Positions 1-64,000 of a stretch of DNA of 64,000 bases are shown here, one piece after another; positions within the stretch are counted from its first letter, which is position 1, and every line of letters starts with the position of its first letter. The translations under genes and the position numbers were made by a program. The stretch is from assembly GCF_023115355.1 (NCBI RefSeq), contig NZ_CP096020.1, positions 124,001 to 188,000 of the forward strand, read 5' to 3'. This DNA is from Halocatena salina. GTDB taxonomy: Archaea > Halobacteriota > Halobacteria > Halobacteriales > Haloarculaceae. Below the pieces are notes generated by a model. That model was not told the DNA's origin and made no database searches. It saw only the letters and a list, made by a program, of their open reading frames with translations.

Positions 1-432
1 TCCTACGCTTGAGAGCGTGATCACTACCAGTGTCACACATCCTACTGCCAGATAGTAAGTTGCCCAGGTAACGTCATCAGCTGAAACCACCTCCATATAG
101 AGGGTGACTTGATGGAACCCTTCGGCTTGTGCGACAATCTTCCGGTCGACGTGATACTCGACAATTCCGAGTTCATCGAGTTTTGGCAGATGAGTCTGGT
201 GTAAGGAGTTATAGACGCTTTCTCTGATGTTTCGAGGCGGTGGTGTCTCGCCCGTTTCCACTGCTGCCACTTGTTCGGACAACTCCCGTAGCGGTATCGG
301 TTTCCGTGTCTGCTGAAGTTGTTCTAGCACCCATGTCCGTCGTTTGTTCCGCAGTACGTCGTGAATCTCGTACTTCGTGAGCTGCGGCGTCCTCTGAACG
401 CTAGCCATCGATGCTCGTTCGTCGACTTTCAT
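1..432 (-). CDS. DUF7344-type winged-helix protein (partial)
   Basis: This gene is cut by the left window edge; 144 codons are visible and the frame stays open to base 1. The start is the ATG at 432-430, beginning MKVDERASMASVQRTP; a second Met lies at residue 9. Residues 10-110 look like the haloarchaeal DUF7344 winged-helix domain: 'YEIHDVLRNKRRTWVLEQL', then a 'LREL..QVA' helix, then 'SLHQTHLPKLDELGIVEY'. A hydrophobic stretch (ATYYLAVGCVTLVVITL) begins near residue 122 and is probably the first of the one or two C-terminal membrane helices usual in this family. It is probably a membrane-tethered transcription regulator; its target cannot be seen. Confidence 0.75.
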   Translation of the reverse strand, partial: MKVDERASMASVQRTPQLTKYEIHDVLRNKRRTWVLEQLQQTRKPIPLRELSEQVAAVETGETPPPRNIRESVYNSLHQTHLPKLDELGIVEYHVDRKIVAQAEGFHQVTLYMEVVSADDVTWATYYLAVGCVTLVVITLSSVG

Positions 433-1019
433 CTGTAGAGTAATGATTAGTATCGTCGTCCGTACTGCGCTCTCCGATCCGAGCGTTCATATTGTTTGCT
501 CCGTGATGGCACGATGGATGTCGATTGTACCGTTTCTGTACAGCTAGTGAAGATCGTTGTGTGTATCCACCTCCCCAAAAGATCGATGCCCTCCGTCGTT
601 AGTGCGATCGACCTCATACTATACGGAGCGCGTCGATGGTACCGATTACGTCCCATGATATACATCTTTGATTGTATATCTGTATAATAAGCTTTCTGCC
701 CATTATTCAGAATATTTATGATTATGGAAAACAGCTTTAACGGTGTAATTTTTAATTTTGTAGGATATTCAGAGATAGAAAATAGATAAAATATTAACTA
801 TCATGTATTGGATATAAAACATTACGTATTTACATATTTATTATAACGTGGACAACACTGTTCTCCCGATCAGCTCCGACCTGAATCGACTGTACGAGGG
901 CTGATGCATAGCAGACCGGCTTCAGCGATCGAAGCGGTGCTCTCCTGTTTCCGCCATTAGGGACGCGAATATGCGTTCGATCTCACGTATCGAATTGTTG
1001 CTCATCGCTCAGGCCTCCG
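433..1019. other. Intergenic, no supported gene
   Basis: Short overlapping reading frames on both strands near 447-687 show no recognisable domain. Bases 690-850 are very AT-rich, as in haloarchaeal promoter and intergenic DNA. I see no RNA gene here. Confidence 0.5.
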
Positions 1020-2354
1020 TTATATCCGTGGAAGTAATTCCTCGTAATCCGCGGGCGGTACGGGCCCTTCGAGCAGTGGATCGGACGTGTGTCTCATCCA
1101 GCGCACCAATCGTCCTCGGAGCTGGTCACGGACGTGTTCGTACTGCGGATCATCGACTAAGTTGGTCTGTTCGTACGGATCTTTTTCGAGATCGTACAGC
1201 TCTTCGTAGGGTCGCCGGCCGGATTGTAACTGTTCGTGGACTTCTCGGCCAGCCTTGCTTTTGAAGACGTCGTTCGTGAGGTAGATCGATGGTAAGTGCC
1301 AGAAGTTCCTGATGTATTTGTACTGGTCGGTCCTGATCGCCCGCATTGGATTGTACGTATCGTGCCAGGTCATTTCGGCGAACAGATTATCGCGGGGGTA
1401 GTACATCTCTTCGGTCAACAGGGGCAGGAAACTCTGTCCCTCGATCTCTTCCGGGATGGCTTTGCCGAGTAGATCGAGCAGCGTGGGTAGTATATCAACA
1501 TTGCTCACTAGATCATCACAACGCTGTCCACCGTCGATTATTCCTGGATACCGTATGACAAGGGCGGCCTCGATACCGGGATCGTAACACGATCCCTTCG
1601 CTCGCGGGAAGGCGATCCCGTGCTCGGTCGTAAATATGACGAGCGTTTCATCGGCACACCCTGCTGCTTCGAGTGCGATGGTGATCGTTCCTACAGCGTC
1701 GTCGATCGCCTGAATCATTCCGTGCATCGCAGCTATGTCTTCTCTGATCCCGGGTTCATCAGGGAGATACGGTAGTGGTTCGATCTCGGCGGGATCAGCA
1801 GCCTCGTACTCCGTGTCCGTGAATCCGTACAGTCCGTTGTCCTGTCTGCGGTGGGTTTCGAAAAACCCAATCGAGGCGAAAAACGGCTCCTCAAAGGTGT
1901 CCTTCTCGAAAAAGACGTCGATCGTTTCGGCGATATTCCGCGCTCGGTTGATCTCGTGGATCGCAGGCGAAACTGCTGGTGAGAGATTACCGCCGGAATG
2001 GATGTGTTCGTATCCGAGTCGATCGAGATGATCTGTGATGTGCTGAAGTCCAAACAAATGCGTACTGTATCCGCTCTGCTTTAGGTACTCCGGCATGGTA
2101 CGCTCGTTGGGATGTAGAGCCCAGTCCTCGTGAGCCAGTCCCATTAGACCATTGACGTGTGGGTATCGGCCAGTCATCAGACTCCCGCGACTCGGTGAAC
2201 ACTGGGGGGCCGTCGCGTAGTGATTTTCGAAGAGGACCCCGTCGTCTGCGAGCGCATCGATGTTCGGCGTGTCGATATCCTGTCCGTAACAGCCGAGATA
2301 CCGTCCGAGATCGTGACAGTGTATCAAGAGGATGTTTGGTGTATTCCCGACCAT
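1020..2354 (-). CDS. Sulfatase family hydrolase
   Basis: This is a cytosolic-looking arylsulfatase/alkaline-phosphatase-superfamily enzyme that should cleave a sulfate (or phosphonate) ester. From the preferred start (ATG 2354, MVGNTPNILLIHCHD) the N-terminal metal site is 'HCHD' and the active-site signature is CSPSRGSLMTG, with Cys52 as the residue to be converted to formylglycine (C-x-P-S-R). A second metal region is 'TTEHGIAF'. The C-terminal 'LYDLEKDPYEQTNLVDDP' is the conserved sulfatase ending. The length of 444 aa is normal. An alternative in-frame ATG at 2375 adds seven residues. No signal peptide is visible. No formylglycine-generating enzyme lies in this window. The substrate is unknown. 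Confidence 0.9.
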   Translation of the reverse strand: MVGNTPNILLIHCHDLGRYLGCYGQDIDTPNIDALADDGVLFENHYATAPQCSPSRGSLMTGRYPHVNGLMGLAHEDWALHPNERTMPEYLKQSGYSTHLFGLQHITDHLDRLGYEHIHSGGNLSPAVSPAIHEINRARNIAETIDVFFEKDTFEEPFFASIGFFETHRRQDNGLYGFTDTEYEAADPAEIEPLPYLPDEPGIREDIAAMHGMIQAIDDAVGTITIALEAAGCADETLVIFTTEHGIAFPRAKGSCYDPGIEAALVIRYPGIIDGGQRCDDLVSNVDILPTLLDLLGKAIPEEIEGQSFLPLLTEEMYYPRDNLFAEMTWHDTYNPMRAIRTDQYKYIRNFWHLPSIYLTNDVFKSKAGREVHEQLQSGRRPYEELYDLEKDPYEQTNLVDDPQYEHVRDQLRGRLVRWMRHTSDPLLEGPVPPADYEELLPRI

Positions 2355-2719
2355 TATTTCGCGTACGGAGCACACATGATTAATAGTTATGCTGGCTTGT
2401 CCCGGTATGTATTATTTCAGTACTTTAGAATAAGATAGTAATGCGAGTCAGAAGCGTTCCCATGGTTTCTCTAACCGTTACGTAGTACAGGAGTAGAAGG
2501 GTACCAACAGCTTTCGATTACAAGCGTATGTTTGTAACGGTCATATGATTTCTGACCGTGGCGCGATCTCGTTCGACTCGTAGCCTCGTGGAAATCAGTC
2601 GGCTACGCTGAGCGGTTCTTGGTAGCGGTTGCGGATCGCTTGCTGATGCCGATGACTTCACGCTTCGAAGAAGGTAGCCGTCGCTGATTTCATTCGGACC
2701 GAAAGCACGGGGATCCCGC
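2355..2719. other. Intergenic between sulfatase and phosphatase genes
   Basis: No reading frame with coding character was found. There is an AT-rich patch near 2390-2450. The two flanking genes run the same way, but the gap is too long for obvious co-transcription. Confidence 0.4.
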
Positions 2720-3745
2720 TCATAGATAGCCCAAATTATCTAGTTGGTTTCTCACGTCATCGGCTGTACGAGTCTGAACACTGTCGTTACCCGTGTATGC
2801 TGGCCGGAGTGCTGGTTCGTCGACTGTTGGGTTACTCGTCGTGACGGTTTCGATTACGGACCGGATGTCGTAAACGGACTCGGCATCGTCGAGGAGTCGT
2901 TGTTCAGTGGTACCGAAAAACGCAGCGTGTGTATGCTCTCCCTCTTTGAGGCCGTGATCGGAGACACATATCAGTCGATCGCTGTCTTGGAGGGAGTGTT
3001 TGATTTCATCCGTCCACTCTGCAGCCATTCGGTACGCGCGTTCTTGCCAACTCGGATCGGTTTCGGCTGCGACGGGCGCAACGTGACCGATCGTGTCGAG
3101 AAATCCCAACCACACGAAGATGAGGTCGTATTCGCGTTGAATGGCGGAGTGGACGACACCCAGCTTTCCCAAGGCTTCAGTGGCGAGTCGCTCTTCGAGC
3201 TGAGAGAGCGATGCTGTCGGAACCGATTGGGTGTTTCCATTGCCCATATCTTCGACGTTGAGGAACTGTTTGAGGTGCGCGCCTCGATCGAACACGATTC
3301 CGAGTTCGTCGTCGGCGGGAACCCGGTAGTTCGGGATCGCAACAGGACGAGCTGTTCGCCCGTCGAACACCGTCGAGATACCCTGTGATTCGTAGTAGTC
3401 TGCGGATTTGAAATCGAGCTGCACTCCTTGGTTCTGGAGCCGTCGCCCGAACTTGGCCCGGATACGTCGAGGCACGATGCCTCTGGCCGTTCGACTTACT
3501 GCCGCAACGGCCGGATTTTTCCAGTCCACCCCGTTTGTCGATTCGACGTGAATCCCGTGTTCTTCCGGTGGCACCCCTGTGATGATCGAGGGCCATACCT
3601 CGTAGGTGTGGGGCTTACCGAGATGAGGATTGTCGAACGTTTCGAGCTGCGAATAATACGGCCCAAACGTTTCTGTGAGCCCGAACTTTTCGACTAATTC
3701 GTAGTCTAGAGCGTCCCATCCTAGCACAATCGTCATTCCATCCAT
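2720..3745 (-). CDS. Alkaline phosphatase superfamily phosphodiesterase
   Basis: A 341-aa protein of the type I phosphodiesterase/nucleotide pyrophosphatase-like group. Visible marks are the N-terminal 'VLGWDALDYEL' (first metal Asp), 'YEVWPSIITGVPPEEHGI' (the T/S nucleophile region after the P-S-x-T/S pattern), 'FVWLGFLDTIGHVAP' (Asp/His metal ligands) and 'ICVSDHGLKEGEHTH' (D-H...H metal ligands). Such enzymes hydrolyse phosphate mono- or diesters, and haloarchaeal members often sit in cell-surface glycan clusters. No signal peptide is seen, so it is probably cytoplasmic. Its neighbour is a sulfatase of the same superfold, which may mean related substrates; that link is inference. Internal Met4 is an alternative start. 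Confidence 0.85.
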   Translation of the reverse strand: MDGMTIVLGWDALDYELVEKFGLTETFGPYYSQLETFDNPHLGKPHTYEVWPSIITGVPPEEHGIHVESTNGVDWKNPAVAAVSRTARGIVPRRIRAKFGRRLQNQGVQLDFKSADYYESQGISTVFDGRTARPVAIPNYRVPADDELGIVFDRGAHLKQFLNVEDMGNGNTQSVPTASLSQLEERLATEALGKLGVVHSAIQREYDLIFVWLGFLDTIGHVAPVAAETDPSWQERAYRMAAEWTDEIKHSLQDSDRLICVSDHGLKEGEHTHAAFFGTTEQRLLDDAESVYDIRSVIETVTTSNPTVDEPALRPAYTGNDSVQTRTADDVRNQLDNLGYL

Positions 3746-3867
3746 ATCAATATTTGACGTATGTCTTCTATTACTCTTTGGCTTGCAGTGGCAGCTACGA
3801 TCGCGTTGTGGGATCTGTGTCGTTCGAAAATCGGGTTATGAGGACCGCTTCACGAGTTTGGATAGCG

Positions 3868-5268
3868 TTAGTCGTCGGGCGTCGACGCGTGCTCATCGTC
3901 GGCACCTGCTCGATCGGTCATCATCGTCGTTCCTCGCTCGCGCCAATCACCGGTCGCGTAGTAGAAACAAAGTACCACGTTCCGCCACGCATAATCAGCG
4001 ACAATCCCGGCGTATGCCGCAACGACACCGTATCCGAGTCGAAGTCCGAAGAGATAGGTCGTCCCGAGAAGGAAGATGAACGTCCCCGAGAGTTTGGCCA
4101 GAAACGGGACTCTCGTTTCGCTTCCGCCTCGAAGTGCCCCGGCGATCACGACGTACAGTGCGATGAGAACGGTCGAAAGCGCGTACGCTCGGGCGAAACC
4201 CGTCGCGTACGCGACGGTCATCGGATCGTGCGTGAAAAGCAGTACGAACTGTTCTGCGATCCCGAACAGAACGAATCCGAGTCCACCGACGGTGATCACC
4301 CCCAGCATAGCGATGATGCTGCCGTCCCAGTACGCCTCGGTCGGATTGCCTTCCCCGAGTCCTTGGCCGACGATGATGTTGGTCGCGATTCCGTATCCAC
4401 GTGAAAGCGGGGCAGCGATCTGTTGATACATCCGCCGTCCGATGTGGTAGGCAGCGTTGACCTCCGTTCCGAACACGAGTAAGATGGCGTTAAACGGGAA
4501 CTCAGCGATCAGTTCGGTTAGTCCCTCGGCAGTACGGGGGAGTCCGATGAGGATCAGCTGCTTTCCGATGATCGGATCGGTCGGATGGACGTATTCGATC
4601 TGACTCCAGTGGCTGTAAATAAACACGAGAAACGCCATCGCTTCGAGATAATTGGCGCTGGTGGTTGCGACCGCGATACCGATGACTGAAAGCTCCGGCA
4701 ACGGACCGATCCCGAACGCGAGAACGACCGTTCCGACGATGTTGACGGCGTTTGCTCCGCTCCGAACGATCATCGGAGAACGCGTATCACCGGTTCCCTG
4801 AATGGCGCGGGCAGCGATCAACACGGTGTGACGCGCCGGACTACTCAACAGAATGATCACCAGATACAACGCTCCGCTCTGGACCACGTCGATCTCTGCC
4901 CCGAGTACAGCGATCGCCCATTCGTTGAAGAAGAGACCGAACACGATGAACGGAACACTGGCGAGTACACCGATGAGAAGCGCTTGTGTAACAGCTTCGT
5001 TCCGGTTTCCAACGGCACCACGGCCGGTGTCTTGACTCGATAATGCGATCGCTCCATCGCCCACGCCGGAGCCGATGCGCGCAGGGAGTCGTGCGTACAC
5101 ATCCGCGAGACCGACAGCTGCCACTGCTGCTGGCGAGAGAAATCCAGCGACGATTACGTCTGTGGTTCGCATTAACGTCCGAAGCACCTGCGTCAGTATT
5201 ACCGGCCACGATAGATCCGCAGTCCGTTTCCACACCGACCAGACGCGCTGTTGGAAATCTTCCCCCAC
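3868..5268 (-). CDS. MATE family multidrug/metabolite exporter
   Basis: A polytopic membrane protein with two repeated halves of about six helices, belonging to the MATE family (cation-coupled efflux of drugs or metabolites). Typical features are 'LSWPVILTQVLRTLMRTTDV' in helix 1, 'IGSGVGDGAIALSSQDTGRG' and, in the second half, 'RRMYQQIAAPLSRGYGIA'. I prefer the GTG at 5268 (VGEDFQQRVWSVWKRT) because the 52 residues upstream in the same frame, from an ATG at 5424, look non-conserved and would crowd the divergent gene at 5464. From this start the protein is 466 aa, normal for MATE. The substrate is unknown. Confidence 0.85.
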   Translation of the reverse strand: MGEDFQQRVWSVWKRTADLSWPVILTQVLRTLMRTTDVIVAGFLSPAAVAAVGLADVYARLPARIGSGVGDGAIALSSQDTGRGAVGNRNEAVTQALLIGVLASVPFIVFGLFFNEWAIAVLGAEIDVVQSGALYLVIILLSSPARHTVLIAARAIQGTGDTRSPMIVRSGANAVNIVGTVVLAFGIGPLPELSVIGIAVATTSANYLEAMAFLVFIYSHWSQIEYVHPTDPIIGKQLILIGLPRTAEGLTELIAEFPFNAILLVFGTEVNAAYHIGRRMYQQIAAPLSRGYGIATNIIVGQGLGEGNPTEAYWDGSIIAMLGVITVGGLGFVLFGIAEQFVLLFTHDPMTVAYATGFARAYALSTVLIALYVVIAGALRGGSETRVPFLAKLSGTFIFLLGTTYLFGLRLGYGVVAAYAGIVADYAWRNVVLCFYYATGDWRERGTTMMTDRAGADDEHASTPDD

Positions 5269-5463
5269 GATTTCGTAGGATAGTCGGGTCCGAACCGAAA
5301 AGAGCTGTATTGCGGTTATCCTTTCTGGAATCGGCAGCGAGTGAACCGTCACAAACGGCTCTGACAGTGTGGGCCGTAGCCAACGCGACACCGAACAGCT
5401 TGTTGTCCGAGGAGCATTCGCCAACGAATCCTTTTGTCGGTCAGCGTCGTACCTTCTAGTGTG

Positions 5464-6039
5464 ATGAACGCCCAGGCCGAGACCTCGACCGAATACAGTA
5501 TCGGCGGCAGCCTGAACTGGTTGATCGGCGGCGCTGTCGGCGGCGTCGTTGGAGCGTTGATCTTCGGTGGGCTGCTGTGGGCGATCGATCCAGCGATCGT
5601 GATCGAGACCATTCCAGCCATATACGGGTTGTCACCCGCCGGTCCTATCGGATGGGTGTTTCATCTGATACATGGTCTCGTTCTCGGTGTCATCTTCGGC
5701 TTTCTCGTCTCTCGCTCCGTGATCTTTGATACCCTCACTGCCGACGTGGAAACTGACATCATCGATACGATGGGTCCTCATTTGCGATTCACCGCAGCCG
5801 GGATCGTCTACGGGCTTGCGGTTTGGACTGTACTACCGGTGACTGCCTTGTCGATTTGGATGACGATCGGTGATGTGGGTGCACCGTCGTTTCCATCGAC
5901 CGCCATCGAAAGCCTTCTCGGCCACGTACTCTATGGACTCCTCCTCGGAGCGCTCTTCTCGATCTTCGTCGAAATAACACCGAAAGCCGAGGAGTCGGAT
6001 GCCCCCTTCGAGGAGGCTTCCGATTCATCACACCAGTAG
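5464..6039 (+). CDS. Four-helix membrane protein, unknown function
   Basis: A 191-aa protein with about four hydrophobic segments: 'LIGGAVGGVVGALIFGGLLW', the 'WVFHLIHGLVLGVIFGFLV' helix, 'AAGIVYGLAVWTVLPVTAL' and 'LLGHVLYGLLLGALFSIFV'. The GxxG-rich helices and the two similar 'H..HGL/VLYGLLLG' stretches suggest an internal duplication of a two-helix unit. Haloarchaeal relatives are often labelled 'histidine kinase', but no kinase domain is present. The ATG at 5464 is preferred over an upstream GTG-like start at 5434. The tail (residues 175-191) is acidic. The gene is divergent from the MATE exporter, with a shared promoter region. Confidence 0.7.
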   Translation: MNAQAETSTEYSIGGSLNWLIGGAVGGVVGALIFGGLLWAIDPAIVIETIPAIYGLSPAGPIGWVFHLIHGLVLGVIFGFLVSRSVIFDTLTADVETDIIDTMGPHLRFTAAGIVYGLAVWTVLPVTALSIWMTIGDVGAPSFPSTAIESLLGHVLYGLLLGALFSIFVEITPKAEESDAPFEEASDSSHQ

Positions 6040-6095
6040 CGTTCGGTCGAGAGTCGGCTTTTGAGCGAGACGTTTCAATGACGACCGATAGACCG

Positions 6096-6953
6096 CTAGG
6101 TGACGACCACGAGTACCGGTATGTCCACTGTCTGGAGAACGTGATCCGTCACGCTTCCGAGCGACTGGCTAGCCAAGTTCGATTTCCCCTCTGAAGCGAT
6201 GACGATCAGATCGATTCCGTGCTCGGTAACGTATTCATCGATAGCCGTGTACGATGTCCCTTGAGTCACTGATGATCGCACCGTGATCTCGGGATCGTTG
6301 ATGCGTCGTGCAAGTCGTTCGACTGCCTGTTGTCCCTCCGACTCCAGTCGTTCGATGAATTCCTTAGTCACCCCGCCAGCATCGAAGATGCCTGCTTGTG
6401 CCTGTACGTCGACAACGTTGAGTAGATGCAATGACGTATCGACGTGTCGAGCGATGTTGACCGCGTACGGTAGCGCACGTTCGGCGTTTTCACTGCCGTC
6501 CGTCGTGAGAAGGATATCTTCGGAAGCGTCCGAGATACCGTTTTCTGACGTGACAGTCACCACCGGAGTGTTGGTCCGACGCAACACACGGTCGGTAACA
6601 GTTCCGAGTAGGCGTTCTCCGAGTCCACTTCGGTCGCGACGGCCCATCACGACGAGATCGATATCGTTCTCGTCTATGTGCCTGGCAATGTATTTGTGAG
6701 ACTGCCCTTCGACGAGATGGGTGTCGATCGCGAGCTCGTCTCCACCAGCCAGTTCTGTAATCTCTTCAAGTATTTCTTGGCCTTGTTCATTCCCATTTTC
6801 TGTTTGCGATCTATTAGAAAAACGCGAGCCGTTCCCGAGGACATGAAGGATATCGATACGAGCGTCGTAACACTTTGCGATCTCCTGTCCGAATCGAGCG
6901 GCGTTCCTCGCGCTAGCACTCTCATCCGCTGGTATGAGTATCGTATCGAACAT
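6096..6953 (-). CDS. Universal stress protein, tandem UspA domains
   Basis: A 285-aa cytosolic protein with two UspA domains: residues 1-140 start 'MFDTILIPADESASA' and residues 143-285 start 'DILLTTDGSENAERAL'. Each ends with a nucleotide-loop-like segment, 'VMGRRDRSGLGERLLGTVTD' in the first and 'IASEGKSNLASQSLGSVTD' in the second. The first fits the ATP-binding G-x2-G-x9-G-S/T pattern loosely and the second poorly, so ATP binding is uncertain. Usp proteins act in stress survival or as partner-modulating proteins. It appears monocistronic and is preceded by a long AT-rich promoter region. Confidence 0.9.
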   Translation of the reverse strand: MFDTILIPADESASARNAARFGQEIAKCYDARIDILHVLGNGSRFSNRSQTENGNEQGQEILEEITELAGGDELAIDTHLVEGQSHKYIARHIDENDIDLVVMGRRDRSGLGERLLGTVTDRVLRRTNTPVVTVTSENGISDASEDILLTTDGSENAERALPYAVNIARHVDTSLHLLNVVDVQAQAGIFDAGGVTKEFIERLESEGQQAVERLARRINDPEITVRSSVTQGTSYTAIDEYVTEHGIDLIVIASEGKSNLASQSLGSVTDHVLQTVDIPVLVVVT

Positions 6954-7339
6954 GATCTATCCTCACTACCTGTTAGTTGTTCCTCCATCGAGAAGATATT
7001 TTCGGATACGAATGTAATTTATTATTTGAGTAGCAGGTGAATATAACTGGTTCGGTCGTTTCGACGAAGACGTTCTCGATACGATGTCGGTCTGCTACTG
7101 GATAGTTTACTGGCAATAGGTGTCCTATGATCTCTTCTACTCTGTACGATGTTCTATATTTCATCTTCATCCGATCGTTTGGTGGATATACGGTTTATAT
7201 TATCCATTTTTACTAATGTGTATTCATATAACAATATTGTTATATTTATTATATATTGTCTGGAAAGGGGCTCTTCGGACAGTTCTATCCGATCTGTGAC
7301 GGCGCTCTTCTGTCGTGTTTCGATCGACCTCTGATTTCG
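6954..7339. other. AT-rich intergenic region
   Basis: No convincing gene. Bases 7180-7260 are strongly AT-rich and probably include promoter or terminator sequence for the flanking minus-strand genes. Confidence 0.4.
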
Positions 7340-7765
7340 TCACAGCTCTTCTGATAGGATGACGATCGGAATCGTGATCGTTTCCTGTTCTTCGACGACG
7401 ATATCGGTTACTGTAATGTCGTCTTGTTCTGTCGCTGGGAACGAAAGTACGATGTTTAGCGTATCTACTGTTTCGGGCAGCCATAGGGTGCATCTACCTG
7501 TATCGGTAACCGGGAGTTCACTCACACTGTACGTCGGGTGGGTTGCTTGAATCACCATATCCGGAAGGGAATCGATACCGGCGGCACTCAACGTCACAGT
7601 GAGTCGCCGCCACCGAGGCGTTGCGGGTTCGTCATCCTGATCGTCGGCAGCGTCGTTCTGTTCCACTGGGGGTGTCTCCGTCGATCCCCCGGCTGGGTAC
7701 GTTGCTGTCGTTCCTTTTAAGCTATCGATTTCTTCTCCTGTTTCCGGATCGTAGGAAGAATCCAT
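7340..7765 (-). CDS. Hypothetical acidic protein, possible beta-sandwich
   Basis: A 141-aa protein of unknown function. The first 50 residues are Asp/Glu/Thr/Pro-rich and probably disordered (EQNDAADDQDDEPATPRW). Residues 50-141 alternate hydrophobic and polar residues, as in a small beta-sandwich (LTVTLSAAGIDSL, IVLSFPATEQDDITVTDIVV, ETITIPIVILSEEL), like carboxypeptidase-regulatory or PEGA-type folds. No signal peptide or catalytic motif is seen. Strong codon bias and acidity support a real gene. Confidence 0.6.
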   Translation of the reverse strand: MDSSYDPETGEEIDSLKGTTATYPAGGSTETPPVEQNDAADDQDDEPATPRWRRLTVTLSAAGIDSLPDMVIQATHPTYSVSELPVTDTGRCTLWLPETVDTLNIVLSFPATEQDDITVTDIVVEEQETITIPIVILSEEL

Positions 7766-7834
7766 ATCAGGCTCTGCTGGCTGCTTCTACGAATCGGTGT
7801 CGATACGTTCTGCTCGAAACTAGTCACTGAACTG

Positions 7835-9157
7835 TCATTCGTCCTGCGGTTCCTCTTCCGTGCGGATCACGATTGACGCGATCCGAGTCCCTTCGACATC
7901 AGCGACCGAAAGGACATACTCATCGACTGTGATCTGATCTCCGACATCGGGGGCTCGACCTAGTCGGTCTAAAACGAGACCACCGATAGTCCCGAACTCA
8001 TCGGTCTCGAAGTCCGTGTCCAGTTGTTCGTTGACCGCAGAGACGGTTACGGCTCCATCGACGACGTAGGCGTCCTCACGCCGGTCGATCGACGGCTCGT
8101 CGGTATCGAACTCGTCACGGATGTCACCAACGATCTGTTCGATGATATCTTCGATGGTTACGAGTCCCTCAAAGACGCCCCACTCGTCGATCACTGCGGC
8201 CATCTGACCTCGATCGCGCTGAAACTGGGTCAAGATGTCAGCAATGGGTGCCGTCTCCGGGACGATCGGGATATCGCGTGCGATATCCCTGGCGGTCGCT
8301 TCGTGGCTCCCAGTGTCGGAGTCGCTCGCCCGTAACACGTCTTTGACGTCGATGAAGCCGATGACCTGATCCGGCTCTTCGGCGTCGAGGACGGGATATC
8401 GGGTGTGATCTGCCTCTATAATCAACGAGCGAACCTCTGTCAGTGACTGATCGCTCTCGATCGTCACGACGTCCGGTCGAGGGACCATCACCGCTCGGGC
8501 TGTCGTGTCATCGAGCATAAAGACTTGTTCGATCATCTCTACTTCGGTCGTATCGATCTGACCTTCACGGCCAGCCCGGCTCAGCACGGTCCGGATCTCC
8601 TCTTCAGTGAGTATCTCGTCGCTCTCCGAGGCGGGTGGAACACCGATGAGCCGCGTAAAGCGGTTCGCCGTTCCATTGAAGGTGACGATCCCAGGAACGA
8701 ACAGATAGTAAAAGAGCTTCATCGGTGGTGAGACCATCAAGGCGATACGCTCGGGTTTTGCGATCGAGATCGTTTTCGGTGCGAGTTCACCGAAGACGAC
8801 GTGGAGGAACGTGATGACGCTGAATCCGACGGCGAAGGCGACGAGGTGGAGCACGCTTTCGGGAAGGATCGGTGCTAACACTGGCTCCAGTAGCGCTGCA
8901 ACGGCCGGCTCGCCGAGCCAGCCAAGGCCGAGTGAGGCGATGGTGATTCCGAGCTGGGTGACCGCGAGATAATCATCGAGGTTGTCCACCGCTTCCTGGA
9001 GTGTCGCTGATCCGGTTCGACCCTCCTCGACGAGTTGCTTGACAGCTGATGAGCGCACGCGCACGTAGGCAAATTCCGCGGCGACGAAGAAGCCGTTCAT
9101 GAACACTAGCGCGAATGCACCAATAAGGCGCGCTACAGAGACGACGATATCTACCAT
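7835..9157 (-). CDS. CNNM/CBS-domain membrane protein (hemolysin C family)
   Basis: A 440-aa protein with an N-terminal DUF21/CNNM membrane domain (residues 1-190, starting MVDIVVSVARLIGAFALVF, with 'GFFVAAEFAYVRVRSS'), a CBS pair (about 210-330: 'MVPRPDVVTIESDQSLTEV', 'VIGFIDVKDVL', 'AAVIDEWGVFEGLVTIED') and a C-terminal CorC/HlyC domain (about 345-430: 'VDGAVTVSAVNEQLDTDFE'). The family handles Mg2+/Co2+ transport or efflux gated by nucleotide at the CBS pair. The ATG at 9157 is chosen because the membrane domain begins there; upstream in-frame codons to 9301 look non-coding. Confidence 0.9.
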   Translation of the reverse strand: MVDIVVSVARLIGAFALVFMNGFFVAAEFAYVRVRSSAVKQLVEEGRTGSATLQEAVDNLDDYLAVTQLGITIASLGLGWLGEPAVAALLEPVLAPILPESVLHLVAFAVGFSVITFLHVVFGELAPKTISIAKPERIALMVSPPMKLFYYLFVPGIVTFNGTANRFTRLIGVPPASESDEILTEEEIRTVLSRAGREGQIDTTEVEMIEQVFMLDDTTARAVMVPRPDVVTIESDQSLTEVRSLIIEADHTRYPVLDAEEPDQVIGFIDVKDVLRASDSDTGSHEATARDIARDIPIVPETAPIADILTQFQRDRGQMAAVIDEWGVFEGLVTIEDIIEQIVGDIRDEFDTDEPSIDRREDAYVVDGAVTVSAVNEQLDTDFETDEFGTIGGLVLDRLGRAPDVGDQITVDEYVLSVADVEGTRIASIVIRTEEEPQDE

Positions 9158-9430
9158 CGTTTGCCGTTCTTTTCCCGCGTAATCGTAAATTCTGTCCATT
9201 CGAGACCCGTCTCGATGGTGACGATCGAATTTGCTGTGGTCATATCTCGCAGTAACTACCCCAAGGTAAATAATTCCGCGGAACGATGACTGTAACGCCA
9301 CGTATCGACCGCCTCTCGAGTCGATCCGTATGAAAGGTGTGATTTCCCGTTTCGACCGTTTGACGATAATATCATAAAAGTGTCTACTTTCGATACCGTT
9401 TTACGAGCGTTTCTTGATACTCGTCCTAGG

Positions 9431-10078
9431 ATGATCGAGAATATCCGATCCATCGCTCGGTCCTACTTTCAGCCCGAAATGAATCCTGCACACGATTGGT
9501 TTCACGTACAGCGGGTCGAAGCGAACGCTGACAGGCTCGTGGGCGACCATCCTCACGTGGATACAACGTGTATCCGGCTTTCGGTGTTGCTTCACGATAT
9601 CGGACGAGCGAAAGAGGATCGAGGCGATATCGAAGACCACGCTGAGTGGGGAGCAACCGAAAGCGCACGAATCCTCGATGAGCACGATGCCACTGAAGAA
9701 ACGATCGACGCCGTCAGCCACTGTATTCGCGCACACCGCTACTCCAACCACGTCACTCCCGAGACCACTGAGGCGAAGATCGTCAGCGATGCGGACAATC
9801 TCGACGCGCTTGGGGCGGTCGGGATCGCACGATGTTTCACCTACGGCGGCGAACGTGGCTTATCGATACACGACCCTGCCTTACCCCCCCAAGAGGATGG
9901 TTCCCCTGCTGGAACGACGCAGTTCAACCACCTTCACAAGAAGATCCTCGACCTTCCGAACCGAATGTACACCGACGCCGGAAGAGAACTCGCTAAAGCA
10001 CGAAGGGAGTTCGTAGAAGAGTTCACACAACGATTCGAAAAAGAGACGGCAGGACGGTACTGGACGGAATCTCATTAG
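9431..10078 (+). CDS. HD domain phosphohydrolase (YedJ-like)
   Basis: A 215-aa cytosolic metal-dependent phosphohydrolase. HD-superfamily signatures are 'HDWFHVQRV' (first His), 'LLHDIGRAK' (the HD doublet), 'HCIRAHRY' and 'IVSDADNLDALGAVGIARCF' (the terminal Asp). This matches the YedJ/YpgQ-type subgroup, thought to act on nucleotides. The ATG at 9431 (MIENIRSIARSYF) is preferred over a GTG at 9380, whose extra 17 residues are not conserved in style. The stretch between the divergent CNNM gene and this gene carries AT-rich promoter sequence. Confidence 0.85.
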   Translation: MIENIRSIARSYFQPEMNPAHDWFHVQRVEANADRLVGDHPHVDTTCIRLSVLLHDIGRAKEDRGDIEDHAEWGATESARILDEHDATEETIDAVSHCIRAHRYSNHVTPETTEAKIVSDADNLDALGAVGIARCFTYGGERGLSIHDPALPPQEDGSPAGTTQFNHLHKKILDLPNRMYTDAGRELAKARREFVEEFTQRFEKETAGRYWTESH

Positions 10079-10126
10079 ATCTGACGTCAAGTGGATCGAT
10101 GTATTCCCGACAGGCGGTCGTCTGCT

Positions 10127-12787
10127 CTATCCCTCCGATTCGTTTCCGTCGGTCTGGATCTTACCAACAATACCCTGTTTGACGCTATCGGGAAGCGTTC
10201 CGCTCGGCTGTATCGGATCGTTGAGCGATGTTTTCGCAGTTTGTAGCGTTCGTTTCTCAACAGCAAGTCGTTCGACCTGTTCGCGGGTGTAGGGATGGGG
10301 AATGTAGTCGAAGTTGACGTACTCCTCGAGTTGCTCGGTCAGCCGGGCGGGTTCGTCGCCCGAGATGCGGGTGGAAAGCACCTCGCCGAACGAGAGGTGT
10401 CCGGTGTTGCTCGGCACGAGAACGTGCTTCGAACTGTCGAGTCCTTCGCCCATCGCAATCGCCTGATTGTACGTGGCGCGATTGATCATGTCGATGGACG
10501 TCTGCGTGCTCCCTCCCAGCGACCGGAACGGAGATTGTCGCACGTCGAGTTGCCAGTCCGCAGGATCAGCGCTCCCGTAGCGCTCTTCAAGAGTGGTGCC
10601 AGCACGACGGAGTGCCTCCCTGACCGTGGCGCTCTGGCGACGCTTTCGCCCGGCTGTACTGAGATCACGCTCCTCGACGTCTTCGAACCAAGTGTGCGTG
10701 GTTCGGCCGGCAACCGCGTCGACCAGCACGATGTCCTGTTCGGCGTTGCCGTGGTCGGCGGCGTGGCGCGCTTGTGGCGGTTCGAAGGTGAGCGATGGTG
10801 TCTGCTCTCCAAGTTCGTCCGAGAAGACGAGTGATTGGAGTTCGCGCCGTGTTTCCTCCCAAATCGCCATGCCGCCCGAATCGTAGCGTGCGTTTTCGCC
10901 GTGCCATTTGTAGTTCGTCTGCTTCCAGGCCTCAAGCTCCGCTGCCATCGATTGCAGCCGGCGATCGTCGCTGTTCTGTCCGGCTTCGATGAGTGTTGGG
11001 ACGGTGTAGGACGCGGCGGCGTCGTGGATCGAAACGCTGTCGATGATCTCTTCGACGTCCTTGAGCGACAGCGGACCGTCCTTGAGCGCCTGCTGTGTGT
11101 ACTGGTCGAGCAGCTCGGCTCGGTGAATCGACCCCCAGTTGAGGGGTTTGTCACCGGCACGCCAGCCCGCACACGGACCATTGTTCCAGTTCACAACGTA
11201 CCCTTGCGAGGGGTTCGTGTAGTGCGTCCCGAGTCCAAGTCCAACCTGCATGCCGCGCCATTCGTGAGCTGCCCCGGGTGCAGGGAGGCGGTGGTCGAGG
11301 GATTCGTTGCGGTCGGGGACCTTCCCCGTGTGGATGAATGCGATGTCCTCCTCATCGACGTAGTGGAAGTTGAACGTGAACGGAAATTCGGAAAGCTGAT
11401 CTTTGAACTCTGCAAGGTCGTTTCGCTGGCCGAGGGTCGCCCACATGAACGCGCCTTCGAGTTCTTCATACCGAGTCGTGGTTCGTTGGCACCATGCGAT
11501 CCGCTCGTCGGGGTTCCATGCCACTACCGGCATTACCGCGCCGTCCTCTTCGATGCGGGCGACTTCCTGTTCGACGATGCGAACGTCAGGATCGCCGTTG
11601 ACGATGGATGCGGGGATCGACGCGCGGTGTTTGACCGTTTCCGTGGTCATCTCGTGCCACTCGTCATACCATTTGTATCGATGTTTGTCATCCGGATGGA
11701 GATCAACTGCGATGGTGTCTATCTGATCGTCACGGCCGCTCGTAACTGTCCACGCGAATTTGGGCGTGCGGCCGATAATCACACCGGGAGTTCCGACCAC
11801 GCCGACGCCCGTTACGTCAAAGCCTGCGCCGTGGAGTCCGACCTGATGGATGACGGGCGGCTTGAAATACCCCATCTGTGGGCCTCCGCCGAGCATCGGT
11901 TTACCTGTTTCAGTGTGCTCGCCGTCCACGATGAGGGCGTTGCTGCCGAACTTGAACCCCTCCATAACTCCTTTTGCGTCCCGACTGAGCCATTCATCGA
12001 GCGAGAACTCTTCTTCGATCCCCCATGGTTGTGCGCCGAGCGCAGCATCCACGTATCGGAGCTGCTCGTCGGGAACGTCGTCGTAGGGAAGCGCGTCCTC
12101 ACCGCCGTCAACGGTGAGATCCTCTTCGGGGATGGAGGTGTAGTGATCGTCGCGGATACGCAGCCAGTTGAGGTCACCGAACGCTTCGTAAGCCTCGCGG
12201 TCGTCCTCGAACGATCGCTTGAGGCGGGCAAGTGTCCGTGCATTGTCGAGTTCCATCCCCCCACCGACGCCGAATCGTCCGATCATGTAGCTGAGCACGG
12301 CGATGGAATCTTCGGGTTTCCACGGCTCAGGAGCGTGTGTCAGAGCAGTAAACTCGCCAGGGAGTTGGGCCGTCGCGCCCATCTCGACCATTTTGCGGTT
12401 GACGCCGTCGGCGAACGCTTCGAGGAGCCGTTGGGTCTGCTCGGAGGCGTTCTCATACTGGCGCGTGATTTCTTCTTTGTCGTAGAGGTCGCGCCGGACT
12501 TCGATATCTGATTGGAGCTGTGCTTCGCCGATCACCTCCGCGCTGTTACCATACCCGACGTGGCGGAGTACGTCCATCTCGAACAGCCGATCGCGCGCCT
12601 GCACGTAACCATTAGCGAAGACGAGGTCGTACAAATCGTCGCTATAGAGGTGGCTCACGTTGTGTTCGTCCGTCCGAACTTCGACACTGGTGAGTGGATC
12701 ATCCCCTGTAGCGCTTGCTATCCCCGTCGAAAGGAGACCGGCACCCACAAACGATCCAGTCGAACTCAAAAACGTTCGGCGCTTCAT
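10127..12787 (-). CDS. Tat-exported penicillin acylase family amidase
   Basis: An 886-aa Ntn-hydrolase precursor. The N-terminus MKRRTFLSSTGSFVGAGLLS is a twin-arginine signal with an 'ASA' cleavage region near residues 24-26. The alpha region includes 'FANGYVQARDRLFEMDVLRH'. The autoproteolytic nucleophile is Ser282 in 'FKFGSNALIVDG', giving a beta chain that starts with Ser. Further family marks are 'GTPGVIIGRTPKFAWTVTSG' and 'GYVVNWNNGPC' with the conserved Asn. These enzymes cleave amide bonds of acylated substrates (beta-lactams, N-acyl-homoserine lactones, N-acyl amino acids). It should act outside the membrane. It stands alone, so the native substrate is unknown. Confidence 0.9.
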   Translation of the reverse strand: MKRRTFLSSTGSFVGAGLLSTGIASATGDDPLTSVEVRTDEHNVSHLYSDDLYDLVFANGYVQARDRLFEMDVLRHVGYGNSAEVIGEAQLQSDIEVRRDLYDKEEITRQYENASEQTQRLLEAFADGVNRKMVEMGATAQLPGEFTALTHAPEPWKPEDSIAVLSYMIGRFGVGGGMELDNARTLARLKRSFEDDREAYEAFGDLNWLRIRDDHYTSIPEEDLTVDGGEDALPYDDVPDEQLRYVDAALGAQPWGIEEEFSLDEWLSRDAKGVMEGFKFGSNALIVDGEHTETGKPMLGGGPQMGYFKPPVIHQVGLHGAGFDVTGVGVVGTPGVIIGRTPKFAWTVTSGRDDQIDTIAVDLHPDDKHRYKWYDEWHEMTTETVKHRASIPASIVNGDPDVRIVEQEVARIEEDGAVMPVVAWNPDERIAWCQRTTTRYEELEGAFMWATLGQRNDLAEFKDQLSEFPFTFNFHYVDEEDIAFIHTGKVPDRNESLDHRLPAPGAAHEWRGMQVGLGLGTHYTNPSQGYVVNWNNGPCAGWRAGDKPLNWGSIHRAELLDQYTQQALKDGPLSLKDVEEIIDSVSIHDAAASYTVPTLIEAGQNSDDRRLQSMAAELEAWKQTNYKWHGENARYDSGGMAIWEETRRELQSLVFSDELGEQTPSLTFEPPQARHAADHGNAEQDIVLVDAVAGRTTHTWFEDVEERDLSTAGRKRRQSATVREALRRAGTTLEERYGSADPADWQLDVRQSPFRSLGGSTQTSIDMINRATYNQAIAMGEGLDSSKHVLVPSNTGHLSFGEVLSTRISGDEPARLTEQLEEYVNFDYIPHPYTREQVERLAVEKRTLQTAKTSLNDPIQPSGTLPDSVKQGIVGKIQTDGNESEG

Positions 12788-13316
12788 GACTGAGAGTGTT
12801 TATCAAACGTATCAGGGAAATAACTATCTCCGCGTACTGACGGTGCTTTTTATTCTCCCTGATTACGAGATGTCCTCCACTGCTGCGGTTCAAAACTTCG
12901 TATAGCGTTATTCGATTCATTCGTACGTGATGTCTCTGTGTTTGGTGCGTGGAATAATTACGAGCGTCTCGAAACAGGGAAAATTAGGTGTTCGATTACA
13001 TAAGTACTGCTGTAACGGTACGAGCGTCCAGCACTCTTGGACTGCGGATCCCTCGAATCAGGACTGTGACTCGAAAGGCGCTTGCCGACGCGCGTTCGTA
13101 GCGCTTGATGATCGACTTCTTTGAAGACGATCACGGGCACACCCTGTTTTCAACCATATACCGGGCGACTCCTCTATCTGTTCTCGGCGCGTCGTGTTTG
13201 CCGACGTTGGCTTTGGAGTAACCATCTTCTTTCGTTTCATCATATTGACCTCCGGGATCGACGTCGTTGACAGAGGAGTAGTGCCGCTCTGATCGCTGGT
13301 TGGCTCCCGTATTATA
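12788..13316. other. Intergenic, nothing recognised
   Basis: Bases 13060-13316 are somewhat GC-richer and translate to low-complexity Arg/Ser/Thr peptides on the minus strand. These have no recognisable domain and look like out-of-frame sequence. Confidence 0.4.
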
Positions 13317-14600
13317 TCAAACGAAACGCACATTGCCGTTATCGAAGCGGAGCGTTGCGGTCCCCCCCGTCTGCACATCGGCTGGTGACTCGTCTGCGAG
13401 TACCGGCGAGACGTGAAACGATGAGAGCTGATCGGTCGATCGTATCCACGCGATGCGGATCGTCTCCGGATCGTACGGGCCGACGGTGGAGAGTGCGGCT
13501 CGCACTGCGTGCTCCTCGTCGGGAAGAACGACCGGAAGACGAGCCTTCGAGAGGGAGCTACTCGTGAGCGCGTTCGTGTACATCTGGTCGAAATCGAGTT
13601 GTTCCACCACGCTCCGAGTCGTAATGTCTGCGAGTCCGATCCCCTGTCCGTTACCATGCGTCGATTCGGTTAGTCCGAGCACGACGATACGATCGATATC
13701 CGGTGTCTCCGGATCCTCCGCGTTGAGAACCTGATAGCGACCGATAACGTTCGTATCCATCCCGGCACCGCTGATGTCCTTTCCGATCTTCTCGACGACG
13801 AGTACGTCGAGATCGTCGTAGGGTAACGTCGGCATCTGTTCGGCGGCATGCTCTAACAGGGATGTCTCCCCGTCGGGAAGCGCCGTCGCTCGCAGTGATT
13901 CAACCGCTGCGGTTCGGTCCTCAAAGTTCTCGACAACGGCGACGCCCCCGAGCAACGGGGTCTGTTCTCGAACGACCGAAAACGCCCGTTCGAGCGTCTC
14001 GACGTACCCCGTGACCAACGCACGGTTATGGATCGTTTGTGCCCCCGCCTGTTTCCCCAATCCGACAGTCGACATTTTGACGAGACCACTTTCGAACCGA
14101 CCTGTGAAGTTCGTGTGGGGTTTTACCCTGTTAACGACGACGATCCCGTCGGCAGACAGGGCTGCTGTTGCGAAATGGACTGGCTCCCCGTTGGGTGTCT
14201 CGCCGATCACCGTGGTCTCCATACTGGCATCGATCCGACAGCCCAGTCGGTCGGCCGACAGACCGAGTTCGGCGAGCGTTCGGCGCTGCCCCTCGGCCGT
14301 GGCACCGCCGTGGCTACCCATTGCTGGAACGACGATCGGTGTGTAACCGGCTTCGTGTAGCGTCTCGATGATTCTCGACGCGATCGGCACGATGTCGTGG
14401 ATACCACGACTCCCGAGTCCGATGGCGATCGTTCCGCCCTGTGGAACGCGATTCAACGGGAGATCGTGGATCGCGTTTTCGGCTACGGTCGCAGGGTCTT
14501 CGAGTATGGGTGTCTGTGGTGTGTAGTGTGCATCCACGAACGTCGGAAGCTCGAAATCGGGAAGCACGCCGGTGAACGTTTCGGCTGACGGGAATTCCAT
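13317..14600 (-). CDS. LarA-like DUF2088 protein
   Basis: A 427-aa protein with the lactate-racemase N-terminal domain (DUF2088). Visible marks are 'GLGSRGIHDIVPIASRII', the 'VPAMGSHGGATAEGQR' loop and 'VVVNRVKPHTNFTGRFESG', followed by 'KMSTVGLGKQAGAQTIH'. LarA uses a nickel-pincer cofactor built by LarB, LarC and LarE. None of these is adjacent, and many DUF2088 proteins act on substrates other than lactate. It is probably cytoplasmic. The gene is divergent from the SDR gene at 14777, with a 176-base shared upstream region; whether they act together is inference. Confidence 0.85.
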   Translation of the reverse strand: MEFPSAETFTGVLPDFELPTFVDAHYTPQTPILEDPATVAENAIHDLPLNRVPQGGTIAIGLGSRGIHDIVPIASRIIETLHEAGYTPIVVPAMGSHGGATAEGQRRTLAELGLSADRLGCRIDASMETTVIGETPNGEPVHFATAALSADGIVVVNRVKPHTNFTGRFESGLVKMSTVGLGKQAGAQTIHNRALVTGYVETLERAFSVVREQTPLLGGVAVVENFEDRTAAVESLRATALPDGETSLLEHAAEQMPTLPYDDLDVLVVEKIGKDISGAGMDTNVIGRYQVLNAEDPETPDIDRIVVLGLTESTHGNGQGIGLADITTRSVVEQLDFDQMYTNALTSSSLSKARLPVVLPDEEHAVRAALSTVGPYDPETIRIAWIRSTDQLSSFHVSPVLADESPADVQTGGTATLRFDNGNVRFV

Positions 14601-14776
14601 GTTGTGAGCGTATCACGGGTATACGTTTGGATTTCTTATAAACTGTGGTAGTCGTCCCGGAACGGTGTCGAACGCTCCTTTGTCTGGCGATCCGTCCGTA
14701 TTTCGACTCCGGATAAACGCGTTTCATAGGTTGCCTATTGAGAAACTCTTTCAACAACCACACGACATGATGTGGT

Positions 14777-15565
14777 ATGGACCTACAGATCGACGGCAAC
14801 GTTGCGTTGGTGACGGCGTCTTCGAGCGGACTCGGAAAGGCATCAGCGACGGCACTCGCACGCGAAGGGGCACACGTCGTTATCAACGGTCGGGATGAGG
14901 ACCGATTACAGCAGGCAAAAACGGAGATCGAAGCGGTGGCGACCGGTGACGTTCGTTCGATTGCGGGTGATATCACCGACAGCGACGACGTTACTGCACT
15001 CGTCGAGAGAACAGTCGAGGAGTTCGGGCGACTCGATCATCTCGTAACGAGTGCTGGCGGACCCCCGTCGGGAGCGTTCCTCGAAACGGATGACGAGGAT
15101 TGGCAGGATGCCTACGAACTTCTCGTAATGAGCGTCGTGCGACTCGCAAGAGAGGCCCATCCCCACCTCCGTGACGACGGTGGGGGAACCATTGTGACCA
15201 TTACCTCCCGAAGCGTCAAGGAAGCTCTCGACAGTCTCGTGTTATCGAATTCGGTTCGTATGGGCGTTGTTGGTCTGGAGAAAACACTCGCTACGGAGTT
15301 CGCGCCCGAAATCCGCGCAAACGCCGTGTTGCCCGGCTCCCACGAAACGGCTCGCATCCGGGAACTCGTCGATCAAGCGGTCGAGCGCGGTGAGTACGAT
15401 TCCTACGAGGCTGGAATGGACGATTGGGCTGACAACCCACTGGATCGGATCGGGGATCCGATGGAACTCGGAAACACGGTCGCGTTCCTCTCTTCACCAG
15501 TGTCGGGCTATATCAACGGGACAGCGATCCCGATCGACGGCGGCTCCACCGGGGCGAACCTCTGA
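14777..15565 (+). CDS. Atypical short-chain dehydrogenase/reductase
   Basis: A 262-aa Rossmann-fold protein. The cofactor motif is 'TASSSGLG' (T-x3-G-x-G) with 'INGRDEDRL' after beta-2 (Arg favours NADP). 'VTSAGGPP' replaces NNAG. The catalytic segment reads 'TITSRSVKEALDSLVLSNSVRMG', so the usual Tyr-x3-Lys is Asn-x3-Arg. This fits the 3-oxoacyl-ACP-reductase-like SDR subgroup that lacks a full catalytic tetrad. The C-terminus 'GYINGTAIPIDGGSTGANL' is standard. Its substrate, and whether it reduces anything, are open. ATG 14777 is the clear start. Confidence 0.85.
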   Translation: MDLQIDGNVALVTASSSGLGKASATALAREGAHVVINGRDEDRLQQAKTEIEAVATGDVRSIAGDITDSDDVTALVERTVEEFGRLDHLVTSAGGPPSGAFLETDDEDWQDAYELLVMSVVRLAREAHPHLRDDGGGTIVTITSRSVKEALDSLVLSNSVRMGVVGLEKTLATEFAPEIRANAVLPGSHETARIRELVDQAVERGEYDSYEAGMDDWADNPLDRIGDPMELGNTVAFLSSPVSGYINGTAIPIDGGSTGANL

Positions 15566-15745
15566 CCGGAGCTGACGGCGTGGTCTGTTATGAGTCTCCT
15601 ACCCGTCAGTACCACAACATATTATTAGCCTGCCTGTGGGACTGGAATGATAACATGTCGCATTATTTAGTATAATTACACTAATTCATAAACTCATTGG
15701 TGTATGCTGATACTCCCTCTCACGTGTGAGCATCTATCACTGGGA

Positions 15746-16066
15746 TCAGTGGCTGCCGGTGAACTTCAGTCCGATGACGCCCGTGATGATGAGACCGATG
15801 AAGAGAAACCGTGCTATGTTCCGTGGCTCGCCAAAAAGAATAATACCGGCGATAGCGGTCCCGACTGCACCGATCCCCGTCCAGACAGCGTATGCCGTTC
15901 CGATAGGAAGTGTTTTGACCGCCTGTGCGAGTAGCCCCATGCTCAAAACCATTGCGCTGCCGGTCAGCACGCTGGGGAGGGGTCGAGTGAACCCCTCCGT
16001 GTATTCGAGACCGATGGCCCATCCGATTTCGAAGAGAGCGGCACTGAAAAGATATATCCACGACAT
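15746..16066 (-). CDS. sugE: Gdx/SugE-type SMR exporter (guanidinium)
   Basis: A 106-aa four-helix small multidrug resistance protein of the guanidinium-exporter (Gdx) branch. From ATG 16066 ([20 protein letters not shown]) it carries Glu13, Trp16, Ser42, Tyr59 and Trp62, the substrate- and proton-binding residues described for Gdx, and the branch signature '[15 protein letters not shown]' plus '[14 protein letters not shown]'. It works as an antiparallel dimer in the membrane, exchanging guanidinium for protons. In-frame codons upstream to 16144 are basic and not membrane-like, so they are excluded. No guanidine riboswitch was recognised upstream. Confidence 0.92.
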
Positions 16067-16609
16067 CAAAGAGGGTTCCACCGGAACAGGGATATAGGTT
16101 GTTGTCCGTTCTCGTCGTCGATCAGTCGCCTTGTGATCGATCATGGTGTCCTCTCGATCGCGTTCCTGATCGATTTAGTCGAATTATCTTCTGTTAATAT
16201 CTCTATCTCACGAACCTTCTGCCGACAATGGAAAATGGAAATTATTCCGCTTTTGCAGCATGAAACTGGTCTCAGTCGCGTCGATGGTGATCTACCCATA
16301 TCTTATCGTACAGCATCCTAGATTTTTTGTTATCTTATTAGTTACTGGTCGTTTTTGGATAGCTATCTTTATGGATCGTATCAAAAACACTGTTTCTAAG
16401 ACGAATATAGGGGTATTGCTGATGAAACGAAAATAGTAATTCTACTATCTATGTATGAATTTATATATTTCGTGGGTACGGGGTACGACGTGGTCGCCAG
16501 CCAGCACAGGAAAGAAGAATACAACTGGGCTCGGTAAGCGCATGCCATATGGGCGATCAAGAGATATCGAACGTACTGTTGCTACTGGGTCCCATGGAGA
16601 GGTAACGTT
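16067..16609. other. Intergenic with possible short DUF7504-like start
   Basis: AT-rich from 16150 to 16460. At 16550-16610 a short frame reads MGDQEISNVLLLLGPMER and then stops. This resembles the opening of DUF7504 proteins such as the gene at 17008, but is too short to call a gene. Confidence 0.3.
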
Positions 16610-16970
16610 GCCTAACTACGCACGCTTAAGACGATCGACGAATTCATCACCTTCTATCACGAAGAGACCATACCGGATTGGCGTCGGATTCTTCCGGAGA
16701 GATCGATTCTCTTCGTGAGACACCAACTATCGCTGGTTGAAGGGAAACTACTCGGGGTTCGTCGAACGGTTCCGTCGGACGGACGATCCCTCGCCGGAGC
16801 AGTACACCGTGGGACTTCCGTCGGACCGGGACAGAACACCTACATTGGTGCGTATCGCAGTGTCAATCGAGACGAACCACGAACGTCCGTCTATCGCGTC
16901 GGTGAGCTGGTCGTCGCTTCGATTGGCAATCTGTTACTATGGATTTAGTGGAAAACAACTCACGTTCCGG
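16610..16970 (+). pseudogene. Probable frameshifted gene remnant
   Basis: Coding-like sequence without a valid start. One frame reads 'TIDEFITFYHEETIPDWRRI' up to about 16715. The best continuation then switches to another frame ('DTNYRWLKGNYSGFVERF', with GC-rich third positions), suggesting a frameshift near 16715. No domain was identified. Its position right before the DUF7504 gene may mean it was once part of a related two-gene unit. Confidence 0.3.
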
Positions 16971-16982
16971 TAGTTTAATATT

Positions 16983-16990
16983 TCTATATG
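16983..16990 (+). promoter_or_regulatory. Possible TATA box for DUF7504 gene
   Basis: TTCTATAT lies about 20-25 bases before the ATG at 17008, as expected for a leaderless haloarchaeal transcript. No Shine-Dalgarno motif is seen. Confidence 0.35.
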
Positions 16991-17007
16991 GACATGTTAT
17001 AAATACC

Positions 17008-17727
17008 ATGGGAGATGTGCCCCGCGATCCGGATTCTTCGAGTCGTGAGACGGCTCAGAATCCGGACTCATTCGCTGTCGAACTCATGGGCCTCAAACGC
17101 CGTGGCTGTTGCGTCCTCGTGACCGGACCCGTAGACGAACGGGTGCGTGCCGCCCAATCTCGTCGGCTCTTCGGCGAGAGCGAGACAGACCGACAGCGGG
17201 TACTGATACTTACAGAGCGAGCCTCCGATTTCACAGCCCAGTATCTGCCGGATGGGATCCCATCAGCGCACCCCTCCGTGAACATCCTCGATTACACGGA
17301 CCTCATTGACGATATGGCAGGGACCACCAGTCCTTCACCACCGTTCTCACCGACGGATGCCAGTCCGGACACATCGGGATCGATGAACGGGCTCTGTGCA
17401 CACCTGTGTGATCCGATCTGTGACGCCATTCCGACCGATTCCTGCTGCCCGGGTGAACTCCGTCTTGGAATCACTACCTTGGACGTGCTCATCGATACTG
17501 ACGGTCTCTCGGCAACTCGGGCGTTCGTCCGCTCGATCCGATCCGATATATTGGCCGTTCACGGGATGGGCCATTTCCATTTTCCAGGTGAACCGGATCC
17601 GGAACTGCTCACCGCGTTGAGTCCCTTGATCGACATCCATATCGAGCTTCGAAAAACGGACGATGTTCCGGAACATCGCTGGCATCTACTCCGAACTGAC
17701 CACTCGACCGGTTGGCTTCGACTGTAA
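17008..17727 (+). CDS. DUF7504 family protein
   Basis: A 239-aa haloarchaeal protein resembling the DUF7504 ('HTR-like') family. Marks are 'LMGLKRRGCCVLVTGPVDERVRAAQSRRLFG', then 'RQRVLILTERASDFTAQYLP', and the ending 'IDIHIELRKTDDVPEHRWHL' with 'DHSTGWLRL'. The fold is RecA/KaiC-like by reputation, but no Walker motif is visible. Family members often sit near light or gas-vesicle-type signalling genes; here there is no such neighbour. The start ATG 17008 (MGDVPRDPD) is chosen over an upstream in-frame ATG at 16939 because of the TATA-like box between them. 'CCPGELRLGITTLDVLID' is an odd Cys-containing stretch. Confidence 0.65.
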   Translation: MGDVPRDPDSSSRETAQNPDSFAVELMGLKRRGCCVLVTGPVDERVRAAQSRRLFGESETDRQRVLILTERASDFTAQYLPDGIPSAHPSVNILDYTDLIDDMAGTTSPSPPFSPTDASPDTSGSMNGLCAHLCDPICDAIPTDSCCPGELRLGITTLDVLIDTDGLSATRAFVRSIRSDILAVHGMGHFHFPGEPDPELLTALSPLIDIHIELRKTDDVPEHRWHLLRTDHSTGWLRL

Positions 17728-17790
17728 CACTGTGTTCCGACCTCTCGGATGCAACGGGAACGTAATCACGACTGATTCGAACGGTTTCGA

Positions 17791-18828
17791 TCAGTCTCCC
17801 CCAGAGATAGTGGCATCTTCGTCGTGACGATCGGCGACGGTGCCGCTGTCAGCGGCCGGATATTCGGGACCGCCGTGTGAATCGCCCTGTCGGCAAACGT
17901 GATGTGGCTCCGTGTCAACTGTCGATCGAACGAGTCCCGGATAGTCCAGCGTTTCACTCCCGATGACGGCGAATCCACCGAAGATGACGAGAAAACCGGC
18001 GATGGCGGATCCCGAGATCGATTCGCCAAGCAGCGTCCAGCCGCCGATCGACGCGACGACGGGAACGACGTAGAAAACCAGATTCGCGTGGATCACGCCA
18101 GTCGTATCGATGAGGTCGAAGTACGTGACGTACGCGACACCACCGGCGACGACGCCGAGGTAGGTGACTGCGGCGACGGCTGTCGGCGTCCACGTGACGT
18201 TTGCCACCGACTCGCCAGTGCCGGCGCTCAACAGGTGGGCGAACACGGCCGCGAGCGGGAGTCCCCACGCCGTGCGAACCGTGGAAGAGAGATCGCCGTC
18301 TGTCCATCGGACGAGAACGCTTCCGAGCGCGCCAGTCGTTGCGGCGGCGAGCAACACTGCTTTGCCGAGGACACTTCCGCCTAGCAGGTTCGCTGGGTCG
18401 GGGCTGACAACGAGCGCGACGCCTCCCAGACCGAGCCCCATTCCGACGGCACCACGGCGTGTGAGGCGTTCGTCCGAAACCAACGCTGCCGCGAAGACGG
18501 GCGTCAAGATCGGATTCAAACTAGCGATGATCGAAGCAACGCCGCTGGTGACGTACTGCTGCCCGACGAAGATCAGGGCGTTCGTCGCTCCGATCGTGAC
18601 CAAACCGGTCGCGAGGATACCAATGACATCATCCCGAGTCTGCGGTCGCAACGCTGTAGATGAGAACCGCCAAACGGTGTATCCACCGAGCACGAACGCC
18701 GCGACGTCAAACCGAAACGCCAGCAGCGCCAGCGGTGGAACGTGGGCGAGACCGGCTTTAGCACCCACGAACGTGCCACCGAAGGCAACGCTCGTGACCA
18801 CGAAAAAGACGACTGTTCGCCGATCCAT
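17791..18828 (-). CDS. EamA/DMT family transporter
   Basis: A 345-aa drug/metabolite transporter with ten predicted helices in two EamA repeats (about 1-140 and 150-285). Features are 'VTSVAFGGTFVGAKAGLAHVPP' in helix 1, 'SIIASLNPILTPVFAAALVSDE' at the end of repeat 1 and 'VVPVVASIGGWTLLGESISG' in repeat 2. The last 50 residues are a polar His/Asp-rich cytoplasmic tail. It exports or imports a small metabolite that cannot be deduced. It is divergent from the regulator at 19066, which may control it. Confidence 0.88.
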   Translation of the reverse strand: MDRRTVVFFVVTSVAFGGTFVGAKAGLAHVPPLALLAFRFDVAAFVLGGYTVWRFSSTALRPQTRDDVIGILATGLVTIGATNALIFVGQQYVTSGVASIIASLNPILTPVFAAALVSDERLTRRGAVGMGLGLGGVALVVSPDPANLLGGSVLGKAVLLAAATTGALGSVLVRWTDGDLSSTVRTAWGLPLAAVFAHLLSAGTGESVANVTWTPTAVAAVTYLGVVAGGVAYVTYFDLIDTTGVIHANLVFYVVPVVASIGGWTLLGESISGSAIAGFLVIFGGFAVIGSETLDYPGLVRSTVDTEPHHVCRQGDSHGGPEYPAADSGTVADRHDEDATISGGD

Positions 18829-19065
18829 TCAGCGACTCCCCTCCGATACATCCGTCCAACCCGACTGCACGAGCACGATGGGGATGGTGTGCACCCGACG
18901 GTCTGATCTATTCATTCTACGTCGTTCTACGAGTTGGGGGGCTTATAGATCCGTTCAGAAAACAGTGCACAGCGAGAAACCACTACGTACACGGCGATGG
19001 TATCACACTATGAAAAAATTTCACAGGACGAAAACGCTTTTTCGGATGGACGTCCGACAAACAAC

Positions 19066-19860
19066 ATGAACGCGGTGCTCGAAGAGGTCGAGTTTCTCGC
19101 GCGGTCGGAACACCGCGTCGAGGTGCTTCGATTGCTCGCCGAGGAGAGTCACACCAGAGGGGCCCTTCTGGATGCGACCGATGCATCGGGGGCTACAGTC
19201 AGCCGAATTCTCCACGACTTCGAGGAACGGTCGTGGATCCAGCGGCGAAACGGAACGTACGTCGTGACGGCGGCCGGACGTCTCGTAGCGTGTGGGTTTA
19301 CTGATCTGCTCGATGTGCTAGCGACAGAACGAGAACTGCGGGACGTGGTCGAGTATCTCCCGGTTGAGGAGCTAGCATTCGATCTCCGACAGCTGGCGGA
19401 CGCGACGGTGACGCTCCCAACGGGAACACGGCCGGACGCACCGGTCAGGCGGCTCTTGGAACTGGAACGGGACGCCGATCGGATCCGGGCGTTCTCTCAC
19501 GCGTTCAACGAACGGAGTCTTTCGCTCGTTGCCCAGCGCGTTCATGACGACGAACTCGTGTTCGAGGGTGTCTTTTCGTGGGACGCGATCGCCGCACTGG
19601 CTTCCGATTCCAAACTCCGGGAACAGCTGATGACTCTACTCGACGCTGACCAAGCGACAGTCCGGGTTCGTTCCGGAGAGGTTCCACTCGCCGTGACTAT
19701 CGCTGATGAGACAGTTCATCTGCTCGTTCGCGATGCGAACGGCGTGCTCCAAGCGTCGATCGACACGGATGATCCGGCCGTCCAATCGTGGGCCATCAAC
19801 GCCTTCGATGAGTACTGGGACCGTGGTCGGGATCTCGACTGGACCGATCTCTTCGAGTGA
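19066..19860 (+). CDS. Haloarchaeal winged-helix regulator
   Basis: A 264-aa protein with an N-terminal wHTH (residues 1-75: 'EHRVEVLRLLAEESHTRGAL', 'ATVSRILHDFEERSWIQRRNGTYVVTAAGRLV') and a C-terminal sensor-like domain (residues 120-255: 'RAFSHAFNERSLSLVAQRV', 'LFEGVFSWDAIA' type pattern, 'VRVRSGEVPLAVTIADETVHLLV'). This two-domain layout is the common haloarchaeal 'HTH + DUF1724-like' regulator. The start is ATG 19066; an in-frame ATG at 18997 would add 23 residues. It is divergent from the EamA transporter. Confidence 0.8.
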   Translation: MNAVLEEVEFLARSEHRVEVLRLLAEESHTRGALLDATDASGATVSRILHDFEERSWIQRRNGTYVVTAAGRLVACGFTDLLDVLATERELRDVVEYLPVEELAFDLRQLADATVTLPTGTRPDAPVRRLLELERDADRIRAFSHAFNERSLSLVAQRVHDDELVFEGVFSWDAIAALASDSKLREQLMTLLDADQATVRVRSGEVPLAVTIADETVHLLVRDANGVLQASIDTDDPAVQSWAINAFDEYWDRGRDLDWTDLFE

Positions 19861-20255
19861 GCTGCGGGAAGACGACTCGCTATTATCTATCAACTCGTGT
19901 GTGATAGTTACTGATATTCACTCTCGTTGCTAGCCCGATCGTCGGTCGTGTCATTGTGTTTGAGTCCGATAAAGCTATGTTCGGTGGTGTCTATTTTCCC
20001 TCCGAAGCGTTCTATGATCCGCCGGCTCGTGTGTCGTCCGGTGTTCGTTCCGCTCGTGTCTCCCGCAGCGCGACGGGCCCGATAGCTGCAGCACTCGGGT
20101 TCGTTTCGCTACATTCTGTAGCCGTACTATTCCGACCGAACACACACGTATATGTCGATATTCGCTGAGTCACCGGTGTCTGGCCGGGACTCGTCCGATC
20201 ACGCATCGCTTCGCACACAGCTGTATCGCTCACTGACCATAACCGGTGGTTGCCG
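19861..20255. other. Intergenic, nothing recognised
   Basis: No supported gene. It should contain the promoter of the MFS gene. Confidence 0.4.
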
Positions 20256-21557
20256 ATGACCACTGCCGACACGGCTGGCGGAACGTCTCTGTGGGAGAAC
20301 CGTGATTTCCGTCGGTTTTTCGCTGGACAGTTCGTGACGAACGTCGGGGACAGTCTTTACACCGTCGCTGTCCTGTGGCTCGTCTTCGAGCTCAGCGGTT
20401 CGACCGTTCTCACGGGCATTGCGAACGCGTTGTTGTTGCTTCCGTGGCTGTTGCAGATACTCGCCGGCCCGATCGTGGATCGACTTCCGCTCACACCCGT
20501 TCTGGTGGGATCACAGTTCGCACAAGGTATCGTCGTGCTCGTGCTCCCGATCGCTGGAATGACAGGAAGACTGAGTGTCGATCTCCTGCTGGCGGTCGTC
20601 CCTGTGTTGGCGCTTGCTACACTGTTGATGTCGCCGATGCAGGCGACGCTACTCCCTCGCATTGTCGCCGACCAGCAGCTGTCGCGGGCCAATTCCGCCC
20701 TCGCAACCATCACGCTTGGACTCGATATGGTGTTTGACGCCCTCGGCGGTGCGTTCATCGCCATCTTCGGCACAACGACGTTGTTCTGGTTCGATTCGGT
20801 CACGTTCGCCGTCGCCGGTCTGCTGTTCGGTGGCATCGAGGTGTCCCCTGTCTCCGACGGGAGACAAGCGAGTGAAGCGTCGATTCGGTCGGTGATCGAC
20901 TCATATCTCATCGATTTGCGTGCCGGGATCGACGTGCTTCGCGGGACCGTCTTCGTCGATCTGGTGCTCACGACGGCGGTGTTCAACCTCACAACCGGTG
21001 TAACGCTCGCAATCTTGCCGGCGTTCGGCAACACGCTCGGTGGACCCGCCGTTTACGGGCTGTTGCTCGGTGCGCTCGGCGTCGGTCGGCTCGTTGGATC
21101 ACTCCTTGCACCGTTGCTCGAACGCGTTGCGTACGGCCGGCTGATTCTCGTTGGCTACTCGGTGGCCGCGTGCTGGTGGTTCACCGCGGTGTACGCGCCG
21201 TGGACGGCACTCACCGTTGTCCTGTTCGGACTCGCGTGGGTGCCGGCAGCCATCGATGACGTGCTCACATCGACGCTGAACCAGACCGTGTTTCCAGATG
21301 ATCTCCGCGGACGTGTCTCTGCCATCAAAGGAACGGCATCTGGGGGGACGCTGCCGCTCGGATCGCTCGTCGGTGGCATCGTTGCCGAACTGCTGGGAAC
21401 GAAGACGACGATGGGGTTGGCCGCGCTCGGCCTCGGGTTTACGGGTCTGTACGTCCTTGCCCGCCCACGTCTTCGTCGCCTTCCCGCGGTTGCGGAAGCC
21501 ACCCCGGCGGCGTTCGGCATGACGGAGTCATCTGCTTGCGATCGGGACTCAGCCTGA
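20256..21557 (+). CDS. MFS transporter
   Basis: A 433-aa major facilitator with about twelve helices. The N-terminus 'LWENRDFRRFFAGQFVTNVGDSLY' and the loop 'LPRIVADQQLSRANSALATITLG' are typical of the MFS_3/enterobactin-exporter-like group, as is 'DLRGRVSAIKGTASGGTLPLG' near the C-terminus. It is likely an efflux carrier. The ATG at 20256 is preferred over a TTG two codons upstream. It is monocistronic. Confidence 0.88.
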   Translation: MTTADTAGGTSLWENRDFRRFFAGQFVTNVGDSLYTVAVLWLVFELSGSTVLTGIANALLLLPWLLQILAGPIVDRLPLTPVLVGSQFAQGIVVLVLPIAGMTGRLSVDLLLAVVPVLALATLLMSPMQATLLPRIVADQQLSRANSALATITLGLDMVFDALGGAFIAIFGTTTLFWFDSVTFAVAGLLFGGIEVSPVSDGRQASEASIRSVIDSYLIDLRAGIDVLRGTVFVDLVLTTAVFNLTTGVTLAILPAFGNTLGGPAVYGLLLGALGVGRLVGSLLAPLLERVAYGRLILVGYSVAACWWFTAVYAPWTALTVVLFGLAWVPAAIDDVLTSTLNQTVFPDDLRGRVSAIKGTASGGTLPLGSLVGGIVAELLGTKTTMGLAALGLGFTGLYVLARPRLRRLPAVAEATPAAFGMTESSACDRDSA

Positions 21558-21949
21558 TTTCTGCCGGAGTCTCGATCCGTGCGATGAGATCCCGCCGTTG
21601 ACAGGACAAGCCATTGCAGGGCTCCGTGGATACGGGGCCGCTGTCACGACGGACGTATGCTCTTTCGCAACGTTGTCTCTGGGGATACGATCTCCGAGGT
21701 GGAGGACTTATCGGGGAAGGACACCGTTCGCAGATGAGGATATTATGTTTGTGGGAACGACTGCTTAGGAACTGGCCGACGATCGGTATCACGACGTCGA
21801 CACTCCATGAACATCTCTACGAAGCCGATCGGAAATTATTGTATTTTTACTATATATTTTTAAAAAATTTATGGATATATCTATATATTGAAAACCAAGT
21901 GGTAGTTCTAGCTATGGGTTCCCTATCGTCTGTATCAACTTCTACATTG
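21558..21949. other. Intergenic, AT-rich centre
   Basis: Bases 21830-21900 are strongly AT-rich. No gene is supported between the convergent MFS and methyltransferase genes. Confidence 0.4.
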
Positions 21950-22564
21950 TTACTCGTCCCGTTCGGCGGCGAGGACGCCCACTTGATCGTGCACTCGTTC
22001 AACTGCCGTCATTACGAATCCAGCGTCGGTGAGTTCGTCCACGAGCATCCCGACGGTTGCCCCATCAACTCCATGGCCGAATAGCGGTTCCTCGGGGTTG
22101 GGTGCGCCGAAGAACATCGCGTCTCCGAGGACGAACCGGCGCGGGTCGAGATCGGCGATAGTCTCGATGGCTTCCCGTTTCTCTTCGTCGGGTAGGTGGT
22201 GCAGGGCGAAGTTCGAAACGACGATATCTACTTTGCTGTCGTATTGTGGGTCGCGGAACTCACCGTACCCGATCTCCACATTTTTCATACCCCTGTCAGC
22301 TGCCTTCGCCTGCGCCTTCTCTATCATTCCCTCGCTGATGTCGCGACCGACGACGTGACTAGCGTCCTCAGCGAGCGCGAGAGCGATCAGACCCGTACCT
22401 GTTCCAAGGTCGAGGACCACGTCGTTGGGACGTGGATCGGCGTGTTCTATGACGAGCGAGGCGCACGCATTGTACATCCACTTTTCTTCGCTATCATGTT
22501 TCTCGTCGTAGTGATCGGCCATCTGCGAGAAACGATCGGCGAGTTCCTTGAGTTCCTCGTCCAT
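21950..22564 (-). CDS. Class I SAM-dependent methyltransferase
   Basis: A 204-aa Rossmann-fold methyltransferase. Motif I is 'VVLDLGTGTGLIALALA', motif II/acidic loop 'VGRDISEGMIEKAQAKA', motif IV 'VDIVVSNFALHHLPDEEK'. The N-terminal helix region 'ADRFSQMADHYDEKHDSEEKWMYNA' is typical of small-molecule methyltransferases. The substrate is unknown. Its ATG follows the stop of the upstream hypothetical gene by only a few bases, so the two are probably one transcript. Confidence 0.9.
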   Translation of the reverse strand: MDEELKELADRFSQMADHYDEKHDSEEKWMYNACASLVIEHADPRPNDVVLDLGTGTGLIALALAEDASHVVGRDISEGMIEKAQAKAADRGMKNVEIGYGEFRDPQYDSKVDIVVSNFALHHLPDEEKREAIETIADLDPRRFVLGDAMFFGAPNPEEPLFGHGVDGATVGMLVDELTDAGFVMTAVERVHDQVGVLAAERDE

Positions 22565-22569
22565 TATTA

Positions 22570-22929
22570 TTACTCTATTCGAACGTTTCTCTGGGGGATT
22601 CCGTACCGACCGTTTTGGCCGACTTCCGTCTCGTCGCCGACGGTCGCCGCTATTGAATGAGAAGCGCCGCTTGGGGCATCCTCTGCGGTGAAGAAGTCCT
22701 CAACCGATGTGAGCCCCACACGCTGTGACTGTGTTGTTTCGACCAACCTAGCTTGGTTCACTTGGGAACCGAACTGTTCAGTCGATTCGCCGTGTTGGTT
22801 CATCGGTGGGACGTAGGAGTCGTACACGCTCCGGTGTGAACGCCCCAACTGGAAAGTGGCATTCGATCTGAGCCTGTCGCCGATGATAGGAACATCGAGA
22901 TCCGAATCGCCGTCATCGGTTGTTTGCAT
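22570..22929 (-). CDS. Hypothetical acidic protein upstream of methyltransferase
   Basis: A 119-aa protein of unknown function starting MQTTDDGDSDLDVPIIGDRL (ATG 22929). It has no recognisable domain: it is polar, with 'SHRSVYDSYVPPMNQHGES' and 'SVEDFFTAEDAPSG'. The near-contiguous spacing to the methyltransferase and the acidic composition support a real gene. It could be a methylation target or a small partner, which is pure inference. An upstream in-frame Met at 23061 is unlikely. Confidence 0.45.
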   Translation of the reverse strand: MQTTDDGDSDLDVPIIGDRLRSNATFQLGRSHRSVYDSYVPPMNQHGESTEQFGSQVNQARLVETTQSQRVGLTSVEDFFTAEDAPSGASHSIAATVGDETEVGQNGRYGIPQRNVRIE

Positions 22930-23138
22930 AGGTAATGCAATGAGGATCGAGAGTATAAGAATGTTGTTCTCAGTGACGAGTGCCTCTCGATGATGTAAGA
23001 ATGCTACTGTCTGAGCTGAGCAAGCGTCTAAGAGCTTGGATGATCCTGTATTGGACTTCAATAGTCAGTGCAGAGGTGTGAGAAGTATGTGGTTGAAGTA
23101 CAATCTTTATCCGGAAGCATTACCAAGCACCGATAACA

Positions 23139-23537
23139 ATGCCGGACGCCATACATAAGCAACTCCAAGATGAACGGGAGTGTGAGGGTCTTCTTGCCTG
23201 TATGCTCGGGCTGAATAAACTCGACAAAGGTGTATTTAGATTGTTAGCAACGCATCCTGAGCCGCTTACAGTCGATCAGATTGCGAAATTCATCGATCGG
23301 GAACGGACGACCGCGTACCGTTCAGTCAGACGACTTCAGGAAGCTGGAGTTGCCGTGCAAGACCAGGAAAACTGTCCCAAAGGTGGTTATCACTACGTGT
23401 ATCGAGTCGCTGACCCGGACGAGATTGCAGATGAACTCCAGCGGATGCTCAACGAGTGGTACGCTAATACTGGGCAGCTAATCCAGGAGTTCCGAGATAC
23501 GTATGGCAAGGACCGTTCTCCTGAAACAAATCCGTAG
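23139..23537 (+). CDS. TrmB-like helix-turn-helix regulator
   Basis: A 132-aa protein with a TrmB/MarR-type winged helix: 'LDKGVFRLLATHPEPLTVDQIAKFI', recognition helix 'RERTTAYRSVRRLQEAGVAV', wing 'CPKGGYHYVYRV', and a C-terminal helix 'ELQRMLNEWYANTGQLIQEF' for dimerisation. Three cysteines (two in 'CEGLLACMLGL', one in 'ENCPKGG') could give redox or metal sensitivity, as in some haloarchaeal regulators of this size; that is inference. It is divergent from the hypothetical/methyltransferase pair. Confidence 0.8.
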   Translation: MPDAIHKQLQDERECEGLLACMLGLNKLDKGVFRLLATHPEPLTVDQIAKFIDRERTTAYRSVRRLQEAGVAVQDQENCPKGGYHYVYRVADPDEIADELQRMLNEWYANTGQLIQEFRDTYGKDRSPETNP

Positions 23538-25331
23538 CATCTCGCTTTCGTTATCAGATAGCACGACAAACAGACGGAGTAACGTGGCTGCCGATTGACC
23601 GATGCAGTTGCCGCTGCCCTCGGATTGCGTGAGCACCTGAAGGTACGGGTACGATTTCTGTACTGCCCCTACCGATCTCAGACCCCAAATCGAGACGCTT
23701 GAAGACGGCTACCGGAGTGGCATCCCTCCCGTACTCGTTTCATGGAATGCGCAAACTCTTCTCCGATCTGGAAGTCACCGGGACAGTTAAGGTCCCTTAC
23801 ATCACTCCAAGCTCGCCCTAACGTCTGACCAGACCAAATTCCGGACGTCCCTGTCCGCTCAAAAGGTGGCGTAACCACTTTGACAACGACTGCTTCTATG
23901 AGTGCTCGGACCATCTCATGAAACCCACCAGTGTAGTCCTGTCGCTGCTCTCTAAATATAAATAATATTTCATAATATGGGCTTCGTAACGGGAACAGAA
24001 GAAGATGTATAGAATATAGTATAGGAATATTTATATTTGTTTTCGAGATCCTGCTAGTCAGCGCATGTTCAGATTCCAGTAGTGTATAGTAGAAAACTGG
24101 ACGTGATTCTTGAAGTCGGGGTATCCTCGAATTTCCGAATAAAAGTAGCGAGCTTCCCAAATCTACAGCTTTCGGAGTGTCTGCTTCAACAGCGTCATTG
24201 ATTGAATACTGCGGTCTCTGCCAATGATTCGCTGCCAGCCAAACTTGGGCCGTTCCACCACTGGCATCAGTCCTACACCGCTTACGCTTACTACCCCTAC
24301 TATCGAAGCCACTGACTGCTAGGGACCCCAACCTGTACATCTTGTATATATTATAAATTATATCTAAAAGTACAGTTAGTAATATTAGAAGCGTATGATT
24401 CTGAGATAGCATCTGGTAATCAGCCCGTCCGTTACACTCGTACACTTGTAAAAAACTATAGTTTATTTTATAGGATTGGATTCGCGACTAGCGAACGTTT
24501 GAGGTACGAATACATGAAATCGACCGCAACGATTGGCTGCTAGGGAGATCGTTTCGGATGATTATTCATAATAATATCCTCTCGAGATGCACAGAGCACA
24601 TATCGTCACTAGCGATCGGACAGCGATACACTACGTACTTCGCGCTTTTTCCACCAAACACATATACTCGCTTACAATTCCTTCAAAAACGTTCCGAACA
24701 GTACCTCACACGCTGTATGAGTGCTAACGATGCATTCGTCAATGGAAAATAGAGTTTCAGGTATCTCATTGCTCTTTTGTACGTATCTTGGAAGCATTTT
24801 TAATATATTTCTTCATATATTTATATAATTACTATATTAGATACAAATGGGTGTTATGGACTGATCGATAAGGAGATGTTGCTGCCGGTTTCTACCGGTT
24901 GATCTATCCGTCTATTAAACAAGGCGTTCTCGACATGAGAACAACATTCATCCTGTTCTAATTCGATGCTATATGGAGAAAATGTATCGAACAGTTGAGC
25001 GGTGCAGCTCCCAACTTGATCACCACCAATCATGAAACGGAGCAATGTTACTATGATCGACGAAAGAAGCCTGGTGAAGTTACAGTTCGTGCCATTCAAC
25101 CCGTTCAATACTAGGAGTACATCGTCAACGAGAGTGGCGAGTGCCGGCTGAACTCCCGTATCTCGCTGTAGTGACCAGAACGATCACACGGTTCGCTCTC
25201 TTCCGAGGTAAACAGTAAAATCTAATCTAATACTAATTCAATACTGTATTTATACCTATAAACATATTCCAATAATCCTTTGGAGTTATCATCCGACCGG
25301 CAATCTCTCCTGTTCCTCTGGCAAGGAATTA
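23538..25331. other. Long AT-rich region, no confident gene
   Basis: Mostly AT-rich with islands of higher GC at 23560-23930 and 24050-24330. A 255-codon minus-strand frame (23678-24445) lacks any recognisable domain, has mixed composition and starts in AT-rich DNA; it may include decayed coding sequence. Another minus-strand frame (24854-25108) is equally unconvincing. I could not identify transposase motifs or terminal repeats. Confidence 0.4.
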
Positions 25332-26399
25332 CTACTCCGATGTAACACTGTCGACGACGCCACGGAGGTAGCCGACAGTGAAACTACGTGCCCGGTGTCG
25401 CCAGTCGTCGTCGCCGACCATTTCCGGGACGTGGTCGGGAATGACAACGCCGTCGAACTCGATATCGTGAAGTGTTTGAACGGCTTCAACCGTATCGAAA
25501 TTGCCTTCATCAACGAACGTCTCATGGAACTTCGGAACCGTGCCAACGACGTCACGGAAATGAATGAACACTATCTGATCGCGCTCCCCGAAGCGTCGCA
25601 ACACCTCCGAGACGTCCTCTCCCATCTGAGAGAAACAACCCAGACAGAGCTTCAAACCATGATTTTTGCTTGGAACGAGTTCCATTGCTCGCTCGAAGTT
25701 CTCGACACTGCGGAACAGGCGGGGAATACCGCCCAGCGATTTGATGCCTGGTGGGTCGACGGGGTGAAGTGCGAGCCGAACACCAGCCTCCTCAGCAACG
25801 GGAAGCACATTGTTGAGGAAATACTCGTAGTTCTCCCAAAACTCCGTCTCGGTGTATGCCCGCTCAAGGCCGGGAGCGAGTCGGTCCGTATCATTAAACT
25901 CCTCGATCTCGTCGAGGTCGAAGCCTGTTCCGTCCGCTCCGCCGCGGAGTTCTACCGAATCCGTCCGCATCGGAACCACACCACGGGGGTTCCACTGATA
26001 GCCGAGGATTGGGATCTCTGCTTCACCCAGATTTCGAATAAGAGTCGTGATCTGAGTGAGGGCATCGTCAGCATCCTCGCGGTCGAACATGAGATCGCCA
26101 TACAGCGAGTAGGGAAGGGATTGGATGCCGGTGAACGTCAGTCCTGTATCCTCAATTCGCTCGCGTGCCGCCGTTAGCTCGTCCACCGTTGGAATAGTAT
26201 CACGACCAACCGCGAGCGTGTCAGTTCCATCGCGGTCGTTAAACGCGTCAGGCTCTTCTTCAGTATCCATGTGATCGACGAAAATGTCCGTTGCACCGAG
26301 CTGTCGAATGAATGCCAACCGATCGTCAGAGAGACTCCGAGTTCGCACGCCGATACGTACATCCGCCTCCACAGAATGCTTCGTGGTTTGTTTGACCAT
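25332..26399 (-). CDS. uxuA: Mannonate dehydratase family (UxuA-like) enzyme
   Basis: A 355-aa TIM-barrel enzyme of the UxuA family, which dehydrates D-mannonate to 2-keto-3-deoxygluconate using Mn2+. Marks are the barrel start 'RIGVRTRSLSDDRLAFIRQLG', the metal-site strands 'VRLALHPVDPPG', 'HGLKLCLGCFSQMG', 'IVFIHFRDVVGTVPKFHETFVDEGNFD' and 'GVVIPDHVPEM'. All the conserved His/Cys/Asp clusters appear to be present. It is divergent from the Nramp-like transporter, and the two probably share a regulator (perhaps the IclR at 31790). The substrate could be another aldonic or uronic-derived acid, since haloarchaeal homologs are uncharacterised. Confidence 0.85.
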   Translation of the reverse strand: MVKQTTKHSVEADVRIGVRTRSLSDDRLAFIRQLGATDIFVDHMDTEEEPDAFNDRDGTDTLAVGRDTIPTVDELTAARERIEDTGLTFTGIQSLPYSLYGDLMFDREDADDALTQITTLIRNLGEAEIPILGYQWNPRGVVPMRTDSVELRGGADGTGFDLDEIEEFNDTDRLAPGLERAYTETEFWENYEYFLNNVLPVAEEAGVRLALHPVDPPGIKSLGGIPRLFRSVENFERAMELVPSKNHGLKLCLGCFSQMGEDVSEVLRRFGERDQIVFIHFRDVVGTVPKFHETFVDEGNFDTVEAVQTLHDIEFDGVVIPDHVPEMVGDDDWRHRARSFTVGYLRGVVDSVTSE

Positions 26400-26676
26400 A
26401 TGCCCCTCTTGATCCTAGAGAAGAAAACGGCTACGGTTGTAGTATCACGACCGACTACTGGAGTATAACTAGCGGTTAAGCATCCAGCACCAACTGAATC
26501 CGGGAAACTGTACACATTGAGGATGTGCTCGAAATCCGCCGTCGGTAATTTTCCGGTGTCACTGTACAGTCGAGGTGTCTTGGATGCGTAGATAAATAAC
26601 GAAGAGAGGAAACTGGGAAATCGAATCAATCGTAACTATTATTACTGATCCAATTCTCTATCGATTGGAATCACAT

Positions 26677-28050
26677 ATGAGTGAAAGTCTCAGCCGAAGT
26701 GAAGAGTCCCAACAGTCGGACTCATCGGCTAAAGAATATCGAGAACCGCCGCAAACGTTTGTGGGTATACTAAAGTATTTAGGACCAGCGTTTGCGACGC
26801 TGGCGATCACCATCGGGTCCGGTGAACTGATCGCGACGACGGCCGCGGGTGCCGAAGTCGGGATCGTCGTACTGTGGTTTCTAATTATCAGCCTTTTCGT
26901 CAAGATCGGAATTCAGTACATTATTGCCAAGTATGCAATGATCGAGAACAAGACCCCTCACCAGATCTTCGATGAAATACCGGGCGAGATATTTGGACAC
27001 AGTTGGAGTTACTGGTTCATCGTGATCAAGTGGTTCTTTTCGGACAATATCCAGTACATGGGTGTGTTCTTCGGAGCTGCAGTGCTGCTCCACCACCTGG
27101 TAGGACAGACGATCCCGATCTTCTTTACAACGCTCCTCGTTCTCCTCGGCGTGACGATACCTGCATTGAGAGACTACGATTTCGTTGAGGATTTCTCTAC
27201 GATACTCGTCTTGGTGCTGGTCGCGCTGACGCTCGCTGCGGCGGTGCTCTCGTTTATCTCTCCGTTCAGGCTGTCAGCCGGAGACATCGCGTATGGACTA
27301 TCCTTTACCATCCCTGATAATGGATATTACATCATCTTCGGAACGATCGGGATAACCGGCGTTGGAGCGGGGGAGATCATCGGTTACGTGTTGTTCGTCA
27401 ACGACGCGGGCTACGGCAAACTTGCTGGTCCAAGGGACTCAGATGGATGGAAGGACCGAATGCAGGGATGGCTCCGAGTGCTGAGAGCTGACGTGTTCTT
27501 GAACGTGTTCCTCGCGGCTATCGTCACGGTTTCGTTTTTCATCGTCGGATCATCGATTCTCGCCAACTCGGGATCGTATCCTGATGGGCCTCAACTAGCT
27601 GTCTATCTCGCTGGTGCGTACGAGCAGTTGTTCGGTCCGGTCGGCTACTGGATACTGATCGTCGGTGGATTCTTCGCTCTTTATTCGACCATCTTCGGTA
27701 AACTCAATTTGCTTACCGAGGTATGGCCAGATATCCTGAATCAAACCGAGCGGTGGAATGACCTCGATATGCGGAAAGTTAGTCTGTTCATCGGCGTTGT
27801 TTCGCCGATCATCTGGCTACTGGGTGGCACGATCACCGGCTCGATCACCGGGCTCCTGTTCCTCGGTGGATTCATCAACACGATGGCGCTGTTTCCAGAG
27901 ATCGTCACTGCCATGTGGATCCTGTACAACGACTCCGAGCGAGACCCGATGTTCCAGTTTTCATTGCCAGCCAAGTCTCTCGGCTGGATCTCTCTTATTG
28001 CCACGTTCGGGATGCTCGCAGCCGTGCTTGTGCTCCAGATTCCGGCCTGA
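26677..28050 (+). CDS. Nramp-family-like transporter without metal motifs
   Basis: A 457-aa membrane protein with about eleven helices and an overall Nramp/SLC11-like layout (LeuT fold). Helix 1 reads 'LGPAFATLAITIGSGELIATT', where metal-transporting Nramps have D-P-G-N; helix 6 reads 'FGTIGITGVGAGEIIGYVLF', where they have M-P-H. The two broken helices therefore carry a G-S/A-G-E motif instead. The N-terminal 30 residues are polar. The ATG at 26677 is preferred over a TTG at 26665. Its position beside sugar-acid catabolic enzymes suggests uptake of an organic acid rather than a divalent metal (inference). It is divergent from the UxuA-like gene. Confidence 0.8.
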   Translation: MSESLSRSEESQQSDSSAKEYREPPQTFVGILKYLGPAFATLAITIGSGELIATTAAGAEVGIVVLWFLIISLFVKIGIQYIIAKYAMIENKTPHQIFDEIPGEIFGHSWSYWFIVIKWFFSDNIQYMGVFFGAAVLLHHLVGQTIPIFFTTLLVLLGVTIPALRDYDFVEDFSTILVLVLVALTLAAAVLSFISPFRLSAGDIAYGLSFTIPDNGYYIIFGTIGITGVGAGEIIGYVLFVNDAGYGKLAGPRDSDGWKDRMQGWLRVLRADVFLNVFLAAIVTVSFFIVGSSILANSGSYPDGPQLAVYLAGAYEQLFGPVGYWILIVGGFFALYSTIFGKLNLLTEVWPDILNQTERWNDLDMRKVSLFIGVVSPIIWLLGGTITGSITGLLFLGGFINTMALFPEIVTAMWILYNDSERDPMFQFSLPAKSLGWISLIATFGMLAAVLVLQIPA

Positions 28051-28227
28051 TTAGAGGCTTCGGAACTGTTCGTGCTGGCAAGTAGTGTCGACCCCTTCTA
28101 AAAGCCACGGCGAGATCTAGGCTGTTCGATACTGAACTTTTCCTACGGCAACATCAATGAAGCGCCATTGAGACGGTGCCCACCCGAAGATAGTTTTTTG
28201 ACAGTGTGTATTCAAACTACACTCGCG

Positions 28228-28662
28228 ATGGAAACCATACTGATCGTCGTGACTGGTGAGAAGCCAAATAAGAAGTTGCTAGCAGATGCAAAACGATACG
28301 CAACTGGTATCGAATCGCAGGTAGTCCTCTGTGACATTCGTGAGGAAGGATTCCACCAAAACAGCATCCAGCGGCACAGCAAGGTGGGACGCGAGGCTGA
28401 AGAGATCGACCAGTATGCCGCCGAGACGGCTGCAGCCGAGATCGCTGAGGATGCTTTCGGTGACGAAATCCCGTACGAGGTAGTCGGTGTTCCCACAGAG
28501 AGCGCCAGTACAGTCCTAGAGATCGCCGAGGAATACGGCTGTGACCGCGTCTTCATCGATGCTCGGAAGCGAACGGCGGTAGGAAAGGCTATCTTCGGGG
28601 ACCTCGCACAAACGATAATACTCCAGTTTGACGGACCAGTGACCGTAACAACTGAATCATGA
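28228..28662 (+). CDS. Universal stress protein, single UspA-like domain
   Basis: A 144-aa protein starting METILIVVTGEKPNKKLLADAKRYATG (ATG 28228). It has a Usp-like alpha/beta fold ending 'VFIDARKRTAVGKAIFGDLAQTIILQFDGPVTV', where 'GKAIFGDLAQ' replaces the usual G-S/T loop. Small Usp genes commonly follow transporter genes in haloarchaea, and this one follows the Nramp-like gene in the same direction, 177 bases on. It may modulate the transporter (inference). Confidence 0.8.
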   Translation: METILIVVTGEKPNKKLLADAKRYATGIESQVVLCDIREEGFHQNSIQRHSKVGREAEEIDQYAAETAAAEIAEDAFGDEIPYEVVGVPTESASTVLEIAEEYGCDRVFIDARKRTAVGKAIFGDLAQTIILQFDGPVTVTTES

Positions 28663-28917
28663 AACGCACTCCATCCCGTAATAATACATAGAATACAACT
28701 AACAAAATGATGAAATAAAGTTCCGGATATTCGACGCCAAATCGATCGTCTCGTGTAGCTCAATAACACACAGCATTCCCTGGCTGAACTGTTTCTTAAA
28801 TAAATCATCAGTGAGATGGATAAACTTGGAGTCGATCCATCTCAGTTGTCGGAGATGGCCGATCGCTACACCGGTGGTTGATGCGCCGTTAGTTTTTGTC
28901 TCTATCTTTTATGGAAA

Positions 28918-29856
28918 TCACCTGATGAGACGGTTGATATCATCATCCAACTGTCTATAAAGTTCTTCAGCTTTCGCTTCTTCTTCTGGTGCCAACGGTC
29001 GTATCGGTTCGCGCACGGCTCCGCCGTGAAGGCCAGCGAGCTCAAGCCCTTTCTTAACAGCTGGGACGCTGGCCGCGCCGGGGATAGTGTTGTTCTGTCC
29101 CGTTTCATCTCTTAGATTTTGATATGGAAGGCAGATATCACGGAGAACTCGGGCCTGTTCCCAGTTTTCTGCTGAGAGCGCATCAAACAGTTCCAACCCG
29201 ATCTCAGGACGGAAGTTACTGACACCTGCCGAGAATCCTTCGACACCTTCTGCCCAGTAGGCGACTGCATACGGTTCTGCGAGACCGTCGATCCACACTA
29301 CATCATCAGCACCTGCATTTATACCTGCGCCGAGTTTTACTGGATCCTCCAGTGCATACTTGATTCCAATAACGCTCTCAAGTCTGGTCAGGTCGGCCAG
29401 ATACTTCACCGATGGAGTAAACCCACGAACATACGGGACCAAAGGTGTTTCCGTCACCGAAGCGAGATCACGGTAGTAGTTTAGTAATCCTCGTTCATGG
29501 ATGTACGAATGGTCCGGCGGCATGATCATCATCGCATCGACACCGATCTGGTCATACGCACGAATCAGTGTTTGTGCAGTCGCTGTACTCCCGCCAACAC
29601 CGGCAAGGACACACGCATCCGATGGGAGCGCGTCGACGCTTGACTCTGTCACAGCGATGCGCTCGTCCTGCGACAGAGAGTGATATTCGCTGATGTTGGC
29701 AGACGCCAGAAACGTCCGTATTCCTTCTTTGTAATGAGTTTGTGCGTTTTCCTCGATTTTCCAGTGCTCGATGTCTCGGTTCTCGTCGAATGGCGTAAGA
29801 AGACCGACAGCAACGCCACGGAGGCGCTCCTTGATCTGCTCGGCTACTAATGGCAT
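28918..29856 (-). CDS. DapA-family dehydratase/aldolase (KDG-type)
   Basis: A 312-aa class I aldolase-fold enzyme (dihydrodipicolinate synthase/N-acetylneuraminate lyase superfamily). From ATG 29856 (MPLVAEQIKERLRG) the Schiff-base lysine is Lys166 in 'VIGIKYALEDP' and the general-acid tyrosine is Tyr142 in 'LVPYVRG'. It resembles 5-dehydro-4-deoxyglucarate dehydratases and 2-keto-3-deoxy sugar-acid lyases more than biosynthetic DapA. Next to an aldehyde dehydrogenase of 2-oxoglutarate-semialdehyde type, a dehydratase/decarboxylase role giving 2-oxoglutarate semialdehyde is likely. ALDH and IclR genes follow upstream on the same strand. Confidence 0.82.
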   Translation of the reverse strand: MPLVAEQIKERLRGVAVGLLTPFDENRDIEHWKIEENAQTHYKEGIRTFLASANISEYHSLSQDERIAVTESSVDALPSDACVLAGVGGSTATAQTLIRAYDQIGVDAMMIMPPDHSYIHERGLLNYYRDLASVTETPLVPYVRGFTPSVKYLADLTRLESVIGIKYALEDPVKLGAGINAGADDVVWIDGLAEPYAVAYWAEGVEGFSAGVSNFRPEIGLELFDALSAENWEQARVLRDICLPYQNLRDETGQNNTIPGAASVPAVKKGLELAGLHGGAVREPIRPLAPEEEAKAEELYRQLDDDINRLIR

Positions 29857-30120
29857 CACGATAGATCTGGTTGCCAAGTTTAATAAACCTATCGTCCATG
29901 AAGAGATGTAGAATAAATTTTACTTCGTTTGAAACCGGGCTGTCGGTATCGCATGCTGTTTTCCTGTATTTACGACGTGAGTAGGATCGAAACTGTCGTT
30001 TGACTCAACAGGAAGCCACAACATCGACCTTCAGTTACTTGCTTTCTGCTGATTGCCTTGCCGGATGGATAGTACCGTTATCCAGCCCTGGAAATACTGA
30101 TGGGACGGTTGCTCGCTATT

Positions 30121-31572
30121 TCAGTAGTTGCGGTAGATCGTTTTCGTGGTAGTAAAGAAATCGAGTCCGGCGTCGCCCTGTTCTCTATAGGTGTTTGTTG
30201 AGGAGTTCTTGAAGCCGCCGAAAGGAACGTGCAGCTCTAGTCCAGTCGTCTTTTCGTTGACCTTGGCGACACCTGCTTCGATACGGTCGACGAACTCGTC
30301 GGCTTCGGTCAGGTCCTGGGTAACGATACTCGCTGCGAGCCCATATTCGACGTCATTGGCCAGAGCAAGCGCTTCTTCGAAGTTACTGGCCTTGATGACG
30401 GACAACACTGGACCGAAGATTTCCTCTTGAGCGATCTGCATGTCGTTATCCACATCAGAGAAAACTGCTGGGGATACGTAGTAGCCGTTCGCGTACTCGG
30501 GATCGGTAAGTCGCTGTCCACCAGTTTCTAGGGTTGCACCCTCGTCCTGGCCGATTTCGACGTATTCGAGCGTGGATTCGAGCTCACTGTTCGAGACGTG
30601 GGGTCCCATATCGGGATCGTTGCGTCCTGGACCAATGTCCATACTGTTGGCATACTCAACCATTGCGTTGACGAACTCGTCGTACACCTGTTCGTGAACG
30701 ATCGCGCGAGAGGCGGCGGTACAGGACTGGCCGGTCGTACCGAACGCTCCAACACCCAGGGTTTCAACAGCCTCGTCGATGTCGGCACTCGGCATGACGA
30801 CAGTCGGGTTCTTGCCGCCCATCTCACACTGGACGCGCTTGAGACCCTCCGTGGCAGTTCGGGCGACGGTTATCCCAACAGCGGTACTGCCGGTAAACGA
30901 GACACCATCGATCATCTCGTGTTCGGTCAGTGGTTTTCCGACGTCGCTCCCAGAGCCAGTTACGACGTTTACAACACCAGCGGGCAAGCCGGCTTCATCA
31001 AGACACTCAACGAGGATTCGTGTTACATTGGGTGCAGCCGATGCTGGTTTCACGACCACTGTGTTGCCAGTAACCAGCGCAGGGGCAAGCTTCCAAGCAG
31101 GGATTGCGATAGGGTAGTTCCAGGGTGTGATCAGTCCGACCGTCCCGAGCGGTTCACGTTTGGTGTATATCTCTTTTTTGGGACTGCTTGGCGATTTCAC
31201 CACGCCGCCGAGGTCGCGGGCTTTCTGTGCATAGTAGGCGAAGATATCGATCGCACGCTGGACCTCACCAGCGGCTTCCGATTGCGTTTTCCCTTCTTCT
31301 CGGACGAGCATCGTGGTTGTCTCCTTCTTACGCTCTTCGAGAAGTCGGCCTGCTTGCTTCAGGATCGCACCCCGTTCTGGTCCCGGTGTGGTAGCCCATT
31401 CGTCTTGGGCAGCGACAGCGGCCTCGATCGCCGCTTCGGCATCGGTTGTCGTCGAATCCTGATATCGTCCGACCACTTCGTCTGTGTCTGACGGATTTAG
31501 CACGTCGAACGTCTCGCCAGATTCAGAATCGACCCACGTTCCGTTGATATAGTTACCATAGGTTGTTGGCAT
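30121..31572 (-). CDS. NAD(P)-dependent aldehyde dehydrogenase (2-oxoglutarate semialdehyde type)
   Basis: A 483-aa ALDH. Cofactor segment 'TPWNYPIAIPAWKLAPAL', general base Glu250 in 'QCEMGGKNP', catalytic Cys284 in 'TTGQSCTAASR', and the ending 'VPFGGFKNSSTNTYREQG'. The N-terminus 'YGNYINGTWVDSESGETFDV' resembles the haloarchaeal alpha-ketoglutarate semialdehyde dehydrogenases of oxidative pentose and sugar-acid degradation. It should oxidise the semialdehyde made by the DapA-family enzyme to 2-oxoglutarate. It lies between the DapA-family gene and IclR, all on the minus strand, but spacing of 260 and 217 bases suggests separate promoters. Confidence 0.9.
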   Translation of the reverse strand: MPTTYGNYINGTWVDSESGETFDVLNPSDTDEVVGRYQDSTTTDAEAAIEAAVAAQDEWATTPGPERGAILKQAGRLLEERKKETTTMLVREEGKTQSEAAGEVQRAIDIFAYYAQKARDLGGVVKSPSSPKKEIYTKREPLGTVGLITPWNYPIAIPAWKLAPALVTGNTVVVKPASAAPNVTRILVECLDEAGLPAGVVNVVTGSGSDVGKPLTEHEMIDGVSFTGSTAVGITVARTATEGLKRVQCEMGGKNPTVVMPSADIDEAVETLGVGAFGTTGQSCTAASRAIVHEQVYDEFVNAMVEYANSMDIGPGRNDPDMGPHVSNSELESTLEYVEIGQDEGATLETGGQRLTDPEYANGYYVSPAVFSDVDNDMQIAQEEIFGPVLSVIKASNFEEALALANDVEYGLAASIVTQDLTEADEFVDRIEAGVAKVNEKTTGLELHVPFGGFKNSSTNTYREQGDAGLDFFTTTKTIYRNY

Positions 31573-31789
31573 CCTTGTGGATGTTCTCGATTCTCGTTTA
31601 CTAATGTTTTGGTGGGGTCGGTACGGTGGTTGCCCTTCGATTTAAGGAAGCGCTACAACGGTCGTTCTCGATACGTCTGGATATGCGAAAACTGTGGAGT
31701 TGTCTCCGATGTTGCTGTCCAAGCGCCGAGTCGCGAGATCTGAGTGCCACCACAGCGGTCTAATACATTCTTCAGAAGGTGATAACGTC

Positions 31790-32554
31790 TTACGAATACA
31801 TCGAATTGACCTCAATGACGTTAGCTGCCTGTGCTATTACCCCACTGAGATCGTTCTCGATTCGCTCGTCTGTCATTCGCTGTGACGGTCCTGAGATACT
31901 GAGTGCCCCCAACACATCAGTGTCAGGAGCGGCAATAGCCATCCCGATACAGCGTACCCCGGGAATGTTTTCCTCGTCGTCGATAGCGTAGCCCCGCTGT
32001 CGTGTTTTCGCTAATTCTTCATGTAGATCATCAGCGTGTGTGATCGTTGCCTCGGTCCGTTTGGGTAGGCCGTGTCGCTCGATAATTTGTTCGACCTGTT
32101 CTGGCGACAGCTCAGCTAATATCGCTTTGCCAAGTGATGTTGAGTGCATCGGCATTCGTTTTCCGATACTCGAAACAGTTTCCACGGCAGCATCTCCACG
32201 GGCTTTAGAAATGTAGACGACCTGCCCCGCTTCTTCAGCGCCGAAATGGACGAGTTCACCGGTATCGACAGCAAGACTGTTGACCTCGTCCTCGACGATG
32301 TCGTGCTTTGCCACTTCGTTTTTCACGTATTCAGCGATATCAAGAAATCGGAGGCTCAGACTGTACGTGTACCCGTTTTTCACGACGAGACCTTCCTCCT
32401 TTAGTGTGGCTAGATGTCCATGTACGGCACTCTTCGAAAAATCAAGATCTTCTGATATTTCTGTAACGCCAGCTCCTCCCCGCTCTCGAAGCACATTTAT
32501 AATCCGACATGTGTTCTGAACAGCTTCAATTTTTCTCGGGGTGTTCGTTGGCAT
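31790..32554 (-). CDS. IclR family transcriptional regulator
   Basis: A 254-aa IclR protein. The wHTH is at residues 10-65 ('NTCRIINVLRERGGAGVTEI', 'SKSAVHGHLATLKEEGLVVKNG') and the effector domain at 75-250, with 'MPMHSTSLGKAILAELSPEQ' and 'GIAIDDEENIPGV'-type loop 'GYAIDDEENIPGVRCIGMAI'. IclR regulators typically sense the substrate or an intermediate of the pathway they control. Position at the end of the sugar-acid cluster makes it the probable regulator of the ALDH, DapA-like, UxuA-like and transporter genes. Confidence 0.92.
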   Translation of the reverse strand: MPTNTPRKIEAVQNTCRIINVLRERGGAGVTEISEDLDFSKSAVHGHLATLKEEGLVVKNGYTYSLSLRFLDIAEYVKNEVAKHDIVEDEVNSLAVDTGELVHFGAEEAGQVVYISKARGDAAVETVSSIGKRMPMHSTSLGKAILAELSPEQVEQIIERHGLPKRTEATITHADDLHEELAKTRQRGYAIDDEENIPGVRCIGMAIAAPDTDVLGALSISGPSQRMTDERIENDLSGVIAQAANVIEVNSMYS

Positions 32555-34272
32555 GTACGAGCCGATGAGACGCAGAGTAAAAACTCTTGTTCCCCTCTTG
32601 AGAACGTTCTTTTATCGGGACTGTCCACAGGGGAGTATGGTTAGTAACGGTTCGACGCGCTTTTAGAGCAGAATGAATACCTCTATTGTTCTTCTCTCTC
32701 GAATCCGCTGTGACAGGTTATGAAAGGCACATTATCAGCACATTCGTGTATCGCGTCGTAAATGAGCGTTTCTCTGATCGCCGGTTCGTTCCATTTGTTA
32801 CTTACACCTGAAATAGGGCTCGCTAAGGACTACAGTGTTGCTATCGTCATACTATGGGACGAGTAATAAGCTACGATCGATGGTTACATCCGTACTATTG
32901 TAATAGATATCTATGACAACTGTCTATCGTACTCTGTTCACTCGTAGATAACAGATGAATACTACGAAAACAGGGACCGCACCCACGAAGTATTCGCAGC
33001 TAACTGGTTCTCACATCCAAGTCGAAGCGGTTGCACTGTCGGTTGGACGAGGAGATTATGGACGACGGAGGTCTGTCGCTGTCGTCGTCTCTGTGTTCGA
33101 CCACTGCGACAACGACCGGACAGTCAATGAACCGTTACGACAGTACGCTTGTAATAGGAGGATACACCAACATCACAGTGTAACGAGTGTGTTACAGATC
33201 TAGCTCATTTGGGTATGCTATCTCCGAACTATTCAATCACACGCATCATGGCTCTAGAACAAACATCTCATTACTCATACCGACGCTGCATCTAGTGGAG
33301 AGCAACTGTCGACGAGTCAGGTTGGAGTCTAATTTGGCTAGCGATTCATCCTCGATTCATACTTGGTTCTCCAGTAACGATAAATACCTACCGATCATGT
33401 TGAAATACAACAAATAGTTTGATTATGTCTCTTTATATGGAAATATAATTATTAGAATTAGAAATAATCACTCGATTACTTTGTAGGTGATAGACATCTA
33501 TCAACATTCATATTAAGGACTGTCACCACGTACGTCTCATAGGTAACGTAGAGCCTGACAACCTGCGCTTATCGATAATCACCGGAATGAATCTCACTGG
33601 ATGGTATCAGTCTACGACACCTGCACTCGAACGATGGAATGTAGCTAGTGATCGATGTGGGTATTTCGGAATGATCATCACTGTATTCTACTAAATGTCT
33701 ATTCCTATACGAGTGGTTATTTCTAATGTTATATAAATTATGGTATAGATATTGAAACGCGCTAGCGCCAAATGCTTTGTCCGTCGCATAGAACATGGTG
33801 GCCATAAAACGTGAGCATACATCGGCTAGCTGCCTACGATGCCGAAGAACGGCGATATCCTTCCGTATCCCAATAAATTTCTATTATCACATAGATATTT
33901 CGTGTAGAATGATGCAGAGAGCGTCATCGCTACCTCATCTCTTTCGAAATGATTTATGAATCGTATGGTGTATAGATATCCTCGGAGTCAGAGGCCGATT
34001 AGATGATAGCTCTCTTATTGACACACTCAATTCGTCCTTCCACAGCTCTGGTGGCTTAGCAGACTGTCATTCTCTGACTGCCGTCCTCAAGAGCACCGCT
34101 ATCGGGTATCTGGACCGAACTGGGTGTCGAGAAGCGTGGAGAACACGTCCTAGTCGTGAGTACTTTTGAATAGCTTGATCGTCTACCGATGATTACTGGT
34201 AAACACGTTGCTGCTGCTCCCTCCGTCGTTTCTTGAACGGCAGTCTCGAAGTATTATCTTCGAGAGAGGTGC
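32555..34272. other. Long AT-rich intergenic region
   Basis: About 1.7 kb without a credible gene. Base composition is mixed to AT-rich, with only short frames lacking recognisable domains. It separates the sugar-acid cluster from the integrase element and may contain decayed DNA at the island border. Confidence 0.45.
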
Positions 34273-35583
34273 TTATGCTGGATCTCCCTCGAACGCATCA
34301 GAGAGTCGTTCGCGCATATACTGTCGGCGGAGGTGGCGCCGGCGTGTTGGGGAGAGATAGTCTTGGAGTACCACTTCAGCACTCGCACTTCCCTGTTCTG
34401 CGGCGATGTCACTCACGTCAGAGAGGATCGCCTCCTGGGTTGCTGAATAGGCGTCATACCAGAATCGTCGGCCCATCTGTGGAATTGGTTTTTTGCCCTC
34501 GATCGTCTCTGGAAGACCAGCTTGGTCAGCGAGTGTATCGAACCACGAGAGGATCGTCTGGCGGGTTCGATGGCCCGAGCCAGCTCGATCCGAGGGAAAC
34601 AGATATCCGTTCCATCGGTCGCGCTCGCTGAGTTCTGCCACTCGATCTGACGCAACTTCACGGCCGTAGAGGATCGAGACCTGACCGGGACCGTTTTTGC
34701 GCTCCTCGAAGGCGACATACGGCACCTCGGTTTCCGGCGGATCAAGTACGAGCTGGGATCGATGGAGTGCAGCCACCTCTCCCGATCGGAGGCCCCACGC
34801 ACAGAGCGCCACGACGAGGAGGCGCTCGGTTGATGTCTGGGCGTGCTCGTAGAGCGCGCGGACGTGAGACGCGTCGAGCGCTGGATTTACCCGGTCACCG
34901 GACGCGTTGTCACTGCGGCGACTCCACCGATATTCGTCGTCGAGTCCGGAGACGGGGTTGACCGCAGCCCGTTTGCGGCGCACCAAATGCGCGTACCAGT
35001 CGTCAACGGCCTCGTGGAGCCGGCGCATCGTTCGAGGCGCGAGCTCGGCGTCAAGTGTATCGAACGCTTCCCATGCGGCATCGGTCGCCTCGTACGCTGG
35101 GACATCACTGTCGCGGGCGACCGGTGTGAGCAGGTCCTCGGTATCGTTAACCGAACAGTAGGTCTGCACATATCTGCCGAGTCGATACCGGAACGTGTTG
35201 GCGGATGACTGACTTAAATCGCCCCGTTCGGCCCGGCTGTCGATGTATGCTTCGAGCAGTTCGACTGTCTGGTCATGGCTTGTTCCCCAGTCGAAGCCCG
35301 CGTCACGTTCGGTGAGATCGAGGTCCTCGGCCCAGAACTCCCCGAACGTCCGATCGTGGTGCTCGCGCAGCGCATAGATCAGTCCACGAAAGCCGTTGGC
35401 AGACAACCACTCGTGGGTTGGGCGCTCAGTGTCAGGATCGAGCCCATATTCGCGCATTGCCGGAGCGACGTGTTCCCAGTACACATCGACGAGCTCGCCA
35501 CGATCGAGCAGCGTCCACCGGATCTCATCGGGTACCTGGTCGTGCTGTTCTACTGGTTCGGTTGGTCCGTCGGTGGTGGTCAT
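34273..35583 (-). CDS. Tyrosine recombinase/integrase
   Basis: A 436-aa site-specific recombinase (start MTTTDGPTEP, ATG 35583). It has an N-terminal core-binding region (about 100-210) and a catalytic domain with Arg266 in 'CAWGLRSGEVAAL', Lys296 in 'FEERKNGPG', a second-Arg box 'PIPQMGRRFWYDAY' without the usual His, and nucleophile Tyr409 in 'VVLQDYLSPTRRRHLRRQ'. It would integrate or excise the surrounding element. In-frame codons upstream to 35709 look non-coding. A deleted copy of the same gene lies at 52696-53030 in the same orientation. Confidence 0.88.
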   Translation of the reverse strand: MTTTDGPTEPVEQHDQVPDEIRWTLLDRGELVDVYWEHVAPAMREYGLDPDTERPTHEWLSANGFRGLIYALREHHDRTFGEFWAEDLDLTERDAGFDWGTSHDQTVELLEAYIDSRAERGDLSQSSANTFRYRLGRYVQTYCSVNDTEDLLTPVARDSDVPAYEATDAAWEAFDTLDAELAPRTMRRLHEAVDDWYAHLVRRKRAAVNPVSGLDDEYRWSRRSDNASGDRVNPALDASHVRALYEHAQTSTERLLVVALCAWGLRSGEVAALHRSQLVLDPPETEVPYVAFEERKNGPGQVSILYGREVASDRVAELSERDRWNGYLFPSDRAGSGHRTRQTILSWFDTLADQAGLPETIEGKKPIPQMGRRFWYDAYSATQEAILSDVSDIAAEQGSASAEVVLQDYLSPTRRRHLRRQYMRERLSDAFEGDPA

Positions 35584-35764
35584 GTAATGAGGTCGGAATG
35601 AAGTCGAACCTATCGACGACTTCGATCTGCTCTGGAAAACCGTTTTCCCTGACGGCTCTAGCAGTGCCGGCCCCCGCGTCGGTGTCGGTGACGAATCTGA
35701 TCGAGACACGGATCGCGGGCTCGCATCTCACAACGACATCCAGAGCGAATGGAGAACGGCAATA

Positions 35765-36179
35765 TCAAATGCAGATTGGGGGGAGTTCGAGCGCTGCCAC
35801 TCGTTCGGTCATACCTTTGATGTCGGGAATAGCATACGTGAGTGCGGCTGCAACTTTCCCACCCCCGTGTTTTTCGCCGAGGAGCCCAAGGTCACGATCG
35901 TGAGGAAGCCTCCCGACCGCCTTGATGAGAACCGGTGTGATCATGTACTCAGCGCCGTTGAGTGTTGTGGTGAGTTGGAGAGCGTGCGGTGTATGTGTTT
36001 TCTGTGAGTCGTCCCAGTGAGCGCCCCACGATCGACGAGCACTCGTACATCGGCATACGCTGTCGGGAGAGATCGAGATCGTCACCGATCTGGTCGATCG
36101 TGACGGTCCCAGCATGGAGAACGCACGCGTATAGGCAGACGGGGATGGTTGCGCCAGTTGAGCTACCAGGATATCCCAT
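35765..36179 (-). pseudogene. Frameshifted regulator-like gene
   Basis: Two overlapping minus-strand frames join into one plausible protein. The first (from about 36179, MGYPGSSTGATIP) contains an HTH-like stretch 'TVTIDQIGDDLDLSRQR' and runs to 'GRLTENTYTA'. The second, from about 36000, continues 'LQLTTTLNGAEYMITPVLIK' and 'GLLGEKHGGGKVAAALTYA' to a stop at 35765. A frameshift near 36000 explains this. I do not recognise the family. It sits inside integrase element A and may have been its regulator. Confidence 0.5.
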
Positions 36180-36300
36180 TGACCGCTTGTTCTGGGTCGG
36201 CAATTCCTGATATATAATTCATAGTTATGTATTACGTAATAACGACTGAGAAGTTTTTCAGTGCCCTCATCTAGTGAAGTAACCCTTGTGCTGCGGTTGG

Positions 36301-36388
36301 GGATGAATCTGAGTCAGTCATGTTCGGTTGGTAGCGTGGTACAGACAGCTTTCATACATGTATTGTATGTTTCCAGACCGATTAGTCT
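36301..36388. repeat. Terminal repeat of integrase element, copy A
   Basis: This 88-base block closely matches 53091-53176: both read 'GAGTC(A/G)GTCATGTTCGGT' and 'TTCCAGACCG' with a similar middle. It ends in an inverted repeat AGAC-cgatta-GTCT (36375-36388). It abuts the 3' end of the Nudix gene. Confidence 0.75.
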
Positions 36389-36403
36389 ATACTACTCGTA
36401 CTG

Positions 36404-36946
36404 TTAGCCATTGCTCGTTCGGAATTCGTTGATCGCTGCTCGAATGTGTAATGCATCATTGGGTTCTGGTCGGAGCTCCTGTTCTGAGCCTCGAAGCTCA
36501 TTCAGAGACCAGAATCGCGCGTCACTCGCATCACCGCCTGCTGTTGGCTCACCACTCACATCCTCGAACTGAACAGCATAGGTGTACCCAGCGTTGTACC
36601 AACCTTGTGGGGCAGCGGCTGCGTACCCGGTGATGAGCGTCAGGGTAGATGGAGTAATGTCGAGCCCCGTCTCTTCGTGAAGTTCGCGGGCGGCCGCCTC
36701 CGCTGGTGGTTCACCCACTTCGATGACGCCGCCAGGGAGTGCCCACTTTCCGATGTGTGGTGCATTAGTTCGTTTGATGAAGAGCACATGCTTTCCGTCC
36801 ATGACCGCAACATCAGCACATGGGATCGGACGCTGGAAAATAATCCGGGCACAGGCCGCACAGTATGAACGGTCTCTGCCGTCGAACCATTTGCTTTCGA
36901 GTTTGTCTCCACAGTCCGGACAGAACGTTGCCCTATATGATGTCAT
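36404..36946 (-). CDS. Nudix hydrolase with zinc ribbon
   Basis: A 180-aa cytosolic hydrolase of nucleoside diphosphates linked to another group. An N-terminal zinc ribbon (residues 9-35, 'CPDCG' ... 'CAAC') precedes the Nudix box '[23 protein letters not shown]' (the G-x5-E-x7-REUxEE-type pattern; here 'RELHEETGL'). The zinc-ribbon plus Nudix layout is seen in NADH-pyrophosphatase-like and ADP-ribose-pyrophosphatase-like proteins. It is intact, although it directly borders the integrase-element repeat. Confidence 0.9.
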
Positions 36947-37776
36947 AGTTGAGTATCACACGTACGCGGTATAGGGTATTATCCTAATCCGACTGGGATG
37001 GAAGAGGTATACTCATGTCGTGTCCATATATACAGTGTGATTGTAGATATTATGTGACAAAATACATATTACTCGATGCATATTGTAATACCATTGATCA
37101 CAGCGACCGTCTAGTAAAGAGAACGTGATAGCCGAGCTGCTGAGCGACACTTAAAGGGAGGTACAGTCTCAGTTGGGCATCTATCTGCACCACGAAGAGG
37201 TTTCACATGCCATTCTGGTTGTCACCTAAGAATAACTCTCACCCAGGTCGTGTCAAAGACTCAGATGGTGACGCTATTGAGGAACCTCAACAGGTTCAAA
37301 ACTCCCATCTATATCTTCACCTTATCGCTAGAGTCACTTAAAGGATCGACAGTGGTGCTTATTCTAGCTATGGGCCAAGTCTGGTCTCAGAGGTTGGAGC
37401 ATCTGCCTTCTCAACTGGGGTTCCGTTCGGCGTCCGACCGCTGGCGGTTTCTCGTGCCGATCAACCACATCAAGAAACAGAGATGCCACAGTATTGCACC
37501 ATTTTATATTATATAATAACTAGAAACAATAAAGATACTGTCTCATATTGTGGGTATAAATGTAATTATCCTACTATGGGTTCGAATCTTTTCTGAGATC
37601 GATGGAGAGCGCGTCGTCTCACGTCTCAGCGTGGTCTCCCTCGAGTCTGTTATCGCTGATAGGTTGTCGTCTCAACGCCAAGATCAGTATCGAGTTGGTT
37701 TCGATGTGTTGTCCGACCCGCCTGTTTATGACCGACTGGCACAAAACGGGACATAGCTGACGACGCAGTGAGAGCA
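36947..37776. other. Intergenic with decayed short frames
   Basis: At 37207-37341 a 44-codon plus-strand frame (MPFWLSPKNNSHPGRVKDSD) ends in TAA, but the same frame continues sensibly for another 60 or so codons, suggesting a nonsense-split remnant. At 37590-37756 a plus-strand frame ending 'PPVYDRLAQNGT' contains 'VVSLESVIADRLSSQRQD', vaguely like the C-terminal part of small nucleotidyltransferase toxins. Neither can be called a gene. Confidence 0.3.
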
Positions 37777-38073
37777 ATGACCGAGGATAATGATCTCGAA
37801 CAGCATCGAGAGCGAATTCGAAAGATCGTCGAAGAAAGCGATAGCCCGTTTGACACAGACAAAACCCGTAATCCAGAGCGGATTGAGCCGATCTGCGAAG
37901 CACTCGAACAACGATAGAAGGAAGCCACCGATATGCGACTCGGGCAGCTCGTGAGCGTTCTCACTGGTCAGGGTGACACGTTCGCTGTCGAAGACACACT
38001 GGTCATGGACGAATTGAGTGTCGAGATTGACGGGGAGTTTTGGGCCGATACAGAAGACGTGAACAATGCCTAA
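37777..38073 (+). pseudogene. Small gene interrupted by one in-frame TAG
   Basis: ATG 37777 opens MTEDNDLEQHRERIRKIVEE and reads 46 codons to 'ICEALEQR', then TAG (37915-37917). The same frame continues 'KEATDMRLGQLVSVLTGQ' and 'FAVEDTLVMDELSVEIDGEF' to TAA at 38071-38073. The layout (...ALE, then D-x-RLGQL, then F-x-VED) matches a common small protein of unknown function about 95 aa long. A single nonsense mutation is the simplest reading. It is not a stand-alone 46-aa gene. Confidence 0.6.
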
Positions 38074-38775
38074 CAATGACAGGCAAGCGATGACTGCCAG
38101 AAAGCGTATTCTGGGTAGTTTTGAGCCCTCGACGATGGTTCAAACGCGAGTAATCCATGTTGCAGTGTTGCTAGTCGGCGCGCCGCTGGCTAGATGTGTG
38201 GATAATAGCGGCGCTACTGAACTCAAGAACGCGCGTGGCTCAGTAAGCAGCGTGACGAGTAACGGAGGCTTCGTCACCATCTTATACGTTTCCTGTATGA
38301 AAGTCTCGCAATCAGTGTTCAAGAACTGAACCGACATCAGCGTATATGGTTGGCAAGAGACCAAGAACAGAATAGATGAGAACTACTCAACCCACCACTC
38401 TTATATAGGTTATTTATATTTAATGAACATATTGGGATAATTTGTAAAAATAGTTCGTCTGCTGAGAGCGTCCACGGCGAGCCCGGACTGTTCCGGGGAA
38501 ATGGGGCAAGATCGATGATTGCTCTGAATTCGGGCCGCTGTGATGTGTATCGACGATTGGCGTCTCTGACACCCCGGCAGCGGACACTCCAGCAGGAATA
38601 CTAAAAGTCATTTGGGCGGCGAGTGCAAGACGGGTGGCCCGTTGAGCCGACGAGCTGCATAGCAGTAGATGTGAATCCGCTAGCAGGACAGACAATGACC
38701 GAGAAGCGATGAGTGATGAATAATTGGTGGTCAGAGCGTTCAGCTAAACGTGTTCGTCACGATTAGTAGGACGGA
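38074..38775. other. Intergenic, nothing recognised
   Basis: A GC-richer block at 38450-38700 gives only low-complexity translations on the minus strand. Confidence 0.35.
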
Positions 38776-38825
38776 AACCTGTGTTACCACAGGTTCCAAC
38801 GTACAATGGCCTGAAATGGCCATTT
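38776..38825. repeat. Two adjacent stem-loops and a duplicated leader
   Basis: AACCTGTG-ttac-CACAGGTT (38776-38795) is a perfect 8-bp stem. It is followed directly by AATGGCC-tgaaat-GGCCATT (about 38805-38824), a 7-bp stem. The 15-mer TCCAACGTACAATGG here (38795-38809) recurs at 38935-38949, where it carries the start codon of the zinc-ribbon gene. In this first copy the ATG is followed by GCC TGA, so it cannot encode a protein. Confidence 0.6.
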
Positions 38826-38945
38826 ACTCATTTTACAGTTTCATATATAAGTTTTACTTATTTCCCTCACCAAAATTTTATATATGAATATAAAGTAACA
38901 ATAATTGGGTTTGATCCTGTGGTTAAAGGATGAATCCAACGTACA

Positions 38946-39074
38946 ATGGTCAGGAAATGTCCAAATTGCAGTACGCGGATGGATAAAGTGAAAAAGCGAG
39001 AGAAAGGGTTCGTATGGACCTGGTATTGGGTGTGCCCCAACCGAACCTGTCAAAGACAGGAACCAGCAGAATAG
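38946..39074 (+). CDS. 42-aa zinc-ribbon protein
   Basis: A very small basic protein, MVRKCPNCSTRMDKVKKREK..., with one predicted zinc ribbon: Cys5/Cys8 (C-P-N-C) and Cys30/Cys35 (C-P-N-R-T-C). Between them is an aromatic strand 'GFVWTWYWV'. Small zinc-finger proteins of this size are common in haloarchaea, with roles in growth and stress in a few known cases. Its Lys/Arg content is unusual for a haloarchaeal protein and suggests nucleic-acid binding (inference). The start is fixed by the close upstream stop and the duplicated leader. Confidence 0.55.
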   Translation: MVRKCPNCSTRMDKVKKREKGFVWTWYWVCPNRTCQRQEPAE

Positions 39075-39222
39075 AACCCTTGTCGGCTCCAAGCCGATTT
39101 CGACTGACGAACACGGAATGACGCTGATGTAGCGGGGATTTCCCCCTGTGACGATACGGTTTCACCGTGGCAGTAAAGACGACAATGTAGCTCACCGACG
39201 ATGGGTCGGAGACGACGCAATT

Positions 39223-39870
39223 TTACGAATGAATCAGAGCGTCCGTGCGCGCGTCATGATAGATCCACGTAGCATATGCAGCTAGTTCGGGAATACCCCA
39301 GTTGTCAGCATATTCCTCAATCGTTGATCGATTTGTTTTACCCATCTCGATTGCGCGGTTGTAGCCGTCAATAGAATCATCATGTCCTTGGGGAACGAAC
39401 GTCGTATAGGCAACTTCATCGGGTGAAAACACTCCGTTTGAGACGAGATCTGCAGGCAGTGTTCGTTGTTCTCCGCCGGTTAAAAAGTGCTCAACATCCT
39501 CTTCCGAATATCCATAGAAGCATCCCAGACGACGATGGTATGCTTCGGAAACCTCTCCCTGGGATGGAAGAAGATCAAGGCGCCAAGAGCTTCGAGCAAC
39601 ATCTAAGCAGGTATCTGCCCACCACTGGTAGTTGAGGTCGAAGGCTTCAGCTATCTCTTCAGGAGTAATTGGATGGTCAGGATCATCAGGCGGGCCAAAG
39701 ATAGTGATCTCAGTAGCAGGGCGTTTACCGGCGAGCAGAAGCGCAAACCAGATCGGTTCTCGAATATTCATCTGATCCTTTTTTCTATGAGTAATAAATT
39801 GTCTGAACATCTCCCGCTGGTGCTCCGTTAGCGTCTCAAGGGGGAATGTCGTCCGATCTGGAATAGACAT
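39223..39870 (-). CDS. Unknown haloarchaeal protein (intact paralog)
   Basis: A 215-aa protein of unrecognised family. It starts MSIPDRTTFPLETLTEHQRE (ATG 39870). Blocks shared with the broken paralog at 49957-50637 are 'TTFPLETLT..QR', 'DLNYQ', 'VARSSWRLDLL', 'YHRRLGCFYGYSEEDVEHFL', 'NGVFSPDEVAYTTFVPQGHD' and 'DDSIDGYNRAIEMGK'. It has no signal peptide or membrane helix and is mostly helical by eye. Two copies in one island suggest a mobile or defensive accessory role, but there is no direct evidence. Confidence 0.65.
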   Translation of the reverse strand: MSIPDRTTFPLETLTEHQREMFRQFITHRKKDQMNIREPIWFALLLAGKRPATEITIFGPPDDPDHPITPEEIAEAFDLNYQWWADTCLDVARSSWRLDLLPSQGEVSEAYHRRLGCFYGYSEEDVEHFLTGGEQRTLPADLVSNGVFSPDEVAYTTFVPQGHDDSIDGYNRAIEMGKTNRSTIEEYADNWGIPELAAYATWIYHDARTDALIHS

Positions 39871-40291
39871 GATACTACCTATTTCGTTCTCGTATTAAAA
39901 CCATGCGTGGCTTGCCATGATCATGGTTCACTGGTATACAATCCTCGCCGAGCGGATCGTCGAACCCGGTCAGCAACCGAAATTTCAATGTTCTCTCCGT
40001 TCCCAAGGCAGGCTAATCGGCGTCTCGTTGGAAGGTATGGACGATTCTCTGAACGTATCCAACTACCTGCTGTCACGCTAGAACAATACTTCACCGACAG
40101 CAATCCTTGTCAGATTTCTGAAGAGCAGTAGCTGTTGAACGGCGATCGTCTCAGAAACTCTCTGGTCGCCGGGTGTCGCCCTCCGAGAGTATGGTTGTAA
40201 ATCTTGGTAGCAGTAGCTGATTGCGGGTTTTGTTGATTGTCGGGTCATCCGTGACGAGCATTTATCATACCTACCCGATGTACCAACGACT
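39871..40291. other. Intergenic, nothing recognised
   Basis: No supported gene. The end is AT-rich near 40260-40290, upstream of the next gene. Confidence 0.35.
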
Positions 40292-41125
40292 ATGTATGGG
40301 GTCCTTACAAGCAATTCAACGCTGGTTCGAGAAGACATCGGGAGCGTCGCGTACTACATTGCCGACGAAGTAAGTGGTCGCCGTCGTGCTCCGATTGAAG
40401 GGATAATCAACTCCGTTGCGTGCTGGGGAGACACGAAAGCTGTTCGTGACGATCCCTCTCGAGCTGCACGCACCGAAGGTGGAACTCGTGCACTTCCTAC
40501 AGTCGATGGGCATCATTGGGGAACTGTCTGTCCGACCGACCCCGACTACCGGATGGAGCTCCTTGACCGGATCGAAGCGGTTGGCAATATAGGTGCTGTC
40601 AGACTCACCACCCCCGGATTTCCTGGTTCTGAATTCTGTCGATGTGATCGCTGTGAGCGACAGTTCGCAACGAGTGCGTTCGACGATTGGCAGGCGTGGC
40701 GAACGGAGACGATCACCCAGTTCGTCCGAGAGGCGTCAACTCGGGTGGACGGGGACCTGATCGTCACGTTGTACCCGGATCCGTACCCAGGTAATCTTCG
40801 TGAACGGACCGGCCTGAATCCCCAGCGACTTGTCCCTCATGTCGATGGCTTTCTTGTCCCGCTCTGCAGTATCAGCTACGAAACAACCTATTGGGTCGAA
40901 TCGCTAGCCGGAGGCTTCGCTCGCGAACTGGGAGATTTTGATGTCTCGCTCATGATCCAGCTCTCGGCATCTGAAGCCACGATCGAGCGGCTTGTCGACA
41001 TAACCCGCCAGATCGACCCGTACGCCGATGCGGTCGTCTACGGGACTGACGAGGATAGCGTCGACACCATTCGGGAGGTCATCCATCGTTGCCGAACGGC
41101 TGAACCACTGTCACCGATCGTCTGA
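40292..41125 (+). CDS. Putative TIM-barrel protein, glycoside-hydrolase-like
   Basis: A 277-aa protein with alternating strand/helix units like a TIM barrel: 'AVRLTTPGFPGSEFCRCDRC', 'GDLIVTLYPDPYPGNL', 'HVDGFLVPLCSISYETTYW', 'VSLMIQLSASEATIERL', 'ADAVVYGTDEDSVDTIREVI'. The 'F-C-R-C-D-R-C-x-x-x-F' segment resembles the Cys cluster found after a barrel strand in several uncharacterised hypothetical glycoside hydrolases. Catalytic residues cannot be assigned. The start MYGVLTSNS follows AT-rich promoter DNA. It is probably cytoplasmic. Confidence 0.6.
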   Translation: MYGVLTSNSTLVREDIGSVAYYIADEVSGRRRAPIEGIINSVACWGDTKAVRDDPSRAARTEGGTRALPTVDGHHWGTVCPTDPDYRMELLDRIEAVGNIGAVRLTTPGFPGSEFCRCDRCERQFATSAFDDWQAWRTETITQFVREASTRVDGDLIVTLYPDPYPGNLRERTGLNPQRLVPHVDGFLVPLCSISYETTYWVESLAGGFARELGDFDVSLMIQLSASEATIERLVDITRQIDPYADAVVYGTDEDSVDTIREVIHRCRTAEPLSPIV

Positions 41126-41708
41126 ACATCCTCGCTGCCGATGTCTAGTTCGCCCACCAAATCCAGCGAGCACTCAGTCGGAACGACACTTGTGAACGTG
41201 CTTAAAACCAAACGACACAGCGAGCGTACTGTGGTACTTCTTGCAATCACCGGCTCAACCACCTACGGTATTATTACTAACTCAATATAACAATGGATTC
41301 CAAAGCGAAGCCCCGAACACGCCGACATGATCGCTGGTTTCCTCGGATCCATTATCGGAGCTGTTGCTGGTAATACGTGGAACAACGCATGCAGTCCATG
41401 GCTTGGACAGCAAGTAACGAACGGCGATTCGTAACGATCTTTGATAACGGAAAAAGAGCTGTTTTTCGTGAACGTTCACTCACCTTGACACTGGGCGCTA
41501 GGAACGACATAGATCTCGGGGAATGGATTGTAGTGGCAGGAACGTTCAACGGCGAAGGTCTTTCTGACGCCGTTCGAATTCCTCTCGGAAGAGTTCTTCT
41601 TCACCTATTAAGGAGATCATGAAGACCATTAGCAGTAACGAACAAAACGAGCCACTTGCAGAGCCGAACCCCCGGTAGTTTTGAGTAGATTCGGGGAGAG
41701 AGATCCGT
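41126..41708. other. Intergenic, short unconvincing frames
   Basis: A 49-codon frame at 41141-41290 (MSSSPTKSSEHSVGTT) and a 35-codon frame at 41327 with a Gly-rich hydrophobic start (MIAGFLGSIIGAVAGN) may be pieces of decayed genes. Neither is called. Confidence 0.3.
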
Positions 41709-42392
41709 ATGGCCCTCGATCCAGAGTCCGTTTCCGTGGTCGCGTTCGATTCGTACAGCACCATCGTTGATGTCGATACGGCCGCGAGGGCGCTTTCTGA
41801 GCACACTGATGACGCAGAAAGTGTCTCAGACCTCTGGCGGTCACGCTCTCTCAGCTATGCGATGCACAGTGCCCTCATTGATACGTATCGTCCCTTCGAC
41901 GACCTGCTCCGCGATTCGCTTGACTACGCACTCGCTGTCAATGATATCACTGTCGACGAGAATGAACGTGAACAAATACTCGAAGTATACCACAACCTTG
42001 CTGTTTTTGAGGACGTTCATGAGGGGATACGGCGACTCACGGACGGGGGATACGACTGTTATATTGTTTCAAATGGTACTCCGGAAATGCTTGATTCACT
42101 CGTCGAACACGCCGACATCGGCGCGTATATTGAGGAAACGATCAGCGCTGATGAGGTAGGTATCTATAAACCTGCCCCCGAGCCGTACCGTGAGGCTGCC
42201 ACCCGGTCAGAAACACCGATCAAGGAGATCGCGTACGTGGCTGCTGGGTGGTGGGACGTTCGCGGCGCACTACACGCTGGAATGGTGAGTGTTCGTATCG
42301 ACCGGAAAGGATTACCGTGGAGTCCGTACGACGGCACGCCTGTCGCTACGATCGAAACGTTCCATGACCTTGCGGATGAGCTCGGGGTTTGA
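41709..42392 (+). CDS. Haloacid dehalogenase type II (HAD superfamily)
   Basis: A 227-aa HAD hydrolase. Motif I 'VVAFDSYSTIVDVD' holds nucleophile Asp14; 'LWRSRSLSYAMHS' matches the Arg-bearing cap of (S)-2-haloacid dehalogenases; motif II is 'CYIVSNGTPEML', motif III 'IYKPAPEPYREA' and motif IV 'VAAGWWDVRGALHAGM'. The second conserved Asp of the generic HAD phosphatases (D-x-D) is absent, as expected for dehalogenases. It should hydrolyse a carbon-halogen bond or act on a related 2-substituted acid. The gene is intact within the decayed island. Confidence 0.88.
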   Translation: MALDPESVSVVAFDSYSTIVDVDTAARALSEHTDDAESVSDLWRSRSLSYAMHSALIDTYRPFDDLLRDSLDYALAVNDITVDENEREQILEVYHNLAVFEDVHEGIRRLTDGGYDCYIVSNGTPEMLDSLVEHADIGAYIEETISADEVGIYKPAPEPYREAATRSETPIKEIAYVAAGWWDVRGALHAGMVSVRIDRKGLPWSPYDGTPVATIETFHDLADELGV

Positions 42393-42474
42393 AACCACCG
42401 TGTCTGAATACTGTGGGCTATTATCTCAGCACCACCACTCAAAAACGAGTGCAACCTCGCTACGGACGCCACCG

Positions 42475-43239
42475 CTACGGCTGAACTTGGTCCGTCGGGC
42501 GAATCAGGACTTCATTGATATCTACGCGTTGTGGCTGTGTCACGATAAACGTGATTGTTCGGGCGATGTCTTCAGGCGTGAACTGCTCCATCGATTCAAA
42601 AAGGTCTTCGGTGGCTGACTGGACTTCCTCATCAGGAATGTGTTCGATAAGTTCCGTATTGACGGCTCCCGACTCGATTGTCGCAACGCGGATTCCCGCT
42701 TCGGCAATATCGCGTCGAAGCGACTCACCGAATTGGATAACACCGGCTTTTGTCGTGTCGTAATGTGAACTGTTAGGCTGAGAGAAGCGTCCAACGACTG
42801 AAGAAAGATTGACGATGTGTCATCTTCCTTGTTATACCATCGTGGGGGTAACAGCGTGAGTGAGTTTGACCAGCCCACTGAGATTGACATCGATAGTGGT
42901 CTGAAGCGTCTCATGGTCCGCGTCCGCGATATAAGCAAGAGGCATGAGACCGGCGTTGTTCACGAGGATATCGACTCGGTCGTGTGCGTCGATTGTCGCA
43001 TCAACGAGGGCGTCGATATCCGTATCGTCCGTGAGATCAGTCGGAATAATGAGCGCCTCGCCGCCTTTGTCTTCGATTTGGGTTGCGAGTTCTTCGAGTT
43101 CGCTTTCACTGCGTGCAGCGAGAACGATGCTTGCCCCCCGTGACGCTAAGGAGGTGGCCGTCGCTTCTCCAATTCCCGAAGAGGCCCCTGTAACGATCGC
43201 AACGTGTCCATCTATCTCTGAATCGAACTCTGTTGTCAT
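42475..43239 (-). pseudogene. SDR oxidoreductase with two in-frame stop codons
   Basis: A full-length classical SDR frame (255 codons) begins MTTEFDSEIDGHVAIVTGAS and includes 'GASSGIGEA', 'NNAG', 'NLSSVVGRFSQPNSSHYDTTK' (Ser...Tyr-x3-Lys) and the ending 'EVLIRPTDQVQP'. After 'THAVTPTMV' come TAA, then CAA GGA AGA, then TGA, then 'HIVNLSS'. The family usually reads '(V)EQG(x)GHIVN' here, so TAA replaces GAA and TGA replaces GGA, both G-to-T changes. Apart from these the frame is perfect. The N-terminal 135 residues alone cannot be active. Confidence 0.9.
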
Positions 43240-43292
43240 CGACTGTAATAAGGATCATGAGCGAGTTAGGGGTGATGCTATCTAAAAGGTGT

Positions 43293-43798
43293 TTAAGTAG
43301 GCCTGCGACTGGGCAGAGGGTTCTTGAACGGATCACGTTCGGTGTGAACACGTGTCTGAGCTGGTTCAACAGTGTCTGCAGGGGCTGGTGAGAGTCGTGC
43401 TGCAACCCTCCCGCGAAGTTCACCTGTCGTCTCCACGAGTGTCGTTCTGTGTTCTACAATCCGTCCGAAGTATGGGATTTCCTCATTGAACCGGGTAGCG
43501 ATGAGGAACGGTGGAGCGCACGTGAGGAGTGTTCCAAGCAACGCCAACGGAACTTTGACTGGAAAGCCGAACGCATAGCCGATAAAGACGGGGAATATGC
43601 TGAGTGGCCACAGGAAGAAGGGGCGCACGAGATACAGACCGATCAGACCGACTACAAGCATCGGCCAGTACCGGTCACTCCACTGGGCCAAAGGAAGGAA
43701 CTCGGTGGGTGCATGTAGGACTCCAGTGAGAGCGAGCAGTCCGAAACCCATACGGGGATTAGCACACGCAAGAGGCGGTAACGGAATGTATTGCTCAT
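43293..43798 (-). pseudogene. VTT/TVP38-family membrane protein, frameshifted and truncated
   Basis: From ATG 43798 the frame MSNTFRYRLLRVLIPV shifts near 43755 into 'GFGLLALTGVLHAPTEFLPL', which continues 'GLIGLYLVRPFFLWPLSIFP', 'GYAFGFPVKVPLALLGTLLT', 'PPFLIATRF' and 'ARLSPAPADTV'. This is the N-terminal two-thirds of a TVP38/TMEM64 (VTT, 'SNARE-associated') protein. After 'SPAPAD' the sequence becomes random and stops, so the C-terminal helices are missing. It is convergent in decay with the adjacent SDR pseudogene. Confidence 0.75.
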
Positions 43799-44028
43799 TG
43801 TAGTGAATATGCATACGTTGTGGTATAGGACAGTTTTGTCATCGTTCTGCTCGTATTCCGTGGTGTTATCTCCGGTTGAGAACGGTGAAAGCGTGGTGAC
43901 TCCGATCGGGGTGATCATTCGCTTGAGATATCTGGGCACTCGTTCGACTTTAGCCGTGTCGGTCACGGTGGTGTATTTTCCATGCAGTTGGGAAGAATAG
44001 TAATGCGGTCTCGGAGAGAATATTAACT

Positions 44029-45141
44029 ATGGAGATCGAAGCAGCGGTTGTAAGAGAGCAAGAAGGACCGTTCGAGATCGAGAGTCTCACCCTGGAAGAT
44101 CCCCGTCAGAAGGAAGTACTTGTTCGCATTGTTGGCACTGGCATCTGCCACACAGACCTTACCGTTCGCGACGGTAACTATCCACCGGATCCGCCGGTCG
44201 TTCTCGGTCACGAAGGAGCTGGCATTGTTGAGTCCGTTGGAAACCGTGTTGCAGCAGTCGAACCAGGTGATCGTGTTGCATTGACGTTCAACTACGATGG
44301 GACGTGTCCAAACTGTCGTCAGGGTGATGTCGCGTACTGTGAGTCGTTTTTCGAACAGAACTTCGGCGGGACTCGATTCGAAGACGACTCCTCGCCGATA
44401 AGCGATAACGGTGACCCCATCAACGCTAACTTCTTTGGCCAGTCATCATTTGCAACACACGCTATTGCGCATGAAGAGAACGTTATTCCCGTTACAGACG
44501 ATCTCCCCCTAGAGTTGGCCGGACCGCTTGGCTGTGGTGTTCAGACCGGTGCAGGAGCAGTAATGAACTCTCTCACTGTTACTCCAGGGTCATCACTCGT
44601 CGTCTTCGGCACCGGAACGGTCGGTCTCAGTGCTATCATGGCTGGGCAGGTTGTCGGAGCGAAAGATATCATTGCTGTGGATCTCGTGGATAGTCGCCTT
44701 GAACTTGCGTCAGATCTCGGCGCAACAATGACGGTGAACCCTCAATCAGTTGCTGACGTTGTTGAAACGGTCCGAAAAGCAACCGACAACGGGGCGGATT
44801 ACGCCGTTGAGTCAACGGGCGTCACCGATGTCCTACGGCAGGCGTTCGACTCGCTGGCCAAACTCGGCACTGTTGGTGTGCCCGGTGCACCACCGCTCGG
44901 AACGGAGGTCAGTCTCGATGTGAACAGCTTCGTCACCACTGGCCGTTCGGTACGGGGCGTAACGGAAGGAGATTCGTATCCTAAGGAATTTATTCCAACG
45001 CTTATCGATCTCTATCAGCAAGGCCGATTCCCGTTCGACGAGTTTGTCGAGTACTACGAGTTTGAGGATATCGATAACGCCATTGAAGACGCAGAGAACG
45101 GTGAGACTATCAAGCCCATCCTGCGAATGAGCGACGCCTAA
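44029..45141 (+). CDS. Zinc-dependent alcohol dehydrogenase (aryl-alcohol type)
   Basis: A 370-aa MDR-superfamily dehydrogenase. Catalytic zinc ligands are Cys40 in 'GTGICHTD', His61/Glu62 in 'LGHEGAG' and Cys in 'GPLGCGVQTGAG'. The Rossmann site is 'VVFGTGTVGLSAIMAG' with 'AVDLVDSRLE' (Asp favours NAD). The structural zinc loop reads 'YDGTCPNCRQGDVAYCESF', so the first of the four usual Cys positions is Asp. It is most like NAD-dependent benzyl/aryl-alcohol dehydrogenases. It is intact and preceded by an AT-rich promoter region. Confidence 0.9.
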   Translation: MEIEAAVVREQEGPFEIESLTLEDPRQKEVLVRIVGTGICHTDLTVRDGNYPPDPPVVLGHEGAGIVESVGNRVAAVEPGDRVALTFNYDGTCPNCRQGDVAYCESFFEQNFGGTRFEDDSSPISDNGDPINANFFGQSSFATHAIAHEENVIPVTDDLPLELAGPLGCGVQTGAGAVMNSLTVTPGSSLVVFGTGTVGLSAIMAGQVVGAKDIIAVDLVDSRLELASDLGATMTVNPQSVADVVETVRKATDNGADYAVESTGVTDVLRQAFDSLAKLGTVGVPGAPPLGTEVSLDVNSFVTTGRSVRGVTEGDSYPKEFIPTLIDLYQQGRFPFDEFVEYYEFEDIDNAIEDAENGETIKPILRMSDA

Positions 45142-45347
45142 TGGATGATATACTGATACGTTCGGGTGGCTCCAGAGGATTTTGCTCCTTGCGCCGGTGC
45201 CCACTAATGCTGTTTAGCTCGACTCGGCACTCTCCACGGCCGACACCTTCGTATAGGGCATCGAGCTGACAGCGAACCACTGTAGCAGCTAAGTCTTATC
45301 ATTTGCTAGACTGAATCTTTATCACTCAGCAAACCGATAGCCAGTAC

Positions 45348-46136
45348 GTGACTGTAGCCCCTTCTCCGGCTGAGATCTTCGACCGGGCAGTCGAAGAGGG
45401 TGAACGGCGACTCAACCAGTCAGCGCTCGAACTCGTTGCGACGAGCTTCATCGCGGGGTTCACAGTCGTTTTCGGCATCGTTGCTCTCGGTATCGTCCAC
45501 GCGGCGGTCAAGCCCCTGTCCGGCGATCTCGCTTCGGTTGCAGGTGCACTTGCCTTCGGTCCTGGCCTCATATTTTTGGTAATCGGCCGAACGGAACTAT
45601 TCAACGAGAACTTTTTGGACCCGGTCGCGAAAGCGGTCAATCAGCCAGATTCGTGGATGGTCGTGCCGCTCCTCCGCCTGTGGAGCGTCACCTTTGTGGT
45701 CAACCTCATCGGTGGTGTTCTCATGGCGCTCATCTTTTCGGTCGAGGGTGCGCTGACACCAGCGACAGCGGCGTCATTACGCACGTCAGCGAATGAATTC
45801 GTTCACCGAGCGCCGCTGGCGAAGTTCGCGGACGCAATCGCGGGCGGCATCCTCGTGAGTCTGCTGTCTTTTCTCTTGGAAGCCGCAGACAGCGTCAGAG
45901 ACCGTATTACTCTCGCGTACATCGTCGGATTCCTGCTGGCGCTCGGACCGTTCGACCACGTAATCGTCACCGTGCTGCACGTCGTTTTCGGTATGCTCTT
46001 CAACGCCAGCATCGGCGTTGGAACACTCGCCCGCATGACGGTCATCATCACGGCTGGCAACGTCGTTGGCGGACTTGGTCTGGTTACGCTCACTCACATC
46101 GTGCAGGTACGCGGAGCACGCGAATCCGACGATTGA
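45348..46136 (+). CDS. Formate/nitrite transporter family protein
   Basis: A 262-aa integral membrane protein starting with GTG 45348 (MTVAPSPAEIFDRAVEEGE). It has about six helices. The FNT signatures are visible but diverged: 'ATSFIAGFTVVFGIVALGIV', 'FLVIGRTELFNENFLDPV', 'LRLWSVTFVVNLIGGVLMAL' and 'IVTVLHVVFGMLFN', with 'AGNVVGGLGLVTL' as the repeat-2 loop. This is the YfdC-like branch, whose substrate is not known. The 'GRTELFNENF' block is diagnostic. Confidence 0.85.
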   Translation: MTVAPSPAEIFDRAVEEGERRLNQSALELVATSFIAGFTVVFGIVALGIVHAAVKPLSGDLASVAGALAFGPGLIFLVIGRTELFNENFLDPVAKAVNQPDSWMVVPLLRLWSVTFVVNLIGGVLMALIFSVEGALTPATAASLRTSANEFVHRAPLAKFADAIAGGILVSLLSFLLEAADSVRDRITLAYIVGFLLALGPFDHVIVTVLHVVFGMLFNASIGVGTLARMTVIITAGNVVGGLGLVTLTHIVQVRGARESDD

Positions 46137-46309
46137 ACGAGAGAGTCGCTTGATCCACTGTCGTTTACTGGCGTCGATCACGCACGCTTTCTACCGAACA
46201 GTATCACTGAAAACAACGATACTGAAGCGGTTGGGGTGAGCGAATCGGCCTTCAGTACGTATCTCGATGGTGGTGACGGTCTCGATGAGACCGTGTCTGA
46301 TCGATACTG

Positions 46310-46918
46310 CTACTCTTTTCCGCGTGCCGTTTCGAACATTTCGATCGCTCGCTCTCTCCGTTCTTTGTGATCGACGATCGGGGCAGGATAGTCAGGGGCG
46401 ATCTCATCGCGTTCATCGTCTTCGAGTTCGTGCCACTGGTGGATCTTGTCGGGTGCCACGTCACGGAGTTCGGGCACGTACTGCTTGATGTGCTTGGCGT
46501 CGGGATCGTACCGTTCGCCTTGTGTCATCGGGTTGAACACACGGAAGTACGGCTGTGCGTCCGCCCCTGTCGATCCGACCCACTGCCAATTGCCGTTCTC
46601 GCTTGCCGTATCGTGATCGACGAGCAGTGCACGAAACCAGTTGTATCCGTCCCGCCAGTCTTGCATGAGATCTTTGGTCAGAAACGAGCCAACGATCAGC
46701 CGCGTTCGGTTGTGCATGAACGCTTCTGCCCGCAGTTGTCGCATTCCGGCATCCACCATTGGATACCCCGTTTCACCGTCTTTCCACAGTTGTAGTTCCT
46801 CATCGTCGTCACGCCACTGTATCTCGTTTTCGTATGTCTTGTAATTCTCTGTAACCACATTCGGATTGAAGTACACTATCTGCGTGTAGAACTCTCGCCA
46901 TGCTAATACTGAATGCTG
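46310..46918 (-). pseudogene. DNA photolyase, C-terminal remnant
   Basis: Encodes only the FAD/DNA-binding C-terminal part of a cryptochrome/photolyase: 'AWREFYTQIVYFNPNVVTEN', 'ETGYPMVDAGMRQLRAEAFM', 'HNRTRLIVGSFLTKDL', 'DWRDGYNWFRALLVDHDTAS', 'GNWQWVGSTGADAQPYFRVF', 'NPMTQGERYDP'. The frame has a stop just upstream (46919-46921), and the antenna domain and first half of the FAD domain, roughly 270 residues, are missing. The UvsE gene starts 120 bases from the broken end, so the 5' half was probably lost when that gene arrived. An internal ATG at 46876 would give 188 aa, not a functional photolyase. Confidence 0.88.
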
Positions 46919-47037
46919 TTACACTGTTTTTTGATATGAATGACTGTTGATCCCGTGAACTGGAAATACCCGTTGCAGACAGCAACGAAAGCGAAGATGG
47001 TAGCAGATAGCAGCGCGTAGCTGTAGACAATGGTCCC

Positions 47038-47970
47038 ATGACACGCTATGGCTATGCTGTAATGAATGTGACTCTTCGTGAGGAGGACATCCGTACGAAT
47101 CGTGGGATGCGCAAGGCGACTTTCGAGGATCGCGGGCTTGAATACGCTGGTACCCTCACTGTCCAGAATTGCCGTGATCTCAAACGCATCATCGAGTGGA
47201 ATCTCGACAACGGCATCTACTATTATCGTATCAGTTCGGATCTGCTTCCTTGGTTCAGCCAGTACGAACTCGATGACTTGCCGAACGCAACCGAAATCCG
47301 TCGTTTATTCGAAGAGATCGGCACGCTTGCCCGCGAGCATGACCTTCGGCTCACCTTTCATCCCGGTCACTTTGTGAAGTTGGCGAGTACCGACGAGGGC
47401 GTTGTCGAGCGATCGCTAATCGACCTAGAAAATCACGGCGCGCTGTGTGACGCGATGGACCTGTCGCGGACACCCTACAACGCGATCAACGTCCACATCG
47501 GCGCACATTATGGTGATAAGGAGACCACCGGAAAACGATTCTGTGAGCACTTTCAGCGACTCTCACAATCTGTTCGACACCGTTTGACTGTCGAAAATGA
47601 TGACACAGAATCACTCTGGAGCATTCCTGAGTTGATTGAGGCTGTTCATGATCGCATCGACGTTCCGATCACCTATGATGAGCTTCACCACCAATTCACG
47701 AGTCGTGGACTGACCCGCCAGGAGGCGATCACGCGCGCGACAGCGACGTGGGACACGACACCGATCATCCACTACAGCGAATCCCGGCGACTGCACGAAG
47801 CCGATCCGTCGATTCGACCACAGAACCACAGTGATTACGTTGCGGGACCGATCCGAACCTACGAAACTGGTGCCGATGTGATGATCGAAGCAAAGAAAAA
47901 AGAGAAAGCGGTGTTTCGGTATCGCGAATCCACAAAAATGCGGTCCGGGAGCGATACATGTTCGCGTTAA
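47038..47970 (+). CDS. uvsE: UV damage endonuclease UvsE/UVDE
   Basis: A 310-aa TIM-barrel nuclease that nicks DNA 5' of UV photoproducts. UVDE family marks are 'GYAVMNVTL', 'NRGMRKATFEDRGLEYAG', 'NCRDLKRIIEWNLDNGIYYYRISSDLLPW', 'LRLTFHPGHFVKLASTDE' (metal His), 'NVHIGAHYGDKE' (His), 'LTVENDDT' (Glu) and 'PITYDELHHQF' (Asp/His). The C-terminal 35 residues are Lys-rich and atypical of a haloarchaeon. It is intact and lies head-to-head with a broken photolyase, so it may have replaced that repair route. Confidence 0.92.
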   Translation: MTRYGYAVMNVTLREEDIRTNRGMRKATFEDRGLEYAGTLTVQNCRDLKRIIEWNLDNGIYYYRISSDLLPWFSQYELDDLPNATEIRRLFEEIGTLAREHDLRLTFHPGHFVKLASTDEGVVERSLIDLENHGALCDAMDLSRTPYNAINVHIGAHYGDKETTGKRFCEHFQRLSQSVRHRLTVENDDTESLWSIPELIEAVHDRIDVPITYDELHHQFTSRGLTRQEAITRATATWDTTPIIHYSESRRLHEADPSIRPQNHSDYVAGPIRTYETGADVMIEAKKKEKAVFRYRESTKMRSGSDTCSR

Positions 47971-48004
47971 AGCAGAAGTGGTTAGGGATCGAACAGAGCA
48001 GTAG

Positions 48005-48628
48005 ATGTCCCACACCCGATTGCAGTTCAAACTTCCGGGGGGTGCGTTCGAGTTTTCAACCGATCATCCTGACAAGGAGTTCCGGATACTCGCTGCCTTC
48101 CCTTGTGGACAGTGGACTCTTCGTCGCGTTCGAAGCACCAACGGAGCACCGTCAGGCCGTCCTTCGGTATTTCGATGACGTTCCGCTCTCCCATGACGTG
48201 CTCCACACCGACGACCAATCCGTTCTGATCCAGTATGAGATGCCGTCCATTCCACCACCAGTTCGCGCAATCTTGGCTTCCGGAAACCTTGTACAATTCC
48301 CACTCACCCTACGAGCTGGATGGATAACGTTCGACCTGACGACCTCACACGAGCGGTTGTCGAAGCTCAAAGCCGAGTTCGAGGACACTGGCTTCACGTA
48401 TGAGTCGTCTCGGTAACACAAACGACCGATCCGGTGGATCTGTTGACCGACCGCCAACGACGATTCATGATCAAGGCTGTCCAGCGCGGCTACTACGACA
48501 GCCCCCGCGAGTGTTCGCTCACCGATCTTGCGGTCACACTCACTGTCAGCAAATCGACGGCGAGCAGGGTGCTCCACAACGCCGAAGAGACGGTTATCAA
48601 GGAGTTTTTCGCAGAGCCAATTGAGTAA
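48005..48628 (+). pseudogene. HTH-10/Bat-type regulator with two frameshifts
   Basis: Three pieces form one haloarchaeal HTH-10 regulator. Frame one starts MSHTRLQFKLPGGAFEFSTD and runs to 'EFRILAAFPCGQ' (about 48112). Frame two continues 'VDSGLFVAFEAPTEHRQAVL', 'VLIQYEMPS', 'QFPLTLRAGWITFDLTT' to a stop at 48416. Frame three, back in the first frame, gives 'LLTDRQRRFMIKAVQRGYYD', 'CSLTDLAVTLTVSKSTASRV', 'NAEETVIKEFF', the DNA-binding helix-turn-helix. The two shifts cancel, so one lost and one gained base (or equivalent) suffice. It probably no longer makes a regulator. Confidence 0.85.
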
Positions 48629-48810
48629 ATCGGTGGCTGTTTAAAGACGATCCACGGTGCACAAGAGGACGCCGGCGTTTGGGTACGCCAGTATCCCTCT
48701 GAGTCGACTGGCTCGATACACTGAGATCTTCGCTCGGAGTTGTGCGACTGGCCGTCGAATGAAACATGTTGCAGCGAATATCCATCCTCCGTGCTCTCGT
48801 ACGTGAATCT

Positions 48811-49386
48811 ATGGTTCTACGACCAGAGTCAATCGAGAAGCCCGATGGACTCAAAATGCGGTTCGGCTACTGGATGGTGCAACGGAAGCCCGGAACGGTG
48901 AAGGTCGTGACTGCCTGTCTACCGGAGTCTCTGGGACTTAACCACCCGTTCCATGCGAATGGAATCCAGATTGAGCCTGAACTCAAGCCCATGGTGGGGA
49001 TGCTCACCTCAGAGAGCAACGGGCGTGGCTTTTGTGTGGGCTTTGGGCAGTCAGGGGCGATCCGCAGGAACCGTGGGATGGAGACGTTCAACGAGCTTGC
49101 GGAGTACCAGACGAGTCCGCTCTTTTCTGATCAGGAACGTGTGGCGCTGGCGTATGCAGAGGGAGCCACGCGCAAGACTATCTCCGTCGCCACGTTCAAA
49201 GAGCTCCGACCGCATTTCGACGATCGAGAGATTGTCGAAATCACGTGGCTGAATGTGACGCAAAACTACATTAATCTCGTTAATATTCCGTTCGAAATCG
49301 AATCCGGCCATCTGTGTGTGATCGCAAAGTCGAAGACGCGGATGGAACATGATGAACGAATTCCCGCGCAAAACGTACAAGAATAA
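48811..49386 (+). CDS. Carboxymuconolactone decarboxylase-like protein
   Basis: A 191-aa AhpD/CMD-fold protein (start MVLRPESIEKPDGLKMRFGY; an upstream ATG at 48766 would add 15 residues). The active-site helix reads 'ESNGRGFCVGFGQSGAIRRN'; relatives usually have 'C-x-x-C/D-I-G' here, and this copy has Cys-Val-Gly with a single Cys. The second half 'ELAEYQTSPLFSDQERVALAYAEGATR' and 'DDREIVEITWLNVTQNYINL' is well conserved. The role may be peroxidase-like or none. It is followed 3 bases later by a broken DoxX gene, so they formed an operon. Confidence 0.78.
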   Translation: MVLRPESIEKPDGLKMRFGYWMVQRKPGTVKVVTACLPESLGLNHPFHANGIQIEPELKPMVGMLTSESNGRGFCVGFGQSGAIRRNRGMETFNELAEYQTSPLFSDQERVALAYAEGATRKTISVATFKELRPHFDDREIVEITWLNVTQNYINLVNIPFEIESGHLCVIAKSKTRMEHDERIPAQNVQE

Positions 49387-49389
49387 ATC

Positions 49390-49754
49390 ATGGCACTCAC
49401 CATATCTACCGCCCATATTTCTATAAATATTCTGACTATTGTCGCTGTCGGTATCTCAGCGGTAGCCTTCTTTCGCCCCCCAGAGGTCATCCTCGAATCC
49501 ATGGCCGAGGTAGACGTGAAGGAATCGTGGCTGCCGATGCTGGGCACCCTGAAGGCACAGCGGGCGCGCTCGGGTTGCTGATCGGCATCGGTGTGCCAGT
49601 GCCACCGATCGGGACGGCCGCCGCAGTCGGTCTCGTTGTATACTTCGTCGGTGCCGTTATCGTCCACAGACGCGCTGGCGACTACTCGGTCAGTGGGCAA
49701 CACGTGTACCTTCTGCTGGCTGTGGTCACACTGGTGTTGAACGTCGTCTCGTGA
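49390..49754 (+). pseudogene. DoxX-like membrane protein, frameshifted
   Basis: The first frame MALTISTAHISINILTIVAV... reaches 'VKESWLPMLGTLKA'. A one-base shift near 49560 is needed to reach 'AGALGLLIGIGVPVPPIGTA', which continues 'VGLVVYFVGAVIVHRRAGDY' and ends 'HVYLLLAVVTLVLNVVS'. Joined, the protein has the four helices of the DoxX/DoxD-like family. It is the second gene of a pair with the CMD-like gene. The shift truncates it after helix 1. Confidence 0.8.
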
Positions 49755-49956
49755 ACCGTCATTTGGCCGCCAAATTTGTGTAATTCGAGGAACATCACCA
49801 AAATAGGTTCTGAGGCCCCGGCTTGAAACGGTTCGTTTAATAATCCCACTGTACTCATCACCGCCGAAACAAGAGTTGAATCGGCGGTGATGTGCAGAGC
49901 AGTTGCCCGGAGCTGGTGACGACTCCGTGGGAGACGAAGAGATCGGTGGCGACGAT

Positions 49957-50637
49957 TTATTTTTGCGGAGAACACTTGTGGACAGCCATATCATAGAAAT
50001 AATTTATATACGCGTCCAGGTGTGCATGGTCCTGTTCATCGGCAAACGAGGTGATCTGTTCATAGATCGCTTTGCCTCGTTCGATAGCTCGTTCATATCC
50101 GTCGACCGAATCATCGAAGCGTTGGGGTAAGAACTTCGTATAGGCTACGTGGGGCTGAAAGACGCCGCTGCGAACGAGCTCCTCTGGATGCGTATCTGCC
50201 GGTTCTGACTCAAAGTAATGCCTCAGATCGGCCGGTGAATACTCCAAAAATACCCCCATCCGGTAGTGAAAATTGGTCGCGTGCTCGTCTGCCCGTGAGA
50301 GCAACTCAAGTCGCCAAGAGATACGGGCCACATACAGATCGTCGTTCCTGCAGACATGATAGTTCAGGTCGAGCGCCTCAACGAGTTCTTGAATGGTTAT
50401 CTTGGGCGTGTATTCGCTGTCACTCGGCAGGACAAGGGGTGTGAGAACCATGCCAGGCTTGTCACGAAGTAGTACTCGAACAAACGAGATCGATTCCACT
50501 GCATTCACGCTTCAATATTTGGCGTCGAGATAGTGAGTTAGGGTTCGTCGTTGATTATCTGTCAGCGTCTCAAGCGGGAAGGTGGTCGGCTGATCTGACG
50601 ACTTGCTCGTGTGCTGTGGGCGTGACGGAGTAGACAT
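49957..50637 (-). pseudogene. Unknown-family paralog split by one TGA
   Basis: From ATG 50637 the frame reads MSTPSRPQHTSKSSDQPTTF, 'PLETLTDNQRRTLTHYLDAK', Tyr, then TGA (50514-50512), and continues in the same frame 'SVNAVESISFVRVLLRDKPG' to a stop at 49957. It aligns along its whole length with the intact gene at 39223-39870, sharing 'FPLETLT', 'LDLNY', 'VARISWRLELL', 'FLEYSPADLRHYF', 'SGVFQPHVAYTKFLPQ' and 'DDSVDGYERAIERGK'. A GTG just after the stop could restart a 183-aa product, so residual expression is possible. Confidence 0.8.
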
Positions 50638-51038
50638 ACTATTGGCTATTTTCTCGCTGTATTAAATGTATGTACAACTGTCTCATAGCTTGCTGGTATT
50701 GCCATATCGACTCTATCGCTAGATTCTATCAGGCAAGCTGATGGCCACCTAGCTCGATCTCGATATCGTTCCACCCAGAAATACACGAAAGACGCTCGGC
50801 GAGGAGGCCAAACGTGAGGAGACGGGCGTGGCTGACCGAACCGGCACAGCTGGGTATCGTCTTCGATGGAAGCGGAAAGGTCGTGGCTCGAGAGAGCTTT
50901 GCTTTTTCGTCACTAAGCGTAGAGGACCTCCGAGAGGTCCGCAAGAGCGCGGCTCTTGTGAGATCACGAACGATCCCAGATCTTTCGAACGACTCCGTGA
51001 GGTCGGAGGCTCCACCTTGAAGTATGCATGAGACGAGA
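50638..51038. other. Unresolved coding-like region
   Basis: GC is higher at 50760-51020. A plus-strand frame reading 'LGEEAKREETGVADRTGTAG' to 'GGSTLKYA' and a minus-strand frame ending 'WNDIEIELGGHQLA' overlap; neither has a recognised domain. A gene fragment is possible. Confidence 0.25.
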
Positions 51039-51671
51039 TTACGAGAGCTTGCGCGCTAGCAGGTTGTAGTGGTCGTCTCTCTTGTCGAGGTCCTCGATCT
51101 CGAAGTCGGAGAAGATTTCGTGTACCTCCTCTCTCTTGAAGTTATGATGGGGGACCCCCTCCTCGGGACCCTCGAGCGGGATGTTCGTCCCAGGCTCGAC
51201 CTCCTCGAACTCCTCGCCGTCTCCCTGCAGTTTCTCTAGTTTCTCGTACGTCGGAACCTGAACGTAGATCAGGCCAGAGGATCGCAGGACCCTGAATATC
51301 TCATCTACGGAGTGGTTAATCGTGCTCAGGTCCGCGTGGTGGATGGATCTGATCGCCAGCACGGCGTCGAACTGCTCCCCGTCGTAGGGGAACTTCTCGG
51401 CCATGTCCGCCACTTGTACGTCCGCCTCGGCGCCGAGTTCGTCCAGTTTCTCTTTCAGTTTGGCGACCGCCGACTCAGAGAAGTCGAACCCATGTGCGTC
51501 GAACTCGTTCTGTGTCAGGTATAGCAAGTGACGCCCTGCGCCACAGCCGACATCCAGGACACTGTCCTTGTCCTCTTCTTCAAGCTGTTCTCGTAGCTCC
51601 ACGACGGCCGGATCGACATCGCCCTCTACCTTCTCATACCAGTCGCCCCAGCTCTCACGTGCGTCTGTCAC
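51039..51671 (-). CDS. SAM-dependent methyltransferase, foreign composition
   Basis: A 210-aa class I methyltransferase starting with GTG 51671. Motif I is 'VLDVGCGAGRHLLYL', the acidic loop 'HGFDFSESAVAKLKEKL', motif II/III 'VQVADMAEKFPYD', motif IV 'DAVLAIRSIHHAD'. Unlike its neighbours the protein is rich in Lys and Glu (AKLKEKLDEL, YEKLEKLQGDGEEFEEVE) and uses AGA/AGG, GAG and AAA codons heavily. This composition is unusual for a haloarchaeon and points to recent transfer, perhaps from a nanohaloarchaeal or other archaeal donor (inference). The substrate is unknown. Confidence 0.88.
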   Translation of the reverse strand: MTDARESWGDWYEKVEGDVDPAVVELREQLEEEDKDSVLDVGCGAGRHLLYLTQNEFDAHGFDFSESAVAKLKEKLDELGAEADVQVADMAEKFPYDGEQFDAVLAIRSIHHADLSTINHSVDEIFRVLRSSGLIYVQVPTYEKLEKLQGDGEEFEEVEPGTNIPLEGPEEGVPHHNFKREEVHEIFSDFEIEDLDKRDDHYNLLARKLS

Positions 51672-51754
51672 AGTTGACCGAGATTAATATATCCCTCTCA
51701 CTCATAAAGAGCTATCTTTATTCTCTCATAATTTGGTCATCTGCCGTGCTGGAC

Positions 51755-51970
51755 ATGGTCGACGGCTCGATCACAACGACTGAAGCCAGGGGGACAACAT
51801 CGTTTACAAGGGTTCACCTTCGATATGATTTCGCTGGTAAACACACCGGATTTCCAGTAAAAATTCGACCAAGGCGCGACGAGCCACCACCACTATTTCC
51901 AGTGGTTCCTGTCTCCACCACGTACCAATGGACGGTGAACGATCTCACGGATCTCGAACAGCTCTTCTGA
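51755..51970 (+). CDS. Possible small protein, unknown
   Basis: A 71-codon frame (MVDGSITTTEARGTTSFTRV ... LTDLEQLF). It is Pro/Arg-rich in the middle and has no known domain. It may be a remnant rather than a gene, and is listed only because it follows promoter-like AT-rich sequence. Confidence 0.2.
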   Translation: MVDGSITTTEARGTTSFTRVHLRYDFAGKHTGFPVKIRPRRDEPPPLFPVVPVSTTYQWTVNDLTDLEQLF

Positions 51971-52018
51971 AGCGATCGCTCCGGTGATCGAAGCAACCTC
52001 TGGCCCCATTTGTCGCTG

Positions 52019-52537
52019 ATGGTATCTGCTATAGGCGACAGGATCCTTATAGTGTCAAGCGAAGATGAACGCATCATGGTTGATCTATCTGACGAAGACG
52101 CTGCCGTCGTTGAGTTAGTACGACACGAGTTCGAATCGATGGGCGACTTCCATGCGGAGGGACCGAACAGCAGTGTCACTGTGGATCCAGCTGATGTCCT
52201 TAGTTCGGATGTGGACGGAAACTGTAGCGACTCGATCTTCTACTCACCGGCACGGGGAGAGTTCATGGACTGGGGCTTCAGATTGACCTGTGAGCTCCGC
52301 GATGCGTTCCCACCGGGGGCAGATCACTCTATGACGGAGCTCACCCCGTACGCTAAACGGGTTGCGGAGCGATTGCTGCGGACGTGGCTCACGGTGGATT
52401 TCAATAACTATTCTCCCTTTGGTGACACATGGATTTCTGGTAGTATCACGGATGCTGCCGATGCCAAGCGAGCTCGGGAGGCGTACGCAAAAGTACACGG
52501 CAAACAACCGTCGGACAGATATTTTCGAGCCTCATAG
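52019..52537 (+). CDS. Hypothetical acidic protein
   Basis: A 172-aa protein of unknown family. ATG 52019 gives MVSAIGDRILIVSSEDERIM; a second start at 52076 (MVDLSDEDAAVVELVRHEFE) is equally possible. The middle 'DPADVLSSDVDGNCSDSIFY' is acidic, and the end 'LTPYAKRVAERLLRTWLTVD' is helical. No membrane helix or motif is seen. Consistent coding character over the whole length supports a gene. Confidence 0.5.
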   Translation: MVSAIGDRILIVSSEDERIMVDLSDEDAAVVELVRHEFESMGDFHAEGPNSSVTVDPADVLSSDVDGNCSDSIFYSPARGEFMDWGFRLTCELRDAFPPGADHSMTELTPYAKRVAERLLRTWLTVDFNNYSPFGDTWISGSITDAADAKRAREAYAKVHGKQPSDRYFRAS

Positions 52538-52695
52538 AAGTTAATGAAGAGGTGATACGGATAGCCATGAAAACAGCCCCCGGGAGGGCGTTTGATTCGG
52601 CGGATGATTTTCGCCAACAATGTCCCGAAGGAGAGACAGCGCTGTACCATATCGATTCCACCGACTCAGAACTGACACAGCTCTATTGAGCGTCT

Positions 52696-53030
52696 TCAAT
52701 CGCTGTTCCAACATTGATTTTCATGGTGGTTTCTCCCAAAGGCCTGCGCAAGTCGCTCACGCATGTACTGCCTGCGGAGTTGGCGCCGTCGGTCCGGAAA
52801 GAGATACTCTTGGAGCACCACTTCGGCACTCGCGCTGCCCTGTTCAGCAGCGATGTCGCCCACTTCAGCGAGGATCGTCTCCTGTGTCGCTGAATAAGCG
52901 TCGGGCCGTCTGTGGAATCGGCTTCTGACCGTCGATCTCGGTTGGAAGGTTAGCTCTGGCAGCGAGTTCGTCGAACCACAAGAGGATCGTCTGACGTGTG
53001 CGATCGTTCGGTGGGTACAGTATTGGTCTC
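52696..53030 (-). pseudogene. Integrase remnant, copy B
   Basis: The C-terminal part of a tyrosine recombinase, close to the intact gene at 34273-35583. The best-preserved piece reads 'DAYSATQETILAEVGDIAAE', 'QGSASAEVVLQEYLFPDRRR', 'QLRRQYMRERLAQAF' against the intact 'DAYSATQEAILSDVSDIAAE'. Upstream, 'LPTEIDGQKPIPQ' is recognisable, then about 14 bases are deleted (the 'RRFWY' segment), shifting the frame. Sequence beyond about 53030 loses similarity. The catalytic Tyr codon survives, but the Arg-bearing part is gone. Confidence 0.85.
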
Positions 53031-53090
53031 GTTGCTCACGATCCTACCTCTGGTTTTCTCAGAAGAAGCCGGTATACCGTGGTCCGGGGT

Positions 53091-53176
53091 GGATCTGAGT
53101 CGGTCATGTTCGGTTGGTAGCGGGATACGAACAGCTTACGTACATGTGTTGTGTATTTCCAGACCGTCACAGTCTG
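53091..53176. repeat. Terminal repeat of integrase element, copy B
   Basis: Matches 36301-36388 over about 86 bases. It ends in CAGAC-cgtcaca-GTCTG (53160-53176), an inverted repeat with the same AGAC/GTCT arms as copy A but a different loop. Confidence 0.75.
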
Positions 53177-53467
53177 TACAACCAACGGTCGATATCACAA
53201 GGATATGCATGGTGTGTATAAACTTCATGTCGCTATAGCAAATCCTGTATGCGTAGAGCCATCACCAGTTGCCACTGCCAACGATAGCATCAGACAGATC
53301 TGAGACCCTCATCCGGAGGGTATACACCGTGATGACGCCTTGAACCGTGACAGTGGGTAACGACGAACTGGCACTGTTTTCAAGTGAGCGACAATACAAC
53401 AGAATCACAAGTTTCGTCATCGCTTGAACACCCGAACGACTATTGTAACTGTTTATCAAGTAGATGT

Positions 53468-53734
53468 ATGGTCCTCAAACGGTGGACATCTGTACTACTA
53501 CATAATTTGATATTTTGGGTGGCGCTTGCGTTGTTCGGTGGCGGACTACTTGTCCCCGAATCGGTCGTGATTCGAACGGGGGGTCTCAGCGTGGGCATTG
53601 TTCCGGAGGCGGTCTCGGTTGCGATGATCGGTGTTCGCTTCGGTGGCCTTCTCATCGTGGGGCGGATCGTCGTTTCTATCCTACTCCTCATGTACAGAGA
53701 AGGGCGATATGGATACGCCAAGGGGCGACACTGA
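53468..53734 (+). CDS. Small membrane protein, unknown
   Basis: An 88-aa protein (MVLKRWTSVLLHNLIFWVAL...) with two or three hydrophobic segments: 'LLHNLIFWVALALFGGGLLV' and 'IGVRFGGLLIVGRIVVSILLLMY'. The ATG at 53468 is preferred over a GTG at 53384. No family was recognised. Confidence 0.45.
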   Translation: MVLKRWTSVLLHNLIFWVALALFGGGLLVPESVVIRTGGLSVGIVPEAVSVAMIGVRFGGLLIVGRIVVSILLLMYREGRYGYAKGRH

Positions 53735-53755
53735 CAGGAGTGGCAATCATCCCGA

Positions 53756-53953
53756 TTGAACCGCATCCCCACCGCAATCGATGACGAGCACGAGCAGCAG
53801 ATCGTCTTGAAGGCGGTCACCTATTTCGAGGACGGGATGATACCGTTCGATACCTTCTATGCGGCGACTGCCGAAACTCGCGAGTTGCCGATTTGCTCGT
53901 TCGACAAAACGTATGAGGATGTTGATCCAGCTCCCGTTGGAACCACAGCGTAG
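53756..53953 (+). pseudogene. PIN-domain (VapC-like) toxin tail
   Basis: About 65 codons whose second half, 'YFEDGMIPFDTFYAATAETR' then 'ELPICSFDKTYEDVDPAPV', matches the end of PIN-domain ribonucleases (D-x-F/Y-A/H-A-A-T-A ... x-S-x-D-x-x-Y/F). The N-terminal catalytic Asp part is absent and no antitoxin gene is next to it. It is read as a toxin fragment. Confidence 0.5.
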
Positions 53954-54121
53954 TAAGGAAGAATAGCGGTAGGTGACATTACCGAACGTCAGCGAGGACG
54001 TATCGCTGCCGACGGATTGGCTGACTCAGCCGCGATTGAACAATCACTGTATCCGGTGTCGACCGTCAATCGGCAGAGTCGTGTTTTGTTGTCGGATAGT
54101 CATGGTTGTCGAGCACCTATC

Positions 54122-55129
54122 TCAGTCAACGAACGTGAGCGCCCCCCCAAATTCGAGTGGGATCGATCCCTTCCGGTAACCCTCAATCAGACCACTTGGT
54201 CGGGCGCGATAGACGATGACTGGCCGGTGGTGAACAGCCGGTTGGTCGTTCCGAACCGCGGCCCACTGCTCCCCACTAAAACTCGAGCAATCAACGAAGA
54301 GGATAGCGCCTCCTCCATGTTTGGCGAGCTGTCCATTTGTTTTCGTCTCGACAGTATCCCGAACAGCAGCGACGGGACCGGCGGCGACGCGGGTTTGGGG
54401 CTGCTGTGGACGGGTTACCTCGACGAGGACGTTCGTCGCGGCGTCGGTCGCCCGGTAGTCTAGGGAGTGTCCAGTCGTCACTTCGATCTCCGGGACAATG
54501 GTGTAGCCCGCATCGACGATGATCCTCGCGGCGATGAATTCGCCCATCGCGGCACTCATGCGGACACGATTGACATGATCGCTGGTACCGAGTTTGCCGG
54601 CCATCGTGTGTCGATACTCGTCCAGCGCGCCGGTAGTAAGAACGTCCTCAAAGAATCGAGTCGTCTCACGCCAGCTGGCATCTGGAAATCCCGCCGCATG
54701 ATCTCGGAAGAACGCTCGCGTCGAGTCACGACCGTCTTTCGACATAAATACCGGCAGGAAAAACCACGAAAGGTGAGGGTAATCGGCGAGCCACGGATCC
54801 TCCTCGTGGAGTGTTGCGAGGAGTTCACGCTGGGCCCAGCGCGAGACGTGATAGGGTACTTCGTCCCAGTCGAATTTATCAGTCTGCCAGAGCGAATTCG
54901 GTGTTTCGGTGTTGCCCATCCAGTAGGCCTCGCCGTTCTGGCGGGCGAACAACGCGACATCTCCGTTCGTCATCTCAAAGCGGTGGGTATCCCATCCCCC
55001 ATTGATATCGAACCGAGGAGTCACTGCTCGAGCACCGATATTGCCCCGGAGCGGTTGAAGAATCTGTTGTCGAACACGTTGATCATCCCATGATTGGGAC
55101 GAATAACGAAAGCGAAGCGGCTGCGCCAC
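54122..55129 (-). CDS. DUF5784 family protein, possible nuclease fold
   Basis: A 335-aa protein of the haloarchaeal DUF5784 family, starting with GTG 55129 (VAQPLRFRYSSQSWDDQRVR); the upstream in-frame ATG at 55240 adds non-family residues. Conserved blocks are 'FDINGGWDTHRFEMTNGDVA', 'AYWMGNTETPNSLWQTDKF', 'YPHLSWFFLPVFMSKDGRDS' and 'HTMAGKLGTSDHVN'. Residues 195-240 read 'GEFIAARIIVDAGYTIVPEI', 'HSLDYRA', 'NVLVEVTRP', giving Glu197, Asp224 and Glu237-x-Thr. This arrangement resembles a PD-(D/E)xK nuclease core (inference). Function is unknown in the family. Confidence 0.82.
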   Translation of the reverse strand: MAQPLRFRYSSQSWDDQRVRQQILQPLRGNIGARAVTPRFDINGGWDTHRFEMTNGDVALFARQNGEAYWMGNTETPNSLWQTDKFDWDEVPYHVSRWAQRELLATLHEEDPWLADYPHLSWFFLPVFMSKDGRDSTRAFFRDHAAGFPDASWRETTRFFEDVLTTGALDEYRHTMAGKLGTSDHVNRVRMSAAMGEFIAARIIVDAGYTIVPEIEVTTGHSLDYRATDAATNVLVEVTRPQQPQTRVAAGPVAAVRDTVETKTNGQLAKHGGGAILFVDCSSFSGEQWAAVRNDQPAVHHRPVIVYRARPSGLIEGYRKGSIPLEFGGALTFVD

Positions 55130-55282
55130 AAAGAATAGTACGGCATCAGGCGGGATACGTCTTGTCTTCAATTCACTGTTCTGTCTCCGAGATAGATCGA
55201 TTCCAAGTCCGTAGAAAAGAGAGATCACCACGTCGTTCACCGAACCGTGATGGTTCGATGAAACTACGCTAGGGGCTGTCCA

Positions 55283-55528
55283 TCACCTCGATCTATTCTT
55301 GATAGGGTTGTGGATGGTCACTATGGTTACCTCTGCTACTGCGGCGACCTCGCGTTGGGTCTTCTTCTCGTTACACAGTACTGTAGCGGCGTAGATTGCC
55401 ACCGTAACGTATTCCGTTGGCGATTTACCGGAAAGCAGGCCGCTCTCTACGGTGGTGTCAATGATCTCGTTTGCTTTGACTTCTTCGGAGAGATCGAGCG
55501 CAGGGCAGAACCTCCTACTGGCAGTGGC
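55283..55528 (-). pseudogene. Transcription factor B (TFB) C-terminal fragment
   Basis: There is no start codon; the frame is open from a TAG at 55531-55529 to a TGA at 55285-55283. It reads 'ATASRRFCPALDLSEEVKAN', 'EIIDTTVESGLLSGKSPTEY', 'VTVAIYAATVLCNEKKTQRE', 'VAAVAEVTIVTIHN', which is the second cyclin repeat of TFB (TFIIB homolog), with the conserved 'GKSP..Y..AAIY' and 'TQREVA..A.VT..TI.N'. The zinc ribbon and first repeat are missing. It lies against the intact DUF5784 gene. Confidence 0.85.
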
Positions 55529-55697
55529 CTATTGGGATCGCTATCGGATATCCTATAGTCGAGGCATCACCGGTGTGGGATTTTCACCACCTTCCCTTGA
55601 CAATACCAGCATGGTAGTAGTACTCCCCAAGCGTAACGTTGGTGTGTTGTTGCCGATCGTGCCAGCATAAGTCGGTATCTCGGAAGCCGAACAGGTA

Positions 55698-55991
55698 TTG
55701 TGTGCTAGTTCGGCTGGGATCAACGTTGCTCAGATTATCACGCTGGGCTTTGGCTTGTACACGATGTATCTGATCCTGAAAGGCTTGATTCGGGTGATGG
55801 TGGGGACAGACAACGCAGGTGCGACAGAGTTGGTTGGAAGCGACGGGATCCGTCGGACGGATGCTGCTCCCGGGTATGGCCGTCAGTAAGTCCAAGGCGG
55901 TATCTTGTCGTGTGTCGCGGCGTTGATGCCGGTGTTCATTCCTGTGTTCCTGGCCGTGGTGGGGATCAACGTCGTCGAATATCTGCTATGA
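55698..55991 (+). pseudogene. Two-helix membrane protein split by in-frame TAA
   Basis: The frame reads 'SSAGINVAQIITLGFGLYTM', 'YLILKGLIRVMVGTDNAGAT', 'AAPGYGRQ', then TAA (55887-55889), and continues in frame 'VQGGILSCVAALMPVFIPVF', 'LAVVGINVVEYLL' to TGA (55989-55991). Together these give a protein of about 97 aa with a helix at each end, resembling the small two-helix proteins of haloarchaeal integrated plasmids and proviruses (inference). One nonsense mutation explains the split. Confidence 0.55.
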
Positions 55992-56857
55992 TGATCAGTG
56001 TGTAAGTCTCGGCTCCGCGTCTTTCCGTGGTTATTGTCTTTTTGTCCAGTGGAAGCACACTTGATCAAACACAGTATCCACACACCGTACGCCTCCGCCC
56101 CCATTAATGATGCTCTCTACAACCAACACTGCGGGGTAAAACGTCATATTCGACGACAAAGCGCTCGCTCGGCTCTGCTGTGCGAACGTAGGCGTGGTAC
56201 CACGAGTTTAGAGAATGCATCCTCATGTTGGGCCGTCGCCACCCTCGAACGCACCTGCTCAACACAATGAGCCCAGCCATACCCTATTCAACAAAGCATT
56301 CCAGTCTCATCTCACATCTACTCATCATTGCTATCAGCCTACGTACTTGTAGAAGCAATTGGACACAACTGTAGTAAGACGTGGTCCAACGCCTCACATA
56401 GGGCCATCTGTAGTTCGTATCGCCTTCTGTTGGTAGTGTACGTCGAAGGAGACAGCAGTCAAAGATCGCCTAACGGGGAATGATAGCTGGTGTTTATCCT
56501 TCTGCGCGCGAGTTAAAACCATTTTAATATCTATTAATTTAATATATACAAATACAATATAACCTTGGAGATGTTAGATACACATAATTGTAATAGAAAT
56601 AAACTCCAATAGTGCATTTGACTCTCGTGATTGGTGCTACCTCGTCACCGACTTACACGGATATAATTAGATAATCATTCAAATTATATTTAGGACTAAC
56701 GATCAGCAGATCATGGCTCAACAGTAATACAGCCCGTATATTCCCCGCTGCGTAGGAGTTCAGTGCTACTATACTTAGTGATCGCTAACGAAGATTGTGA
56801 ATGTAGGATTGGTGTTAGTTCACAATATGTAAAGTCATATGAGTCCAGTTGGGTAGT
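55992..56857. other. AT-rich spacer between island and TTT operon
   Basis: No gene supported. Bases 56510-56720 are strongly AT-rich. The boundary between the decayed island and the intact operon probably lies here. Confidence 0.45.
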
Positions 56858-57631
56858 ATGAGTGAATGGGAATCACCGGGACGTTCCCTGAAGACAATCG
56901 AGACGGCCACGACGATTCTTGATACAGTGCAGCGACTTGAGGGTGCGAAGCTGAGTGAGATTGCGGTTGCAGTCGACCTTGCTGAGAGTACCGTCCATGG
57001 GTATCTAACGACTCTCGAATCGCTCGGCTACCTCACTCGCAACGACCAGGGCTATCATATCGGACTGGAGTTCCTGAACAAGGGCGGGCACGCCCGAGCT
57101 CGAACTCCCGCATACGAGCTAATCATTCCGAAGGTCGATAGTCTCGCTAGCCAAACTGGCGAACGTATCCAGTTCATTGTCGAGGAGAATGGCTATGGCT
57201 ACTACATCCATGTGGCGACCGGAGAGAACGCGATCTTAGTTGATGCGCATATCGGCAAGCGAGTGCACTTACACGCCAGTTCTGCTGGAAAGGCGATCCT
57301 CTCAACGCTCCCCGAAGTACGTGTTGACGCTATTCTCGATCAGCGGGGGATGCCCAGCTACACTCCGGCAACGATCACGACCCGAGCGGATCTTGCTGAC
57401 GAACTAGCAGCGATCCGTGAGCGGGGCTACTCAATCAGCAACGAAGAATCAATCAGTGGATTAACAGGGATAGGTGTACCGATCCGCTCTGATACTCGTA
57501 GAGAACCAATCGGTGCGATCAGCCTCTCTGTGTCTCCACATCGCTTGGATAACGATCACTTTGAGGATGAAATCAGCAATACCCTTCTCAGAACAGTCAA
57601 CGAGATCGAACTCGATCTACAGTACCGCTGA
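56858..57631 (+). CDS. IclR family regulator of the TTT operon
   Basis: A 257-aa IclR protein. The wHTH covers residues 8-65 ('LKTIETATTILDTVQRLEGA', 'LAESTVHGYLTTLESLGYLT') and the effector domain residues 75-250 ('HLHASSAGKAILSTLPEVRV', 'GYSISNEESISGLTGIGVPI', 'GAISLSVSPHRL'). ATG 56858 is preferred over a TTG at 56849. It reads in the same direction as the transporter genes, with TctC 94 bases downstream under its own TATA-like box, so it probably controls that promoter in response to the tricarboxylate. Confidence 0.92.
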   Translation: MSEWESPGRSLKTIETATTILDTVQRLEGAKLSEIAVAVDLAESTVHGYLTTLESLGYLTRNDQGYHIGLEFLNKGGHARARTPAYELIIPKVDSLASQTGERIQFIVEENGYGYYIHVATGENAILVDAHIGKRVHLHASSAGKAILSTLPEVRVDAILDQRGMPSYTPATITTRADLADELAAIRERGYSISNEESISGLTGIGVPIRSDTRREPIGAISLSVSPHRLDNDHFEDEISNTLLRTVNEIELDLQYR

Positions 57632-57686
57632 TGCTATCTTCACATATCTCGGATCGTTCATCATAAGGAGACATCGCTCTAAATAG

Positions 57687-57700
57687 GAATATTTATATAT
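57687..57700 (+). promoter_or_regulatory. TATA-like promoter for tctC
   Basis: AATATTTATATATG sits about 25-39 bases before the tctC ATG at 57726, the spacing expected for a leaderless haloarchaeal transcript. No clear IclR operator was recognised. Confidence 0.5.
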
Positions 57701-57725
57701 GTGGTATTGACTGGACTTCGTTGCG

Positions 57726-58739
57726 ATGAGTGATAGGCAATACCGTATCTCGCGGCGGTCGTTCCTGGCGAGCACGACGATCGGTATCACAGCGTTGGCA
57801 GGTTGTAACAACAACAGTGGCCAGGTGGGAGCAGCCTACCCAAGCGAATCGCTCTCGTGTATCGTTCCGTTTGGCCAAGGCGGCGGTACTGACACATACG
57901 CTCGGCAGATTATGCCTAAGCTGTCCGAGGTACTCGATGTGAGCGTTGCGATCAGGAACGCTCCTGGTGCGTCTTCATTGAAAGGTACCGGTGAACTCGT
58001 CCAGACAGAGTCGGACGGCTATTCATTCGGTGTGTTCAATCCTCCCTCAACACCGATCTCCTATCTCGTCTATCAGCCGAGCTGGGACATACGCTCGCTC
58101 GTTCCGGTTTGTACGTACGGACAGACTCCGTATGCAGTCTTCGCTCGGAGCGAGCTTGGGGTTGAGGGGCTACGTGATCTCGTTGAACGCTATCGAACCG
58201 ACGAGTTATCGATCTTCTCCGGGCTCGGTCGCGGGGGGATCGTTCACGTCGCGGCCAACGTGATGCGAACGGAATACAACCTGGAGTATGACCGCTACGT
58301 CAGCTATGGCGGGGGTGGTCCCGCTATCAGAGCGGCTGTCTCGGGTGAAGTACCGATCGTTGCGACGACAGATACCGCTGCGTCGGGTGCGGTAGCCTCG
58401 GGTGATCTCGAACCCATAACCATTCTTTCAAGTCGAGGAAGCTCGATCTTCCCAGACGCACCCTCCCCATCCGATGAAGGATTTTCGAGCATCGATTACA
58501 TCGGACAGCTCACGAGGTGTATGTTCCTTCCACCAGGGACAGACACCGGGAAGCGGGCAACCCTAGAGCAAGCCGTGCAAACGGCTCTTCAGAAGAATTC
58601 GGCCCAGAAATGGGCAAAACAAACGGGTAACACCGTCGAGTTTGGCGATCACGAGGCAGCGAGAAATGCGCTTAAACGATCGCTCGATACGATCCAACAG
58701 CGCATCAACATTGATGAAATAATGAATGGAGATACCTGA
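57726..58739 (+). CDS. tctC: Tripartite tricarboxylate transporter solute-binding lipoprotein
   Basis: A 337-aa TctC/BugT-type extracytoplasmic receptor. The signal peptide is a Tat lipoprotein signal: 'ISRRSFLAS' with Arg10-Arg11 and lipobox 'LAGC' at Cys27. Mature-domain marks are 'SLSCIVPFGQGGGTDTYARQ', 'NAPGASSLKGTGELVQTESD' and 'RYVSYGGGGPAIRAAVSGEV', the phosphate-like loops that bind the carboxylate ligand. It is anchored outside the membrane and hands substrate to TctA/TctB. It is the first structural gene of the operon. Confidence 0.93.
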   Translation: MSDRQYRISRRSFLASTTIGITALAGCNNNSGQVGAAYPSESLSCIVPFGQGGGTDTYARQIMPKLSEVLDVSVAIRNAPGASSLKGTGELVQTESDGYSFGVFNPPSTPISYLVYQPSWDIRSLVPVCTYGQTPYAVFARSELGVEGLRDLVERYRTDELSIFSGLGRGGIVHVAANVMRTEYNLEYDRYVSYGGGGPAIRAAVSGEVPIVATTDTAASGAVASGDLEPITILSSRGSSIFPDAPSPSDEGFSSIDYIGQLTRCMFLPPGTDTGKRATLEQAVQTALQKNSAQKWAKQTGNTVEFGDHEAARNALKRSLDTIQQRINIDEIMNGDT

Positions 58740-58755
58740 TAGTAAGAGTGATACC

Positions 58756-60174
58756 ATGAACGAAACCAAATATATCGACGAACGGACGTACGACATCGTA
58801 GTTGTGGGAAGCGGCACCGCCGGTCTTGTCGCCGGACTCAGAGGTGCTGAGCTCGGACACTCGGTTGCAATCCTCGAAAAAGCCCCCGCAGACCAGCAGG
58901 GGGGCCATACTCGGTTCAGTGAGTCCTTTCGAGTACCCTCAGTCGGCACCGATCTTGGACAGGGCTATGAGTTCGCAGTCCAGGACTACACAACCGAGGA
59001 TTTCCACGCGGATGTGATGGCCCAGACGAACGGTCGTGCCGACGAGGACCTCACAGCAGTGCTCGTCGAGCGCGCTGGTGAGACTATCGAGTGGCTCACC
59101 GCTCAGGGGGTTGACTGGCGGATGGAGCCACTTGCCGTCGGTTATACAGCAGCCCGGACCTGGTTCGATGGCGAGGAGTACGTCGAAACGCTCACTGAGG
59201 CGGCCACCGACTGTGGTGTAGATGTCCATTACAATACCGCGGCGTCCGCAATGGATCGCGCTCCGAATGGTGCGCTCCGGAGCGTTGACGCTCGCTGTCC
59301 GGACGGACGGATTCGGTTCGATGCGGATGCGGTGATTCTCGCAGCGGGCGATTATGGCTCAAGCGATGAGAAACGCGTGCGCTACTACGGCCAGAACTAC
59401 GACGCAATGCCCGTCCGCGGGAGCCGACATAACACCGGCGAAGCGATCACGATGGCCGAGACCGTCGGTGCCCGCCTCGTCGGTCAGTGGGGCGGCGCAC
59501 ACATGGCGCTCATTGACGCCGATGCTCCCGCAGTCGAAGGAGGGGCAAACCGTGTCGATGGCTACCAATACGGACTGTTGGTGAACGATCACGGCGAGCG
59601 TTTCGTCGATGAGGGAGAAGATGCCCGGGCACATACATATGCCAAGTTCGGTCGGCGCATCTTTGAGCAGCCCAGTCATGTCGCCTATATCGTCTTAGAT
59701 TCGAAGGCCCACCACCTTGCACGGGCGACCGGCCCCTCTGATCCGACCACGGGCACGGATCTGGAAGCCGTGCTCGCCGAAGCAGGCTGTAGTGAGCCAG
59801 CAACCGGAGCCGAGACCATACGCGAGTTCAACAACCACACCACCACCTCGGAGTTCGATCCCGAGACGCTTGATGGCAATCGGATTGAGGCGATCACGCC
59901 ACCGAAATCCAACTGGGCAATTCCGATCGACGAGCCGCCCTACTACGTTTATGCGGTCACTGGTGGAATCACGTTCAGCTTCGGTGGTGTCGAGATAACC
60001 ACCAACGCGGAAGTACTTGATACCCGGGGGGAACCGATCCCTGGTCTGTACGCAGCAGGCAACAGTACAGGGGGGCTGTTTTACGACAACTACCCTGGTG
60101 GCACCGCTCAGACGAACGCAGCAGTCTATGGGAAGATCGCCGCCGAATCCGCGACTGAATATCTGGATTCATGA
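58756..60174 (+). CDS. tcuA: FAD-dependent tricarballylate dehydrogenase-like flavoprotein
   Basis: A 472-aa member of the fumarate reductase/succinate dehydrogenase flavoprotein family, closest in layout to TcuA, which oxidises tricarballylate to cis-aconitate. The FAD site is 'YDIVVVGSGTAGLVAGLRGA' with 'AILEKAPADQQGGHTRFSES'. Substrate-side blocks include 'YYGQNYDAMPVRGSRHNTGE', 'GLLVNDHGERFVDEGED', 'YAVTGGITFSFGGVEITTNA' and 'GLFYDNYPGGTAQTNAAVYG'. ATG 58756 avoids overlapping tctC; an ATG at 58726 overlaps it by 14 bases. It shares an ATGA overlap with tctB. Electron acceptor unknown. Confidence 0.85.
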   Translation: MNETKYIDERTYDIVVVGSGTAGLVAGLRGAELGHSVAILEKAPADQQGGHTRFSESFRVPSVGTDLGQGYEFAVQDYTTEDFHADVMAQTNGRADEDLTAVLVERAGETIEWLTAQGVDWRMEPLAVGYTAARTWFDGEEYVETLTEAATDCGVDVHYNTAASAMDRAPNGALRSVDARCPDGRIRFDADAVILAAGDYGSSDEKRVRYYGQNYDAMPVRGSRHNTGEAITMAETVGARLVGQWGGAHMALIDADAPAVEGGANRVDGYQYGLLVNDHGERFVDEGEDARAHTYAKFGRRIFEQPSHVAYIVLDSKAHHLARATGPSDPTTGTDLEAVLAEAGCSEPATGAETIREFNNHTTTSEFDPETLDGNRIEAITPPKSNWAIPIDEPPYYVYAVTGGITFSFGGVEITTNAEVLDTRGEPIPGLYAAGNSTGGLFYDNYPGGTAQTNAAVYGKIAAESATEYLDS

Positions 60175-60767
60175 GTCACGAACGTCGCTCCGAGGGTGAA
60201 GAAACGGGCCGCTTAGAGCCCCTCGTCGAGTTCGTTCGTCTCGTCGATGGCGGGCGGGTACTGTTCTGGACCATACTGCTCGCGGCGGGCTATATGTTCA
60301 TTACAGCCAATAGCTTCAGTGCAGATGCACGGCTGTTCCCACGGCTCACGTCCGGTATCGTCTTGCTTGCTGGTGTTGCCCACATCTGTGTTGAGCGGTT
60401 CGATGTGGCCGCGACGGTGGCCCGTGTTGTAAGTCCTGATACCAGAGCGAATGTCCGTGATGCCCAAACGACGACCGCGGATACATCAACGGGAGAGGAA
60501 ACGACGGCATCGCCAGCGAGCGATCGCGAAAACGCCGCAACTGCGGATCTCGATACGATGCTCGTACTCGCTGCGCTCATCACAAGCTACATCATCGCTG
60601 GCTATCTCGTTGGCTTGTTCTGGATCACGCCGTTGTTTGTGATTGCCTATATGCTCTATGCCGGGCAATCTTACCTGCGAACACTGTTGCTGACGGCACT
60701 CATGATCGGTGTCGCCTACGGATTCTTCGGTATCATGAATCTAGACATCATGACGGGGGTGCTCTAA
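60171..60767 (+). CDS. tctB: Tripartite tricarboxylate transporter small subunit
   Basis: A 198-aa membrane protein with four helices in two pairs: 'VLFWTILLAAGYMFITANSF', 'LTSGIVLLAGVAHICVE', then after an acidic/Thr-rich linker (residues 85-125) 'LVLAALITSYIIAGYLVGLF' and 'LLLTALMIGVAYGFFGIMNL'. The layout and the position between the flavoprotein gene and TctA identify TctB. It overlaps its neighbours at both ends (ATGA and TAATG), showing tight translational coupling. Confidence 0.88.
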   Translation: MSHERRSEGEETGRLEPLVEFVRLVDGGRVLFWTILLAAGYMFITANSFSADARLFPRLTSGIVLLAGVAHICVERFDVAATVARVVSPDTRANVRDAQTTTADTSTGEETTASPASDRENAATADLDTMLVLAALITSYIIAGYLVGLFWITPLFVIAYMLYAGQSYLRTLLLTALMIGVAYGFFGIMNLDIMTGVL

Positions 60768-62272
60768 TGGTTGCTATCGGAATTCTGATCGATGCGATTC
60801 AGACCACCTTCGGTTGGCCAACCGTCCTTTTTCTCCTCCTCGGTGTGGTTATCGGCATGATCGGCGGAGCGCTCCCTGGCGTCGGCGGTGCACTGACGCT
60901 GGCGATCATCACGCCGTTTACGCTCCAGTTCGAGAGTACGACCGCGATTGTCTTCCTCATCAGCGCCTACAATGGTGTGATGTACGGTGGAAGCATCTCC
61001 TCGATCTTGTTCAATGTCCCTGGAAGCGCCTCGGCAGCCGCAACCTCGCTTGAAGGCTACCCGATGACCAAACAGGGGCGCGCGGTCGATGCGCTTACGA
61101 TTTCAGCGATCGCCTCGGGGATCGGAGATATTCTCGGGGCGCTGGTTATCATCCTCTTGCTGCCGGTGATGGTCTCGATAGTGTTGCTATTCGGTACACC
61201 GGAGTATTTCCTCATCGCGGTGTTCGGACTCTCGCTAATCATCGTCGTCTCAGAGGGGACCTTCCTGAAGGACGTGATGGCGGGCGGATTTGGTGCGCTT
61301 ATCGCCACTGTCGGGATCGCGCCGATGTCCCCGACGCCCCGATACACCCTCGGACACTTTGGTCTCTACGATGGTGTCAATTTCGTCGCTGCACTCATTG
61401 GTATCTTCGCTGTCTCGGAAATGCTCCGGCTCAGTCGCTTTGAGGGCAGCATTTCCAAGGAGAGTACTGGGCTCGATGGAAGCGTCACGAGCGGGATTCA
61501 GAACGTCGCTTCAAACATCGTAGCACTGGTAAAATCGTCAGCGATCGGTCTCGGAGTCGGAGCAATCCCTGGCTCGGGAGGCTCCGTTGCGACGTTCATC
61601 GCGTATGGTGAAGCAAAGCGCTCCAGTGATAGCCCTGATGCATTCGGCCATGGCGCTGAAGAGGGAGTTGTCGCCACAGAATCTGCGAACAACGCAACCG
61701 TTAGCGGAGCACTCATCCCAACGCTCACATTCGGTATTCCAGGTAGTACGACGACAGCAGTCCTCATTGGAGCACTCTTGTTACATGGTCTCCGTCCCGG
61801 ACCAAAGCTGTTCGGTGATGAGATCAAGCTCACCTACTCGATCTTCGTGACGATCCTCATCTGTGGTATCCTGATTATGGCGATCGGACTGCTGGCCATC
61901 CGCTGGATGGGCTACATCACAACGATCAACACTGACCTGATCATTCCGGCGATCATCGTACTTTCGGTGCTCGGTGCATTTTCACTCAATGGAAACTACA
62001 CCGACGTCTTCGTCGTGCTTGTGATGGGAGCGATCGGCTATCTGATGAACGCACACGGCTATTCGATCATTGCACTGCTGTTGGGATTGATCCTCGGGCC
62101 GATTGCCGAGGAGAACCTCTATCGTTCACTTCAGCTCAGTGGCGGAAACTTCGATATTTTCGTCGCGAGTCCACTCCGGATCATCCTCGTCGTGATGACG
62201 GTACTCGTTATCGTCGGCCCGTACCTGCAACCAGCGATCGATGTGCTCTGGAAGAATATTTCTGAACAATGA
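60767..62272 (+). CDS. tctA: Tripartite tricarboxylate transporter large subunit
   Basis: A 501-aa permease with about twelve helices. TctA family marks are 'GVVIGMIGGALPGVGGALTLA' in the first half, 'SAYNGVMYGGSISSILFNVPGSASAAATSLEGYPM', and the second-half counterpart 'IGLGVGAIPGSGGSVATFIAYGEAKRSS' with 'TESANNATVSGALIPTLTFGIPGSTTTAVLIGAL'. It catalyses Na+- or H+-coupled uptake of the tri- or dicarboxylate delivered by TctC. It is translationally coupled to tctB upstream and prpF downstream. Confidence 0.94.
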   Translation: MVAIGILIDAIQTTFGWPTVLFLLLGVVIGMIGGALPGVGGALTLAIITPFTLQFESTTAIVFLISAYNGVMYGGSISSILFNVPGSASAAATSLEGYPMTKQGRAVDALTISAIASGIGDILGALVIILLLPVMVSIVLLFGTPEYFLIAVFGLSLIIVVSEGTFLKDVMAGGFGALIATVGIAPMSPTPRYTLGHFGLYDGVNFVAALIGIFAVSEMLRLSRFEGSISKESTGLDGSVTSGIQNVASNIVALVKSSAIGLGVGAIPGSGGSVATFIAYGEAKRSSDSPDAFGHGAEEGVVATESANNATVSGALIPTLTFGIPGSTTTAVLIGALLLHGLRPGPKLFGDEIKLTYSIFVTILICGILIMAIGLLAIRWMGYITTINTDLIIPAIIVLSVLGAFSLNGNYTDVFVVLVMGAIGYLMNAHGYSIIALLLGLILGPIAEENLYRSLQLSGGNFDIFVASPLRIILVVMTVLVIVGPYLQPAIDVLWKNISEQ

Positions 62273-63465
62273 CACGGGATGTAGATCCTGCGAACATACC
62301 GGGATACGGATCGAGGACGGCAGCCAGAGCTGGCAGTCAGGAGCATCTCAAGTGTGCCCTGGTCCGTGGTGGGACGAGTAAGGGTATGCTGATCCGCGGC
62401 GGTGACCTTCCTCTTGAGCACCAGGATGAAGCGATTCTCTCGGTTTTTGGCAGTCACGAACCCCGTCAGGTTGACGGGATCGGGGGGGCAACCTCCACAA
62501 CCTCGAAGCTAATGATTGTCTCGCCGAGTTCGCGGCCCACTGTCGATATCGAATACACGTTTGGTCAGGTCGGTGTTAAAGAGGCGATGATCGACTACGG
62601 AGGAAATTGTGGGAACATGACCACGGCCATTGGTCCGTTCGCCTACGATGAAGGAATGCTTGAGATTCCGGAGGAATCGACACTAACAGAAGACCCCTAC
62701 CGACTGAGTCTCACCCTCTTTAATACAAATACGGAGACGCGTCTGACACAGACATTCCCCGTTAATGGGAGGAGAGCTCTCACCGAGGGATCGTTTTCTA
62801 TCCACGGTGTCCCTGGAACAGGCGCTCGGGTCGATACCACGTTTCACGATCCGAGCAGGACGAAAACCGGCGCACTGTATCCTCTTGGTGGACCAACAAC
62901 GACACTCGAAACTAGCACCGGGTCAGTCGAAGCGACAGTACTCGATGTCACGACGCCCGTCGTCTTCGTCCGAGCAGAAGCACTTGGACTCACCGGCACA
63001 GAGCGTCCCGACGACATCGACAATGATTCTGCGCTACTCGAACGTATCGAAGAGATCCGCTCGGTCGCATGTTCGCGTCTCGGGATTGTTACGAACGCCG
63101 CACAGGCGACTCACGATTCGCCGGGCTTCCCGAAGCTCGCGTTCGTCACCGAGCCACAGTCCTACGAAACGGATACGGATTGTGTCAAGGCAACCGAGAT
63201 CGACCTTACCGCTCGAATCATGAGTATGCAGTATCTCCATCCTATTTACGCAGTGACTGGTGCTGGCTGCACGGCTGCGGCAACACGCCTTCCAGGAACG
63301 ATCCCTAACCAGGTCGCTACGGACACCACAGAGGAAGTGGCTATCGGTCATCCACAAGGTATCATGACGGTCACTGCTGATGTCGAAGCTGAGACGGTGA
63401 ATGCAGTAACTGTGTCGAGAACACAACGACGTCTCATGGAAGGTAACGCCTTCTATACGCTGTAG
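62269..63465 (+). CDS. prpF: PrpF-family aconitate/methylaconitate isomerase
   Basis: A 398-aa protein of the PrpF family (diaminopimelate-epimerase-like fold), whose members isomerise cis/trans-methylaconitate, trans-aconitate or 4-oxalomesaconate. Marks are 'LKCALVRGGTSKGMLIRGGD', 'RQVDGIGGATSTTSKLMIVS', 'IDYGGNCGNMTTAIGPFAYD', 'VDTTFHDPSRTKTGALYPLG' and 'YAVTGAGCTAAATRLPGT'. Position at the end of the tctC-tcuA-tctBA operon suggests it feeds the product of the flavoprotein, or imported trans-aconitate, into cis-aconitate and the TCA cycle (inference). Confidence 0.9.
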   Translation: MTRDVDPANIPGYGSRTAARAGSQEHLKCALVRGGTSKGMLIRGGDLPLEHQDEAILSVFGSHEPRQVDGIGGATSTTSKLMIVSPSSRPTVDIEYTFGQVGVKEAMIDYGGNCGNMTTAIGPFAYDEGMLEIPEESTLTEDPYRLSLTLFNTNTETRLTQTFPVNGRRALTEGSFSIHGVPGTGARVDTTFHDPSRTKTGALYPLGGPTTTLETSTGSVEATVLDVTTPVVFVRAEALGLTGTERPDDIDNDSALLERIEEIRSVACSRLGIVTNAAQATHDSPGFPKLAFVTEPQSYETDTDCVKATEIDLTARIMSMQYLHPIYAVTGAGCTAAATRLPGTIPNQVATDTTEEVAIGHPQGIMTVTADVEAETVNAVTVSRTQRRLMEGNAFYTL

Positions 63466-63595
63466 CGCCACACTACGGTGTTGGATCGTCCTCTGGGGAG
63501 GGTGTCATTGGAGTCCATCTCTATCTCAGCTTTCCTCCTCCTTCGTGTGGTAACTGTTCTATGACATCGCTGAGAAGCAATCTGACCCGATATAG

Positions 63596-64000
63596 ATGTT
63601 CCGCCTCTCGAGCTACAGTGGTATCTGTGGTGTCGTGAATCCCGTTACGGTGATTAAATCGAGCCTCCACAGCCGAGGCGGAGGATACGTAAATTCGACT
63701 CACAGTCGCTTATCAAGCTCCTATCCGCCCGAAGAGAGACGCGCGGCATCTCTCAGGTATTCACCCCCTGGATCATATGATTCATGTTTTTCGGCCCCTG
63801 TTGAAGAGCCGACACCGCTTGTGCAGTCAGCACCGCCACACCTCGCTGCTACTGCCGTCACGCGACCGAGAGACAATAATTTATACCATGAAGTGCTTGC
63901 GTTTCTTGAAGCCGTTCTCAATACCCCACCGATGGCGATACCACTGGATCACCCGATCGATGTGGATGAACGCCTTCGCATCTATCTGTTGTTCGTCGGT
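63596..64000 (+). CDS. Partial open frame at right edge, unknown
   Basis: A frame open to the window end. Its first 80 codons (MFRLSSYSGICGVVNPVTVI...) look non-coding, but the last 45 ('NNLYHEVLAFLEAVLNTPPM', 'AIPLDHPIDVDERLRIYLLF') look like real protein. The true start may lie beyond a frameshift or near 63870. No family was assigned. Confidence 0.3.
   Translation, partial: MFRLSSYSGICGVVNPVTVIKSSLHSRGGGYVNSTHSRLSSSYPPEERRAASLRYSPPGSYDSCFSAPVEEPTPLVQSAPPHLAATAVTRPRDNNLYHEVLAFLEAVLNTPPMAIPLDHPIDVDERLRIYLLFVG

Follow-up and report, generated by a model that had tools for sequence, protein, structure and literature searches.

A Nramp-fold protein with replaced metal-site motifs, encoded in a sugar-acid gene cluster of Halocatena salina, is a probable organic-acid carrier

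The carrier gene and its cluster

The window analysed here, a stretch of 64,000 nucleotides from the haloarchaeon Halocatena salina, contains a cluster of genes resembling a sugar-acid pathway, in which one gene encodes a protein of the Nramp superfamily (Table 1). Its reading frame, proposed originally from the DNA alone, is open throughout and evidently real: two genomes from a different haloarchaeal family carry an orthologue with 81% identity, and the NCBIfam profile Nramp_1, named Nramp family divalent metal transporter, matches with 76.9 bits, above its curated threshold of 50. No other genome among the 292 sampled from the class has the orthologue, for a total of 3/292. By sequence the carrier is a marginal family member, since PF01566 reaches only 37 bits in a profile search of the genome (cut-off 29.8) and hmmscan of the protein against Pfam reports no match. 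Searches with the single protein returned only chance matches among PDB sequences and no relative in the genome contigs; a profile of 80 sequences retrieved Nramps from the PDB, and an alignment-based scan of the contigs did find relatives. The Nramp fold itself is borne out by structure prediction and fold comparison: the AlphaFold model (pLDDT 88, pTM 0.88) has a predicted LeuT-like Nramp fold over the whole chain, and its best solved match, above all other folds, is DraNramp with a Z-score of 36.6 over 387 residues, followed by other Nramps, EleNRMT (34.3) and YcsG (34.2); the first non-Nramp folds, amino-acid carriers such as SLC7A10 (28.4), come below these.

The neighbouring genes are as originally described, the carrier gene being divergent from a gene of the mannonate dehydratase family (UxuA-like), at a distance of 277 bp, and lying near further sugar-acid genes, namely the KdgD-like gene and the 2,5-dioxovalerate dehydrogenase gene downstream. 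In the two genomes of the other haloarchaeal family (G250 and G256), Usp likewise adjoins the carrier, with UxuA-like, KdgD-like and IclR genes within a few kb; these clusters add Ldh_2, and the one in G250 also an enolase-superfamily protein. Beside the carrier in the relatives L125 and L126, the UxuA-like orthologues are 81-83% and Usp is 65% identical to those of the window; the KdgD-like orthologue of G250 and G256 is 68% identical, and KdgD-like and IclR orthologues are found in other related clusters as well. A scan of positions 19000-36000 with Rfam for a metal riboswitch yielded no riboswitch. Elsewhere in the window, a 478-residue ORF at 34273-35709 (minus strand) resembles a tyrosine recombinase, with no Pfam match at 0.001, and possibly marks the border of a mobile element near the cluster; a second organic-acid uptake cluster, at 57726-63465, consists of a TctC tripartite tricarboxylate receptor followed by a FAD-binding protein and further ORFs.

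Table 1. Genes and sites of the carrier locus (positions within the window)
Feature	Position	Strand	Basis
GSGE-family Nramp-fold carrier, 457 residues, ATG to stop	26677-28050	+	ORF reading, profile scores, fold prediction, alignment
TM1 motif G47-S48-G49-E50, replacing D-P-G-N	26815-26826	+	Direct reading; aligned with DPGN of solved Nramps
TM2 Lys76, invariant in the GSGE family, co-occurring with acid or His at position 50	26902-26904	+	Alignment
TM6 motif G228-V-G-A-G-E233, over Nramp M-P-H	27358-27375	+	Direct reading; alignment
UxuA/xylose-isomerase-like TIM-barrel protein (mannonate dehydratase family), divergent from the carrier	25332-26399	-	Profile matches
Universal stress protein (Usp), directly 3' of the carrier	28228-28662	+	Profile match
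DHDPS-family protein nearest 5-dehydro-4-deoxyglucarate dehydratase (KdgD-like)	28918-29877	-	144 bits, below curated cut-off 278
2,5-dioxovalerate (alpha-ketoglutarate semialdehyde) dehydrogenase	30121-31572	-	NF052305, 837 bits, cut-off 750
IclR-family regulator, nearest BhcR/KdgR-type profiles	31790-32554	-	Profile matches, below their cut-offs
MFS protein, possible outlying cluster member	20250-21557	+	47-48% identical MFS near the carrier in L125 and L126

Replacement of the metal-site motifs

In an alignment between a profile of 80 family members and the solved Nramps, gap-free at these sites, the DPGN of TM1 falls over G47-S48-G49-E50 and the Met-Pro-His of TM6 over G232-E233-I234; every position whose side chain is a canonical metal ligand is thus altered in the carrier, which has GSGE and G-E-I in place of the DPGN and MPH of canonical Nramp/MntH/SLC11 proteins, and the loss of both metal-binding motifs claimed in the original prediction is confirmed, with GVGAGE in the TM6 segment. 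The accompanying claim that both helices carry the same replacement holds in part: GSGE and E233 occur in 80/80 rows, but the TM6 motif of the family is usually GVGxDE, and within it only G228, E233 and Y237 are fixed. The residues invariant in all 80 rows are GSGE, Lys76, Gln80, Gln126, Tyr167, Gly228, Glu233 and Tyr237; for the TM1 and TM6 motifs this invariance is partly built in, because the scan patterns held one or the other of them, whereas position 76 lies outside the patterns and the invariance of Lys76, Gln126 and Tyr167 is independent of them.

Absence of DPGN is by itself no rarity. The motif is missing from all five PF01566 proteins of the H. salina genome, which therefore seems to be without a canonical Nramp; the four members other than the carrier show IGPGT, AGPAT, IGSGT and FGAGS. 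Non-DPGN 'Nramp-related' proteins are a published and mostly uncharacterised group (PMC12873925, PMC9606685).

The GSGE family, as defined here, combines GSGE, a lysine in TM2, GxGxxE and grouping with bacterial GSGE members within one half of PF01566 (the charge-pair half, see below), and the carrier shows all of these. It is mainly bacterial and rare in haloarchaea: the 80 loci from the alignment-based scan belong to Bacteroidota, Verrucomicrobiota, Planctomycetota, Acidobacteriota, Actinomycetota, Synergistota and Pseudomonas, with relatives at about 30% identity on plasmids of Rubrobacter, Streptomyces, Roseomonas, Skermanella and Microscilla. GSGE genes are infrequent in two bacterial classes as well (1/229 in the class of Pseudomonas, 3/297 in that of Glycomyces).

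The TM1-TM2 charge pair and the two halves of PF01566

The acid or histidine in position 50 (Asp/Glu/His) and the base in position 76 (Lys/Arg) occur together or not at all, with few exceptions. In a comparison set of 129 PF01566 members, 65 have both residues, 60 neither, four the acid alone and none the base alone; 60 of the members were chosen irrespective of motif, mostly among the PF01566 hits of three phyla, and in the 59 scorable rows of this motif-blind sample the corresponding counts are 11, 45, 3 and 0 (Fisher p 1.3e-9, a value that is too small because the sequences are related). On a tree built without columns 50 and 76, the charge pair requires three changes, one being the split itself and the others two single departures within its half, in one of which (L181) both residues are lost. 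In a careful tree computed from 70 rows, the split between the halves has support 98/96, and the carrier is placed with support 100/98 in a set of 14 rows that all have the charge pair and include the GSGE family; this family falls within one half in two trees, and the carrier's own branch is long (1.7-1.8). The opposite half holds the DPGN Nramps, NRMT-type proteins (DDPSG/NDAGG), GPGT proteins and the homologues of YcsG/PxpT (GPGF), which were recognised by their adjacency to pxpA. To our knowledge, every PF01566 member studied experimentally (Mn/Fe Nramps, Mg NRMT, YcsG/PxpT) belongs to this half without the charge pair. Nramp-related groups besides the NRMT-like and the YcsG-containing one are described as entirely uncharacterised in a preprint (PMC12873925).

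In the model, positions 50 (helix 36-61, TM1) and 76 (helix 64-90, TM2) are about equally distant from the TM1-TM2 turn, which makes a contact between them geometrically plausible; together, the covariation and the geometry of this hairpin suggest that Glu50 may touch Lys76. The charge pair provides a simple sequence marker that separates the two halves. Loci L171 to L174 and L192 form another group of Nramp-related proteins, in which TM1 reads DIGD/DMGS, TM6 reads TPYE/SPY and TM2 has no base; the passages of the literature consulted contain no description of it.

Transporter replacement in orthologous clusters

UxuA-like orthologues with 72-80% identity to that of the window occur in about 20 haloarchaeal genomes without the carrier, and the 20 such loci that were read contain no Nramp-family gene. 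In three of the genomes (L256, L258, L259) the genes run DctP-DctQ-DctM-Usp-UxuA-IclR and adjoin the same dehydrogenase, with an intact TRAP transporter; UxuA is here 77-79% and Usp 46-49% identical to the proteins of the window, as against 33-37% for the full-length Usps of other loci. Another locus (L272) has TRAP genes in a different order (the components in L256 and L272 are confirmed by Pfam), three have carbohydrate-type ABC components (L255, L270, L273), and one retains a TRAP remnant (L261). In this last, on contig G271:C3, a DDE transposase gene interrupts a copy of the TRAP-type cluster, of which fragments of DctM and of the KdgD-like gene remain.

Usp thus accompanies a transporter of either type, Nramp-fold or TRAP. 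Since TRAP occupies the same slot beside Usp and the UxuA-like gene, the Nramp-fold carrier presumably has the same role, the import of an organic acid; the simplest reading of the gene orders is that both would import the organic acid of the pathway. This exchange is the strongest single argument for organic-acid import.

Neighbourhoods of the bacterial relatives

Genes for OtnK, PdxA-type proteins or 2-hydroxyacid dehydrogenases are found near the GSGE gene in Streptomyces (two), Pseudomonas (two), Glycomyces, Brevibacterium and Pseudoclavibacter; OtnK is a DUF1537-type four-carbon acid sugar kinase, indicating a threonate/erythronate context, and four-carbon sugar-acid genes thus adjoin GSGE relatives in two bacterial phyla. 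The Rubrobacter locus has UxaA, enolase-family and lactate genes (an altronate/hydroxyacid context), two Acidobacteriota have Ldh_2, and Microscilla has GH43. Neighbours of sugar-acid type are absent from the GSGE loci of Frigoribacterium, most Bacteroidota, Verrucomicrobiota and Planctomycetota; in most Bacteroidota the gene stands beside unrelated ones, for example rpL20/IF3 or LptFG, so that the substrate may differ there, or the carrier may be a general one. A Pfam tally over 146 genes neighbouring the GSGE set is headed by Bacteroidota housekeeping genes, and is therefore not taken as evidence of a functional enrichment across the family.

An independent comparison covered 20 loci of the charge-pair half from outside the first sample and 19 of the other half. 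Matches to sugar-acid enzyme seeds were found at 4/20 versus 0/19 loci (p 0.11), which is not significant alone; some of the seeds were taken from GSGE clusters, and L224, among the four positive loci, shares its cluster with L103, the two not being independent because two Brevibacterium paralogues flank one OtnK/PdxA cluster. DtxR/MntR neighbours were found at 0/20 versus 5/19 loci (p 0.02). The homologues are therefore not mainly neighbours of metal regulators: no true DtxR/MntR is present among all 1371 genes searched from neighbourhoods of the charge-pair half, whereas the control half has iron-dependent repressors, FeoA, Zip and MgtE_N beside it, as expected.

Several loci are arranged in ways of their own. 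On the Rubrobacter plasmid (L036), as in Brevibacterium (L103/L224), a single acid-catabolic cluster lies between two distinct Nramp-related paralogues, the second of which adjoins LutB/LutC in Rubrobacter; on a Mesobacillus plasmid (L127), a charge-pair Nramp (GTAD) ends a row of IclR, CoA-transferase A/B and thiolase genes. On pNG700 of Haloarcula marismortui, a Nramp-related gene of the GPGT type is directly followed by hydantoinase/oxoprolinase A and B, which suggests a further branch with organic substrates outside the charge-pair half.

Proposed function and mechanism

The H. salina protein is most likely a secondary carrier of the Nramp superfamily, with a LeuT fold, that takes up a sugar acid, or a hydroxycarboxylate related to one, for the pathway encoded beside it. 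The original prediction, of a SLC11-related branch moving an organic anion instead of Mn/Fe, is supported in its direction by the TRAP transporter in the same slot, the catabolic genes that accompany the carrier in each of two haloarchaeal families, the four-carbon sugar-acid neighbours in two phyla and the absence of metal regulators; it is qualified by most Bacteroidota, whose context is uninformative, and by the loss of DPGN in many branches, some of them carrying metal (NRMT Mg, YcsG Mn as claimed). The imported acid would pass through a UxuA-like and/or enolase-family dehydratase, a KdgD-like step and 2,5-dioxovalerate dehydrogenase to 2-oxoglutarate, under the control of IclR.

LeuT/APC carriers bind the substrate carboxylate through the backbone amides of an unwound G-x-G in TM1, and the GLGN of LeuT sits where Nramps have DPGN. 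By analogy, the unwound G-S-G of the carrier may offer its backbone amides to a carboxylate, where Nramps use Asp-x-x-Asn to bind the metal. Glu50, if paired with Lys76 of TM2, would not be a free metal ligand, and the pairing would leave the site ready for a carboxylate; Glu233 in TM6 may serve the coupling to H+ or Na+.

Two acids in the site, Glu50 and Glu233, could suit a cation, counter to the organic-acid reading, and UxuA-type enzymes need Mn2+, so that metal supply could also account for the adjacency of carrier and UxuA. A divergent importer of Mn2+ or Mg2+, providing the metal on which the pathway's dehydratases depend (Mn2+ for the UxuA type, Mg2+ for the enolase family), would agree with the Nramp fold and with the NCBI annotation of the family as divalent metal transporter, but is unlikely: all canonical ligands are lost, Glu50 co-occurs with a lysine, orthologous clusters carry TRAP in its place and not a metal importer, no metal regulator adjoins the charge-pair half, and the known metal carriers lie across the deep split. 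They include two without DPGN, EleNRMT for Mg and, as claimed, YcsG for Mn (PMC12873925, PMC10448178), which speak for metal import. Transport of a metal-hydroxyacid complex, or of a different kind of organic solute (amino-acid-like, or a keto acid, for instance) in place of a sugar acid, is similarly improbable; the nearest folds after the Nramps are amino-acid carriers and the wider half has mixed neighbourhoods, with CoA transferase/thiolase (L127), gamma-glutamyltranspeptidase, DAO and sulfatases, but the GSGE loci with informative context repeatedly indicate sugar acids or hydroxyacids, and the cluster of the window resembles a sugar-acid pathway. The rarity of the gene in haloarchaea and its long branch might suggest a sensor that does not transport, or a gene in decay without present function; this is hardly credible given a frame 81% conserved between two families, the retention of all family-invariant residues and a slot in which one transporter is swapped for another.

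Sugar-acid import by the H. salina carrier fits into a wider picture that is offered tentatively, and with some doubt: PF01566 may consist of two deep halves, one of metal carriers together with PxpT, the other, marked by the charge pair, of carriers for organic acids (sugar acids and hydroxyacids) labelled 'divalent metal transporter' by NCBI, with the H. salina gene as a haloarchaeal member where its relatives keep TRAP. The database labels of the GSGE branch as manganese/iron transporters are probably wrong. If the picture is true, the Nramp fold would be an organic-acid carrier in a large part of the family, with a bearing on its role before metal binding and on the origin of DPGN; the haloarchaeal and threonate-type operons supply named candidate substrates.

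Comparison with known systems

With the canonical Nramp/SLC11/MntH proteins (TCDB 2.A.55; DraNramp, ScaDMT, NRAMP1) the carrier shares the predicted LeuT fold, matched over its whole length; they have DPGN, MPH and an alanine in TM2 where it has GSGE, GxGxxE and Lys76, and it is without a neighbour of MntR type. The Mg transporter EleNRMT resembles it in having a Nramp fold without DPGN; NRMT-like proteins have the motifs xDxxG and GTTxxP, which the carrier does not, and belong to the other half, where the control sample includes MgtE_N neighbours.

PxpT of Corynebacterium glutamicum and YcsG of Bacillus subtilis share with the carrier both the Nramp fold and the setting in an organic-acid catabolic operon. 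PxpT (TCDB 2.A.55) is needed for growth on 5-oxoproline, a genetic precedent from 2026 (PMC13274462, which also cites a 5-oxoproline phenotype for YcsG); YcsG has been reported as a Mn importer as well (PMC10448178). The carrier was rejected as an orthologue of PxpT, since in two pxpA-adjacent homologues (L136, L137) TM1 reads GPGF, TM2 carries Asp and TM6 reads GGTVGGY, and both fall on the opposite side of the split. Genomes of Pseudomonas flavescens, Pseudoclavibacter terrae and Brevibacterium hold genes of both the GSGE and the PxpT/YcsG type.

The 'orphan' outgroup of Nramps and the Nramp-related 'G-motif' groups (PMC9606685, PMC10606218, PMC12873925) are of the same category as the GSGE family, PF01566 members without the metal and proton-pathway residues. 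Non-DPGN Nramp relatives and organic-anion transport by a Nramp-family protein (PxpT) are thus already known; the link between GSGE proteins and sugar acids, the exchange with TRAP and the charge-pair marker splitting the superfamily are new within the searchable literature, which (subscription papers lying outside its scope) holds no link of acid sugars with the Nramp family and, for DUF1537, no mention of Nramp. The TRAP (DctPQM) and carbohydrate ABC transporters, finally, take the same slot as the carrier beside the Usp and UxuA-like orthologues; they are unrelated proteins that work with binding proteins, whereas the carrier is a single subunit.
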